Shown: positions 1 to 64,000 of the stretch, in pieces
Position numbering within the stretch: position 1 is the first letter of the stretch
Layout of the letters: every line of letters starts with the position of its first letter
Assembly: GCA_033439295.1 (NCBI GenBank)
Contig: JAVTLE010000021.1
Coordinates: forward strand, 744,009-808,008
Source of the DNA: Deuterostichococcus epilithicus
Taxonomy: Eukaryota; Chlorophyta; Trebouxiophyceae; Prasiolales; Stichococcaceae
DNA length: 64,000 bases
Direction: 5' to 3'
Notes under the pieces: model-generated
Told to the model about the DNA's origin: nothing
The model's input: only the letters and a program-made list of their open reading frames with translations
Database searches by the model: none
Position numbers and translations under genes: made by a program

Positions 1-755
1 GGCGGCGGGCGCAGGCTTCTTGCCTGCTGGAATTCTACTCGCCTGGAGTCCTATATGGCGCTTGAATTTTGCTGCGGCGTAGTGAGTTCGTTCGTTGGCA
101 TAGCGCACCTTTGCCATGCACACAGGTGCATGATCCACATAACTTGACGCCGCGCAGCATGCACAATGCTGTTTTATCACTATGTTTCCAGAAACGATCC
201 ATCAACCACCTCTCTCGCCTGCCAAGCAGGTACTGCCAGTACTCAGCTGTGCACGAAGCCAACTGTTGAAGTACACGCCCTGCATCATTGACAATAGGTC
301 CGGCATCATTGACAGGCTGTTCACCGTGCTAATTGCCCGCAGCTTCTGCTGCGGCAGCAGCCCTACCACACCTGCTTGTGCAGCTGCAGCAGAGCCTGAT
401 CGACGCCCTGCCACAGCTTCAGGCTCTGACATGTTGCGCCGCATCCACTGCCTGACGATGGTTTGCAGCTTCTGCCTTCTCTGCAGCTCCAGTGATCGAC
501 AGCCGCCCTGTAAAGGTGCCTTGCGACCCAGCATGGTGTGGGTTCGATCTAGGGTCGAGTGTCTGTGCAGTGGACACAGCAGCGATGTGGCTGCATCTTG
601 CAGAAGAGCGCACCCAACACCGCCAGCTTGCAGCGCCTCAACAAGAGCAGGACGTCCAGCCCTGCCTGCTGTCGGCACCTCCAGGTCGATGTTGTGCAAG
701 GGATCCCCTTGAAGCTCACTAATTCTCTCCGATGAAGTGTTGCTGCCTTTTGCAG

Positions 756-3700
756 GGAATCCCAGCCGAGGAGGCCATTGCGGCGGTCCGCAGCGCGGCC
801 GACGGTGCGGCTGGGGATGGTAGGTAAGCGCCCAGCGTGAGCAACGACTTGCGGCGCCAGCTGCCAGAGGCAGCGACAGGTGACAGCACGAGGTCTCAAT
901 TGCAGCAGTCAGTTCGGCATCTGGCTGTGGATGCTGCATTGTCCACGTATGCTATTTGCATCAGTGCAGCATGCGTTGGTGCGGCGCAAGGCAGCAGGAG
1001 GCACTGCGTGGCACAGCGATGCACTGCAGAAGGGACAGCTAGGGCAGAGGAGAGTCAGCACAAAGCCACGCCCCTGCAACGACATCGTGTGCAGTTCTTC
1101 CCTTTAGGAGCCGCGGTGTCCTTTGCTCCATGCCTGCGGCCAGGGGTGCATGCCCGCAGTTCTGATACAACAATCCCTACCTCATGCAGGTGGTGCAGCC
1201 GCTGAGGCCGGCAATGAGCGCCTGGAGGACGATGCTGCAGCCGTCCCTGATCCGGTCTGGCTGGTGCTGGCGGTTCCCGGCAGCCGGCTGCCGCCGGACC
1301 TTATCCGTCAAGCAGCGCAATCCGCTGCGCTTCTGGCGGCGCTGCGGGCGCTGTGGACGGCGGCGGCGCGGCAGAAGCTGCTGCGTTGGGTTGAAGTAAA
1401 GCGGCTCAGGTGCGATGTGCAGGAACGAGCGGTAACTGCCTCACACAACGGCCACGCCGGTTTGCCTGTTGCTATCGCTGCCACCCCTGCCCGGAGGCTC
1501 CCACTCCTGCGGGCCTCCCTGCTGCCACTGCTGCGCCAATGCTGACGGCTCGCGCCAGCCGCCGCCCGAACAGAGTAGATGTGCAGCTGACTTCGCACCA
1601 GGCAGCGCCCATGCCTTGAGCCATGCTGCGCCCTGTGCAGGGCATGGACATGGCCGACATCGACAGGAAGGTGGAAGCAGATGATCCGTCAAAGGCTCGT
1701 GCCGGAGGCTGCAGCGGCCAACGGCACCAAAGGCAGCGCCAGCACTGCCAACAGCAGCTGGCCCGATGCACCCGGGTCATCCGCAGGCAGCGGTCGCGGC
1801 GTGGCCAGCGCCGCCGTTTGGGCCACGGCGCCGCAGCAGTCGGCGCGGCAGCGCCTGACAGACGTGCTGAGGCTGCCTTCTGTACGCACTGCCCACGCAC
1901 TGCCCTGGACTCTGGCAGCGCCATCCAGGTGGTTGCAGTGGACTGGACTTGAGCCGCACTCGCTTTGTATCAGATCTCGAATCAGACACGCCTGTCGAAC
2001 CATGGTCGCAAAAATTATGCCATTCCCCATAGGTGCTGGCATGTGTGGAGACCGTCAGCGCCATCCGCCGGAGCTGCCGGTATTGAGACAATCCTCGATC
2101 GCATGGAGGAGGCCATTGCACAGGTGCATCGCCTGTCTGCTCTGCCTGCTGCCACGAAGTTGGATAGGCTAGCTGGGACGGCAATGTTTGCCTGCAGCAC
2201 TGACAGCAGGAGGACGCTGGAAGTGGGGCTCTAACTCACTGTGCATGTGCCCGGCGGTGAGAGGGTCTGCTCAACCTGGTCAAACGGTTCGTTAATCTCT
2301 ACAGGGCGCCAGCGATGAGGTTGTCGTGCGCATCGCAACGTCCTGTGCGGAGGTCAGGCGGAGCGGTTTGGCGACAGAGAGCGGTTCACCTGCATCATTA
2401 ACATGCAGTTTGCGGGAGAAGGCCTGGGATCGCCGGCAGTCTTCGAGGCCATGGGGGCTGTGCGCCACAGCCCTGCGCTGCTGGCGTTTTTTGAGCACCT
2501 CGCCAAATGGTGGAGCAGGTGAGGGACAGCAGCCACCCCCGCCGCTGGCCGGAAATGTCATGACGTCGCTGCAGGCCGCCCTTACGCCGTGTGGCTGCTG
2601 CTCTGAGGCCGTCTTTCTGCTTCTCGCATCTGGAGCCAACGCGGCCGCACAGTGCAATGCGTGTCAGGGCGCTTCGATTCTGCTGCAGGGCGCCAGCGGC
2701 ACGACCATCGAGCAGCTGGCCCTGGAGTGGTGCGCGCGGCAACCGCAGCTGAGTGCCGCGGAGCAGGCGGCCGCCATCGCGGAGACGGACGCTCTGGTGG
2801 TGGAGCTGCTCGGGGGCCGCTGTTGCAGCGCCAGCGACCGCGCGCCTGCTGCGGGCGCGCAAGTGGAACTGCGTTGGCGTCATGCCATCAGCCTGCTACT
2901 GCTCATTGCATGCATGCCCACTGTCTGAAGGGCGTGGAGGTGGGTAGCATGCGCCACAATAGGCCTTGCTCTTCTCAGCAGGGCTTCACTCCACTGGCGT
3001 CAACTTGAGCACCATTGCTGCTGCCCGGCCGGCTTACGCAATGATGCACATGCATGCGCGCATCTGTGACCGGCTGTGGTTTTCGGTCTGGCCACGAATC
3101 GTCTGCAGGACTGATCCTCCGTCACCACCTGTGAAACAGGCGCTGCTGCCCAGCCACCTGCCGTGCACATCATGCCTGCGCCTGCCAGCCGCAGTGCTGC
3201 CGAATCCGGTGCACCGGCCGCCTTGTCACAGCAGGCTGTCAGGCAGCGTCTACTGGCAGTCCTCAAGATGCAACAAGTGTGCTGCAGTTCACGAACAGCT
3301 TCAAGTTCTCATGCTGTGGGCCCTTGATCGGGCACGCTGCTGGCTTCAGCATGGTGCAGCTGCACCATGCGAGCGACTTGCGCATGAGCACAAGTGTCTG
3401 GTCGGAGCATGCGGCCGTGTTCAGGATGGGGCAGCATGCTTGGAGAACAATTGAAGCATCAGATAAATTTTGACGGCTGTCTGGGGGAGACAGGCATCCA
3501 CCCCGCATGGAAAGGGTTATCTGGAGAAACCTCAGGGAAAAACCATGTGTGCGCTGCTGCAGGTGCGGGCATGCCTGGAGGAGGTGGAACGCTCGAAGGG
3601 CATTGCTGCCAGGGACCAGGCGGTCGACAGCATCCAGGAGGCCATTGCCCAGGTACACTGCTGCGCTGTGCCTGAGCACAAATCCGAGTTGTGCTTGCCT

Positions 3701-6619
3701 GTCGATGAGATTCTACCCTTTGCCAACACAATGTGGAAAGCAGCCTTCTGCTGCAGACGCGCCTATGCGCTGTATATGTGGCTGCAACCAGGTCAATGTC
3801 TTGCAGGATTGCCTTTACGCCAAAAAGCCGGATCGTGGCTCGGCGGTGCCTGCTCACCTCGGAGAACGTTGAACGCTCATATCCAACACATCCAACGCAG
3901 CGCGCAAACGACAATGCTGTGGTGTGTCTCGCGATAGATGTTCAACGCAGTGAGACGACAGGGAACGCCGAGGAGGACTGTTGCAGCCACATGCGCGACA
4001 TGGAGCTTGCGGGCGGCGGCATGGCTGCGCCCGGGGTGTCGGCCGCCATGCAGGACGTCCAACCGACCGCTGCCATGGCGGCCTTCTGCGACCACCTCGC
4101 CGACACGGTGGAGAGGGTGCGTCGTTGCATAGGCAGCCTCGCGCTTGCTCGTCACTCACCCGCTGGCTGTTTCTGCATCACCTGCCCTGTACGAGCTGCG
4201 ACCTGAGTGCCGTTTTGTTTCCGCGGGGCGCCAGCGTTACCACCGTCAAGCGGACGGCCCTAGACTGGGCACGGCGGGACCCCCAGGGAAGTGCCGCAGA
4301 GCTGCGGGCCATCGCGGTGCAGACCGAGGTCTGGGCCGCCAACATGCTCCGTGGCTGCTCCGCCGGCGCCGGCCGGTCTCGCATCGCCGCATCTGCTTGT
4401 GGTGCGGCCACTGCTGGGCGCCTGGTCGCATCGTTGTGGCCGATATGGTAATTCAGGCCGATATGGTAATCCACATCCCAACGATGGGGAGGGTGCCGGG
4501 TCGGTCCCTCACAGCGAATGGCTGCCCTTCGATCTGCTGCACATCAGCGATCCGCTGCCTCGCCGCCAAAGGGGATACAACAGCCTCGGCTGTGGAGCTG
4601 CACAACGCACTCGCCCCCATTCGATGAGCGAGACTGCACCCTACGCCAACCTGCCAGCGCCAAACAAAACTTGGATCGTGAATGGCCTTCGCAGGCGCTG
4701 ATCCATCAGCGCCGGCGGCGTGCTTGCGGCGCACGGCCGGGGATGTGCCGGAATTGCCAAGCGCCCCTCCCGCAAGCAGGAGCTTCGACTGGCGTATGCA
4801 GCAGCTGGAGGAGGTGAGCTGCTTTGTCCGATATGACAGACGGGCACGACGTGCACCTGTCGTTCTGCAGCACATACTTTGTATACGTGCTTTGTGGTAC
4901 TACACAATCAAGTCAGCCCTGCTCAGACGCCCAGGATTGGCCTGGGCAGCAACTAGCTGCGGCGCTCAGCCTCGTGTGCACTCAGACACACTCGCCTGCC
5001 GGCTTTTGCACGAGTGCCTCGTGAGATCTCGTGTTCGTGCCGCAGGTCATGATGAGGCCGGAAGTCGAAAAAGTCGTCGTGAGCATGCCAGCGCCCCCGG
5101 TCTCCAGATGAGCCTTCTTCGAGGAGGTCTATGCAGGCAGTTACACGGGTGCGGTTGCATGCTTGACGGCAAGTCGCAACCCATTGGCGCCTGCATGCAG
5201 TGCCATCGTTCTGAGACTGCTATCCCACTGCTGCTGTGAAGCTCCATTGGCACGTGAACCTGTGCATGCACCGGGCGCCGGGAGAGGGGTCAGGGTCACA
5301 GCCAGGCAGCAATTCAGACACATTGGCGGCACATCATCCTGCATTGCCACCATGTCTGGCAGCTCGTCACCCAGTTGCTTGTGAATATGCACTTCAGGGC
5401 TAACCTGACTGAGTTTCACTGTGCTTTGGAACTGTGCAAATGCAGGGCGCAACCAATGATGATGTTGCGGCCATGGTGCAACGCTTTCTGTCACGGGGTG
5501 GCGAGGGTCCTAAACCGACAGGCAACACCGCAGGAGCGGGCCCAGAGCGCAATGGCCGCTCTCATCGCAATGCTGGCGCCAGCACGCGGCCCGGCAGCAG
5601 CGCAGCTGCGCCCACTGTAAGCCCAGCCGAGAGCAGCGCACAGCAGCCACTGCCGGCAGGCAGCAGGCAGCAGGCAGGCGCAGCCTCATCTGCATCGCCT
5701 TCCAGCCCGGCTGCAGGAGAGCAGTCCCCAGTGGCAGCGTCCGGCGGCAGACAGAAGATGCGCGGGAAGCGTAAGCAAGGGCGTAAGACACCTACAAGAC
5801 ACCCACAGCCGCCGCATCGGCAGCCGCAGCAGCAGGGCACCGGGCAGCGTTGGCGGCACCGCAGCTCGCGGCAGCGGCTGGATCCCTTGTTTCAGGGGCA
5901 ACACTTGCGCCGGCAGCGCCGCACACTGAACCCGTTCAGGCACCAGGAGCAGCGCCGGCGGCGGCACCGATGCCGGCGGCCAGCTCGCTGGAAACTGACG
6001 TGCACGAGCAACCACACCTGCATGGTGAGCAGCAAGCGGACAGATGCACGAGCATTGCTGGCGCCGGCGCAGCCCAGCAGCCCAGCACACAGAGGTGGCG
6101 CGACAGCAGCACCGCAGTTGGCGGCGCAACAGATGGCGGCGCGGCGGCTGATGGCACGGCAGACGGCGACATAGCAGATGGCGGCGCCATCGATGGCAGC
6201 CCCGGTGCTTCAGATGCCGAGGACGTCGGGGACCTCGTCCCCTGGCTGCTGCCGGGCGAGGCGGCCGTGAGTCCTGCAGCGGCCGCCGCCGCTGTGCCCG
6301 CAGCCAACGGCGGCGCGGCCAGCGACATGGAACCTGCTGCGGCGCTGCCGGCGGCGCAGGACATGCCTCCGCGCCAGCCGTCAGGGTTTGGCATGCTTTC
6401 AGAGGAAGACGTCCCATCGGATTTCGTCTGCCCCATTTCGCACGAGCTCAAGTCGAAGCCTGTGATCCTCTGCCAGGACGGCTACTCCTAGAGCGCGCCA
6501 CGTAGCCAGACGAGCCCCATGACCAATGCACCGCTGTCCAGCCAGGGCCTGGTCCTGATGCCCAACAAGGCGCTGCAGTGTGCCATCGCCGCCTTTGTGC
6601 GGCAGCAGCGACGCTGCTA
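756..6619 (+). CDS. U-box domain protein gene, multi-exon, possibly decaying
   Basis: This is a series of short coding exons ending in a U-box, so the product is probably a U-box E3 ubiquitin ligase. Recognisable exons are 756-823 (EEAIAAVRSA), 1190-1395, one ending at 2123 (MEEAIAQ), 2305-2352 (GASDEVV), 2409-2518 (FAGEGLGSPAV), one from 2689 (GASGTTIEQLALEW), 3563-3652 (SIQEAIAQ), 3987-4116 (MELAGGGMAAP), about 4227 (GASVTTVKRTALDW), 5046-5106 and 5446 onward (GATNDDVAAMVQ). The last leads into Ala/Gln/Pro-rich sequence whose frame changes near 5771-5808. The U-box begins at about 6408 (DFVCPISHELKSKPVILCQD) but meets an in-frame TAG at 6489-6491. The rest (TSPMTNAPL, MPNKALQCAI) follows in the same frame with about seven residues fewer than usual, to 6619. 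The first exon and start codon were not located. A pseudogene is plausible. Confidence 0.5.
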
Positions 6620-7675
6620 GTGATGTGGAGTGGCAGCGCTTTTAAACAAAGCGCATTGATCTGCACCATCCGAACTGGCGTTCAGGACGCAAGGAGGTTA
6701 TGCGGAAACCGTCCGGACTTACGTGAAAGAGACTTGGTGGATCTTGCCGAAGGTTAATGAAGTAGGCAATAATCCATTGGCGGGATCCTGCAAATATTCC
6801 CCTCGCCATTCTTCACCAGACAGTCTTCACCCATGCTGGCTCCAAAATGCGACTGCACACGCGCAATCTTCCTCTTTCACGCGCACTAGCCGATCGCCGT
6901 GCCAGTTCGACGGTGCGGAAACAGAGCCGCATCGAGTGGCACAATAGCGGAGCACATCGCTGCAGCTGCGGTTCGTCCTGCGTGCACCGGGTCGACACCT
7001 CGCCGTTGGGGCGTCAGGCTCCTCAAGGTGCCGCGCGTTCAAACTTGAGGTCGAGTTGACTCGCTCGATCTTCGCTCTTCTGCTGCAGCCTTCGCCAGCG
7101 CTGCAGCGCGCGAGCATATCCGCTTGACAATCCGCCGGACAAACGGTGCAGGTGCACGTCTGACATTGACCTTCAAACCTGCGCGGACGCCTGCAGACCT
7201 GCGATCGGCTTTGATGCATCAAGGGACCCTCTGCTCATGCTCGCAGCACCTGCCCTGCGAGCCATGGGCCATTGCAAAGGCTTTCAATTTGAATTCTGAG
7301 CTCGGCAGATGGCGGGCTGGTGCCTAAGAGGGCTACGCTCCTTCTGCCTCGATCGACCCTCATCAATGCCTGCTGCACTGGGAAAGCACGGCTGTCTTGC
7401 AGACCAGCTACAGCGCCGGCTACAGCAAGCATGTGACAACACCCCAGGCCGACCTCTATGGCCGCAGTTAGGTCACCTTTGGTGCAGCCGCGACTGATGG
7501 TCCTTGTGCTGTGTTGCAGATGCATCGAAATGGGCAGCCATTTCGGCCTGACTGCGCCGTGATCCTGCAGCGCTGCTCACTGATGCACAAGCATCGGCGC
7601 CAGTTCTTGTCTGCTGACAGCAGTCTCGGGGTCATTCTCATAAAGCTTTGACGTTTTCGTTGGACTGCAGGCATC
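6620..7675. other. Intergenic region, U-box gene to KH gene
   Basis: About 1.05 kb between the end of the first U-box gene and the proposed start of the KH gene. Open frames here are short and mutually overlapping on both strands, and I see no domain, splice-linked exon or structured RNA. It probably holds the 3' UTR of the U-box gene and the promoter and 5' UTR of the KH gene. Confidence 0.4.
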
Positions 7676-8803
7676 ATGGAAGGCATGGCCAGAGGCATGC
7701 CTACCCACTCGCCGACAGGTTCGCCTACTTCCAGCTCGCCAACGCGCAGTGACGAAGACGCTTCCCCAGTCAGGTGCGCACTGCAGGCTTCGAGTCCATG
7801 AAGGGCTTTTCAACTCTGACGATACGAGACCTTCACGGCTATGTGTGACGCTGGGCAAAGGCTGCCACCCTGAGTGTGCATCACATGTATTGCAGCAGCA
7901 GCAGGGCATCTGCACTGGGCAAAGGCTGCCACCCTGGGTGTGCATCACATGTATTGCAGCAGCAGCAGGGCATCTGCACAAACCTGTTGGCGAATGCCTT
8001 CGAAGTGAACATCGACTGCACCTCCCAACCATACTGCCCTGGTGCACTCTGCGTCTCCAGTCGGCAAAATGCTGCACACCCGGCGCAGCTATGCAGGCAC
8101 CGCGCGTCAGCTCCTCTATAATTTCGATTTCAAATTCGAATTCGAGGCGTGCTGCCGTGGTGCGCAGGGGCCGACCGAGCTCGGTGCAGGACATGCTACA
8201 GTACATCAAGGGACGTCTCGCCGCCAGCCCCCCGCGGCAGGCGCTGGCGGCACCGCCGCCTGCGCCATCCGTCGCCAGAAACACCTGCCTCTTCGGCGAG
8301 GCTAGCGGCCGCCTTAAGTGGGTGCAGCCCAGCGGTGCGCCGACCTCCTCTCCTTCTGCTGAAATTCTCGTATGTGCTGCAAGCCGAGCCTGCATGATCA
8401 AACCATAGTTCCAGCCCGCCCGCACCTTGCGCTGTGTCTCTGCCGCCTGTAGTGTGGCGCTCCTTTGCTGCCCACATTCGAAAGAAAGATGCAGTCAGAT
8501 GCGTGCGGTTGCTGTCATCAGCGACTGCTGCTGAATGAGGGTATCTGCTGCTTCACAAGTGCACCTGCTGCGGCCTCATGCGCCGTGTGTGCGCGGTCTG
8601 CAGGGCCGAGGCAGCCAGGCGAGGGCGTCGAAAACGAGGAGCAGGGCATCGTCTATGCCGATGCGAACGAGCACGGGCACGCCCTCCAATCCCAATACCC
8701 ACCATCGAACTGCTCATGCCAGCGGCTGGCAGTGGTCCGTTGCATGTCTTGTGCGCAGGGAGCTGACAAGTTACCACCTGCAGAAGCTGTGTGCGGTATA
8801 TAT

Positions 8804-8851
<48 letters not shown>

Positions 8852-11043
8852 GGCTGCGGCTGCGGCTGCGGCTGCGGCTGCTGCTGCTGATGACCTTGGC
8901 GACGATGCTCACCCTGATGCGCTGCAGGGGCATCGTGATGAAGATCACTCTGCTGGCGGCCGGCTTCATCATCGGTGCGTCCCGGCCTGCCTGCCCCCCT
9001 GCACTGTGACTTCCTGCCGCACTGCACATCCCAATGCTTCAACCATTGCAGGTTGTCTCCGGTGTGCCTCCCAGTGGCTGGTCGTCCTGCTGCAAGAACA
9101 GGCGATCCAGCACAACTGTGTGTCTGCCAGCCCTGCCATGCCATCTAAGAATTTCCCAATGCTGATGCTGCCCGCCGCAACCCTCCTCACCATCGACCCA
9201 CTGCGAAAGATGCTGGTGTTTCGTTCAGGACCGTCTGGCGTGTGCGTGCGCGAGATCAGCAAGCTGTCGGGCGCCGACGTCAAGTCCTGGACAGACCCGG
9301 CAGCCGGCCTCAGCCGCCCCACCCGCACCTTCAACATCGAGGTGCGCCATTTTGAGGCTGTTGCGCCGTGTTTGAGACTGTTGCGCAATCCTGCAGAGGC
9401 AGCACCTGCTGGCCACTGCCGATTTCGCGATTCTCCCCAGTGCTGTCACAACCACTTTCACAGATCCCAGCATCTGCGGAAAGTTTACAGACAGCGGCCG
9501 ATCCCAGTCTCGATGAGCTCCAGGTCCAGAGCTGTGCTGCTGCCTTGTTGTTCTGCCGCAACATCGGCAGATGGGGTGTGCGCTGTCGTGATAGTCCTTT
9601 TTTCTGACCACCTTGCAGGGCAGCTCGAGTGCAATCACGCATGCGCTGTTCGTCATTTCCGAGGCTGTGGACCGCTACAAGCAGCTGTGCGAAGGCCGCT
9701 CCTGTGGTGCGTCCCTGATTGCTGATCACAGCCGCGAGCCTGCCAGCCTAGCGGTTTTGCTTGATACGCATGCAGCAGCGCCTTGTAGCACGTCCAGTTG
9801 GGTGTCACGCAAGCTGACTCCCCTGTCGTTGTTGCGACCCATTGAGCGGTTTTGTGGTTGATGGATGATGCTGCAGGCCAGGTGGTGTCACGGGTGCAGC
9901 GTGTGGCAGGTATCGACTTCCACTACCAGCCGCCGCCGCGCCACCTGGTGCCCTACGCCGCCGCTCTCAAGGGGCAGCACAGCACCCGGTGCGCTGCATG
10001 GCTCTTCCTGTGCGAAGTAGCTCATGCTGTGTGCAGCAGGGCGGCATCATGTCTGGGGCGTCTCTGTCTGCGCAGAGCGGCGGACCTTTGTGATGGACTG
10101 TCTATTGCCCGCGCTTTCTGTGCAGCACAGCGGCAATACACGGAGTGTATTTCGAACTTGGCGCGCCCTTCATTGCTCTCAAGTGAATGCACTACTGCCA
10201 CAGCAGACCGGTGGAAACGCATGTGGTTTCACAAACAGGGATGTCGGCCGCCGCATCGATCTGGACCGGGAGGCGCGCAGCACGGCGTCTGTGTTCGACA
10301 TCGCCGCCGCTATGCGCGCGCTGGCCACCACTGCCGCTGAGTTCCAGGCAAGCTGCAAGTGCTCTGACCAAGCTCGACTGATGCTCGCCTCGTTGCAACA
10401 TTACCCACCCTCAGAGCTGCAACTCTCTGGCCTTATGGCGCCCAGCTGTTCTCCATGTGCGCTGAATGAGGTCAGCCGCTAGCGGATCCTCACACCCACC
10501 AATGCTGTGCTGAACCAAGACGAACACCCAATGCACAACTGTCGCAGGAGCGTCTGCAGCAGCGCCTGGCCCCGCAGCACTTAGACGCCAGCAACTTGAT
10601 GCTGCAGCAGCTGGCGGGCTTGCTTGGCAGCATCTCCATGCCGCCGCAGCAGGCACCGCTGCCGTCACAGCACCTGCACCAGCACCAGTACCAGCCGCTA
10701 CCGCACTATGGTGCGGCCGGCAGCGCCGCCGCCACCGTCGCCATGTCCTGCCAAGACCTCTGGACCGCGGCCGACGCCGGCTTATCGCAGCAGCGCCCGC
10801 CGCCGCGCTTCAGCCAGCCGCAGCCGCAGTTCGAGCTACCGTTCCCCAACGTGTCGCTGTTCAGCGGCCACAGCCCCCTGGCGGGCAGCGGCCAGCTGCG
10901 GCAGCTGCAGCAGGGCGCCTCCCAGCAGCAGGACACTTTCGGCAGCAGCGGCCCCTTTGTAGGGCACCATGACACCTTCGTTGGGCCGGACCTGCCGCTG
11001 AGCCTGGCTGGCCCCTCACTGCCTGCCGGGCTGGGCAGGGCCT

Positions 11044-11078
<35 letters not shown>

Positions 11079-12425
11079 TTCCCGCCGCCGGCCCCGCCGC
11101 CTGCGGCCGGCAGCAGGTCCTTCCCCGAGGACCACTCGTCACACGCCCGCGGCTTTGGCCACGGCCGGCACACGTCGCTGTCGCACTTCCTGCACCAGGC
11201 GCAGCAGCAGGCCCCCACGAAGCCCGCCTACCAGCAGCAGCATTTCACGGACATGGGTTCAGGCTTCTTCCTTGGCGGCGATCGCTCTGGCACCGCCACG
11301 CCCCTGGGCCCGCTTTCCTGGCCGCCAAGCCGGACGGAGTCGCCAGTTCCCGGCGCTAGGGCCTACTTTGCTACCAGCGGCGGCAGCGACGGCGTGTCCC
11401 TGTTCTCTGCTGCGCACGTCGCCGCCACCGCTGATGCCGCCGCTGCTGACGCCGCCGCCACGGCCAGCGCTGCTGCGCCAGGCCCGCTACCTGCGGCCTG
11501 GCTCGCGCCCTTCCAGCGTATCGCCAGCGTTGCTGACAGCGTGGCAGGCGCCGGCGCAGGCTCCAGCCCTGCCGCCACAAAACCCGCCGCCGACAGCCCG
11601 AGCACCCCGGACCGCGCCGCGCCTGCTGCCGGCGGCCTGCCGCATGCGCGCCACCCGCACAGCCAGGGCAGCCCGCGCTTCAGCACCCCACCGAAGCGGG
11701 CGCTGTCTGGCGCAGGCATGGCGTCACTGCCTGCTGCCACCCGCTCCCCGGACTCGCCGGCCGGCGACTCCCTCGACCAGCTGCGGGTGACTTTTGCATC
11801 GTTGGGTTGTACGGCAGCTCCACATTGTTGTCGATACTCTTATTCTTGGGTACTGCCGTGATGGAGCCATCCTTTTGGCTTCCTTTCAGCCATCTGCCAC
11901 GTATTGCTCTCGGCTTGGCCTGTTGGCCATCCGAAGGTGCATTCTTGGATGCACCTTCTGCTTCCAGTGCAGAAATAATCTTGATTTGACCCGCCGATCT
12001 GAACCTGCAGGCAGCCGCCTTCAGATTCTACGAGGAGGGTTCGGTGCATCCTTTTGATGCCTCCGAGCTGGGCAGTCTTGGCCACATTCCCGTGCCGCAG
12101 GACGAGCAGTTTCACTTCGAGGGTGAGGGTGAGGACGGCCATGCGCTGTGCCGCCTTCTTCCCAATTGATGTCTGTGCTGCCTCAAATGTCACATATTCT
12201 TGACTGAGGATGGTATGCTCGCCTTGCTTCCGAAGTGATGGCGTTGCAGGCAGCGCTGCACACAACTGCCAACACCTCAAGTGAATGGTGTCCGCAACGC
12301 ATGGCAGAGAAACAGGCTGATGATGACATTGCTTCCGGCCTGCAGGCTCCAGCGCCGCCGCTCCCTGGATACACAACAGCGACCACCCGATTCTGGTGAG
12401 CTCACGAGTTGGCGCACGAAATTAG
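7676..12425 (+). CDS. KH-domain RNA-binding protein
   Basis: Likely a single-stranded RNA-binding protein. The proposed ATG at 7676 opens a Ser/Thr-rich exon to 7773. The KH domain is spread over exons 8928-8974 (IVMKITLLAAGFIIG), 9229-9341 and 9619-9706. The first joins the second in phase to give the GxxG loop as G-P-S-G, followed by VCVREISKLSGADVKSW and then RTFNIE. Further exons are 9877-9988 (VVSRVQRVAGIDFHYQ), 10239-10347 (ending at a GC donor, GCAAGC), a long Gln/Pro/Ala/Ser-rich exon 10548-11786, one from about 12003 (AAAFRFYEEGSVHPFD) and a last exon 12346-12425 ending in TAG. Phases of the KH exons agree. An exon around 8110-8370 (RGRPSSVQDMLQYIKGRL) probably belongs too, but its junctions are unsure. 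The C-terminal half is low complexity. A donor-like GTGAGC near 12397 means the end could lie further on. Confidence 0.7.
7851..7978. repeat. 64-bp tandem duplication in KH gene intron
   Basis: Two adjacent 64-base units, 7851-7914 and 7915-7978, differ at a single base (CCCTGAGTG versus CCCTGGGTG). Each unit contains a short (CAG) run. They lie between the first exon and the next probable exon of the KH gene. Confidence 0.9.
8809..8889. repeat. (CTG)14(CGGCTG)5(CTG)3 microsatellite
   Basis: An uninterrupted 81-base compound trinucleotide/hexanucleotide repeat. It ends 38 bases before the intron-exon junction at 8927/8928 of the KH gene, so it sits in the 3' part of an intron. Read in frames it would give poly-Leu/Arg-Leu or poly-Ala, but nothing supports it being translated. 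Confidence 0.9.
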
Positions 12426-13583
12426 AAGCACATGACTTCAGCCTAACAACCTGTCACCTCAGTCTTATGGAAACGTGCTGTGATATATTGCGGTTTTTAT
12501 TTAGTAAAATTATGACACGCCACCTTTGACCTGCGGGCCCGCAACATCTTCGGAATTTGTATCGTCGAAGTCTCTCAGCAGAGTGCAAGCAACCCCTTGA
12601 GTCGGACCGAAACTGTTATGTCCTATGGCACACAGGGCCACGGTGCCGGTCAGGACTCCGGGCAGGGGACAAACAACAAGTCCCCGTGATTATCCAGCGA
12701 ACGACATCCGAGCGATCAATAAAGCCGAGATCCATGGAAACCAAGCTTCCCGATGAGCAAACCGTAGCCACGATATAGCTAACCTAAAGCCTTCTTCAGC
12801 GCGCCGATGTGTGGAATGAATAATACGACTGGCAGCCAAAGAGGCTGAGTGCCCATGTTCTGAAGCCAGGGCGGTGGGCTCTTAATGAAGGGCAGCAACA
12901 TTGGGGTTGTGCCTGCACTGCTGAATTAAGGCACAGCAGCACTTTGCAACCGCATGAACATTGCAGTGGCAGCAGGGTCTCAGTTCATTGCTGCGAGCCA
13001 TCGTCATTGATTATACCTGGCGGCACTTTTAGGCGACGCAGCGGCGGTTCAATTTGACTCGGCAATTAGCCACCTGCTGCGAACTGCCCGGCAAGACTGG
13101 ATTGTGCATTTGAGGCTGCTTGGGTTTGCAGGATGTGTGCTGGAACATGCACACTGAAATCTGCGTCTACATGGCAACCCCATCTTGTCCTTAACACTGT
13201 TTCCCAATTGGATTTGTCATCGTTCTGCCAATTGCGATTGTTCGCACGCAATAATCGTGGCGGGGGAAGCAGGAAGTATTACGAACCAGGGGACCATGCT
13301 ATCGGGGGACCATGCCATTGATTCGATGCATTCACATACCACATGAAACGTCAAAATAAATAACGTTCGATATTCATTGAGATGCCGCGCTGTGTCGAGC
13401 GCATGAATGTTCGCCATCTTGCTGCCCGGATGGTGCAACACAACTGACTTGCTGCACCTGCCTACTGCCGCGGCAGAGTTGCTGCAGGCACAAGGTGAGG
13501 ATATCTGCTGAAGTGTCCAAAAACCAATAGGAAGACCAGGCAACAAATTTTGTTTTCGTTTCAAATTTACATCATTCCGAAAC
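12426..13583. other. Intergenic region, KH gene to second U-box gene
   Basis: About 1.15 kb, visibly AT-richer than the flanking exons, with only short open frames on either strand. A small near-tandem repeat of GGGGACCATGC occurs near 13290-13315. I see no gene, RNA or mobile element. Confidence 0.5.
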
Positions 13584-16500
13584 ATGTTCGAGGTCCTGCA
13601 CAGACTGTGGCAGCAGCAGTGTGAGAGGCTTCATGCACCACAGAAGACCTCTAATCTTGAACATCCTAGCATACAGGAAATGGCTCCGGAGGCCACCCCG
13701 CACCAGGCTCGGCAGGGTGATGCCACGGAAGCCGACGCCGCGGCCCAGACTGACACTGACAGCGGTGTCGGACCTGCTGCCAGCGACCGGGACGAGGGTA
13801 CGGCCGTTACACAGGCACCACCGCACGCAGCGGCGCCGGCATGCCCAGCAGCGGAGGACGGGACTGGCGCGGCGCCGCAAGACGCGCAGCAGCAGCAGCA
13901 GGGCGCGGCCGCAGTCAGCGGCGCCAGGGCGGGGGACGCGCCGGACGCGCAGCAGAAGGCAACGGCCGAGCCTGATCCGCATGAGAACGGTTGTGTGGCC
14001 TCCCCGCACGCCGACAATGCCTGGAAGTGGAGAAGCGCCGAGCTGCTCATGCTGCTCGACCAGCTCGGCGACAGGCGTGCGGAGCTCGCTGAGGGCTTAG
14101 CGGCAACCGGCCTCGGCGCGGCGCCCGCCGACGGCTTCGAGGCGCTGCGCTTCCATGCATTTATGCCGCCGCATGCGTGGACGCCTGGCAGCGAGGGACC
14201 CCAGCCAGGTGCCTTTCACGGCAGGATCCCTGGATCTTAACATCCCAGCGCCCGTGCCTTGGTGTGTTGCCATGCATAGTTGTGCAGGGGGAAGTGCCTG
14301 GCCCCTGAAACCAATTGCTTGCCCAGCGACGTGGCAATCGACCACGTCGCCACAACGGATTTGCCCGGCTGTGCCGCCGCCGCAGCTATGTAGTCTGCAC
14401 CGGTTCCACAGACAGCGTCTCGAAGGCTGCGACACCGCACACAGCCGCCTGAACGTGCCTCCAGGCTGACGCCGCCTTCTGTCCCCCGTTCGCAGGCTTG
14501 TGCTCGGTGTGTGAGGTGCCCAGGGGGGTGGAGCAGCTGTCGCCGGAGTGTTTCACTGCAATGCCCGCAGCCCATCAGGCGGCTGTGGATGGTGCAGCCG
14601 TTTTGTTGGGCGTGGCGCTGTCTCCGACTGCGCGCGCAGTGCTCGGCGCCCTGGTGGCTGACCAGCCGTCACAGGGGCGGCTGCTGGGGTGGATGCACAG
14701 CCAGGGCGCTGCGGTGAGGCCACATCAGTGCGCGGCATGAACTCTGCCGTATCGTCAGACCTTCCCCCAGATGATGCCCTATTGCGCCACTCCTGAACAG
14801 GAAGGGGGACCTGCGACAAGATTCTCATTGTCGCCTGGTTAGGTGCTGCCAGACAGGGTTTGGGGGCTGCCCAGGGTCAGCTGGGCCGGTGTTCGACTGT
14901 CTACGCACTGCACGCTGGGGCAGGGCATTGTGCAGGGGGACTCCCAGGCTCGGAGGTGTGAATAGTGGTCCAGACATGGCAGTCTTGCTGTTGCTGTGCA
15001 CCTGCAGGGCAAGACGTGGGATGAGGTGGATGCCGCGCTGTCGAATGAGTGGGGCAAGCGTGAGATACCGCTGAGTTTCGACAAGGACAATGGGCATGAG
15101 CCTGGGCCGTTGGCCTTGGCCCGGCCGATGTCTTCCAGCCAGCCGCAGCTGCGGGCGTCGCAGCCCCCCGCCGGTGAGTAGTCGACGGCAGCTTCGCCTG
15201 GTCATTTGCGCGGTCGCAATGCGCTGCTGCCGCTGCGTAGCGCCTCACAGCTTCTGGTCGCCTTGCGGCCAAGATGCTGCCTTGAAGGGGGGCATGTGCG
15301 CGCCGCAAGGGGGGCATGTGCGCGCCGCATGGGCGCCTCGTCACGCGCGAGACATGAGCACCGCCTGTAGAAGCATGGTCGTCCACGAGAGCCAGGCCAT
15401 GCCTCCACAGCACAGCCTTCCCGTCGCAGGCGGCACCAAGGCGGAGGCGCTTGCGTGGCTGCTCACGTGCCATCTGGCAGTGGCCTGGCGGGCGGCCGGC
15501 AGCCCCGGCTCGCCAGCGGAGCTGGGCGAACTGCTGTCGGCGCCCTGCGTGGCAGAGTCGCCGCACGCCGCCATGGCCGGCGAGGCTGACCTGCAGGAGC
15601 TGCTGTTCATCATCCCAGCGTCGCTGCAACAGGCGAGCCCCTCGTCCGCCGAAGACCCTGCCCACCTCGTGGATCGATCCACAGCGCTCCTGGCACCTGG
15701 GCCTGCCCGTCTCGACCTGCACAGCAGCAGCGTGTGTGCTCCAGGCCTGCAAGTGTGCCAACGCTGTCCCTCACAATTGTCCACCGCGGGTTGCATTCAT
15801 TCGCGCGCTGCAGCGGGCTGCATCAAAACCATTGTGGAAAAAGAGAGCAGCGTTGCTCTTTGTGGCTCCTGAAACTGGACCATGGTGGAAGGCCATGAGC
15901 CATACGAGCGACAATTCGGCAAGACGCTAGTCAGGGTGCAACTACAGCTGTTTGAGCTTGCACAGACTCGAGCTCGGCTGGGATGCCCCCACACGTGGTG
16001 TGCAGCCCTACTCAGTGCTTCCAGCAGTGACCTCAGTGGTGCTGCAGGCGGTGCCGCTGAACGAGATGGAGGAGCTCCTTGCTAGACGGCTGGCAGGCAG
16101 GCGCGAATTGGAGACGCTGCCGGACTTTGAGCCGCCCAGGTGGCCGTCGCTGCTGTCCTGGCTCTCGCATGCAGAGGCAAGCGCCATACAGAAGGTGCGC
16201 ACGAGCAGTGCAACGGATCCTGCAGCCTTAGCTCAGCACATCGTATATGCGGCCAGCGCCTGCTGCTGTGGTGTGCTCTATTGATATCAGGTACCTTGAT
16301 GGTACTGACACTGGGTTGCATTGCATCAACACAGGGCAAGGATGCGGCAGCAAGCGGGGGCAGGGTTGCGTCCGGGCCAGCAGTGCTGCAGCAGGAGAGG
16401 GAGGGGATGGATTGGCACGAGACTCATGGCGCCGGAGCTGCCGGAGAGTTGCTGCTCCCTGCAGGTAGCCTGTCAGTCTCCTGCTTGCCCCGCTCTGCAC

Positions 16501-19500
16501 CTGTGAGAGGATCAAAGCGGCACTGTCGAAGCAAGCATGCGAGCTCAAACGCAAGGAGCTGTGCCGGTTGCCGGCCTGCAACTCCGCCCGCAGACAGATT
16601 TTGCATGTAGCTGGTGTGGCCAGGCTTGGCTCGGCCCTGCGCGCAGGCATGCAGTGCCCACAGCCGCTTTACGCTCGCATGACACTCACATGGAGGTCGC
16701 GCGCGCCTCGCGATCCAGTGGACGATCTGCACAAAGCGCTCTTCGCTTTGCCTTCGGGAGACGGGCGTGATGCGGTGTTTGCGCACATCGACGAGCTGTG
16801 CCAGCAGGCTCGCTCCTCAAAGCGCACCCCCCCCTCCTCCCCTGCCTGCTTGGCAAGGCCGCAGTTTTCGGCTGCTGCTGGGTTCTGTTGCTGACTTGCT
16901 GATTCCGCATCTGGTGGGTCCTATCGACCATCTGGACCGACCTGCGATACAGAAGTTCCCATGAACGACTGAGCCATCCTGCGAGAGCATGCAGAAGACT
17001 GAGCCTGGCGTCTGCCCCTTGCCCTAACAGGGCAAGTCGGCTGCGGAAGTGGAGGCGGCCGCCTTCACGATGGCTCGGGCGCAGATGGCCAAAGTTGTAA
17101 ATGCCATCGCGAAGACGCCGCTCCCCACAGGTTCGCTGCTGCTCTGCGGCAAGACCCCCGGGAGGAGGGGGGGGTCGCTGGGCACTGCTGCCCTCACAAG
17201 CAGACGTTCCTGACGATCCCGGCCATGCGTCACTCTTGTGGGTTCAAGATGCGGTTGGGCACTGCAGGGGTCCACCTGCCTTCCTGCGACCTGCTGTGCG
17301 CAGCTGCATCTGTGGGCTGTCGCCTCTCATCTTCAGCCTGCACATGTCTGCAGACAAGGCGACGGCCGCGCTGCGAAAGGAGTCAATGCGGTTCACTGCC
17401 TGGCTGCTCAAATTCGTGGGCACCTTTGACGAGGACGTCGCCGGCGCGGACATCCTGGAGCGCTCAGCAATGCGCTCGAGCGGCCGGCGGTGTGGACTGT
17501 CCTCGCATCGCAGCCCTGCCTCGGCGCACGCGACGCCTGTCTGCTCTGGCTGGTCGACGAGTTAAAGGAGGTGCGCTAATGAGAATATTCTCCTAATGAT
17601 CCTGTGCCTTGTTTCATTCAGCCAGACGGCATGTCGCCTCCTCAGCAGGGGCCACACCAGTGGTGCAGTGGTCCCACAGCCGGCAGAGGGTGCCTCAGTG
17701 ATGCGCTGGGACAGTGGGCAGAACAACATACGTCAGGTGATGCGCCTGCAGCGATCCAGCAGCACGAGCAGTCTGGACTCATAGGTGTGCCTGCCGTTGC
17801 TCAGTCGCGTCGCTCGCGCATCTGCAGGACAAGCGAGCAGTGTCTTGGCACAATTGGCGCAGATGAAGAGAAGCCCCGCCCGGCAAGATGGTCTGTGACG
17901 TCTGGCTGCCCTGCCTTTCGGCCGACTGCAAGCCTGAACTTCTATCGATTGGCTCGCACAGGTGCTGCAGCAGCTGTGGCAGTGCGAGCTGGTCAAGCAT
18001 GTGCAGCAGCAGCGGCCGACCCACTGGCAGCCCGTCAAGCTGTTCCTCGCCCAGTTGGCGGTTGAGGTGCGGGGCAGCCCTCTGTCCCCTTGTGCTGTCC
18101 GTGTGCCGGCTGCAGGGGAGGCCGAATCTGCAGAGTGTCCGTTGTTCTCCTTTTGCCTCCGAGTCAGCCAGCTGAGATGCCGCATGCAGAATGTTCACTG
18201 TCACGCCCGCAGGTGGGCTGGGACGTCCGGCAGGCGCAGGCGGCGCTGCAGGCTGTGCTGGGGCAGGACGAGGATGCCGAGGTTTCGGAGGTGCTGGCGG
18301 CGTTCCGAAAGGCCCCGCTACCACGGCTGAAGGTGCACACTGAAACACAGATTTGCTGTGGGCCCCAGCAACAACTTGGGCCAGGGTCACTTCCTCTGCA
18401 ATTCCGCTGCAGCATGCAGAGCTCTTCCAGTCCCATACATGCCTTCCTGGAGGCGGCTGCATCGCCTATTTCGGCCGTGTTCCAGCAGCAACAACCCTAT
18501 TCCTGAAGCTTCTTTGAGCTGCCTGCCAATTAGACCCGCGTGGGCGAGCGGCAGCATGGGTTCTGCCGGCTACCCCGCTCCAGTAGGGTCGTTCTAGTGC
18601 AAAGGATGTGACTCGGGATGCCCAAGGGTTAGTGCGATGCGAAATGGTCCGGCACTCAGATGTTACACACGATGCCCGGTTGTGATGCAAAAGGCCATGG
18701 ATACATGGCTGTCGGTGCTGGATCTGCCACTGGAGACGCTGCCGCGCCGCACCTGGGTTCTTGCCAGGACGGTGGCTCGGGTGAGCTCATTTCCGCGGCC
18801 CTCATTTTTTGGCCATGTCTCACTGCAATAGGCTTCGAGTCCTGCGGTTTCGTGCTATCGGACTGGCTGTCGTGAAACTCTGCAATCTTACAGTGAGCAC
18901 ATGCAAGAATACAGTTGTGGATACATGTCAGCTAGTGCTTCCAGCTGTGTTAAACCAGCCTGCACTGCCTGCACAAGTGCTCAGCTCCTGTCCCTCCTGT
19001 CCTTGTGGTGATGCAGAATATAGACAAAGCATGCAGCAGGCGGGAGCTTCACGAGCGGCTGGCAGGCTCCCCTGTCTCCCACAGCAGCGAGGCAGCATCT
19101 CCAGCGAGCGGCGCCGCCGTGGCATCAGCCGGCGCAGCAGACAGCGCAGCAGCAGACGACACCTCCAGTGTGGCAGCAGGCTCTCTATTGGCAGGCAGTG
19201 GCGGCGCTGGGAGCAGTGGCGAGGGTGTTGGCGGTGGCGGCTGCAGTGGCGACGAGGGCCTCAGGAAAAACAACCTGCGGACAGGCACAGGGGAGGCGGC
19301 CGCGGCGTCGGCGGCCTCGCGGCATCAGGTGCGGTACTCGGTACTGCGGCTGCTGCAGCTGCTGCCGGCATCGACGTCGCACGCGGCTACAGTGGTTGCC
19401 GCCGCGGACATCGGCGCCGACCGGCGGCGGCAGCCGCCGCTGGCAATGGAGGCGCGAGCGGTACTGTCCGACTTTGGCAGCGGCGTGCAGCCGCAGCCGG

Positions 19501-22500
19501 CGGCTTGGCATGCCGCTTTGCTTCCCCGGCCCCTGGCAGACGCATCAGCAGCCGGCAGCCACATGCCACTGCTGCCGCCGCAAGCGACCGGCGCCCCAGG
19601 CGCCGCTGTTGGGGCAGAGCCGGCAGCTGATGGCAAGGCAGCCGGCGCCAGCTGGCGACTGGCCGCATCGGTGAGCGAACCCGTCGACCCACCACCATGG
19701 GCGACCCACTGGCCGCAGCCGCAGCCGCAGCAGCAGCCGCAGCAGCAGCCCGGCGCCCAGCCGCAGCGTCCGGGACCGCAGCAGTTACAGCAGTCGGGGC
19801 TGCATGCGCGATGGCCGCAGGCCTCCCAGCAGGCGCAGCAGCAGCGGCTTACGCAACCGCAGGCCCAGGCAGGCGGCAGCTCCTCGGGGCACTGGACCGC
19901 CTCCTCGCTGTTTGCTGCCACCAAGGCGGCCAGGAAGCCTGCCCAGGCGCCTGGGGCGGACTCGGCGGCAGCGCAGCCTGTGGAGCAGCCACCAGAACAG
20001 CTCGGTGCGGGCCCGGCAGCTGCATCGGCAGCGCCTGCACAACAGCCGTCCAGCCAGCCGGGCGCAGAGCCCGCGGCTGCGCCGCCGCCAGCGGACGCAC
20101 AGAGTGCCGCCGCCAGCGGACGCACAGAGTGCCGCCGCATCAGAGGCAAGCGATGCTAGTGCCCTGCGGCCGCCCAGCCCGCCGCTGCGTCTGGAGTCCA
20201 CGGCGGTGCAGCTCGATAGCTCCGGCTCGCCTGCCGCTGCCGCGCCACCAGCGTCGCCAGCTCGTCGCTCAGGCACCAAGGCACCGCAGACTGCTGCTCG
20301 TGCAGCATACAACTCCCAGCGGGCTGCCACAGAAGCAGTGGCTCGGGCGCGAGCGGCGGCCGCAGCAGTCCTGGCGAAGCCGCCACCCGCGGCGGCTGTC
20401 CCGCTGGCAGCGAGCGGCCGGCCGCAGCCGCCTGCCAAGCAGACGCCTGTCCTGCAGCCTCCCGCGCAGCCAAGATCGCCTGCAAAGCGGCAGCAGGAAC
20501 CGAAGCCAATGCCGGCCTCGCCCGCAAAGGTCTCACTGCCGGCTGGCATGTCAGCCGCCGGCGCCGGCAGGGAGACTGAGTCGCAGGCCGCAGCGCGACG
20601 GGCGGCCGCCTTTGCGATGCAGGTGAGCAGGACTATATCAGCAGCAGCACATGGCCTGCGAGCACTTGAGCTGAATGCTCACTTGGAGCTGACCGTGATG
20701 AGTTGGTGTCTGACATCATGTCCAGTCACCGCCATAAAAATTCCGATGTTGCAAGTGTCGAGAAACAAGCTTGTGGAACAACAGTGTCGTGCTGCAACGT
20801 CGCAGGTTATGCACACGATCAAGGGCAACTACTTGCAGCGCAGCCAGCCGGGCAGCTCTGAAGGCAAACAGCCGGCAGGAAGGCCACGGCAGGACCTCGT
20901 CACAGGGCAGCGATGCCAGCAGCGCTGCGGGCAGCGCCGGTGTGGCCAGGGCCACCGCCACAGCAGCAGCAGCTGGCATAACCAGGAGCCATGCCGTGCC
21001 TGCGGCGGAGATGGAGGCAAGCCTGGAGGCTGAGCTGTTCCCGGGTCTCGTCGGCGCTGCGCCGCAGGGCAACGGCGAGGGAGCAGCGCCTTATGTGCAG
21101 TCGCAGCAGCAGCAGGCACAGCAGCAGCCACAGCCACAGCCGCCGTTGCGACAGCCGCAGCAGCAGAACCGACCGCAGCAGCAGATGCAGAACCCATCAG
21201 AGCTGCAGGCGTGTCCGGGCCAGGCGGTGGCAGCACGGCCCCTTCGGAAGTACGTGCCATATGCGCTGCCGCCATCACCGCCTCCGGCAAATTCAGCAGC
21301 AGCGCTGGCGCTGGTCGCTGCAGCAACACAGCCGGCCGCCGGCTCCGCGCCCGCAGCAGCGCCAGCGCCGGCGCCGGCGCGGACTCAGGCTGAGGGAACA
21401 GCCTCGGATGCACCTGCAGCCAGCTTGCCGGCAAGAGGCTTTGCGATCCGCTTCGGCTCACTGGACCTTGCAGACATCGAAGGTCCGGCAGCGCCCGCGG
21501 TGAGGACGCCGCCGCCAGGTTTTGCGCCCCTAGGCCAAGCCGTGCAGCAGGCCTCCACTGCGGCCCTTCCAGCGCCACGGCAGGCAGCGATCAAGCAGCT
21601 GCAGGCGCCAGAGCCAGCAGCCGTGGGTGCAGCGCCAGCGCCCGTGGCCGATGAACCAGAGGACGCCGGTCTTAATGACGACCCCTTCGCCTGGCTGCTG
21701 CCGGCGGAGGCGCCAACTGCCCCAGCGCCGGCTGTAACACAGCCGATGGCAGCCGTAGCTCAGCCTGCACAGCCCATCACCGCCCAACCGGCCGCCGAGC
21801 AGTACCGCAGCAAGCAGACTGACGACACCGGTGCTACTCCTGCCGTGGCGCGGTCCGCGCCGGCAGATGAACTGATGCTGTCCGCAAGCCAGGCTGCCGC
21901 GGTAGCAAGAGAGCCCGCCCCATCCTCTGCGGCGGCCAGCGGCTATGTGCTGCCGGCCTCAACAAAGGCTCCCAAGGTGCGACCGGCGAAGGCGGCACAG
22001 CCACGGAATCCGACGCCCGTCCTCATCACGCCGCCACGGTCAAACTGGGCCAAGCTGGCGGTGAACAGCCCCACCGCGGCGGCCAGAGAGGCGGCCACGG
22101 CGGCAGCCTCGCGGCCGAGGGCGGCCGGCCCGGCGCCGCAGCCGGTCACGCCCGCGCGCGGTCTGCGAGCGANCAGCAGCCGGCCCGCCGCAGGCGGCGC
22201 AGCAGCAGCCTGCATTCGTCCGCATGCAGCAGCTGGGTCCGCCGCACACCGCAAGCCTGCAACCATCGTCACTGGCCGGTCCGCTCAGCTCAGCGTTCAG
22301 CGCCGCCGGCAGCTTTGGCGCCGCGGTATTAGCGGCTCTGGCAGAGCAGGGCAGGGCATCAGAGCAGCCAGTAGGACTAGCATCAGCAGTGGCACGGTCC
22401 AGTGCGCCCGAGCGGCAGGCCAGTCCAGAGTCGGCGCAGCCGCTGCCGGAGCAGCAGCCGCCGCAGCATCGGCAGCAGCAGCAGCGGCTGGGGGTTCGGG

Positions 22501-23441
22501 GCGGCAGCAGCGCCTCGGGCCGTGCGGCCGCAGGCATTGCACGGCATGCGCAGCCGCAGGCGGGGCAGCCGGCTGCAGTTTCCGGCGCCAACAACTTCGC
22601 TCTGCTCCAGGCAGAGGCGGATGCGGATGCGGATGCGGAGGGCTGGCAGTCGCCACCGCCGTTGCCCGCCACTGGGCAGCTTTCCCCCGCCGCAGCCGTC
22701 GCCGCCGCGCCGGCGGCNGCCGTGCAGCCGGCGGCAGTGTCAGCCGCGGCGCCACCGGCGGCGCTGGTCCAGCAGGCAGAGGGCCCCATCCTGGGGGCCG
22801 ATGGCGAGGAGCTGGCGTCTGACCTGGTGGAAATGTGCTGCTGTCCCCTCAGCTTCGAGGTCATGACGGACCCGGTGAGTGGAGCTTTGCTACAAAACCA
22901 GCCCGTTGACAGCCCCGTGGTTTCAATGCATGGACGATCATTCCATCATTAGTTCTGCATTTTGCTCGGATACAGGTTCCGATTTGACTCCTTGTTTTCC
23001 GGTCAAAATGACATTTGTTTATCGCTTTTCCATCTCGCATAAAATTTCCCAGGTGATCGCGGAGGACGGCTTCACATACGACCGCAAGTCCATCGAGAAG
23101 TGCGTTACCTCAGCTCGGTCTAAACCACAGCTTTGCCTGCCTGTTTTGCACCTCGCTCCGAAGGCACCCTTGGGTTTGTCGCCTCTGCAGCACTGAGGTC
23201 TTTGGTTTTGATGATTTGGCAGGTGGCTGGCTAAGAGCAACACCTCTCCACTCACCAATATGGCGCTGGCATCCAAGGTGGGCACCGCACGATCGCTTTC
23301 AGTTGTGATGAGCGCCCTGCTTCACCCGGATCAGTATATGACCACCTGGTAACGGGCTGTCTTTCTGACGCCTGTTTGCAGGTCCTGACTCCCAACTTGG
23401 CACTGCGCGCCGCCATCCCCCAGATGCTGGGCAGAAAGTAA
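13584..23441 (+). CDS. U-box domain E3 ubiquitin ligase, large low-complexity protein
   Basis: A C-terminal U-box is split over exons ending 22874 (LSFEVMTDP), 23053-23099 (VIAEDGFTYDRKSIEK), 23223-23277 (WLAKSNTSPLTNMALASK) and 23382-23441 (VLTPNLALRAAIPQMLGRK, stop). All junctions are GT-AG and in phase, giving a complete E2-binding fold. Upstream are helical exons of unknown function: 13584-about 14208, 14495-14713 (a CSVC pair), 15008-15173, 15430-about 15700, 15966-16194, 16335-16464, 17031-17130, 17337-17570, 17962-18066, 18213-18332 and 18694-18780. Then come two long Ala/Gln/Pro-rich exons, 19017-20622 and about 20806-22874. The frame breaks at a 25-bp duplication (20083-20132), near 17460-17490, near 20880 and at the N at 22173. 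The start (MFEVLHRLWQQQ) and the assignment of everything to one gene are inference; there could be two genes. TGTAA, a usual green algal poly(A) signal, occurs at 23616. Confidence 0.6.
15285..15328. repeat. 22-bp tandem repeat, two copies
   Basis: Two perfect adjacent 22-base units (15285-15306 and 15307-15328), G-run plus CATGTGCGCGCCGC, in a probable intron of the second U-box gene. Confidence 0.85.
20083..20132. repeat. 25-bp tandem duplication that shifts the reading frame
   Basis: Units 20083-20107 and 20108-20132 are identical. Before the repeat the open frame reads PPPADAQSAA; after it the open frame continues one phase over as SEASDASALRPPSPP. Removing one unit joins the two in frame, so the duplication is a local frameshifting lesion or an assembly error inside an exon of the U-box gene. 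Confidence 0.85.
22173..22173. other. Ambiguous base (N) at a frame switch
   Basis: The open coding frame ends here and a different frame (QQQPAFVRMQQLGPPHT) runs on to the U-box, so the N probably marks a small unresolved indel. A second N at 22718 does not change the frame. Confidence 0.8.
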
Positions 23442-24790
23442 GGCCGCCACTGTGTGTCAAAAGATTGTGGTCTACTGCAAACAATAGGGCAACCAGTGGA
23501 GGCATGTGTGTGCAAGCCGCGAATAAAGTTGTCTGAGAATCATCCTGGAACATGATGCCCTTTTTGCTCATGTGCTTCAGTTATTGTGGAATCATCCGCG
23601 AGCATAGTGCTCGTCTGTAATGGAACGATTCAGGATTTGCTGCAATACGATGTTGTAAAGCTAAAGTGGTGGCATGCAAGCTGCTCTGCTGAACGACGCA
23701 CCGCCGCTTCGCGCCTAGCAGATTGCTGCCGTTGCACCTCCAGCATGCCGCCAGCGTATCAGTCTTGGCAGCCTACGACAGCCCAGGAAGTGTAAAGGGC
23801 TGCATCATCATAGTGCGCGCATCCAGCACCGTGGGTGACTTGCAGCCTCGAACGCACCGCCCAGAATGTTGCATGTTGGGAATAAAAGTCTCGTCAGGCC
23901 AGCAGGGGCAATGGTCAAGCCTGCGCGTATGCTGAACGCATCATTTGCACGCCTCCCTCGATTGGTTCATGGGTATTTCAGCAGCAACAGCCGCAGTGCG
24001 ACGACGTCCTGCTTGCGCCGAAATAAACGGCGGCTTTCACACTGTGCGCGAGTTCTACCACAAGCGTGTCACACCAAGAGCAAGGTGGGGTGGCACGTTC
24101 CGCGAGCTGAAGCATGTTTTCTTGTCGTTAAACCATACTGCCCATAACGAGTGGGCGGAGCCTTCCATGCATGTTGTCTCGCCGTGCTATCTCGGAGCTT
24201 GCATACTTGGCCTGTAGAACGTGGACAAACTCGAGCTATACCGTAGTTGAGCTTCTGCCTTGACGTCACCTCATACGCTGCAGATAGCCCGGGAAGGCAT
24301 TATGCAGCGCTCTTCACGATGCCCTTGCACTGAAAAACTGATTGCGGGCGGCATCGATGGTGGTATGCAGCGCTGAGAGCATCTGTCGTCTTGCACAGGT
24401 GACTCCATAGTGCTTGCCACGTGTGCACAGAGTAGTGATGAGAGGTCTACGCAGCCAGCATTGTTGAGCGCCACCATACGGCTGCATACTCTCGGCCCCG
24501 AGTGCGCGAGATGGAGACCATTCACAGGCATTGCCAAGTCTTGCGCGCCAGGACACGATTCTTAGCACCTCATGCAGTAATCGGAACCTCTTGCAAAGGA
24601 ACGATTGTACATTTGCATGCAGGCTGGCGGCAGGGTGTGCTGCTGCACAGTGCAGATATATACACGTACAGCAGCGGCATCAGTTGTAGGCGTGAAGCAG
24701 CAGGTCAGCGCCTTCAGCCTGGGAGGCACCTGGCTGACCAGGTCGCGAGGCGGTCTGCCCCAAATACAGAGCTGCAGCGGGACGGCGGCC
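23442..24790. other. Intergenic region, U-box gene to zinc finger gene
   Basis: About 1.35 kb without a supported gene. TGTAA at 23616-23620 is a candidate polyadenylation signal for the U-box gene. Open frames are short, and the ones before 24791 lack any recognisable motif. It presumably contains the promoter of the zinc finger gene. Confidence 0.45.
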
Positions 24791-25429
24791 ATGAGCGTGC
24801 CAGCACTGGCATCAGCGGCGACAGTAGCAAAGTCCCCGACCAGCGCTGCCCTGCCTGCCCCAGAGGCGGCTGCTGCGCCGTCGTCTGCAGTGACAGCGGC
24901 CACGCAACCCCCCTTCTGGCCATCTGATGCACCTGCAGAGGCCAGCGCCGGTTCTGCTGCCGCCTTGACGACGCCAGGCGCTAATCTGGCCGCCACTGAA
25001 GAAGCAGCGGCAATAGCAAAACATTTCGACCATTCCCCAGCGGCGGAGGCGGCAGATGAGCGGCATGTGGCCGCTGTTGCGGGGGCCACAGGTCATGTGC
25101 GGCATGCAACTTGGGGCTCAGAGGCGTCCGCAGATGCGTCTCGGGCGGCTGCCTTCGATGAAGAGGGCCGCCTTGGCCAAGGCAGGGCAGCAGCTACAGC
25201 CCTGCAGGATGCCGGTGACGCGCCCAGCAGGGGGCTTGCAGCTGCAGGGTGGTCCAGCTCGGATACAGCATGCAGCAGCTTTGGCGACGAGCCGGCCTGC
25301 ACGCCGACAAGCGCGGAGGAGTCAGAGGCGGCAGAGTCGCTGGCAGGATGCTCGGAGCCGGGCGCGATCGGCAGCAGCAGGAAGCAGCTCATCTGGTTCA
25401 GGGCACTGCGCGAGGCGTGCACACAGCTT

Positions 25430-26856
25430 GTGCGCCCGGTGATGCTGTACGGTGTGGAGACTTGGGGGCCTGGGGCGCTGTGTGGCAAGGCAAGCGGCAT
25501 GGAGGCTTGTGAGAAAGTGCAGAGGAGCTTTTTGCGGGCTCTTCTTGGCGTGCGTGCAGGCACGCCCAAGGCGGCGCTACTCGGCGAGGCGGGCCGCTTT
25601 GAGGCGACGCACACAGCAGTGACGCTGATCTGCCGCTTCTGGAACCGGCTGGTGGACATGCCCGACACGCGGCTGACCAAGCAGGCCTTCCTCGAGAACG
25701 TCAGCATGGCCGGCTGCGGCGGCGGCATCCACTCGGCCTGCTGGGCAGCCCAGGTGGCCTCGTTCCTGGACTTCATGTCCCCCATTGTTGACGGTGTGCC
25801 GCAGCACATCGACCCTGACGCAGCCACAGCAGTGCTGCAGCGCCGACACTTTGAGTCGGTGAATGGTAGCGACGCCCGCAAGGTGCGCGAGGTGCTGCAG
25901 ATTCGGGGCCCTTTGGCTTTTGGTGCCTACGAACCAGCTATGTATCTGCAGGCGGTGGCCTCCAGGACCGGCCGTGTTCGGCTGGCGCAGTTTCGCACCG
26001 GCTCCCATTGGCCACGGGTGGAGACAGGGCGGTGGGCCGGTCTGCCGCGCGAGCAGCGCAGCTGTCAGCGCTGCGACAGCGGCGAGGTTGATGACGCAGA
26101 GCACATGCTCTGGGGGTGTTCTGCTCTGCTAGACCAGCGCCTCCAGCACGTGGAGCTGTTCAGCCGGGGCGACGCCACAGTCGAGGCGTTCATGCAGCAG
26201 GACCCTGCCAGCTTGGGGGTGTTTCTGCGGCATTGCGCCGATCGCTGCGCGGAGCTAGTGGGCTGGGGCTCGAGCTCTCAATGAGGCCTATCATCATCAT
26301 GCTTTCGAGGCAGAGGGCACCTTGCTGTCGGGACTTTTGGGGCCGGCATGGGGGTAGATGGAGAGTTCATTCTCTGTGTTTGGTTTTCGGAGTGGTGTGC
26401 CATAGCGCTCGCGGAATCCTGCAATGGGAGCGGCTAGCTCAGATGCCGGGGGCACTTCAGGCATGTTGCGCAGTCAGACATCCCGTAGCCTTGGCAGGGG
26501 GAGGTTAGGCTTAGCAGGTGTTTTTCAGTCCTTGGCTGTTGTGTTTGGTCTGCTTCCACCAGCATGCAGGGCGCCTCACGGCGTTTCCAGTCCAAGCGAG
26601 CCAGAGAGCTCGGCGCTTTGCGCGCAACTGGCCCTGTATGTTTGCACGGGGATTACTGGGTTTACCCGCGGGTGCTGTGGCACATGAGTCTATGACTGGA
26701 CATGGTTGCCGATGTCGTTTTGATCTGCTCGACGCCCTTTCCGTTTGTTCCCTCAGCATGTCGCTTGCTGTTGCGCATTCCGACCGCCTTCGGGCCTGTG
26801 CTATAGTCAGCCACTTGACTGCACAGTATGTAACCAAGTCCAAGTCCAAGTCCAAG
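25430..26856 (+). mobile_element. LINE copy, 5'-truncated, in an exon
   Basis: Contains the last 285 codons of LINE ORF2 (from VRPVMLYGVETWGP to GWGSSSQ and TGA at 26282-26284), the about 570-base 3' UTR, and a tail of AAGTCC hexamers ending at about 26856. The 5' junction shares CTTGTG with the element, so the exact edge is ambiguous by a few bases. The upstream host frame is open into the element by chance, giving an artificial fused frame of 559 codons. The 3' UTR is the Y variant (TCCAAGCGAGCC). Confidence 0.9.
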
Positions 26857-27434
26857 CCGGAGCCTGAGCCCCCGAAGCGGCCGCCGCAGCCCGCGTCGCC
26901 GGCGCTGTATCCGGCCAAGGACGGCACACCTGCAACCCGCCCTTGCATCCCGACTGCGCCGCCGCCACCACGGCGGCGGCTGCCAAATTCCATGGAGCTC
27001 GCTGCAATGGCAGCACTGGCAGCTGACCCAGCAATGCCTGCCGACATGTTCTCATCTGCGCACCGAGGACCGCCGCGAGGACAGTACAGCAGCTGGAGGG
27101 CTGCTGAGGCCGAGCCACGCTACGACATGCTGCACCAGCTCAGCAGCCTGCAGGGGCCATACACAATGGCGGACTGGCAGTGCGCCGACGCCTTCCAGCC
27201 TGACAATTTTTCTGCGGCTTCTCGTTTCTCCTCAAATCTTGCACACGCATTCTGTACATATTCATAAGCACACCCACCGTGATTGTGCACTGATTGCTCT
27301 TGCATCGCCAGCGTCAGCGATTTTCGGAACGTTAACGGGCTGTCAGCAGGTTTTTCGAAAATTTCCGCGCTCTTGTCAGCTTGCGCTTACGCACAACGTC
27401 CTGATTGCTCCACGCTTGCTGCTGCACTTGCATC

Positions 27435-28839
27435 ATGAGCACAGCCACGCGCTCACGCCGCCCTGACACGCTTTCTGTGCAGCTTGTGGCTGACTGTCGG
27501 TTGGCCACGTCAGCCAGCACCAGTCGCACAGATCTGCAGCGGTTAGCCAAGAAATACTCTGTCTCCGTGCGTCCAGGCGCATCGGAGGAGACGATTCGGG
27601 AGCAGCTTCGTCGCCACTTTGCATCGTCTGGCGTGGAGACGACAGCAGCCCCGGCAGCGGCAACCGCAGCAGACCTGCCTTCCTTCCCTGCCCCTCATGC
27701 CAGTGACGCATCGTCATCCCTGTCCTGCGCGCCTGCATCGCAGCCCCCCACGGAGCCACAGCAGCAGCCAGCCGCTCAGCAGCGGCTGCAGCAGGCTTCG
27801 GAGCGGCATGCCTCCGCATTGCAGAACCTGTCCGAGTCTAGCACGCACGTGTTCTCTAGTTCGCAGCCACCCTTCCACGCAGAGCTGGCTAGCTTGCTCG
27901 TGCGTGCCAGGAAGGCTGAGAATGAGGTGGCTCGCTTGCGCGCTCAGGTAGCGGCGAGTGACGCTGACAGGGTGCGCATTGTGGTGCAGGTGACGGAGGT
28001 CGTCAGCTTGACGGTGCATGTCGTGGAGGCGCCCGCGGCGAGCTACGGCGTTGCGCAGGCGGCTGGCCCCAAGCCCACAGCGGCGCTGGACGGGCCGCAC
28101 GCCCAGGCCATCTGCCGGGCAGCGCCGCCGACGCCGGCCTCAGGGCCGGCAGCCGCGGCCGCGGCTCCACCGCACAGCTCGCAGCTGCAGCAGCCAGCGT
28201 CAGCGCCACAGAGCCCCGATTGGGTCATCTCTGGACTCGACTTTGCCGCCGGCAGCAGCCGCGATGCAACGCACGCGGCAGTGGCAGATTTTGCCGCCGA
28301 GAACCTCGGCATGGCTGACGCAGCACCGCTCATCACGGTGCTGCGCGTCAGCGGGCACCGCGATGGCCTGGCGGTCATCCGGCTCGCGGACCGGTCTGTC
28401 GAGCGTGCGATGCGCAGCGCCAAGGCGCTGCTGCCGCACGACTGCCCCGTCAGCATCTACCGCAGCCTGCCGCCGCAGCAGCGCGGCGCCGCCGCAGCAG
28501 CGCGGCGCCGCCGCGCAGCTGCGACTAGCACGTCGCCAAGAGCAGCTGCTCACGCCGCAGGAGGTGGCGACCGCGCGCCGCGCGGCCAAGGCCGCGCTGG
28601 ACTTCGCCCGACAGCGCATCGCCGACCAGCGGCGCTCGCCGATTCACCGCGCTTTCCGCCCTCTTCCTGTTGCAGTCCCCCTGGGAGTGCCATCATTCTT
28701 CAGTGTCCTGCATGACGAGTCTGCACCCACTGCATCGCCGGACGTCCAGGCGCCGGCAGAGGGCTTTACCCCTCCGACGGCTGCGGCGGCCGCCGACCCC
28801 ACCACCATGCCTGCTGCTGCACGCATCGATGTCTGCTAG
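27435..28839 (+). pseudogene. LINE ORF1, RRM-like nucleic-acid-binding protein (frameshifted)
   Basis: ATG at 27435 opens MSTATRSRRPDTLSVQL. A helical segment (LARKAENEVARLRAQVAA) could form a coiled coil. A later segment (DWVISGLDF, LITVLRVSGHRDGLAVIRL, VERAMRSAKALLP, CPVSIYRSLPPQQR) has the layout of the RRM-like domain of L1-type ORF1 proteins, which coat the element RNA. A perfect 19-base tandem duplication (28472-28490 and 28491-28509) shifts the frame; the protein continues one phase over (RLARRQEQLLTPQEVATARR) to TAG at 28837-28839. Removing one unit restores one frame of about 460 codons. Confidence 0.7.
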
Positions 28840-29133
28840 GGGTGTTGGGGCCGGGCTGCGCCCGGCGCCGTCCGGTCCCCTCACAGCTCATTGTCCGTGT
28901 TGCACCTGAACGTCCATGGCTGGCTCTCAAGAAATGCGTTTGCTATCACGCAGGCCATCCAGGGAGCGGCCTACGACGTTCTGGTGTTCACGGAGACGTG
29001 GCTGCGGGAGGGCGCTGACGCGCCAGAGCTGGCAGGCTACACCGCCATCCTCAATCTGCCTCGGAGCCGAAAGCTTCAGCACGGCGGCACGCGAGGCGGC
29101 ATCGCCGTCTACGTCGCTGACGCGCTGGCACTA

Positions 29134-29568
29134 AGCGAGCCAGAGAGCTCGGCGCTTTGCGCGCAACTGGTCCTGTATGTCTGCGCGGGGTTTACTGGGT
29201 TTACCCGCGGGTGCTGTGGCACATGAGTCTATGACTGGACATGGTTGCCGATGTCGTTTTGATCTGCTCGACGCCCTTTCCGTTTGTTCCCTCAGCACGT
29301 CGCTTGCTGTTGCGCATTCCGACCGCCTTCGGGCCTGTGCTATAGTCAGCCACTTGACTGCACAGTATGTAACCAAGTCCAAGTCCAAGGTGCTGTGGCA
29401 CATGACTCTATGACTGGACATGGTTGCCGATGTCGTTTTGGTCTGCTCGACGCCCTTTCCGTTTGTTCCCTCAGCTTGTCGCTTGCTGTTGCGCATTCCG
29501 ACCGCCTTCGGGCCTGTGCTATAGTCAGCCACTTGACTGCACAGTATGTAACCAAGTCCAAGTCCAAG
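29134..29568 (+). mobile_element. Two tandem LINE 3'-end fragments inside the endonuclease ORF
   Basis: Unit 1 (29134-29389) starts at AGCGAGCCAGAGAG of the 3' UTR and unit 2 (29390-29568) starts at GTGCTGTGGCACATG. Both end in GTAACC plus AAGTCC repeats. They are not copies of each other (CATGAGTC versus CATGACTC; AGCACGTCG versus AGCTTGTCG). Deleting 29134-29568 plus a 2-base TA duplication restores the endonuclease frame (ADALALRKVTVLS). Confidence 0.85.
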
Positions 29569-30345
29569 TACGAAAGGTCACGGTGCTGTCGACAGGGCCA
29601 CAGGGCTGCTATGCCTTACTGCGTCTTGATGGCTGCATCGGGCAGGAGGAGGATGCATACATGTTTGCATGCTACATTCCGCCAGAGGGCAGCTCAGCAC
29701 TAGCTGGGAAGGGACCTGCGGTTTGGGAGGCATTGAGTGAGGAGGTCGGGGCCACCTCGCGCTTGGGTCATGTCTTTGTCATTGGGGACCTGAATGCACG
29801 CACAGCCACATTCCCGGATTTCCCGGGACCATCACTCACCCCATTCGGGAGCCTTTCCTGTCCACCGGCGCCGAGCCAGTGCGGTCGAAGCGACACAGTC
29901 GCGACCCGCTGGCGCGGCCAAACCTGTGGGGCACGGAGCTGCTCGATCTGTGCATCTCCACCAGCACGCGCATTGCTAACGGTCGTGTGTCGGGTGATGA
30001 GCAGGGACAGGTTACTTTTGTCAGCGAGAGTCAGGAGGGCAGCAGCCTCATCGACTATGTGCTGGCCAGCCCTGACGCCATGCCTCTCATTCAGTCTTTG
30101 CAGGTGATGCCGGCGCCAGAGTCGGACCACCTTGCTGTGGTCTTGCAGATAGAGCGTCGCTCCGCAGCCAGCCCGACCTCGCAACGGCGGCGCCCGCGCC
30201 GCCGGCCAGCAATGCCGCCGCCGCCGCCGGCTCCCGAGCCGCCGCGCCTTAAGACGGACGTGCAGCTGGCCGCATGGCAGGAGCTGCTGCGGCAGCCTGA
30301 CTCAGTCATGGATCTGTATCTGATGGAGGTTGCAGCTTGTACTGC

Positions 30346-30628
30346 CCACCACCCCCAAGTGGTAGGAAAACGGAAAAATACCCATGAGGTCGCGAGTTCG
30401 ATTCACGACTCATGCGGACAAAAAAAAAGGAGTGAATTGGATCATAGTCATACATATGACTGCCCTGCTTTCGCATTGCTTCGGCAATCACCCATCGCTG
30501 TCGATCACCTTCAGGTGACACTCCCCATCATCTCTTGGTTGTGTATATAAGTGGATTTAATTCCACTTTCACAACCAACCTTTCGGTCAAAGGTTCTTTC
30601 ACTTTCACGCTCCACCACCCCCCAAGTG
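30346..30628 (+). mobile_element. tRNA-derived SINE-like insertion with 16-bp target duplication
   Basis: CCACCACCCCCAAGTG at 30346-30361 recurs at 30612-30628 with one extra C. Removing the piece between them joins the ORF2 frame (EVAACTAHHPPSAATPADI). The insertion starts with pol III promoter-like boxes: AGTGGTAGGA (30358-30367, A-box-like) and GAGTTCGATTC (30394-30404, B-box-like), then an A8 run and an imperfect hairpin around 30535-30580 (TTGGTTGTG...CACAACCAA). No second copy is in the window, so family status is inference. Confidence 0.65.
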
Positions 30629-32687
30629 CCGCAACCCCGGCAGACATCCATGAGGCAGGACAGCAGTTCGACTCTTTCGTTGAGCGCACGCAGGCACAGG
30701 TGCTGGCGTCGCAGCCGGCCGCCGAGGGGCGGCGGCGCGGCGCCAAGGAGCAGCCAGACTGGTGGGACAAGGAGCTGGCCGACGGCCGGCGCGCAGCGCG
30801 GCAGGCCATGCGCAGCGATCCGCGTTCGCACGCGGCTCGCGCGGCGCGCGCTGAGTACCAGCGCGCGCTGCGGCGCAAGCTGAGCCGCTGGACGCGCAGC
30901 CAGGCCATCGCCCTCCTCACCCTGGCCCAGGCCAACCCGGCGCGCTGCTGGGGCAAATTCAAAGTTGCCAAGAAGCGTGTCTGCGCTGTGCCTGATGATG
31001 CCATGGCTGACTACTTTCGTGATCTGCTGGGGCAGCAGCCCGTCATCCCTTCTGATGTGCAAGAGGACCCGACAGCCGACGCCGGCGCCGCGCCACCAGC
31101 CGCAGATGGTTCCGAGTTGAATGTGCAGTTCACAGGTGCCTCTGTCACCAAGGGCATTGAGTCCCTGCATGGTGGCAAGTCAACTGTGGGTGTGCTTAAG
31201 CTTGATGCTCTCTCTGTTGCTGCTGCTGAGCTCGCGCCGTGTCTTGCTGCCGTCTTCAATGCTTGCCAGAGGGTGGGGGCGCTGCCGCGCGCTTGGGCGC
31301 TTTGCGGCATCACCCCCATCCACAAGGGTGGCGACGTTACTGACCCTGGCAACTACCGCGGCATCGCGGTGGGCTCTCTTTTAGCAAAGCTGTACGCTGC
31401 GATGCTCAACGAGAGGCTCATGGAGTGGACCGAGCGCCACGGGCTGCGTGCCCGCGGACAGGCTGGCTTCCGGAGGGACCACCGCACCACTGACCAGGTG
31501 TTTGTGCTCCGCACGCTCATTGAGCAAGCCCGTGCAGAAAAAAAGCCGTTGTATGTATGTTACGTTGACTTCAAAAAAGCATATGACAGCATTCCACGTG
31601 ACCTGCTGTGGCACAAACTGCAGCGCATCGGGGTGCATGGGGACTTCTTGCGGGCGGTGCAGGCTTTGTATGCGGAGGTGCCCATGGGGGTGCAGTTTGC
31701 TGACGGCATGTCTGCCACGTTCGTTTCCCTGCTAGGTGTCAAACAGGGCTGCCCACTTTCTCCAACCCTGTTTGGCATCTTCATTGATGACTTCCAGGCT
31801 GAGCTCGAAGCCGGCTCCGCCGGCTTCGCTCTTCCCACACTGTCCGGCGTGCAGACGCCGGCGCTCTTCTACGCGGACGACCTGGCACTGGTGTCCACCA
31901 CCGTCGCCGGCCTGCAGGCGCAGTTGGACCTCTTGCAGGCATACAGCAAACGCTGGCGGCTCACCGTCAACGTTAAGAAGACGAAGGTGGTGGTTTACAC
32001 CACCGCACGCGGCGCGGTGGCGGCGCCACAGCTCACCTACATGTCCGCCCCCATCGAGGTGCTTGACACGTTCAGGTACCTGGGGGTTGACCTGCACAGC
32101 ACGAAGCCATTTGCTTCGAGCGCAGCGGACCGGGCGGCGTCCGCCCGACGCGCCGCGCTCGCACTGCATAATCGCTGTCGTGATCTCGGGCTGCATGATC
32201 CTGCACTGCTCATGCATCTTTTTGACGCACTTGTGCGCCCGGTGATGCTGTACGGTGTGGAGACTTGGGGGCCTGGGGCGCTGTGTGGCAAGGCAAGCGG
32301 CATGGAGGCTTGTGAGAAAGTGCAGAGGAGCTTTTTGCGGGCTCTTCTTGGCGTGCGTGCAGGCACGCCCAAGGCGGCGCTACTCGGCGAGGCGGGCCGC
32401 TTTGAGGCGGCGCACACAGCAGTGACGCTGATCTGCCGCTTCTGGAACCGGCTGGTGGACATGCCTGACGCGCGGCTGACCAAGCAGGCGTTCCTCGAGA
32501 ACGTCAGCATGGCCGGCCGCGGCGGCGGCATCCACTCGGCCTGTTGGGCTGTCCAGGTGGCCTCGTTCCTGGACTGCATGTCCCCCATTGTTGACGGTGT
32601 GCCGCAGCACATCGACCCTGACGCAGCCACGGCGGTGCTGCAGCGCCGACACTTTCAGTCGGTGAATGGCAGCGATGCCCGCAAGGT

Positions 32688-34684
32688 CTGGACTTGGTTA
32701 CATACTGTGCAGTCAAGTGGCTGACTATAGCACAGGCCCGAAGGCGGTCGGAATGCGCAACAGCAAGCGACAAGCTGAGGGAACAAACGGAAAGGGCGTC
32801 GAGCAGACCAAAACGACATCGGCAACCATGTCCAGTCATAGAGTCATGTGCCATAGCACCTGCGGGTAAACCCAGTAAACCCCGCGCAGACATACAGGAC
32901 CAGTTGCGCACAAGGCGCCGAGCTCTCTGGCTCGCTGGGACCGGAAACGCCGTGAGGCGCCCTGCATGCTGGTGGAAGCAGACCAAACACAAAAGCCAAG
33001 GACTGAAAAACACACGCTAAGCCTGACCTCCCGCTGCCAAGGCTGCGGGATGTCTGACTGCGCAACATGCCTAAACTGCCCCCGGCACCTGAGCTAGCCG
33101 CTCCCATCGCAGGATTCCGCGAGCGCTATGGCACACCACTCCGAATCCCAAACACAGAAAATGAAATCGCCATCTACCCCCATGCCGACTCCAAAAGTCC
33201 CGACAGCAAGGTGCCCTCTGCCTCGAAAGCATGATGATGGTAGGCCTCATTGAGAGCTCGAGCCCAGCCCACTAGCTCCGCGCAGCGATCGGCGCAATGC
33301 CGCAGAAACACCCCCAAGCTGGCAGGGTCCTGTTGCATGAACGCATCGACTGTGGCGTCGCCCCGGCTGAACAACTCCACGTGCTGGAGGCGCTGGTCTA
33401 GCAGAGCAGAACACCCCCAGAGCATGTGCTCTGCGTCATCAACCTCGCCGCTGTCGCAGCGCTGACAGCTGCGCTGCTCGCGCGGCAGACCGGCCCACCG
33501 CCCTGTCTCCACCCGCAGCCAATGGGAGCCGGTGCGAAACTGCGCCAGCCGAACACGGCCGGTCCTGGAGGCCACCGCCTGCAGATACATAGCTGGTTCG
33601 TAGGCACCAAAAGCCAGAGGGCCCCGAATCTGCAGCCACTCGCGTACCTTGCGGGCGTCGCTGCCATTCACCGACTGAAAGTGTCGGCGCTGCAGCACCG
33701 CCGTGGCTGCGTCAGGGTCGATGTGCTGCGGCACACCGTCAACAATGGGGGACATGAAGTCCAGGAACGAGGCCACCTGGACAGCCCAACAGGCCGAGTG
33801 GATGCCGCCGCCGCGGCCGGCCATGCTGACGTTCTCGAGGAACGCCTGCTTGGTCAGCCGCGCGTCAGGCATGTCCACCAGCCGGTTCCAGAAGCGGCAG
33901 ATCAGCGTCACTGCTGTGTGCGCCGCCTCAAAGCGGCCCGCCTCGCCGAGTAGCGCCGCCTTGGGCGTGCCTGCACGCACGCCAAGAAGAGCCCGCAAAA
34001 AGCTCCTCTGCACTTTCTCACAAGCCTCCATGCCGCTGGCCTTGCCACACAGCGCCCCAGGCCCCCAAGTCTCCACACCGTACAGCATCACCGGGCGCAC
34101 AAGTGCGTCAAAAAGATGCATGAGCAGTGCAGGATCATGCAGCCCGAGATCACGACAGCGATTATGCAGTGCGAGCGCGGCGCGTCGGGCGGACGCCGCC
34201 CGGTCCGCTGCGCTCGAAGCAAGTGGCTTCGTGCTGTGCAGGTCAACCCCCAGGTACCTGAACGTGTCAAGCACCTCGATGGGGGCGGACATGTAGGTGA
34301 GCTGTGGCGCCGCCACCGCGCCGCGTGCGGTGGTGTAAACCACCACCTTCGTCTTCTTAACGTTGACGGTGAGCCGCCAGCGTTTGCTGTATGCCTGCAA
34401 GAGGTCCAACTGCGCCTGCAGGCCGGCGACGGTGGTGGACACCAGTGCCAGGTCGTCCGCGTAGAAGAGCGCCGGCGTCTGCACGCCGGACAGTGTGGGA
34501 AGAGCGAAGCCGGCTCCGCCGGCTTCGAGCTCAGCCTGGAAGTCATCAATGAAGATGCCAAACAGGGTTGGAGAAATTGGGCAGCCCTGTTTGACACCTA
34601 GCAGGGAAACGAACGTGGCAGACATGCCGTCAGCAAACTGCACCCCCATGGGCACCTCCGCATACAAAGCCTGCACCGCCCGCA
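32688..34684 (-). mobile_element. Nested LINE copy, reverse orientation, 5'-truncated
   Basis: Starts at its 3' tail (GGACTTGG) and runs backwards through the X-variant 3' UTR into an intact 503-codon C-terminal part of ORF2 (33174-34685, from the reverse transcriptase FLRAVQALYAEVPMG through YADD and the CCHC motif to the stop). It is flanked by AAGGT on both sides (32683-32687 and 34685-34689) and splits the host LINE ORF2 exactly there: NGSDARKV before, REWLQIRGPLAFGAYEP after. A simple nested insertion explains this junction fully. Confidence 0.9.
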
Positions 34685-36323
34685 AAGGTACGCGAGTGGC
34701 TGCAGATTCGGGGCCCTTTGGCTTTTGGTGCCTACGAACCAGCTATGTATCTGCAGGCGGTGGCCTCCAGGACCGGCCGCTTTCGGCTGGCGCAGTTTTG
34801 CACCGGCTCCCATTGGCTGCGGGTGGAGACAGGGCGGTGGGCCGGCCTGCCGCGCGAGCAGCGCAGCTGTCAGCGCTGCGACAGCGGCGAGGTTGATGAC
34901 GCAGAGCACATGCTCTGGGGGTGTTCTGCTCTGCTAGACCAGCGCCTCCAGCACGTGGAGCTGTTCAGCCGGGGCGACGCCACAGTCGAGGCGTTCATGC
35001 AGCAGGACCCTGCCAGCTTGGGGGTGTTTCTGCGGCATTGCGCCGATCGCTGCGCGGAGCTAGTGGGCTGGGGCTCGAGCTCTCAATGAGGCCTATCATC
35101 ATCATGCTTTCGAGGCAGAGGGCACCTTGCTGTCGGGACTTTCGGGGCCGGCATGGGGGTAGATGGCAATTTCATTCTCTGGGTTTGGGTTTCGGAGTGG
35201 TGTGCCATAGCGCTCGCGGAATCCTGCAATGGGAGCGGCTAGCTCAGATGCCGGGGGCACTTTAGGCATGTTGCGCAGTCAGACATCCCGTAGCCTTGGC
35301 AGGGGGAGGTTAGGCTTAGCAGGTGTTTTTCAGTCCTTGGCTGTTGTGTTTGGTCTGCTTCCACCAGCATGCAGGGCGCCTCACGGCGTTTCCTGTCCAA
35401 GCGAGCCAGAGAGCTCGGCGCTTTGCGCGCAACTGGCCCTGTATGTTTGCACGGGGTTTACTGGGTTTACCCGCGGGTGCTGTGGCACATGACTCTATGA
35501 CTGGACATGGTTGCCGATGTCGTTTTGGTCTGCTCGACGCCCTTTCCGTTTGTTCCCTCAGCTTGTCGCTTGCTGTTGCGCATTCCGACCGCCTTCGGGC
35601 CTGTGCTATAGTCAGCCACTTGACTGCACAGTATGTAACCAAGTCCAAGTCCAAGTCCAAGTCCACTTGCGGCCAGAGCCAGCACGATCCGCATGCACCC
35701 TACACAGGCGCCAGAAACTTCCAGGCGCCAACAGGCGGCGGCACGCAGCAGCACCAAGCCAGTGCGGCAGGCATGCCTTCCGGCGACTGGCCAGCAGGCG
35801 TCCTATGCTGTGCTCTGCAGCAGATGCACTCGCCTGCGCCGCCCATGCATGCGAGAGCCGCCGTGCAGCCGTCGCGCCCCACTCGCAGCTACCCCATTCG
35901 TCCGCCACCAGACATCTTCGAGGACATCCCGCGGCCCCCGCCGCGGTCAGTTCAGCGGCGGCCGCCAGCACGCCGCCCAGCGAAACTAGGCCACAGCTGC
36001 GGCCGGCGCCGTTCCCATCTTCCGGAGCAGCGCCATCCGCCCCGCCGCTGATGGCAGCCGAAGGCCACATCGACCACCCTGCCGCCGCTGCTGGCACAGC
36101 TGCCGCCGCCCCAACTCACACTGCGGAGGCCGGGACCAGGCCACCTGCCTCCATGTGGGGCAGTGCTGCTGCCGCTGCTCTTGCTGACGCCGCCGACCGC
36201 CGTCAGGCTGCGCAGCAAGGGTTTCTTGGCTGGCAGCCCTCTGCCACACTGCCGCCAGGCTTCCCATCTTGGGAGCTATACTATGCCACAAAGCCCAAGC
36301 AGGAGATGAGCCAGCCACCAGAA

Positions 36324-38050
36324 GGACTTGGACTTGGTTACATACTGTGCAGTCAAGTGGCTGACTATAGGACAGGCCCGAAGGCGGTCGGAATGCGCAA
36401 CAGCAAGCGACAAGCTGAGGGAACAAACGGAAAGGGCGTCGAGCAGACCAAAACGACATCGGCAACCATGTCCAGTCATAGAGTCATGTGCCATAGCACC
36501 TGCGGGTAAACCCAGTAAACCCCGCGCAGACATACAGGACCAGCTGCGCACAAGGCACCGAGCTCTCTGGCTCGCTGGGACCGGAAACGCCGTGAGGCGC
36601 CCTGCATGCTGGTGGAAGCAGACCAAACACAAAAGCCAAGGACTGAAAAACACACGCTAAGCCTGACCTCCCGCTGCCAAGGCTGCGGGATGTCTGACTG
36701 CGCAACATGCCTAAACTGCCCCCGGCACCTGAGCTAGCCGCTCCCATCGCAGGATTCCGCGAGCGCTATGGCACACCACTCCGAATCCCAAACACAGCGA
36801 ATGAAATCGCCATCTACCCCCATGTCAGGGCATGCCCCAACCACACAGAATCAAGGACACAGTAGAAATGATAAGTGTCGTGATGTTCGGTGCCAACAAA
36901 CCAGTAGAAGCATACATTATGCACATGTCTGAACCTTTCTGCATAGATAGTGTAGATGATATAACGTTCGAAAGCGAGATGAAACTGATAGTTGGGTTTT
37001 TTAATTTAGTGAAAGAAAAAGACCCAACAGTTGTGACAGGGTTCAATATATACGGTTTTGATATGCACTACTTGGTGTCAAGGTTGAAGCTGAGGCTCGT
37101 AGAAATACCTCCAGCGCACAGAGGGACATCTGGCACTGTAGATGTTATAAAGGTAGACTGGAGCAGCGACGCATATGGCCACAACAGCTACGATAGATTG
37201 GTTATCGGAGGGAGAGTCATAGTGGACATGTACCTGTATTTCAAGAGAATAAAGTTAGACAAGTACAGCCTTGATTTTGTGTCTGATAAGTTCATAGGTG
37301 AAGGAAAAAACGACATGCCGTACAAAGAAATGGCTGCCGCCTTCGTGTCCGATGATCACGCTGCTCTCCGTAAGGTTGCGCAGTATTGTGTGCAAGATTC
37401 TGTACTGGTCATGAAGCTGTTCGAAAAAGTCCAGATGTGGATTGACATGTGTGAAATATCAAAAATAACCAGGTGTGGCATTGAAGACATATACACAAGA
37501 GGAGAACAAATGAAAATGGTATCACAGTGTGTTGCAGAGTGCGAAAGGAGAAACATTGTATTGCAACCACAGCGCCCCTCAAATTGGAAGCAGTATGAGG
37601 GAGCATACGTGCTAGAGCCTACAAAAGGAGTTTACGACGGGTGTTCAATAGTGGACTTTCAATCTCTATATCCCTCCATCATAATCGCGTATAACATATG
37701 TCCGTCCACTTACACAACGCATGCAAAAGTCCCGACAGCAAGGTGCCCTCTGCCTCGAAAGCATGATGATGGTAGGCCTCATTGAGAGTCCGAGCCCAAG
37801 CCCTCTAGCTCCGCGCAGCGATCGGCGCAATGCCGCAGAAACACCCCCAAGCTGGCAGGGTCCTGTTGCATGAACGCCTCGACCGTGGCGTCGCCCCGGC
37901 TGAACAACTCCACGTGCTGGAGGCGCTGGTCTAGCAGAGCAGAACACCCCCAGAGCATGTGCTCTGCGTCATCAACCTCGCCGCTGTCGCAGCGCTGACA
38001 GCTGCGCTGCTCGCGCGGCAAACCGGCCCACCGCCCTGTCTCCACCCGCA
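36324..38050 (-). mobile_element. LINE arm, reverse orientation (head-to-head pair B, left arm)
   Basis: The tail (GGACTTGGACTTGG) is at the left, followed by an X-variant 3' UTR to 36826, a foreign 897-bp block (36827-37723), the rest of the 3' UTR and the C-terminal part of ORF2 to the HRLH...Zn-motif region, ending at 38050. There it meets the plus-strand arm with two filler bases. AGAAGG at 36320-36325 and 39674-39679 brackets the whole pair as a short putative target duplication. Confidence 0.85.
36827..37723 (+). pseudogene. Family B DNA polymerase fragment, large-DNA-virus-like
   Basis: An open frame from ATG 36832 gives 297 residues before it runs into LINE sequence. It contains the exonuclease II motif (TGFNIYGFD, residues 69-77), exonuclease III (YCVQDS, 185-190) and the start of polymerase motif A (DFQSLYPSIII, 275-285). 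Exo I lies before the left edge, and motifs B and C (YGDTDS) are missing beyond the right edge, so it is an internal fragment. Composition is clearly AT-richer than all host and LINE DNA around it. Insertion-poor spacing and TRGEQMKM/KLDKYSLDFVSDKFIG-type segments suggest an algal nucleocytoplasmic large DNA virus or a relative, rather than the cell's own delta polymerase; I cannot place it to a family. It cannot encode an active enzyme. Confidence 0.75.
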
Positions 38051-38052
38051 GA

Positions 38053-39675
38053 AGCTCACCTACATGTCCGCCCCCATCGAGGTGCTTGACACGTTCAGGT
38101 ACCTGGGGGTTGACCTGCACAGCACGAAGCCATTTGCGTCGAGCGCAGCGGACCGGGCGGCGTCCGCCCGACGCGCCGCGCTCGCACTGCATAATCGCTG
38201 TCGTGATCTCAGGCTGCATGATCCTGCACTGCTCACGCATCTCTTTGATGCACTTGTGCGCCCGGTGATGCTGTACGGTGTGGAGACTTGGGGGCCTGGG
38301 GCGCTGTGTGGCAAGGCAAGCGGCATGGAGGCTTGTGAGAAAGTGCAGAGGAGCTTTTTGCGGGCTCTTCTTGGCGTGCGTGCAGGCACGCCCAAGGCGG
38401 CGCTACTCGGCGAGGCGGGCCGCTTTGAGGCGACGCACACAGCAGTGACGCTGATCTGCCGCTTCTGGAACCGGCTGGTGGACATGCCCGACACGCGGCT
38501 GACCAAGCAGGCCTTCCTCGAGAACGTCAGCATGGCCGGCCGCGGCGGCGGCATCCACTCGGCCTGCTGGGCAGCCCAGGTGGCCTCGTTCCTGGACTTC
38601 ATGTCCCCCATTGTTGACGGTGTGCCGCAGCACATCGACCCTGACGCAGCCACAGCAGTGCTGCAGCGCCGACACTTTGAGTCGGTGAATGGTAGCGACG
38701 CCCGCAAGGTGCGCGAGTGGCTGCAGATTCGGGGCCCTCTGGCTTTTGGTGCCTACGAACCAGCTATGTATCTGCAGGCGGTGGCCTCCAGGACCGGCCG
38801 TGTTCGGCTGGCGCAGTTTCGCACCGGCTCCCATTGGCTGCGGGTGGAGACAGGGCGGTGGGCCGGTCTGCCGCGCGAGCAGCGCAGCTGTCAGCGCTGC
38901 GACAGCGGCGAGGTTGATGACGCAGAGCACATGCTCTGGGGGTGTTCTGCTCTGCTAGACCAGCGCCTCCAGCACGTGGAGCTGTTCAGCCGGGGCGACG
39001 CCACAGTCGAGGCGTTCATGCAGCAGGACCCTGCCAGCTTGGGGGTGTTTCTGCGGCATTGCGCCGATCGCTGCGCGGAGCTAGTGGGCTGGGGCTCGAG
39101 CTCTCAATGAGGCCTATCATCATCATGCTTTCGAGGCAGAGGGCACCTTGCTGTCGGGACTTTTGGGGCCGGCATGGGGGTAGATGGAGAGTTCATTCTC
39201 TGTGTTTGGTTTTCGGAGTGGTGTGCCATAGCGCTCGCGGAATCCTGCAATGGGAGCGGCTAGCTCAGATGCCGGGGGCACTTTAGGCATGTTGCGCAGT
39301 CAGACATCCCGTAGCCTTGGCAGGGGGAGGTTAGGCTTAGCAGGTGTTTTTCAGTCCTCGGCTGTTGTGTTTGGTCTGCTTCCACCAGCATGCAGGGCGC
39401 CTCACGGCGTTTCCAGTCCAAGCGAGCCAGAGAGCTCGGCGCTTTGCGCGCAACTGGCCTGTATGTTTGCACGGGGTTTACTGGGTTTACCCGCGGGTGC
39501 TGTGGCACATGACTCTATGACTGGACATGGTTGCCGATGTCGTTTTGGTCTGCTCGACGCCCTTTCCGTTTGTTCCCTCAGCATGTCGCTTGCTGTTGCG
39601 CATTCCGACCGCCTTCGGGCCTGTGATATAGTCAGCCACTTGACTGCACAGTATGTAACCAAGTCCAAGTCCAAG
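38053..39675 (+). mobile_element. LINE arm, forward orientation (pair B, right arm)
   Basis: Begins inside ORF2 at LTYMSAPIEVLDTFRYLGVDLHS, keeps an open frame to TGA at 39108-39110 (about 350 codons: C-terminal domain plus CCHC-type motif), then a Y-variant 3' UTR and an AAGTCC tail ending at 39675. Immediately after comes host sequence AAGGTGAGC, an exon-intron boundary. Confidence 0.9.
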
Positions 39676-42541
39676 AAGGTGAGCGCCTTCGCAACCTACG
39701 ATTGCTTTCTGCAACAGCAGTTTATTTTGCAGTGAATGTCACAGTTTGCTTATGTTATTAGATAAGCAAGATGTGTGTGAGCACTTCACGTAGCTGGCGG
39801 GCAATCTGGAACCTTCCCTGCCTCACAGGCGCCATTGCTGCGCCACCTGTTCCCGTGCCAGTAGTTCCTGCGGCCCAAGATCTGCTTCCTGTCGCCTTTG
39901 ACCCGGCTGCTGAAACTGCCACATCTGTGATCGCGTTCGTTACGCCTACAGAGGTCACAGGGGCAAATCCGCCGCTCATGCGCTGCGAAACCTGCTCTGG
40001 GTCTACGACGTCCGAGGCCGCTGCATGGATACACCTGAAGGCGAGTAAGACAGGAAGGCTCAGGCGCTATTGAGGCCAGTGCCGTCTGAAGATCTGCTCT
40101 GCAGCTTGCGCGATTTGCCTCAGGCCAGTCCAAAGCCTGGTGTGTGCACAGTGTGTAGCGGCATTTGCTGGACTCTTGCTGTCGACACCACCTCTGCTTT
40201 TGATATGGTTGAATTGCTCTGACAGTGACCTGAGAGGGTTGGTGCAGTGCTTGCTGCACTACAGAGCCCACTGCTGTGACTTGTCTGTAGAGCGTGGAGC
40301 ATGAGGAAGCATGCTGGCATGGCCACATTGTCTGCGGCGCCTGTGGCGTCGTGTCCGGCTTAGAGGAGGTGCTGCCGCACCGGCAGTCCTCGCAGCACAG
40401 CGCGCAGGTTGGTTCCATTTTGAAATTGCACACATGGGTGCTGCAGGCGGCCGACATCTTCGGTGGTCTCGGATGCCTGCTGGCAGTGTTTGGCGAGAAG
40501 GAGCTATATTGAGCTCCCTGTTGCATGGCAGAGCTGCTGGTGTGCAAAGCAAACCGTCCTGTGACGGATGGCCGGCCTAATTGCATGGCAGGTCGCCTGG
40601 CTGCGAGGCCGGCCATCCCAGAGCAGCACGAACCTTGCAGCTGCTCAGGTGCAGCAGGCAAGCGCACAAATACCACAGTCAGCACAGCCGCTCGTCGCCG
40701 CTGCCTCGGCTACCAGCGTGCGCGCCGGCCACCCAGTGGAGGCAAGACGCACAAACTCAAACGTAGTTGCCGCAGGCGGCCGCGGCATTCAGCCAGGGCC
40801 TGCAGCTTCAGCGCACAATCCCAGGCTGGCTGCCATGCCAGACTCATTTCGCCCGCCTCCACAGCCTGAGGTGTTCGACACAAGGCAGCAGACAGCGCAG
40901 GCCAAGGCAGCGGCGCAAGCAGCACTGCAGCACGCCCGCAGAGTGGTGAAGCTGCCCTCGCACCCAGCCGGGCGGCAGGGTCCGCCGCAAGCAGCAGGTG
41001 CCACCGCCAGTCCAGGCCAGCAGGACAGCGCACCTGGGCCGCACACACCACCGAATTCTGCCGCAGAAGCTGCGACTGCGCCAGCCTCGCGGGCCGCGGC
41101 AGAGAGCCCGGTCGGCGGCGCAGGTGCTCCCGACACTGCCGGGGCTGCCAAGACAGGGCGCAGCCGTGGCCGGGCGGGCGTCCGTGTACAGGCACGCAAG
41201 GCGGCAATGGCTCAGCAGCTAGCGAAAGAGCTGACGGAGTGCGGCATCTGCAGCTGGCACGGCACCACTGAGCATGAGGCCTCCAACCACTATCAGGTGG
41301 AGCAGCACTTTGATGGACGATTTAATTACTGATAAGCTTGCGAGCTGGCAGATCCCGCTTGCCGCATCAATGGAGCTGCCTTTCACGTACTCACAGCAGC
41401 TCTATGCCGTATGAAAGTGCGGCCAGCAACCCTACCCTAACCCTTGCAACAAATATGTTGAAGGTCCGACCGTCGCTGCACCGCTGAGCACGCAGCCTGA
41501 ACTGAGCTACAGTCGCGCATGCATGATGCAGTAGCTTGTGCGTGGATGCACCAAATTGGGCGGGCAGCTCGTCTGTGGCGGCTGATGTAAATGCCGCTCT
41601 GTTGGTGCACGCAGAGAGCGAGGAGCACACAGCAGCATGCGCGGCAGCCGGACCGTCGGCCTGCACCGCCTGTGGGGTGCTGCCGGCGTCGCTGAGCGCC
41701 CTGGAGGCGCACCAGGTGGGGCGGCGGCATGCTGCCAGGGTCGCCTGGCTGCGGGAGCAGGCATGCCGGTCCAGGCCAGCTGCTGCAGCGCGGCCGCAGG
41801 CTGCAGGTGATATGCTGTCCGCACTCTCACTCACGATAATGCATAGATTCTTATTGATGCATCGAGATTACACCAATCCCACTCCTCGTGCCCTCTCTTT
41901 CGAGCCGTGTGAAAAATAGCGGTGCAGAGTAGTGGCAAGCGCCATGGTGCTGCTGGCGTCGGCAGCTTGAACGGTCTGATTCGTTCAATTAGCCCTGCAG
42001 GCGCAAAGGACACAGAGCAGCACTACTGCGAGCTGTGTGCAACAATCTTGAGACACGGCACGACATACTCGGTGCGATGCCCTGATAGACTCTGAGGTTT
42101 GTAGCCCTCGAAAAATATGCCCTCTGTATGTGTGTGGGGGCCTGGCGCCAGGTGCAGCTGCATTTCCAGCAGTTGCAATGTTTCAACAAACCGATTGGCG
42201 CCGGCACCAGGGCCTTTGTCAACTGGTGAATGTCTGAAACTGTGCGAAGACTGATGATTGAGTGATGCTGACGTGTAGCAACACGAGCAAAGTCGCAAAC
42301 ACCATGCGGAGGCAGGCAAGTTCAAGAAGCGCTACCCCAACACGCCGCTCCCGGGCTGGACCCTGGTGGGCGGTGCTGGCACAGCAGCGTCCGGGTCACG
42401 GCCGGCATCGAAGGCTGCTGCGAGCAGCGTCGGCAGGCACAGGCAGGCGCCTGCAGACCGCCAACGGGCGGCATCGCTATCACCTCCGCCAGGGCTGCTT
42501 GCCTCAGCCTGTCAGCGGCGCTGATGCTGCGGCACAGCTTA

Positions 42542-43031
42542 GACTTGGACTTGGACTTAATTACATACTGTGCAGTCAAGTGGCTGACTATAGCACAGGC
42601 CCGAAGGCGGTCGGAATGCGCAACAGCAAGCAACAAGCTGAGGGAACAAACGGAAAGGGCGTCGAGCAGATCAAAACGACATCGGCAACCATGTCCAGTC
42701 ATAGAGTCATGTGCCACAGCACCCGCGGGTAAACCCAGTAAACCCCGTGCAGACATACAGGGCCAGTTGCGCGCAAAGCGCCGAGCTCTCTGGCTCGCTT
42801 GGACTGGAAACGCCGTGAGGCGCCCTGCATGCTGGTGGAAGCAGACCAAACACAACAGCCAAGGACTGAGAAACACCTGCTAAGCCTAACCTCCCCCTGC
42901 CAAGGCTACGGGATGTCTGACTGCGCAACATGCCTAAAGTGCCCCCGGCATCTGAGCTAGCCGCTCCCATCGCAGGAACGCCTCGACTGTGGCGTCGCCC
43001 CGGCTGAACAGCTCCACGTGCTGGAGGCGCT
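42542..43031 (-). mobile_element. LINE arm, reverse orientation (pair C, left arm)
   Basis: The tail (GACTTGGACTTGGACTT) lies 18 bases after the zinc finger gene stop. The Y-variant 3' UTR runs to about 42976, then jumps by an internal deletion of about 0.4 kb into ORF2 C-terminal sequence (CGCCTCGACTGTGGCGTC) and ends at GGCGCTGG, where the next arm starts. Confidence 0.85.
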
Positions 43032-44741
43032 GGCGGCTCACCGTCAACGTTAAGAAGACGCAGGTGGTGGTTTACACCACCGCACGCGGCGCGGTGGCGG
43101 CGCCACAGCTCACCTACATGTCCGCCCCCATCGAGGTGCTTGACACGTTCAGGTACCTGGGGGTTGACCTGCACAGCACGAAGCCATTTGCTTCGAGCGC
43201 AGCGGACCGGGCGGCGTCCGCCCGACGCGCCGCGCTCGCACTGCATAATCGCTGTCGTGATCTCGGGCTGCATGATCCTGCACTGCTCATGCATCTTTTT
43301 GACGCACTTGTGCGCCCGGTGATGCTGTACGGTGTGGAGACTTGGGGGCCTGGGGCGCTGTGTGGCAAGGCCAGCGGCATGGAGGCTTGTGAGAAGAAAG
43401 TGCAGAGGAGCTTTTTGCGGGCTCTTCTTGGCGTGCGTGCAGGCACGCCCAAGGCGGCGCTACTCGGCGAGGCGGGCCGCTTTGAGGCGGCGCACACAGC
43501 AGTGACGCTGATCTGCCGCTTCTGGAACCGACTAGTGGACATGCCTGACGCGCGGCTGACCAAGCAGGCCTTCCTCGAGAACGTCAGCATGGCCGGCCGC
43601 GGCGGCGGCATCCACTCGGCCTGTTGGGCTGCCCAGGTGGCCTCGTTCCTGAACTTCATGTCCCCCATTGTCGACGGTGTGCCGCAGCACATCGACCCTG
43701 ACGCAGCCACGGCGGTGCTGCAGCGCCGACACTTTCAGTCGGTGAATGGCAGCGACGCCCGCAAGGTACGCGAGTGGCTGCAGATTCGGGGCCCTCTGGC
43801 TTTTGGTGCCTACGAACAAGCTATGTATCTGCAGACGGTGGCCTCCAGGACCGGCCGCGTTCGGCTGGCGCAGTTTCGCACCGGCTCCCATTGGCTGCGG
43901 GTGGAGACAGGGCGGTGGGCCGGTCTGCCGCGCGAGCAGCGCAGCTGTCAGCGCTGCGACAGCGGCGAGGTTGATGACGCAGAGCATTTGCTCTGGGGGT
44001 GTTCTGCTCTGCTAGACCAGCGCCTCCAGCACGTGGAGCTGTTCAGCCGGGGCGACGCCACGGTCGAGGCGTTCATGCAACAGGACCCTGCCAGCTTGGA
44101 GGTGTTTCTGCGGCATTGCGCCGATCGCTGCGCGGAGCTAGAGGGCTTGGGCTCGGACTCTCAATGAGGCCTACCATCATCATGCTTTCGAGGCAGAGGG
44201 CACCTTGCTGTCGGGACTTTTGGAGTCGACATGGGGGTAGATGGCGATTTCATTTTCTGTGTTTGGGTTTCGGAGTGGTGTGCCATAGCGCTCGCGGAAT
44301 CCTGCGATGGGAGCGGCTAGCTCAGGTGCCGGGGGCACTTTAGGCATGTTGCGCAGTCACACATCCCGCAGCCTTGGCAGCGGGAGGTCAGGCTTAGCGT
44401 GTGTTTTTCAGTCCTTGGCTTTTGTGTTTGGTCTGCTTCCACCAGCATGCAGGGCGCCTCACGGCGTTTCCGGTCCCAGCGAGCCAGAGAGCTCGGCGCC
44501 TTGTGCGCAACTGGTCCTGTATGTCTGCGCGGGGTTTACTGGGTTTACCCGCAGGTGCTATGGCACATGACTGTATGACTGGACATGGACTGGACATGGT
44601 TGCCGATGTCGTTTTGGTCTGCTCGACGCCCTTTCCGTTTGTTCCCTCAGCTTGTCGCTTGCTGTTGCGCATTCCGACCGCCTTCGGGCCTGTGCTATAG
44701 TCAGCCACTTGACTGCACAGTTTGTAACCAAGTCCAAGTCC
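43027..44741 (+). mobile_element. LINE arm, forward orientation (pair C, right arm)
   Basis: Shares CGCTGG with the left arm at the junction, then an open ORF2 C-terminal part (RLTVNVKKTQVVVYTTARG onwards, stop at 44165-44167) and an X-variant 3' UTR (GGTCCCAGCGAGCC; CAGTTTGTAACC) with a short AAGTCC tail. A codon insertion (CEKKVQRS versus CEKVQRS) distinguishes this copy. A duplicated GACTGGACAT occurs near 44580. Confidence 0.9.
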
Positions 44742-44756
44742 AGCTGGTCTAGCAGA

Positions 44757-45752
44757 GCTGACTATAGCACAGGCCCGAAGGCGGTCGGAATGCGCAACAG
44801 CAAGCGACATGCTGAGGGAACAAACGGAAAGGGCGTCGAGCAGATCGAAACGACATCGGCAACCATGTCCAGTCATAGAGTCATGTGCCACAGCACCCGC
44901 GGGTAAACCCAGTAAACCCCGCGCAGACATACAGGGCCAGTTGCGCGCAAAGCGCCGAGCTCTCTGGCTCGCTTGGACAGGAAACGCCGTGAGGCGCCCT
45001 GCATGCTGGTGGAAGCAGACCAAACACAACAGCCAAGGACTGAAAAACACCTGCTAAGCCTAACCTCCCCCTGCCAAGGCTACGGGATGTCTGACTGCGC
45101 AACATGCCTAAAGTGCCCCCGGCATCTGAGCTAGCCGCTCCCATCGCAGGATTCCGCGAGCGCTATGGCACACCACTCCGAAACCCAAACCCAGAGAATG
45201 AAATTGCCATCTACCCCCATGCCGGCCCCGAAAGTCCCGACAGCAAGGTGCCCTCTGCCTCGAAAGCATGATGATGATAGGCCTCATTGAGAGCTCGCGC
45301 CCCAGCCCACTAGCTCCGCGCAGCGATCGGCGCAATGCCGCAGAAACACCCGCAAGCTGGCAGGGTCCTGCTGCATGAACGCCTCGACTGTGGCGTCGCC
45401 CCGGCTGTACAGCTCCACGTGCTGGAGGCGCTGGTCTAGCAGAGCAGAACACCCCCAGAGCATGTGCTCTGCGTCATCAAACTCGCCGCTGTCGCAGCGC
45501 TGACAGCTGCGCTGCTCGCGCGGCAGACCGGCCCACCGCCCTGTCTCCACCCGCAGCCAATGGGAGCCGGTGCGAAACTGCGCCAGCCGAACACGGCCGG
45601 TCCTGGAGGCCACCGCCTGCAGATACATAGCTGGTTCGTAGGCACCAAAAGCCAAGGGGCCCCGAATCTGCAGCCACTCACGTACCTTGCGGGCATCGCT
45701 GCCATTCACCCACTCAAAGTGTCGGCGCTGCAGCACCGCCGTGGCTGCGTCA
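44757..45752 (-). mobile_element. LINE arm, reverse orientation (pair D, left arm, tail lost)
   Basis: Starts 30 or so bases inside the 3' end (CTGACTATAGCAC); the tail is missing and about 15 bases of LINE-derived filler (CTGGTCTAGCAGA) separate it from pair C. Y-variant 3' UTR and ORF2 C-terminus follow, ending near 45752. Confidence 0.85.
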
Positions 45753-45756
45753 GGCG

Positions 45757-47821
45757 CCATTCCACAAGACCTGCTGTGGCACAAACTGCAACGCATCGGG
45801 GTGCATGGGGACTTCTTGCGGGCGGTGCAGGCTTTGTATGCGGAGGTGCCCATGGGGGTGCAGTTTGCTGACGGCATGTCTGCCACGTTCGAGTCCCTGC
45901 TAGGTGTGAAACAGGGCTGCCCACTTTCTCCAACCCTGTTTGGCATCTTCATTGATGACTTCCAGGCTGAGCTCGAAGCCGGCTCCGCCGGCTTCGCCCT
46001 TCCCACACTGTCCGGCGTGCAGACGCCGGCACTCTTCTACGCGGACGACCTGGCACTGGTGTCCACCACCGTCGCCGGCCTGCAGGCGCAGCTGGACCTC
46101 TTGCAGGCCTTCAGCAAGCGTTGACGGCTCACCGTCAACGTCAAGAAGACGAAGGTGGTGGTGTACACCACCGCGCGCGGCGCGGTGGCGGCGCCACAGC
46201 TCACCTACATGTCCGCCCCCATCGAGGTGCTTGACACGTTCAGGTACCTGGGGGTTGACCTGCACAGCACGAAGCCATTTGCGTCGAGCGCAGCGGACCG
46301 GGCGGCGTCCGCCCGACGCGCCGCGCTCGCACTGCATAATCGCTGTCGTGATCTCGGGCTGCATGATCCTGCACTGCTCATGCATCTCTTTGAAGCACTT
46401 GTGCGCCCGGTGATGCTGTACGGTGTGGAGACTTGGGGGCCTGGGGCACTGTGTGGCAGGGCCAGCGGCATGGAGGCTTGTGAGAAAGTGCAGAGGAGCT
46501 TCTTGCGGGCTCTTCTTGGCGTGCGTGCAGGCACGCCCAAGGCGGCGCTGCTCGGCGAGGCGGGCTGCTTTGAGGCGACGCACACAGCAGTGACGCTGAT
46601 CTGCCGCTTCTGGAACCGGCTGGTGGACATGCTCGACACGCGGCTCACCAAGCAGGCGTTCCTCGAGAACGTCAGCATGGCCGGCCGCGGCGGCGGCATC
46701 CACTCGGCCTGCTGGGCTGCCCAGGTGGCCTCGTTCCTGGACTTCATGGCCCCCATTGTTGACGGTGTGCCGCAGCACATCGACCCTGACGCAGCCACGG
46801 CGGTGCTGCAGCGCCGACACTTTCAGTCGGTGAATGGCAGCGACGCCCGCAAGGTACGCGAGTGGCTGCAGATTCGGGGCCCTCTGGCTTTTGGTGCCTA
46901 CGAACCAGCTATGTATCTGCAGGCGGTGGCCTCCAGGACCGGCCGCGTTCGGCTGGCGCAGTTTCGCACCGGCTCCCATTGGCTGCGGGTGGAGACAGGG
47001 CGGTGGGCCGGTCTGCCGCGCGAGCAGCGCAGCTGTCAGCGCTGCGACAGCGGCGAGGTTGATGACGCAGAGCATATGCTCTGGGGGTGTTCTGCTCTGC
47101 TAGACCAGCGCCTCCAGCACGTGGAGCTGTTCAGCCGGGGCGACGCCACAGTCGAGGCGTTCATGCAGCAGGACCCTGCCAGCTTGCGGGTGTTTCTGCG
47201 GCATTGCGCCGATCGCTGCGCGGAGCTAGTGGGCTGGGGCTCGAGCTCTCAATGAGGCCTATCATCATCATGCTTTCGAGGCAGAGGGCACCTTGCTGTC
47301 GGGACTTTCGGGGTCGGCATGGGGTTAGATGGCGATTTCATTTTCTGTGTTTGGGTTTCGGAGTGGTGTGCCATAGCGCTCGCGGAATCCTGCGACGGGA
47401 GCGGCTAACTCAGATGCCGGGGGCACTTTAGGCATGTTGCGCAGTCAGACATCCCGCAGCCTTGGCAGCGGGAGGTTAGGCCTAGCAGGTGTTTTTCAGT
47501 CCTTGGCTTTTGTGTTTGGTCTGCTTCCACCAGCATGCAGGGCGCCTCACGGCGTTTCCGGTCCCAGCGAGCCAGAGAGCTCGGTGCCTTGTGCGCAACT
47601 GGTCCTGTACGTCTGCGCGGGGTTTACTGGGTTTACCCTGGGTGCTGTGGCACATGACTCTATGACTGGACATGGTTGCCGATGTCGTTTTGGTCTGCTC
47701 GACGCCCTTTCCGTTTGTTCCCTCAGCTTGTCGCTTGCTGTTGCGCATTCCGACCGCCTTTCGGGCCTGTGCTATAGTCAGCCACTTGACTGCACAGTTT
47801 GTAACCAAGTCCAAGTCCAAG
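45757..47821 (+). mobile_element. LINE arm, forward orientation (pair D, right arm)
   Basis: Begins in the reverse transcriptase (PQDLLWHKLQRIGVHGDF), includes GVKQGCPLSPTLFG and YADD. It has a nonsense TGA at 46122-46124 where the other copies read TGG (KRWRLTV), then is open from 46155 to the stop at 47253-47255. X-variant 3' UTR, CAGTTTGTAACC and an AAGTCC tail end at 47821. A small deletion after GGGTTTACC (47635) distinguishes it. Confidence 0.9.
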
Positions 47822-49291
47822 CAGGTTACAAAAGGGGCGTTTCGGAGGGATCAACGACGGGGGAAAATTGAGGACTTTTGAATCCCCAACTATCCTCCCG
47901 GCTGTTCTACTGTCCCCGCAACTAAGGAAACGAGAACCAAAGTGCGAGCGGGTGGAATGCACTCAGGCGGGGTCGGCCAAGCAGCATGCACGCGACAGAA
48001 AAGGCACCTGGCTCGAGGGTCAGGCTGACAGGAAGTGTCCCAGTTTCGCTAGACAGTGGCTGTAGGGACCAGTGTCAATAGGCCAGGGCAAAATGTGTTG
48101 ATCAATGCGGTGTGCTATGAACCTAACGGCCCCCTGAAAAGTATATCCTCCCGGCTGTGCTGGCCGGGGATGCTTGGCAGCCGACCTGCATGCGGCAAAT
48201 CGCGCCTGCTTGTTTCAGCACATGTCACGAATGCTTCTGCAGTGATGTGCGAGTGCTTCCGGCGTTGAAACCAGGGTGGCACCGCACGGCGCACGCGTGC
48301 GCACGGCCGCACGGCTGTGAGCACTGCCGTGCGCACGTTGTCAGAGGCTGTCAGACAGTGATGTAATCCAGCTAGACAACAGTTGCCGACATGCTACTGC
48401 GGCTGCAGATGAGACGCAACTGCACATCACCGCCGTTTAACATGTTGCATACATCATCTCAACGCATAAGATATATGTACAGTGAGGTTGTATGCATTGT
48501 TCAGCCTATTATGGCCCAGCGCAGCCTGTTTCTTCATTCCCCTGGGGGATTAACACAAGCAGCCGTGCGAAAGTGCCGTTCCCTGCCGTGCGCGGTGCGC
48601 ACGCGGTGCGCACGCGAGCGCACGGCCGCACGTCAGTGCAAAGTGACGTGCGGTGCAACCCTGAAGTTTCAACTTGAGACTTCACGTCGCGCCGACTCTC
48701 ATGCACATCTTCATGATTTTCGCTTCACCCCGAGCCGTTAGTGTCCTGGAGCGTCCTGATTTGCTATCTGTACGAGTCCTGCGATCGTAATAGCACGAGC
48801 ATGCCATGCCAGCTGCTGCATGCTGCGATGCGTCATCTGCTGTAGCCGTTTTCGCTAGAGGGTGCTGCCGTTTGCGCTACAGGGTTTCGGCATTCCTGGG
48901 CCGGCCTGATTAGCGACCTGGCTGGTCCCCTTTCGGCTGGCCCCTTTTAAGCACTCTGATCAACCTCGCGTCTCGCCCCTGGCGAACGCCCATTGTTAGT
49001 ACTGGAAATAAAGGGACCAGATTTGCTCAGTCTAGGGTGAACTTTTCAGGCGAACACATCCGGTTGCATGACCTGTTCAAAGTGCTGACAACCTAAAAGT
49101 CGACCGAAGTCACACAGGCAGATGTCAATCCCGTGTCTGAAAGAGTGCCACTTGTGGTATGATCATCTAACGAACCGAGTCAACAAGAAAGCCCCTTGCT
49201 CTTGCATCAAATGAGGCTGAGCATGTTTGCGGTCAAAAATTGCCAAACCTCTCCAGGAATGGTTGGAAGATGGAAGCCGGATCCCAAGCAT
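47822..49291. other. Intergenic region, LINE cluster to SR gene
   Basis: About 1.5 kb without a supported gene. It contains the inverted-repeat element at 48264-48673 and alternating G/C-rich purine-pyrimidine stretches in its arms. The right part probably includes the 3' UTR of the minus-strand SR gene. Confidence 0.5.
48264..48673. repeat. Inverted-repeat (MITE- or foldback-like) element
   Basis: Left arm GTTGAAAC..AGGGT..GCACCGCACG from 48264 matches in inverse the right arm ending GTTTCAAC at 48673 (TGCGGTGCAACCCTGAAGTTTCAAC). Similarity continues, with gaps, through GTGCGCACG-rich sequence for some 70-100 bases per arm around a 200-base AT-richer centre. No coding sequence; flanking duplications are not clear. 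Confidence 0.5.
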
Positions 49292-50740
49292 CTAAGGCAG
49301 ATCGATGGACTGTTGGGCATCGCGTGGCGTGAGGCTTCGGGATCTGCGCAACACCGGACTCACAGAAGGCCCAGGACTGCGGTTGTACTGCAAGCTGCGG
49401 GAGCGGCGCGGCGCTGGGCTGAGGGATTGCCGCTGCGGAAGCGGGCTAGGGGAACGCTGCCGCGGGACGGGGCTGCGTGTCCGCCGCTGAGGCGGTGTTC
49501 GGCTGCTCCTGCGCCGCTCCCGAGGGCTGTGCGATCGCCGCGATGGCGGGCTGCGGCTGATGCGGCGGCGCGGCGGCGGGCTGCGTGGCCGCCGGGGTGG
49601 CGGGCTGCGGCTGTGCCGCCGTCGGGGGCTGCGCGAGCGCGACCGTCGCCGGGAGGTGTCCCTGTCCCGACTGTCTGTGCGGCCTATCGGCTCGTCCCGC
49701 CGCATCATGTCCCGCGGCGTCTTCCGGGACTGCTTGGAGTGCACTACCTGCAGGTGCAAAGACGGCCGGCACTAACGAGCCTGAGTTTTAAGTGGCCAAC
49801 CTGATGCAATGAAATGCGGGGCTGAGGTCCTTGCAAGTTATGCATGCCGCCTCAGGGACCACAGGGCATGCCAGCAGATTTGTCACGACTCCCGATTGCT
49901 GACGACTTGCATCCCAACTCATGACTGACGAACGAGCAACGACAGTCTCAGGATAGCTAGTAAGATTGGCATCCTCACCGACACTTCCCGCCCATTGATA
50001 AGCTTGCCGTCCAGTCCGTGCACTGCATCATCGGCGTCTCTGGGATCTGCAAACTCGATGAAGCCGAAACCCCGGGCACGCCTGCAGGCAGCGTCATCTC
50101 CACGTTCTGGGCGGCGACATTCAATCTCACAATTGGCAGCTTGAGGCATCCAGATGTCACAAACCCCTACGTGGGAGAACATCTTCTTCTGCTGCCACCC
50201 GGCCGCTCCATTCACAATGGCCTTGTGGCCGTTTGGGCTGCTTGCTTGACGGCTAGTCACATCTCCGGAAGACAGGCTGGTCCATGTGGCAGGCCAGATG
50301 TGACCAAGCCATAGGCAAGAGCAGAGATGTGCGTCTAGGCAGGTGAGAATCTGCAAGTAGGCACTGCAGGTGCAAGAGTCCTACCCTGTGTAGTAGTCGC
50401 GAGGCAGGTATACGTCGCGAACATCGCCGTACTTTGCAAACTTGTCCCGAACCTCGTCAGGCCTGCACCCCGCGCATACAAGCAAGCTGACGGTGGCGGC
50501 AGCAGGGTGCGCAGCCGTTCTCATGATGATGCAGAACAACATGCACATCAGGGGGCTGGAGACGCTGGCAACGTCATAGCGTCTGCATGGCGTCTGCATG
50601 ATGTCTGCCATGTGACTAATGCTCACTGCGCTACTGACGGAGGGCATGCAAAACTTTGACACTCACCCCATGTCCAGTGGCAGGTTCCGGCAGAGAAGTG
50701 ACACGCCCGTACGCCCACCATCTCTGCCGTCACCGCTCAT
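49292..50740 (-). CDS. SR splicing factor, SC35-like (SCL type)
   Basis: Four exons in phase: 50740-50667, 50462-50385, 50081-49979 and 49747-49292, giving 236 residues from ATG at 50740. One RRM: RNP2 LLCRNL (15-20), then [24 protein letters not shown] and RNP1 ARGFGFIEF (53-61), ending NGREVSV. The last exon reads [15 protein letters not shown] and then a C-terminal Arg-Ser/Arg-Ser-Pro domain rich in RSRSPRRR and PPPRR repeats. The RRM order and the DYYTG segment match plant SCL proteins, nuclear factors that recognise exonic enhancers and recruit U1/U2 snRNPs. The RS domain is normally phosphorylated by SRPK/CLK kinases. Length is usual for the family. Confidence 0.9.
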
Positions 50741-51587
50741 CGATGGAAGATCGGGGCAGCTCCTCCCGTCTCCAGTGGTTCCGGCACTAGATTGGGTGCA
50801 GCTCGCCGCCGATCCTCCAGATCACACAGCCGCGGGACGCGCTCCGACAGATGACTCGTCCCTTGCACTAGATCAGGTTGACTCACGCCTGCAACTTTAC
50901 GGTCGATTGCCAGTCGGCAGTTGCCAAAATCAAATCAATGGATGTTCAATCAAAAAGGAAGCACGAAGTAGTTCATCTCCCGCTCCAAGACGTGCCAGGA
51001 CGTGTTCGAGCAACTGAACCGCCTGGCGATGCGCACTTGCGACAAAAGCTCTGAAGCAAAACAAAACAGCCGCATCAAGAAGACCACAAAGACATCGTTG
51101 AGGTCCGGGGCGTCTGTCAATAAACTCTCGGCGTAGTGAACGATCTGCAGCCGTTTGGTTGTCAGACGATCACGAATTGAGGGGCTGTGCAGCGTTGCAG
51201 CGTTGAATCCCCAATACTGTCGATTAAGTTGCTTTTACTACGGACCTTTACCTTCCACACGTGCTGCCAGAGTGGCTGGCGGCACCTCGAACTTTGCTGC
51301 CACCTGTTCAGCAGGACGTGCCTGAACAGGGCGAGGATTCGCCGCTTGTATGCACTTGCTGCTGAAAGCGCCGAGCATTGACAGCTCTACCTGGTAAGTG
51401 TCATCGAGGTGCTTCGTCTGTCTGCCTGCATGCACACCCGGTTGTAGGTCAAGTTGCGCATTGATGCCAACGTGCGTTCTACCATCACCCAGCAGCACAA
51501 AGGCCTGGACATGTGAGGAGAGTCAGGTGGTCAATCTATACTGGTACACTGCAGAGCTCACCGCAGACGCTGCATACAAGGCGTCCA
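50741..51587. other. Divergent intergenic region with possible 5' exons
   Basis: Between the SR gene start (minus) and the membrane protein gene (plus). It should hold both promoters. Coding-like segments occur at about 51250-51340 (LYLPHVLPEWLAAPRTLLPP) and 51448-51511 (VKLRIDANVRSTITQQHKGLD), the second preceded by AG and followed by GTGAGG. I could not join them in phase to the downstream exon, so they are not called. Confidence 0.4.
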
Positions 51588-52277
51588 TGCCGGCGCCGCC
51601 ACCTTCACCAGTGTCAGCTGGCAGACTTGCCGATCTGCTGGCTGAAGAACACTTCAACATCCTGTATCTCCTGGCCATAATCATTCCAGTCTGCACAGCA
51701 ATCATCGGTGAGGCGTCTGTTCTTTAGTGATCCAATAATGTGGACATTGTGGAGTACAACTCTGTGTTGCGTACTACCCATATTTCGTACTCTGCAACTG
51801 TCTAGCTTGACTCGTAGTTGCCCTTCCTGCAGGTTCTGGCTGTCTGTGGAGAGTACGGCAGCGCAGCATCAAGGATTTTCATAAGGCGATGGCTTTGAGG
51901 AATGCACAGGTACCTGCGCCTGAAGACGGACGGTCCACTGCATGCAGTACCAGGCTGCGCCTCAGATGCTGACGCTGAGATTCCTATCAGAGCAGATGCA
52001 GGAGATGGAGGAGCAGGAAGTCTCAACCATCATCACCAAGCCGTCAGGGGCATCGTCCTACCTGTTCACTACAAGGAGACCGTCAAGCAACACTCTGGGT
52101 GGTAGCGGTGCTGGCTTCTGGTCTCAGATCGGATCGGAGGCGCAGGCTGGGGATGTGGAGGATCCTGCAGCAGCGTCACTCCTCGCAAAGCCAGCCGGCC
52201 AGGCGCCGCTCAGCAGCACGGAAATCGAACTGCCGCGGCGCAAATCACGTGCTTCGGCTGGCGCCGCATCTCGCTAG
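51588..52277 (+). CDS. Small membrane protein, function unknown
   Basis: Three exons join in phase: 51588-51710 (MPAPPPSPVSAGRLADLLAEEH, then a membrane segment FNILYLLAIIIPVCTAIIG), 51834-51909 (SGCLWRVRQRSIKDFHKAM, basic) and 51946-52277 (MLTLRFLSEQMQEMEEQEVST, then a polar tail), stop at 52275-52277. The layout is a short N-terminal part, one hydrophobic span, a positively charged stretch and a Ser/Ala-rich tail, so the tail is probably cytosolic. The ATG at 51588 is the first in this exon, but the frame stays open upstream and more 5' exons may exist. I do not recognise the family. Confidence 0.5.
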
Positions 52278-52698
52278 GTGTTGCAAAGCAGCCCTGCGGG
52301 CCGCGGATACGTGGACACGTTGCGGAGTCATCGCCACAACAGGTCTGGAGCGATGTGTGCTCCAGCGCTGTGTATTATGCAGGCGACAGTAGCATTATGC
52401 CGCCCAAAAAAAGCCAAGAGTCTCTATCGGCGGCAAGCTGCAAAAGAAGGGTTTAGCGACCCGTGGATGAACTTCAGGTGCTTCGCCTGCTGCCGGCAAA
52501 TTCTCAGCTGAGTAGCAAGTGAAATCGCTCGCATCCTCTGCTTGCGAAGTCTCTTTCAAGTGGTAGCGGCGATGTCTCTCGCGCGGCGAGACTGACTGCT
52601 GTTTGCTTCGCATCCACTTGTCGTCCTACTCAGCTCCGGCAGAATATGGCAGCGCCCCGATACTGACGTCGTCCAATTGATCGAAAGCTTCTGCAGCT
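52278..52698. other. Intergenic region
   Basis: About 420 bases between two plus-strand genes, with no supported gene. It holds the 3' UTR of the membrane protein gene and the promoter and 5' UTR of the glycerol-3-phosphate dehydrogenase gene. Confidence 0.5.
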
Positions 52699-55600
52699 AT
52701 GCCGGGTGGCAGCGCCCCTGTGGGCGCGCCTGCGCCATGCGCCAGTCTGCACTCGAGGGCCAAAAATGCCGGAACAGGCAGCGCTAGAGCGCGGCGGCCC
52801 GCGCGCCGCACGGCACGGCAAACGCCCTCCAATAGCTTCAATGGGTCGGGATGTCAATCCGCACCAAGGAGCGTCGCCAGGCAGCAGGCCAACCAGTGGC
52901 AGCAAGAATGGCAGCTTGGCAGCCTTGCGCCCACACACAGCCGTCCGGCTTCCTGCGCGGCAGCGAAGGACGGCAGTGAGATCGAAGTCAGCAGCACGTG
53001 GCCCAGCAGCAGCGCCAGCACAGTCAGCAGGGAGCTCGCGAGCCGGCTAGCGGCGCCGTCCGCAGTGCAGCACAGCTCGGATGTGCAGCACACGCCTGCC
53101 GCGACGCCAGCTGTTGTGGAGACACCCGCAGCCACTGCCATGATGAGCGCCACTACTCGTGGTCGCAACGGCAGCGACAGCAACAGCGGCGGCGGCAACG
53201 GCGCCGCCACGCCGGCGCCGTCCGAGCGTCCGCCTCCAAACCAGCCCGTCGCTGGGCAGCGCGCCGGCCGCGAAGGCCGTGGCGAGCAGCAGCCGGACGA
53301 GCACGGAGTGGAACGCTGCGAGCACCCTCCAGAGAGCGGCATCGTGCCAGACGCACAGCTCAGTGAGGCGATGTCAGATGCGCGGGTAGCCAAGCCGCTG
53401 CACGCCATCACAACGGATGTGACGCTGTCCTCGCCACCGCGCATCAGGGGCGGCAGGAACCTGTTCCTGCCTTCCGAGAAGTCCCAGATCCGGGACTCGT
53501 GGCGCAAGATCATGCGATGGTCAAAGGTGCACCCCCGCTCGCCTGTAACATATGCAGAGCAGCCACAGACTCGCGCTCCCTTGCTCCTCCATGCCGGGCT
53601 GCCAATGCGCGCGTGCAGCCGCCAAGCCCTTTTCACGCCCAACAATGGCCTGTGCGCGCTCTTATACTGTGCCCTCCCATTCTTTCCACTCCAGGCCGAA
53701 GGCACGGCTGACCTGTCATCTGCAGGTGGTCAGCAAGGGCGACGGCTCAACGCTGGAGGCGACGCGTAAGGTGGTTGTCTTTGGCGGCGGCAGCTTTGGC
53801 ACGGCGGTGGGCGCCGCACTGGCACGCCAGAAGGACGACTTGGACGTGACGCTGCTGCTGCGGGACCCGTACGTGTGCCAGGATATCAACACGCTGCACT
53901 GCAACCGCCGGTACCTGGAGGTGCATTCTTCGTAGCATCCTGTTGCAACAATTGGGTCTGGTCCTTGTCTGTGAGTGATGTTGCGGACACACACGCGCTG
54001 TCAATGGTGTCCATGCCGTCTGCAGTCTGTCTGCCCGCACAGCTGACCAGAGTGCTGCCCCACCGGCGAGGGCCCTGTGTGAGCAGACTTTACCTGCAAC
54101 GTGCTTGCTGAGACGATTCTGACCATACGCATTTGGCCCCAGGACTTCACGTTGCCGGATAATGTGACTGCGACGACCAGCATGGCGGAGGCGATTGCAG
54201 ACGCACAGTTTGCGGTGCATGCGGTGCCCGTGCAGCACAGCCGCCGCTTCTTGGATGGCATCAAGGTAGGGACATTTTCGGCCTGACATTCAGTGCCATG
54301 GAGCCCGGCACCCCTGCCATGCATGAGCGCCTGCACCAGCCGAGGTGGCAACTGGCCATGCGCCTCAGGCCTCCGGCGGCGGGCGCCCAGTGGTAATCGA
54401 CACGCCATCCCGTGCTAATTCTCAAGCCTCCTCAAGGCCTTGCTCATGGACACGGCTCTGCGAATTCCCGTTGTGCACTTCCCTGTAGGACGTGCTGCCG
54501 CCGGACGTGACCATCATCAGCGTGAGCAAGGGACTGGAGGTGGCCACCGGGCAGATGATGTCGGAGATCATACCCTCCGCGCTGCAGCGCAAGCAGCCGG
54601 CGGTCTTCCTGTCGGGCCCCTCCTTCGCGCGCGAGGTCATGGAGCTCTGCCCCACCGTCGTGGTCGCCGCCAGCAAGGTGAGTGCCCCAATCAGCCCGGG
54701 TGAGGCCGCAAACGGGTGGACCCTCCTTCATCGCTGTGCATTGGAACATGCCGTGCCGAGGCTCGTGCGAGCGCTGTGCTGCCGTCCGCATCGTTGCCAG
54801 CAGGCCGGGAAGCACACTGCTGTGAGTAGACGGCATTGCTGCAAACCCATGAGGCTGTCGTGGGCGCACCCCGTACACCCGTCAGCGGCGGCATGCGTGC
54901 GCTGTTCCGTCAGGGTGGCGCCCTGCAGTTGGCAATGGCAGGCTTGCGCGCAGCTGCCGCAGCAAGGAGCCTGACTCCCTGCGACAGGGGGGTCGATGCG
55001 TCACAGCGCTGTCCCAGCTGCTCCATTAGATGAGATCCTGGAGGTGACACAACCCTGGACAGCCAGAGAGGCACTTTCCGGGAGATACCTCCACGCAAAT
55101 CCTGCGCCCTCTCTGCATCTGCAGGACGTGAAGCTGGCGCGGAGCGTGCAGCAGCTGTTGGCGGGGCCGTACATGCGGGTCAACACCTCAACCGATGTGA
55201 CCGGTGTGGAGATCTGCGGCGCGCTCAAAAACGTGCTGGCCATTGCCGCCGGCATCGTGCAGGGCCTGGAGCTGGGCAACAACGCGATGGCAGCCCTTCT
55301 GTCCCAGGTGGGACCTCAACAACTCGTGTACACCTGCCGAATCCTGCTGCCTGTTCCAGGTGTTTCATTCATCTCGAGCCCTGTGTGAAGTCCTGCAACA
55401 CCTTCTGCGCAAGCCTCTGCGGCAGCCTTGCGCGCCGTCTGTGGCTGCGTGCAAGTGGCAAGCAGGCCGCAGGATGGCCGGGCAGACCCCGAGGCAGCGT
55501 CAGGCCGGGGGCCCGGTGGCGCTGCCGCGCTCATGCTTATCCTCAGCAGCGCACGAGGCAGGGCCTCTCTGAGTGGTGCCACGTCCACTGGCAGTGATGG

Positions 55601-56485
55601 CCCGCACTCGGAGGCGTGAACAGCACCTTGCCCGTGTTGGCCTGCACACCGTGCACCCTCACGCTGCTCCCTGCCTTCGGTGCTTGACCTTCTAACTTCA
55701 CGACAACACCTTCTCGCCGCAGGGGTGCGCGGAGATCCGGTGGCTGGCGGAGAAGATGGGCGCCAAGCCCGAGACAGTCTCGGGGCTGTCCGGGCTGGGC
55801 GACATCATGCTGACCTGCTACGGCGCGCTGTCCCGCAACCGCGCCGTCGGCGTGCGCCTGGGCCAGGGCGAGGCACTGGAGGACATCCTCGCCAGCAGCT
55901 CCCAGGTGCGACTGTTTCTGTGGTGCCAGTTCACGAGTATCCAGCTCCACATTCATGTGGGGCTCGTGGGCGCCATCTTGCATGCTGCGCTGTCATCATC
56001 GGCGCTTTGGTCACCTGCCAATGTGCGGCCGGCGGCACATGCTGGCGCTGCGTGTGTTACCTCCGGTCCGCTGGTTGCACCGCATGCTGCAGCAGTGGCG
56101 CAATGTTGGATGCGGCATCTCTCGGGCAGGCCTGTGCGAGTCTGGGCAATGGGCTCCTACGTTCACTGCAAAGACAGCATCGCTGCTGGCTGGCTGGTCG
56201 AAATTTGCTTGGTCAAGGCCACAGCGCTGTTGCGAACGAGTGCCCTGGATGGTGGGCGTCACATCGAGCAGGACGGAGAAGGTTGTTTTGACAGCTGCTC
56301 TGCTGTCGTCTTCCATGTAGGTGGCTGAGGGCGTCAGCACAGCGGCTGCAGTTGTGGGTCTGGGCCGGAAGTACAGGGTGGCGCTGCCAGTTCTGACGGC
56401 GGTGGCCCAAGTTTTGGACGGCAACCTGAGCCCCAAGGAAGTGGTGTTCGAAATTATGAACTTGCCGCAGATAGACGAGAAATGA
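52699..56485 (+). CDS. Glycerol-3-phosphate dehydrogenase (NAD+), plastid type
   Basis: Reduces dihydroxyacetone phosphate to sn-glycerol-3-phosphate with NADH, feeding glycerolipid synthesis. Seven exons, all in phase 0: 52699-53526, 53726-53920, 54143-54265, 54489-54677, 55125-55307, 55723-55905 and 56321-56485. The last six encode a complete GlpD/GPDH-type enzyme: nucleotide loop [14 protein letters not shown] (about 292-305), [36 protein letters not shown], catalytic Lys in [13 protein letters not shown] (about 480), [10 protein letters not shown] and [14 protein letters not shown], ending [11 protein letters not shown]. Order and sequence resemble the plant plastid GLY1/SFD1 enzyme. The first exon adds about 276 residues: an Ala/Ser/Arg-rich, transit-peptide-like start ([13 protein letters not shown]), then low complexity. 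The exact start is unsure. It is not the phosphatase-fused algal form. Confidence 0.9.
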
Positions 56486-56911
56486 GGTGGGAGAGGAGTT
56501 ACTCTGGCTGCCAGGCGTTCAATGGCCGATCTGTGTGAATTGCTTGCATGACTCCGCTCAGCACAATGCAGTTTTTTTGTTTGAATCAGGAAGAACAGCA
56601 GGGGCTGTTGAGAAGAGACGGCACACCATTGAAGCACATGTGGACGTGAGCATGTACTTCCGTTTATTTTGTGATATGACTGTGGCCAAGCTCGCGACAT
56701 ATCCTACAGCCAGAGATCTGTCGACCTACCTACTACGAATTCAGAGGGACTGCTGACTTTGTGAGGCCCAGACGCTGTCCAAGTTTGCAGCAGAGGCGCC
56801 GCAAACCTTGTGATTACAATACAGAAACGGCTGCGGGGGCTGCATGCAAGACGATCATCTGCCTGCTTGCGACCACCGCCGGCCATGTCGCTCTTGCTGT
56901 GGTCCAGACAG
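56486..56911. other. Convergent 3' region
   Basis: About 430 bases between the stop codons of the dehydrogenase (plus) and LSD1-like (minus) genes. I see no coding sequence; it holds the two 3' UTRs. Confidence 0.5.
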
Positions 56912-58268
56912 TCAGCCGTGCACCACGCCAACCGCTATGTGCTGCCGCCCGTCCTCGTCGACTGGATTCTCCACCAGCACTGTCGCAGTCGGCTTGCCGG
57001 GTTGCGCCTCTGACTGGGGCGCCGCATGTGGCGCTGTGGACTGGCTGACGGCTGTGATGCGATTGCAGACCGCGCACCTGCATGGCGGCACAAGGCACTG
57101 CTGCCTGAAGCACATCGATGTGCGAGCTGCACGAGTACCGAAAATCACCCTGGCGTGCAACTCGCAAACTGGACGGCCGTCAGCACAGACCAGCAAATGT
57201 AAGGCGGCCTGAGCAGCGAAACGTTCCGAGGCACCAGTCAAAGAATGTGGGCGGGGGCCTCACTTGACGGCATGAGCGCCATGTGCATACATGAGCGTGA
57301 CCTGCACGCCAAGGAGCTGCTCAGGGACATACACCACGCGCACGCGTCTGTTGCTAAGTGCTGCAGTGTGACATGCAACAAGAACGTTGTACATGCCTTT
57401 GCATGGCCGCAAGCGCAGGGCGTCTCACCCGGCACCCGCTGCACACCATTTGGCCGACTTGGTTCGCCTGCAGGCGCAGTGACCAGGACTTTTAGGACAG
57501 GCCTGGCCTGGCCTGGCCGATTCAGCACGCCATGGCATCGCCGCTGGAGATGTGACTGCCGGGGGGCGTGAGCTCTGGACGCAATTCCTCAGCAACCCTC
57601 CAGAATGCGGCGCACCCAGAGGTGTCGCTCAAGGACGTCAGGGAGGGCAGGAACAGCGGATGCATGTTATATCACATGCACAGGTATGGGAGGCGGGGCA
57701 CGCACCGCCGCCGCGGAGCTGATGGTGGAGCACACCGAGCACTGCACCTGGCGGGCGCCCCGCGGGTAGGTCAGCACCGTGCGGCACTGCATGTTGCTGC
57801 ATGTTAGCTGCGCCTGTCCCTCTGCGGGGCGCAAAAGAGTCACGATCGGGTCGAGGCAGGGGGAACTTGGACACTGACGTTGGCATTCAAGAGTCATCAG
57901 GACGAACAACAGCGGTTGCGTTTTGCGGTTGCGTTTTGCGCAACAGCACGCGGATTTGGCCCCGTTTCATCAGCGGATGATGCAGTGATGCCCGTCCAAG
58001 GTGGAAGAACGCCATTCAGACAGCTTGGTACCTGAGTGCTGCGGCTGCGGTCGTACGGATGTGACATGGCCACAGCGTGCACACCGTACATTCTGAGCAC
58101 CCTGTGCATTCGATGCAGGCCTTCCGTTACATCTTAATGAGCCAGATCTGATGCTGTCATTGCGGCTTAAAGGCGACCTGAAATCGAGCCAGCATGCAGG
58201 CCTGGCGCTTGCCTGGGCAAACATGAGTAGTGAAGAGCATCCGCCACAGACAAGCTGACCCTGCGGAC
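56912..58268 (-). CDS. LSD1-type zinc finger protein (LSD1/LOL family)
   Basis: Six exons joined in phase: 58268-58213 (GQLVCGGCSSLLMFAQ), 58101-58032 (GAQNVRCARCGHVTSV), 57821-57706 (LTCSNMQCRTVLTYPRGARQVQCSVCSTIS), 57467-57429 (GQMVCSGCR), 57301-57264 (VTLMYAHGAHAVK) and 57077-56912 (CAVCNRITAVSQ to VLVENPVDEDGRQHIAVGVV, stop). This gives three LSD1 zinc fingers of the CxxCRxxLxYxxGAxxVxCxxC type and the family's typical VENP...VAVGV C-terminus. Plant members act as scaffolds or transcriptional regulators that restrain reactive-oxygen-triggered cell death; the role here is inference. The second finger has an extra residue in its first pair (CSNMQC). The 58213 donor is GC (GCAAGC). The first exon with the start codon, upstream of 58268, was not identified. 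Confidence 0.85.
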
Positions 58269-58931
58269 CTGCAGGACGAAAGCAAACTAGGTTTAAGGAT
58301 CGATGAGATCTGCGTCGGTCCTGTTTGTACTGCAAATGCTGATTGATGGCCTCATGCAGGTGCACGCAGCTACCCACAGGCCAAGGTCGAACCGAGTCGA
58401 GCACCTGGTGCATGATGGTAGTACGGGCCCTGCCACTGCATGCCCAGCTCGTTGCGGTGAGGCAGGAGTTGCGCAGGGCTGGTTCTCGTCGCCTCCGAAA
58501 GGGGCAAGTGTGTTGAGATTTGTCAGAAGGATATGGCTGCTGCCGCGGCCCAGGCACACGTCGCGAAAAAAGGGTGTCTAGTGGTTTCGCTTGCGGCATT
58601 AATTGCTGCAATGGAGCTGAGTGTGCCGCTGTGGCGCTGGCTGACTATGGTTACATAAACAGGGTGTCGGGCGATTCCCGCGCTGCGAGACCTGTCTGAC
58701 AACAGCCGAGTACGGTTGTTCGAGCCACTCACGTTTGATTGGCAATGAGTGATCTGCGAACAACTGGCTGCTTACGGCGCAAACAGTTGACCGCGCAAAT
58801 TTCCAGAACGGGTACGTAGCTCCCAGTCCTATGGTGTCCTATGGTGACCGACACACAGCAGCCAACATATAGATTCACGATGCGCAACAACCACGATCCA
58901 CAAGTCAATGCCAAAATAGCGTCAGGCAAGC
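58269..58931. other. Region between LSD1-like gene 5' part and TL29 gene 3' end
   Basis: About 660 bases. It must contain the missing first exon and promoter of the LSD1-like gene and the 3' UTR of the TL29-like gene. Minus-strand open frames exist (for example from ATG at 58611), but none could be joined with confidence. Confidence 0.4.
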
Positions 58932-61349
58932 TCACAGCCTCATCGCCTGCGTTTCCAGAGGGACCAGGTACGCGAGGGGGTCACGAGTGACGCCGAGGTC
59001 AATGGCGCGCTGGAAAAAGGTAATGTAGTCGACTTCGTACTCTGCACAGTTCCATCAGCACCATGTATCAGTGCATTAGCGACATGTGAGCATGCGAACA
59101 GCAGGAGCGATGTCGACACTTGCACGGAGATGCCAGTAGAATGAGGCGGCTCTCATGAGCACAGTCACCAGCGCAGCGGCCCCCCTCGAGCAGCACACAT
59201 GGCGGGGTATAGTCTGCGAACAGGGGCGGGGCGCTACGAACGCCTGAGGTGGCTGCAGCTGCAGGCTGCCCACAGGCAGCGACTGTCTTGCAGCCAGAGA
59301 GCCGACGCCAGGGGTATGCAACAAGCGACGCGCTTTACAAAACCATCTGAACCCACCTGTGCGTGTGACGGTCTTCTTGCTGCGGTCGTACTTTGTCTTC
59401 CAGCCGGTGAATGCCTGGTCCTCCGCCAGCCGGGCCTCCTCAGCCTCCTGGTCATCTGCTGCTCCCGTCCACAGCACATACGCCAGCCGCTCCCAGAACG
59501 GCGGCTTGCCGGTGCCGAAGCCGCCCTCCGGCTTGGTGTTGCCCAGCTTGAAGAACCAGTCCTGCGAAGTCGAAGGAGGGCTTCCCACAGTCAGGACGAG
59601 GGGCACTGCAACATTATGGACAGGACACATCCACTGGGTTCGACATCGACATCCAACATATCCCTCGCTGACGAACAGACCCTCGCGCCGCGCCGACCAG
59701 CAGGCCGCAGAGCGCTGACGCATGAAGAGGGCGAGGTCCTATGCCGTCACCGCACATGACACGCCCTCAAGGCAGACGAGCAGCTCCCGTCATGCACAAG
59801 CATGCACATGTGTGCCAGCCCAGACGGTGCCCAGAAGTCCACTGCCTGGTGGGGCTACGAGGCTTATTCAGGCAAGCCCAACTTTCTCACCTTGACCTCC
59901 TGCGGCGAGGCAGACGGTTGCAGCACGCGTCCCTCCGGGTCCGCGGACTCGGCGTCAGGCCGCCCGAGGGACACATCCCAGGCCGCGCCAAAGGCGTCAG
60001 AGATAGTCTCGCCGCCGCTTGCGACCGGCGCACGGCTGACCTTGATGTACGCCCACTTGAGCCGCGTGGCCACCCGCAGGCCCATCACCTCCAGGTCGGC
60101 GTAGCTGATTGGCGAGATGCCTGCCAGCGCAGGCGAAAAAGGCACCATCGGCGCATGGTTTCATTATCAACAGACCAAGCCGGAGATTGCGCATCAGACA
60201 GCGACATGCTCGCCATCACTGGGATGTAACAACCGATCCTGCAGTTTGCAACCCGGATAATTTATGATCTCTGCAACACGCAAAGCGGCACGGTCCGTAC
60301 AATGCGCAGATTGGGACCACAATAGTTAGAGGCATAGCGTCCAGGTGTGTCATGGCGCTGGTCATGGCGGTGGAGCATACCAATCTTGGTGCTCTTGGCG
60401 TCGATGGCCTCTTTGGCCTTGCTCAGCTTGTCAAAGTACGCCTTGAGTCCTTTGTTCTCCGGGCGATCCAGCCTGCAGAGTTTGGGAAAACCTGTTCATG
60501 CACTCTCTGTGCATGCGGGCATGGATGTTGATGGTGGATGGCATGAGAGGGCAAGAGTGACGGACGCCATGCAAGGGCAGGGCAGCGTGATTAATCCACC
60601 AGCACGCAGAAGCCTTCAGCCGGCGCAGCGCCGAGGTCCACAGGCAGCGCTTACTCGAAGCGGATGGAGCCATTGAAGCCGCCGGTCTTGGTGGCAACAT
60701 CGTACGTTCCGGCATCGTTCAACACGGCACGCGCCGCGGCGCCCGCATCGTCCTTCGTCAGCACCTTCTGCAGCTCCTCCACCACACGTGCCTGCAGCCG
60801 CAGCGACTCAGCTTCGAGGGCAGTGCAGAGTCAGGTCGTATGCGCTGAACCTGCGGCAACAATGGTCTGGCTGGTGCGCAAGCGCAGGCGGATGCAGCTG
60901 TGCAGTGTGTGCCCTGAGCCTCGGTGACCGCACCTGGAACGCCTTGCGCTGGTCGGCTTTTTGGAAGCCGCCGAGGTTCTCTACCTTGATCTGGCCGGCT
61001 GTCGCGGGCTGCGACACCCCAAAAGGTGCCGCCAACAGCAGTGCTCCTGCGCATCGTGTATGGCAGGGCTGAGCGTCTCTTCCGCTTTTGTGAAGATTGA
61101 AATGATACGTATGCTTCTGCAAGGACTGACGCCGGAACCAGGGTGTTGTACACCTGCAAGGAGGACGTTCCGCCGCTCCGTCGATGCGGGCTCCACCTCG
61201 CGGTTGGCTGTTGCTGTCGTCCTGGCCCGACTGCCCGCGTGTGACTGCTGAAACGGTCGGCGTTGCTGCAGCCTCACGTTCGGCCGGTCGCCCATGCGCA
61301 CAGCCGATGAGGAATGCAGGGACGTCATGGCAAGCATGATTGAAATCAA
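58932..61349 (-). CDS. TL29: Thylakoid lumen TL29-like protein (ascorbate peroxidase-related)
   Basis: Seven exons in phase: 61349-61154, 61046-60934, 60791-60655, 60472-60381, 60120-59891, 59561-59357 and 59041-58932, giving 360 residues. Residues 1-58 are transit-peptide-like. A twin-arginine signal follows (STERRNVLLAGALLLAAPFG, Arg59-Arg60) with a likely lumenal cleavage after PATA (about 82). The mature part has the peroxidase-like TL29 order: VVEELQKVLTKDD, GTYDVATKTGGFNGSIRFEL, RPENKGLKAYFDKL, SPISYADLEVMG, GRPDAESADPEGRV and EYEVDYITFFQRAI. The haem-ligand segment of true ascorbate peroxidases (a SGAHT-type motif) is absent, as in plant TL29, so it is probably not an active haem peroxidase. 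In plants TL29 associates with photosystem II membranes. The start is the first Met of the open exon; a later Met at residue 5 or 8 is possible. Confidence 0.9.
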
Positions 61350-61832
61350 GATATCAGACTAGAGGGTCGGATCCTGGAGTCGCAGCGCTGGCACTAGCAA
61401 TTCACAATATCTGGGACAATCGTTCAACACTGCAACCTAGCTTTGCGACAGTCGCTGCTCTGCAAATCCACACGATAGGGTGTTCACAAAGGATGACAAA
61501 GGCGTGAGCAACCCGTGCCCAGATTCTCATGGCAGATGCACACTCCAGGCCTCGATGGTAAACCTGTCGGATCGATTGTCCAGTCGGTCTGCATTCGTGA
61601 GGCTGTCAAGCACACGCCGGACCAGACCTTGCAGGCAGAGCCTATCTCGAGTTGCGCTGCCAAAGTTCGGCCAAGAGCGTTGCTGCTAAGCCGCAGATCT
61701 GTACTGCATTCATTGCCAAGGCAGCAAAGCACCATCTGCTGGACAGCAGCGCAGGGGGAACTCACAGATTTGGGACCTTTCAGGCGCCGCGGCAGCGCCA
61801 GCGGCAGCATCAGCGGCAGCAGCGGCGCGCCG
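61350..61832. promoter_or_regulatory. Shared divergent promoter region, TL29 and SRP14
   Basis: The 483 bases separate the start codons of two head-to-head genes and must carry both promoters and 5' UTRs. I could not identify specific elements. Confidence 0.5.
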
Positions 61833-62507
61833 ATGGTGCAGCTGGAGACCGACCCATTCTTGAACGAGCTGAACAAGCTCTTCGAGCGCAGCAAGGACGC
61901 AGGCAGCGTCAGCATCACCATGAAGCGCAGTGAGTAAATATCTGGACGCAGAGCCAAGTTGCCAAAACCGCAGTGCATGCAGAGCACTCACAGCGGTATC
62001 TTCTCTGAGTGCAGGCAACATGGTGTCGAAGAAACACAAGAAGTACAACGAGGTCAGACCACGAGGCAAACAGCCGAAGTGTTGATTTGGCAGCCTGCCC
62101 CTGCAGGCGTCCAAGCTATTGAGACTCCGCATGATGTGTGCGGCATGTGTGTCGCAGGCAGACGACTTCAAATGCCTCATACGTGCCACAGACGGCAAAA
62201 AGAAGCTGGCCACTACGGTAGGTCACAGAACTGCATTGCATCCCGACTGCTGCACTGTGAGCTTCTTCTCCTACACGGATTCCCTCAGTTGACCATTGCG
62301 AATTGCAGGTCGGGACAAAGGACCATATTAAGTTTCAGATGTCTTACGCCACCATCCTGAAGGTGAGCCTTTCGAATGCACGAGTCTGGTCTAGGCGTGT
62401 CATGGCATGCTCCATCAACTGACGCATGCCCGCAATGGCCGCAGGCGCACACAGGGGCATTGAAGCGGAGAGAAAAGGTCAAGGCTGCGAAGAAGCCCAT
62501 CGCTTGA
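61833..62507 (+). CDS. SRP14: Signal recognition particle 14 kDa subunit
   Basis: Five exons in phase: 61833-61929, 62015-62052, 62158-62217, 62309-62362 and 62445-62507, 103 residues. The start MVQLETDPFLNELNKLFERS is the family signature. It is followed by SVSITMKRS, KKHKKYNE, DDFKCLIRATDGKKKLATT and HIKFQMSYATILKAH, ending in a basic tail (KRREKVKAAKKPIA). SRP14 pairs with SRP9 on the Alu domain of SRP RNA and slows elongation during cotranslational targeting to the ER. Length is slightly below plant homologues. ATG 61833 is chosen because the homology starts there. Confidence 0.93.
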
Positions 62508-62746
62508 AATTGCTCAGGACGTGGGCAACCCTCTGCTACAGACAGGATTAACGTAAGGGCAGAGAGGAGAGGTTGGAGTGGAGCAGGGGTGGAAAGCAGA
62601 TTATGCTGCATATCGTGCTGTGTGTGTCTGGCGGCACGATGTTTACCTAGGTAGTATCGCAAGTGATGATTGATCAACTGACGAACACGAGCAATCCAAG
62701 GTCAAGCGCTACGAAGCTTGGAAAGCATGCCGTCTGCTAAGTTGAT
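62508..62746. other. Convergent 3' region, SRP14 and YgfZ-like gene
   Basis: The 239 bases between two stop codons hold both 3' UTRs. No terminator-like hairpin stands out. Confidence 0.4.
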
Positions 62747-64000
62747 TCACTGCTGTGCGTTGTCAGCCTGCCAGGCTGCTAGCCGCTCCTGCATCTGCCG
62801 CATCCTCTCTGCCTTGGCCGCTGCCTCTGCTACCTTCTCGTCGTCGCTGCAACTCACAACAGAGCCTGCGAATTAATATCGTCGGTCCGATAAGAGCAGA
62901 TGTCGAGATACCCCATCGCTGATGAATTGGAGAATGAGGACTTTGGTGACACACCTGTTGTCTGCCTGCTGTTCGGCCTTCTTTGCAGCGGCCACGCTGG
63001 GCGCCTGCCCCGGCAGAAAGTCCCGCTGCAGGAAGGGTACCTCGACGACATCGCCTTCGACGCCATTCACCTGGACCCGCTTGCCCTCCAGCTGAATCTG
63101 AGCACCCCTGCTGCGGCAGCGCAGGTACGCCAGGGCGAAGGCCTCGCCGCCCGGCCCCGTCACCACGCTGCTGACCTTGCCAATGGTGCTGCCGTCTGGG
63201 CATGGGCGATAAACGGTCAGATAGCCAGCAACTTGACCAACCTTCGCCGCATCAAATGGGAGTGCACGGTGGGCATGGTTCATACTTCTGGAAACACACC
63301 TTCAGTGACGGTGTCGCCACGGGCTGCCGGTGCTGAGAGGCGCACACCGATCAGCTGCTTGGCAATGCCCTTCATGTGCACCTGGCACCAGAGCAGTCCA
63401 AATTATTGGCACCAGTGCCGCGATGCGCCAGCACCGACAGTCAGAGGGCACATCATAGCCTTGAGTAGAGATGTCCACCTTTGCGAGGGTCTCCTGCCCG
63501 ATATAGCAGCCCTTGGCGAGGCTTATGGCGCCATGCAGGCCTGCCTCCAGCGGTGTCACCTCTTCTGTGAGTTCCACCCCGACCTGCTATGCAGCGGCAC
63601 CTTTGGGACAGCCTGTCGGGAGGCATTCGTAGATAGAAACATGATCAGCGCAGTGCACGTTGTCAAACCCACCTGCGGCCGCCCGGCCCTTGTGCATGCC
63701 TGCTGCCAGGCACGGTCGCCCATCGCCACTGCGCCCTGCACAGACACCAAGGCAAGAAATGAGCACACACACAAACATGCAGCTGGGCGACTCACGCGCT
63801 ACGAAGCCGGCTTCTGTCAGAGCCTTCCAAGGAAATCCAACAACCCGCGTCTTGTGTGCCAAACAGCCGGTTTACCTTGACAGACAGGCTCCTCCAGAGT
63901 TCGCCGGCGACTGCCTCGTCGGCGATGAAAGTGAAGTCTGGCCTGCCGAGCGTGCTGGTGGCGGCCACGATCACAGGGCTGCCGCCGCACTGCAGCAGCA
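62747..64000 (-). CDS. GcvT/YgfZ-family folate-binding protein (COG0354), partial
   Basis: The 5' end lies beyond the window. Exons in phase: 64000-63876 (partial, VIVAATSTLGRPDFTFIADE), 63735-63673 (VAMGDRAWQQACTRAGRPQ), 63583-63479 (VGVELTEEVTPLEAGLHGAISLAKGCYIGQETLAK in register), 63381-63300, 63195-62955 and 62846-62747 (stop). The K-G-C-Y-I-G-Q-E signature and the preceding TPLEAGL define the YgfZ/IBA57 branch of the GcvT fold, tetrahydrofolate-dependent proteins that help Fe-S cluster enzymes. A beta-barrel-like C-terminal part follows (IGVRLSAPA, GKVSSVVTGPGGEAFALAYLR). A charged helical tail (EAAAKAERMRQMQERLAAWQ) is an addition to bacterial forms. Plastid or mitochondrial location is likely but not visible here. 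Confidence 0.85.

What the first reader, a model, noticed from the sequence alone, without database searches (positions are those of the whole stretch)
36827..37723. Fragment of a virus-like family B DNA polymerase captured inside a LINE 3' UTR
897 bp of AT-richer DNA, with exonuclease II, III and polymerase motif A in one open frame, splits a LINE arm. The LINE reads CATGTC on the left and CAAAAG on the right; only five bases (GACTC) of the LINE are lost and there is no target duplication, so it looks like DNA patched in during break repair rather than transposition. It may record a past large-DNA-virus infection of the alga.
Basis: partly seen in the sequence, partly recalled or inferred. 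Interest (0 to 1): 0.75.

Follow-up and report, generated by a model that had tools for sequence, protein, structure and literature searches.

The report
Viral polymerase scrap in algal centromere-like LINE
An 897-base piece of a DNA polymerase gene, 94% identical in protein to one from an uncultured source that is probably a giant virus, sits inside a mobile element in a likely centromere of an alga; it was probably patched in when a broken chromosome was rejoined, and it would tie an otherwise hostless virus group to algae.

Summary
Window 36827-37723 is an 897-bp, 43% GC segment in a 62% GC window. It carries one open frame with exonuclease motifs II and III and polymerase motif A. It splits the 3' UTR of a minus-strand LINE copy, 55 bp past the LINE stop codon. 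A sister LINE copy in the window shows the unfilled site: only GACTC is lost, with no target duplication and no tail.

The protein is not the alga's own: 79 of 245 residues match the host delta polymerase, 277 of 296 (94%) match P0115, a 1163-aa polymerase from an unnamed metagenomic source. In a 132-row tree the fragment groups with P0115 and P0120 (SH-aLRT 98). A neighbouring clade holds proteins from fungal genomes and a virus contig with RPB1, TFIIS, UDG and a VETFS-like helicase.

New here: the scored LINE matches form one cluster per contig on 16 of 21 contigs, like the Zepp/ZeppL clusters at green-algal centromeres. Searches found no other piece of this polymerase and no match to four viral marker families (two of those lacked a working control).

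Likely mechanism: end-joining capture of stray viral DNA. It is an endogenous viral element of a known kind, at an unusual site and from a little-known clade.

The parts
36827..37723 (+). Inserted fragment of a virus-type family B DNA polymerase gene (residues about 170-470 of P0115)
   Evidence: Pfam PF03104 and PF00136; 277 of 296 residues identical to P0115; 92% over P0115 169-470
36805..37785 (+). Open frame of 326 codons stop to stop through the fragment and a little LINE sequence on both sides; first in-viral-frame ATG at 36832
37045..37062 (+). Exonuclease motif II (NIYGFD)
   Evidence: motif name recalled
37384..37401 (+). Exonuclease motif III (YCVQDS)
   Evidence: motif name recalled
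37654..37683 (+). Polymerase motif A (DFQSLYPSII)
   Evidence: motif name recalled
36324..36826 (-). 3' UTR arm of the split LINE copy (left of the insert)
   Evidence: repeat arms
37724..38051 (-). Other arm of the same 5'-truncated LINE copy: end of its reading frame, stop codon 37779-37781, first 55 bp of 3' UTR
43895..44588 (-). Sister LINE copy with the unfilled site (CATGTC-GACTC-CAAAAG at 44211-44242)
33172..33203 (+). Unfilled junction in another nearby LINE copy (CATGCCGACTCCAAAAG)
   Evidence: arms 98.6% and 97.9% identical
25427..47830 (.). Cluster of nested and truncated LINE copies, probably the centromere of this chromosome
   Evidence: self-comparison, tblastn with a LINE protein; one cluster per contig; centromere inferred
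28897..32703 (+). Longest LINE copy of the cluster, with endonuclease and reverse transcriptase parts
   Evidence: RVT_1 E 5.3e-31; tblastn with P0134, which carries PF03372 and PF00078

Best explanation
An 897-bp internal piece of a virus-type family B DNA polymerase gene splits the 3' UTR of one LINE copy, and it was likely captured there as stray viral DNA when a chromosome break in a probably centromeric LINE cluster was closed by end joining. Shown: the sequence, its single copy in the searches made, the five-base LINE deletion, the absence of duplication and tail, the 94% protein match to an uncultured polymerase, and the one-cluster-per-contig LINE distribution. Inferred: a relative of the P0115 source infected, or at least left DNA in, an ancestor of this alga; its DNA was broken up; one fragment was ligated between the two ends of a break in the LINE after five bases had been trimmed. 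The fragment lacks exo motif I and polymerase motifs B and C and lies antisense to the LINE, so it is predicted to be an inert fossil. It must be younger than the LINE copy that it splits.
For: Exact arms and five-base loss against the sister copy; 48 unfilled copies; domains; identity to P0115 277 of 296 against 79 of 245 for host delta; tree support 98 for the fragment with P0115 and P0120; GC 0.432 against 0.618; the P0115 search of the genome finds only this piece besides one weak 48% match at C19; virus contig of a neighbouring clade with RPB1, TFIIS, UDG and a VETFS-like helicase; LINE clusters one per contig on 16 contigs as at known algal centromeres.
Against: No reads were available, so a chimeric assembly is not excluded. 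The DNA around P0115 and P0120 could not be read: that they are giant-virus proteins rests on a neighbouring clade. Four viral marker families gave no match in the genome, so there is no second viral gene to back the infection. Close viral contigs were not found in four of five scans, and the fifth gave only 22-28% matches (one search gave L063 and L064). The clade's own tree position is from a quick search with long-branch warnings.
Confidence: 0.8

Rival explanations
1. The fragment is the last remnant of a larger endogenous giant-virus region that was eroded by deletions.
For: Large endogenous regions are known in algae and fungi (PMC12455990, listing; PMC10640383, passages).
Against: The two LINE arms are co-linear with only five bases missing, so deletions would have had to stop within five bases of both LINE edges; no other viral gene was found near or elsewhere (two of them without a working control).
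Confidence: 0.06
2. A viral mRNA was copied into the chromosome by the LINE machinery.
For: The site is inside a LINE cluster whose elements encode endonuclease and reverse transcriptase.
Against: No tail and no target-site duplication; instead five bases are lost. The piece is internal to the gene at both ends.
Confidence: 0.04
3. The join is an assembly chimera with contaminating viral DNA.
For: The repeat cluster is hard to assemble; the fragment is single-copy; no reads were seen.
Against: Two false joins would have to fall five bases apart in one LINE copy, with both arms continuing as the same copy.
Confidence: 0.08
4. It is an exon of the alga's own family B polymerase or a pseudogene of it.
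For: It belongs to the same superfamily; among solved structures yeast delta scores best.
Against: 32% identity to host delta and 31% to yeast delta against 94% to P0115; tree.
Confidence: 0.01

Closest known systems
Endogenous Nucleocytoviricota elements in algae and fungi: Euglena gracilis (PMC12455990, listing with start of abstract) and the 1.5-Mb region of Rhizophagus irregularis (PMC10640383, passages)
   Same: Large-DNA-virus type polB in the nuclear genome of a eukaryote.
   Different: Those are long multi-gene regions; here one 897-bp piece of one gene, in a LINE, with both scars readable.
Zepp clusters of Coccomyxa subellipsoidea (PMC3446292, passages) and ZeppL clusters of Chlamydomonas (PMC8226300, passages), LINEs with one cluster per chromosome at putative centromeres
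   Same: Nested LINE copies with endonuclease and reverse transcriptase, one cluster per contig in the scored matches.
   Different: Not placed on a tree with Zepp or ZeppL here; no CENH3 data; this copy carries a viral insert.
Filler DNA captured at double-strand breaks by end joining, such as organelle DNA pieces in nuclear chromosomes (recalled, not looked up)
   Same: Small target deletion, no duplication, internal piece of a source gene.
   Different: The source is of viral type.

Membership tests
Endogenous viral element of a large DNA virus | Protein groups with virus-type sequences and apart from the host's cellular gene | tested here: met
   277 of 296 to P0115, 79 of 245 to host delta; tree
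Endogenous viral element of a large DNA virus | Close relatives lie on contigs with other virus genes | tested here: inconclusive
   Shown for L063/L086 of a neighbouring clade only; contigs of P0115 and P0120 not readable
Endogenous viral element of a large DNA virus | Physically joined to host DNA on both sides | tested here: met
   LINE arms of a 3.58-Mb contig on both sides in the assembly; reads not available
Giant endogenous viral element (long multi-gene region) | Many virus genes in one region | tested here: not met
   897 bp between LINE arms; four marker families without a match in the genome (controls silent in 33 and 34)
Zepp/ZeppL centromeric LINE cluster | One cluster per chromosome | tested here: met
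   81 scored matches on 16 of 21 contigs, one cluster each, at most 19.7 kb from first to last (only the 40 best of 146 and 126 candidates were scored per search)
Zepp/ZeppL centromeric LINE cluster | LINE with endonuclease and reverse transcriptase | tested here: met
   RVT_1 in two frames; tblastn with P0134, which has PF03372 and PF00078
Zepp/ZeppL centromeric LINE cluster | Groups with Zepp or ZeppL in a tree | not tested
   No named reference sequence was at hand
Zepp/ZeppL centromeric LINE cluster | CENH3 binding | not testable with these tools
   Needs ChIP-seq
LINE-mediated retrocopy | Target-site duplication and 3' tail | tested here: not met
   Five-base deletion, no tail

The most novel reading that the evidence does not exclude
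The centromeric LINE cluster works as an archive of viral DNA: scraps captured there are copied into small RNAs together with the silenced LINEs and guard the alga against a still circulating virus, whose polymerase is 94% like the scrap.
Probability: 0.04. Interest if true: 0.85.

Novelty: new member of a known kind. Interest (0 to 1): 0.42.

Why it matters
The polymerase clade around P0115 is known here only from unnamed metagenomic proteins, and a neighbouring clade turns up in fungal genomes. A fragment fixed in an algal chromosome would give that clade a host and at least one past contact, which can be tested by reading the P0115 contig. It also suggests that centromere-like LINE clusters can keep captured virus DNA with both scars readable, so that the repair event can be studied. 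Two paper searches with words for giant virus, endogenous elements, integration and centromere (12 of 21 papers listed, 10 of 11 listed; titles and abstract starts only) showed no such case, which is weak evidence that it is unreported.

Tried and rejected
Own delta polymerase: rejected at 32% identity. Phage polymerase: the 20 listed of 2430 records are at 27-31%, no DNA match. Retrotransposition: no tail or duplication. Close viral contigs: five scans of the viral collection; searches found none, one search found L063 (52%) and L064 (34%), one search found 14 distant loci (22-28%), which I did not use. VLTF3 in the records of L063 and L064: 0 of 2, so it gave no positive control. Papers on the fungal relatives: searches gave 0 papers each. 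CATG stands at the left LINE edge and near both ends of the insert; I considered a restriction cut, but CATG also occurs at five other places inside and the viral DNA beyond the ends is unknown, so I dropped it. A programmed frameshift or an intron after CPSTYT (P0001, P0002 and P0004 leave the common reading soon after it) was dropped because P0115 and P0120 read through. The unique stretch 39690-42530 has no second copy and normal GC; not identified.

Full report
What is there. Window 36827-37723 is an 897-bp segment of 43% GC in a 62% GC window. It reads as one open frame on the plus strand and matches the Pfam family B exonuclease and polymerase domains, with exo II, exo III and motif A. 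Exo I and motifs B and C are absent: the alignment to P0115 starts at residue 169, after its FDIE, and stops at residue 470, before motifs B and C (motif names recalled).

The scar. The segment splits a LINE copy on the minus strand whose 5'-truncated body runs from about 38051 to 36324. The LINE stop codon is at 37779-37781, so the split lies 55 bp into the 3' UTR. The best comparison is a sister copy at 43895-44588 of the same window, which shares the variant CATGTC: it reads CATGTC-GACTC-CAAAAG where the split copy reads CATGTC-insert-CAAAAG. Five bases are lost, none is duplicated and there is no tail. The aligned arms are 96.0% identical to the sister over 473 columns (8 mismatches, 11 gap positions) and 98.5% over 328, and 98.6% and 97.9% to the copy around 33.2 kb. 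A loose junction pattern found 48 distinct unfilled places in 61 fetched loci. The insert is therefore younger than the LINE copy that it splits.

Whose polymerase. A protein search with the fragment gave 12 proteins among 413 candidates; one with the polymerase of L063 gave 604 among 5802, of which 120 are listed. I aligned those 120, 7 of the 12 (P0001-P0007; P0008-P0012 left out before alignment), L063, L064, the alga's own delta polymerase (six exon pieces) and a yeast delta segment with the fragment: 132 rows. P0115 is identical at 277 of 296 positions, P0120 at 268, P0094 at 241, host delta at 79 of 245, yeast delta at 84 of 274. The tree groups the fragment with P0115 and P0120 (SH-aLRT 98) inside an 80-row clade (98); the two cellular sequences stand apart (99). 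It is a quick tree without bootstrap, and it warns of long branches, L064 above all.

Which virus. A neighbouring 34-row clade holds records from Mortierella, Linnemannia and Podila and the viral contig L063; Bifiguratus and Ramaria records fall in two other groups, and the order of these groups is not resolved. L063 and its second piece L086 encode polB, a helicase that matches the poxvirus VETFS chain at 8.6e-15, RPB1 domains, TFIIS and uracil-DNA glycosylase. That set is typical of Nucleocytoviricota (recalled). PMC10640383 (passages) cites earlier work on such polymerase genes in basal fungi. The virus family could not be named with these tools.

Where it sits. The LINE arms match 41 and 40 scored places (the best of 146 and 126 candidates) on 16 of 21 contigs, one cluster per contig and at most 19.7 kb from first to last. 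The genome has 46.8 Mb and 39 chlorophyll-binding domain matches. In Coccomyxa and Chlamydomonas such LINE clusters lie at putative centromeres (PMC3446292, PMC8226300, PMC11005252; passages); PMC11005252 also reports green algae whose centromeres hold other elements. The cluster in this window spans about 25.4-47.8 kb. That it is the centromere is an inference from distribution.

Is there more virus? Searches of the genome with the fragment, with P0115 and with PF00136 found this fragment and matches at four other loci on C7 and C19 that look like the host's own family B polymerases. Four marker families gave no match. For PF04451 and PF04947 no control genome rang, so those two are uninformative; for PF04665 and PF08706 controls rang.

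Mechanism. The internal piece, the small deletion and the lack of duplication or tail fit capture of a DNA fragment during end joining of a break. The source DNA beyond the ends is unknown, so microhomology cannot be judged. The remaining doubts are the missing reads and the unread neighbourhood of P0115.

Verdict. The find is an endogenous viral element of a known kind, made more interesting by its site and by the clade that it would tie to an alga.

Noticed in passing
window 39690-42530: A 2.84-kb stretch inside the LINE cluster has no second copy in the genome search, GC 0.61, and is not LINE by tblastn; unidentified.
   Followed up: partly
proteins P0115, P0120, P0094, P0096: These relatives carry a long insertion between YGDS and NTDS of motif C that looks like an intein; other relatives in the list bear the intein domain PF14890. 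It lies outside the captured piece.
   Followed up: no
proteins P0001, P0002, P0004: Three relatives leave the common reading soon after CPSTY, close to where the captured piece ends; cause unknown (frameshift, error or pseudogene).
   Followed up: no
G000 C6 338933-341840 and C19 750860-760399: LINE arm matches recur at regular spacing (579 bp on part of C6; about 921 and 1195 bp in alternation on C19), as in tandem arrays of LINE pieces.
   Followed up: no
window 36310-36345 and 35639-35665: The LINE 3' end shows short CCAAGT repeats and no poly(A).
   Followed up: no
L086 3-3047: The virus contig of the neighbouring clade encodes a frame of at least 1014 aa with a mannose-binding lectin domain (PF01453), next to RPB1.
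   Followed up: no
G000 C2: A 14.7-kb unplaced contig carries the same LINE, probably a piece of a cluster that was not placed.
   Followed up: no
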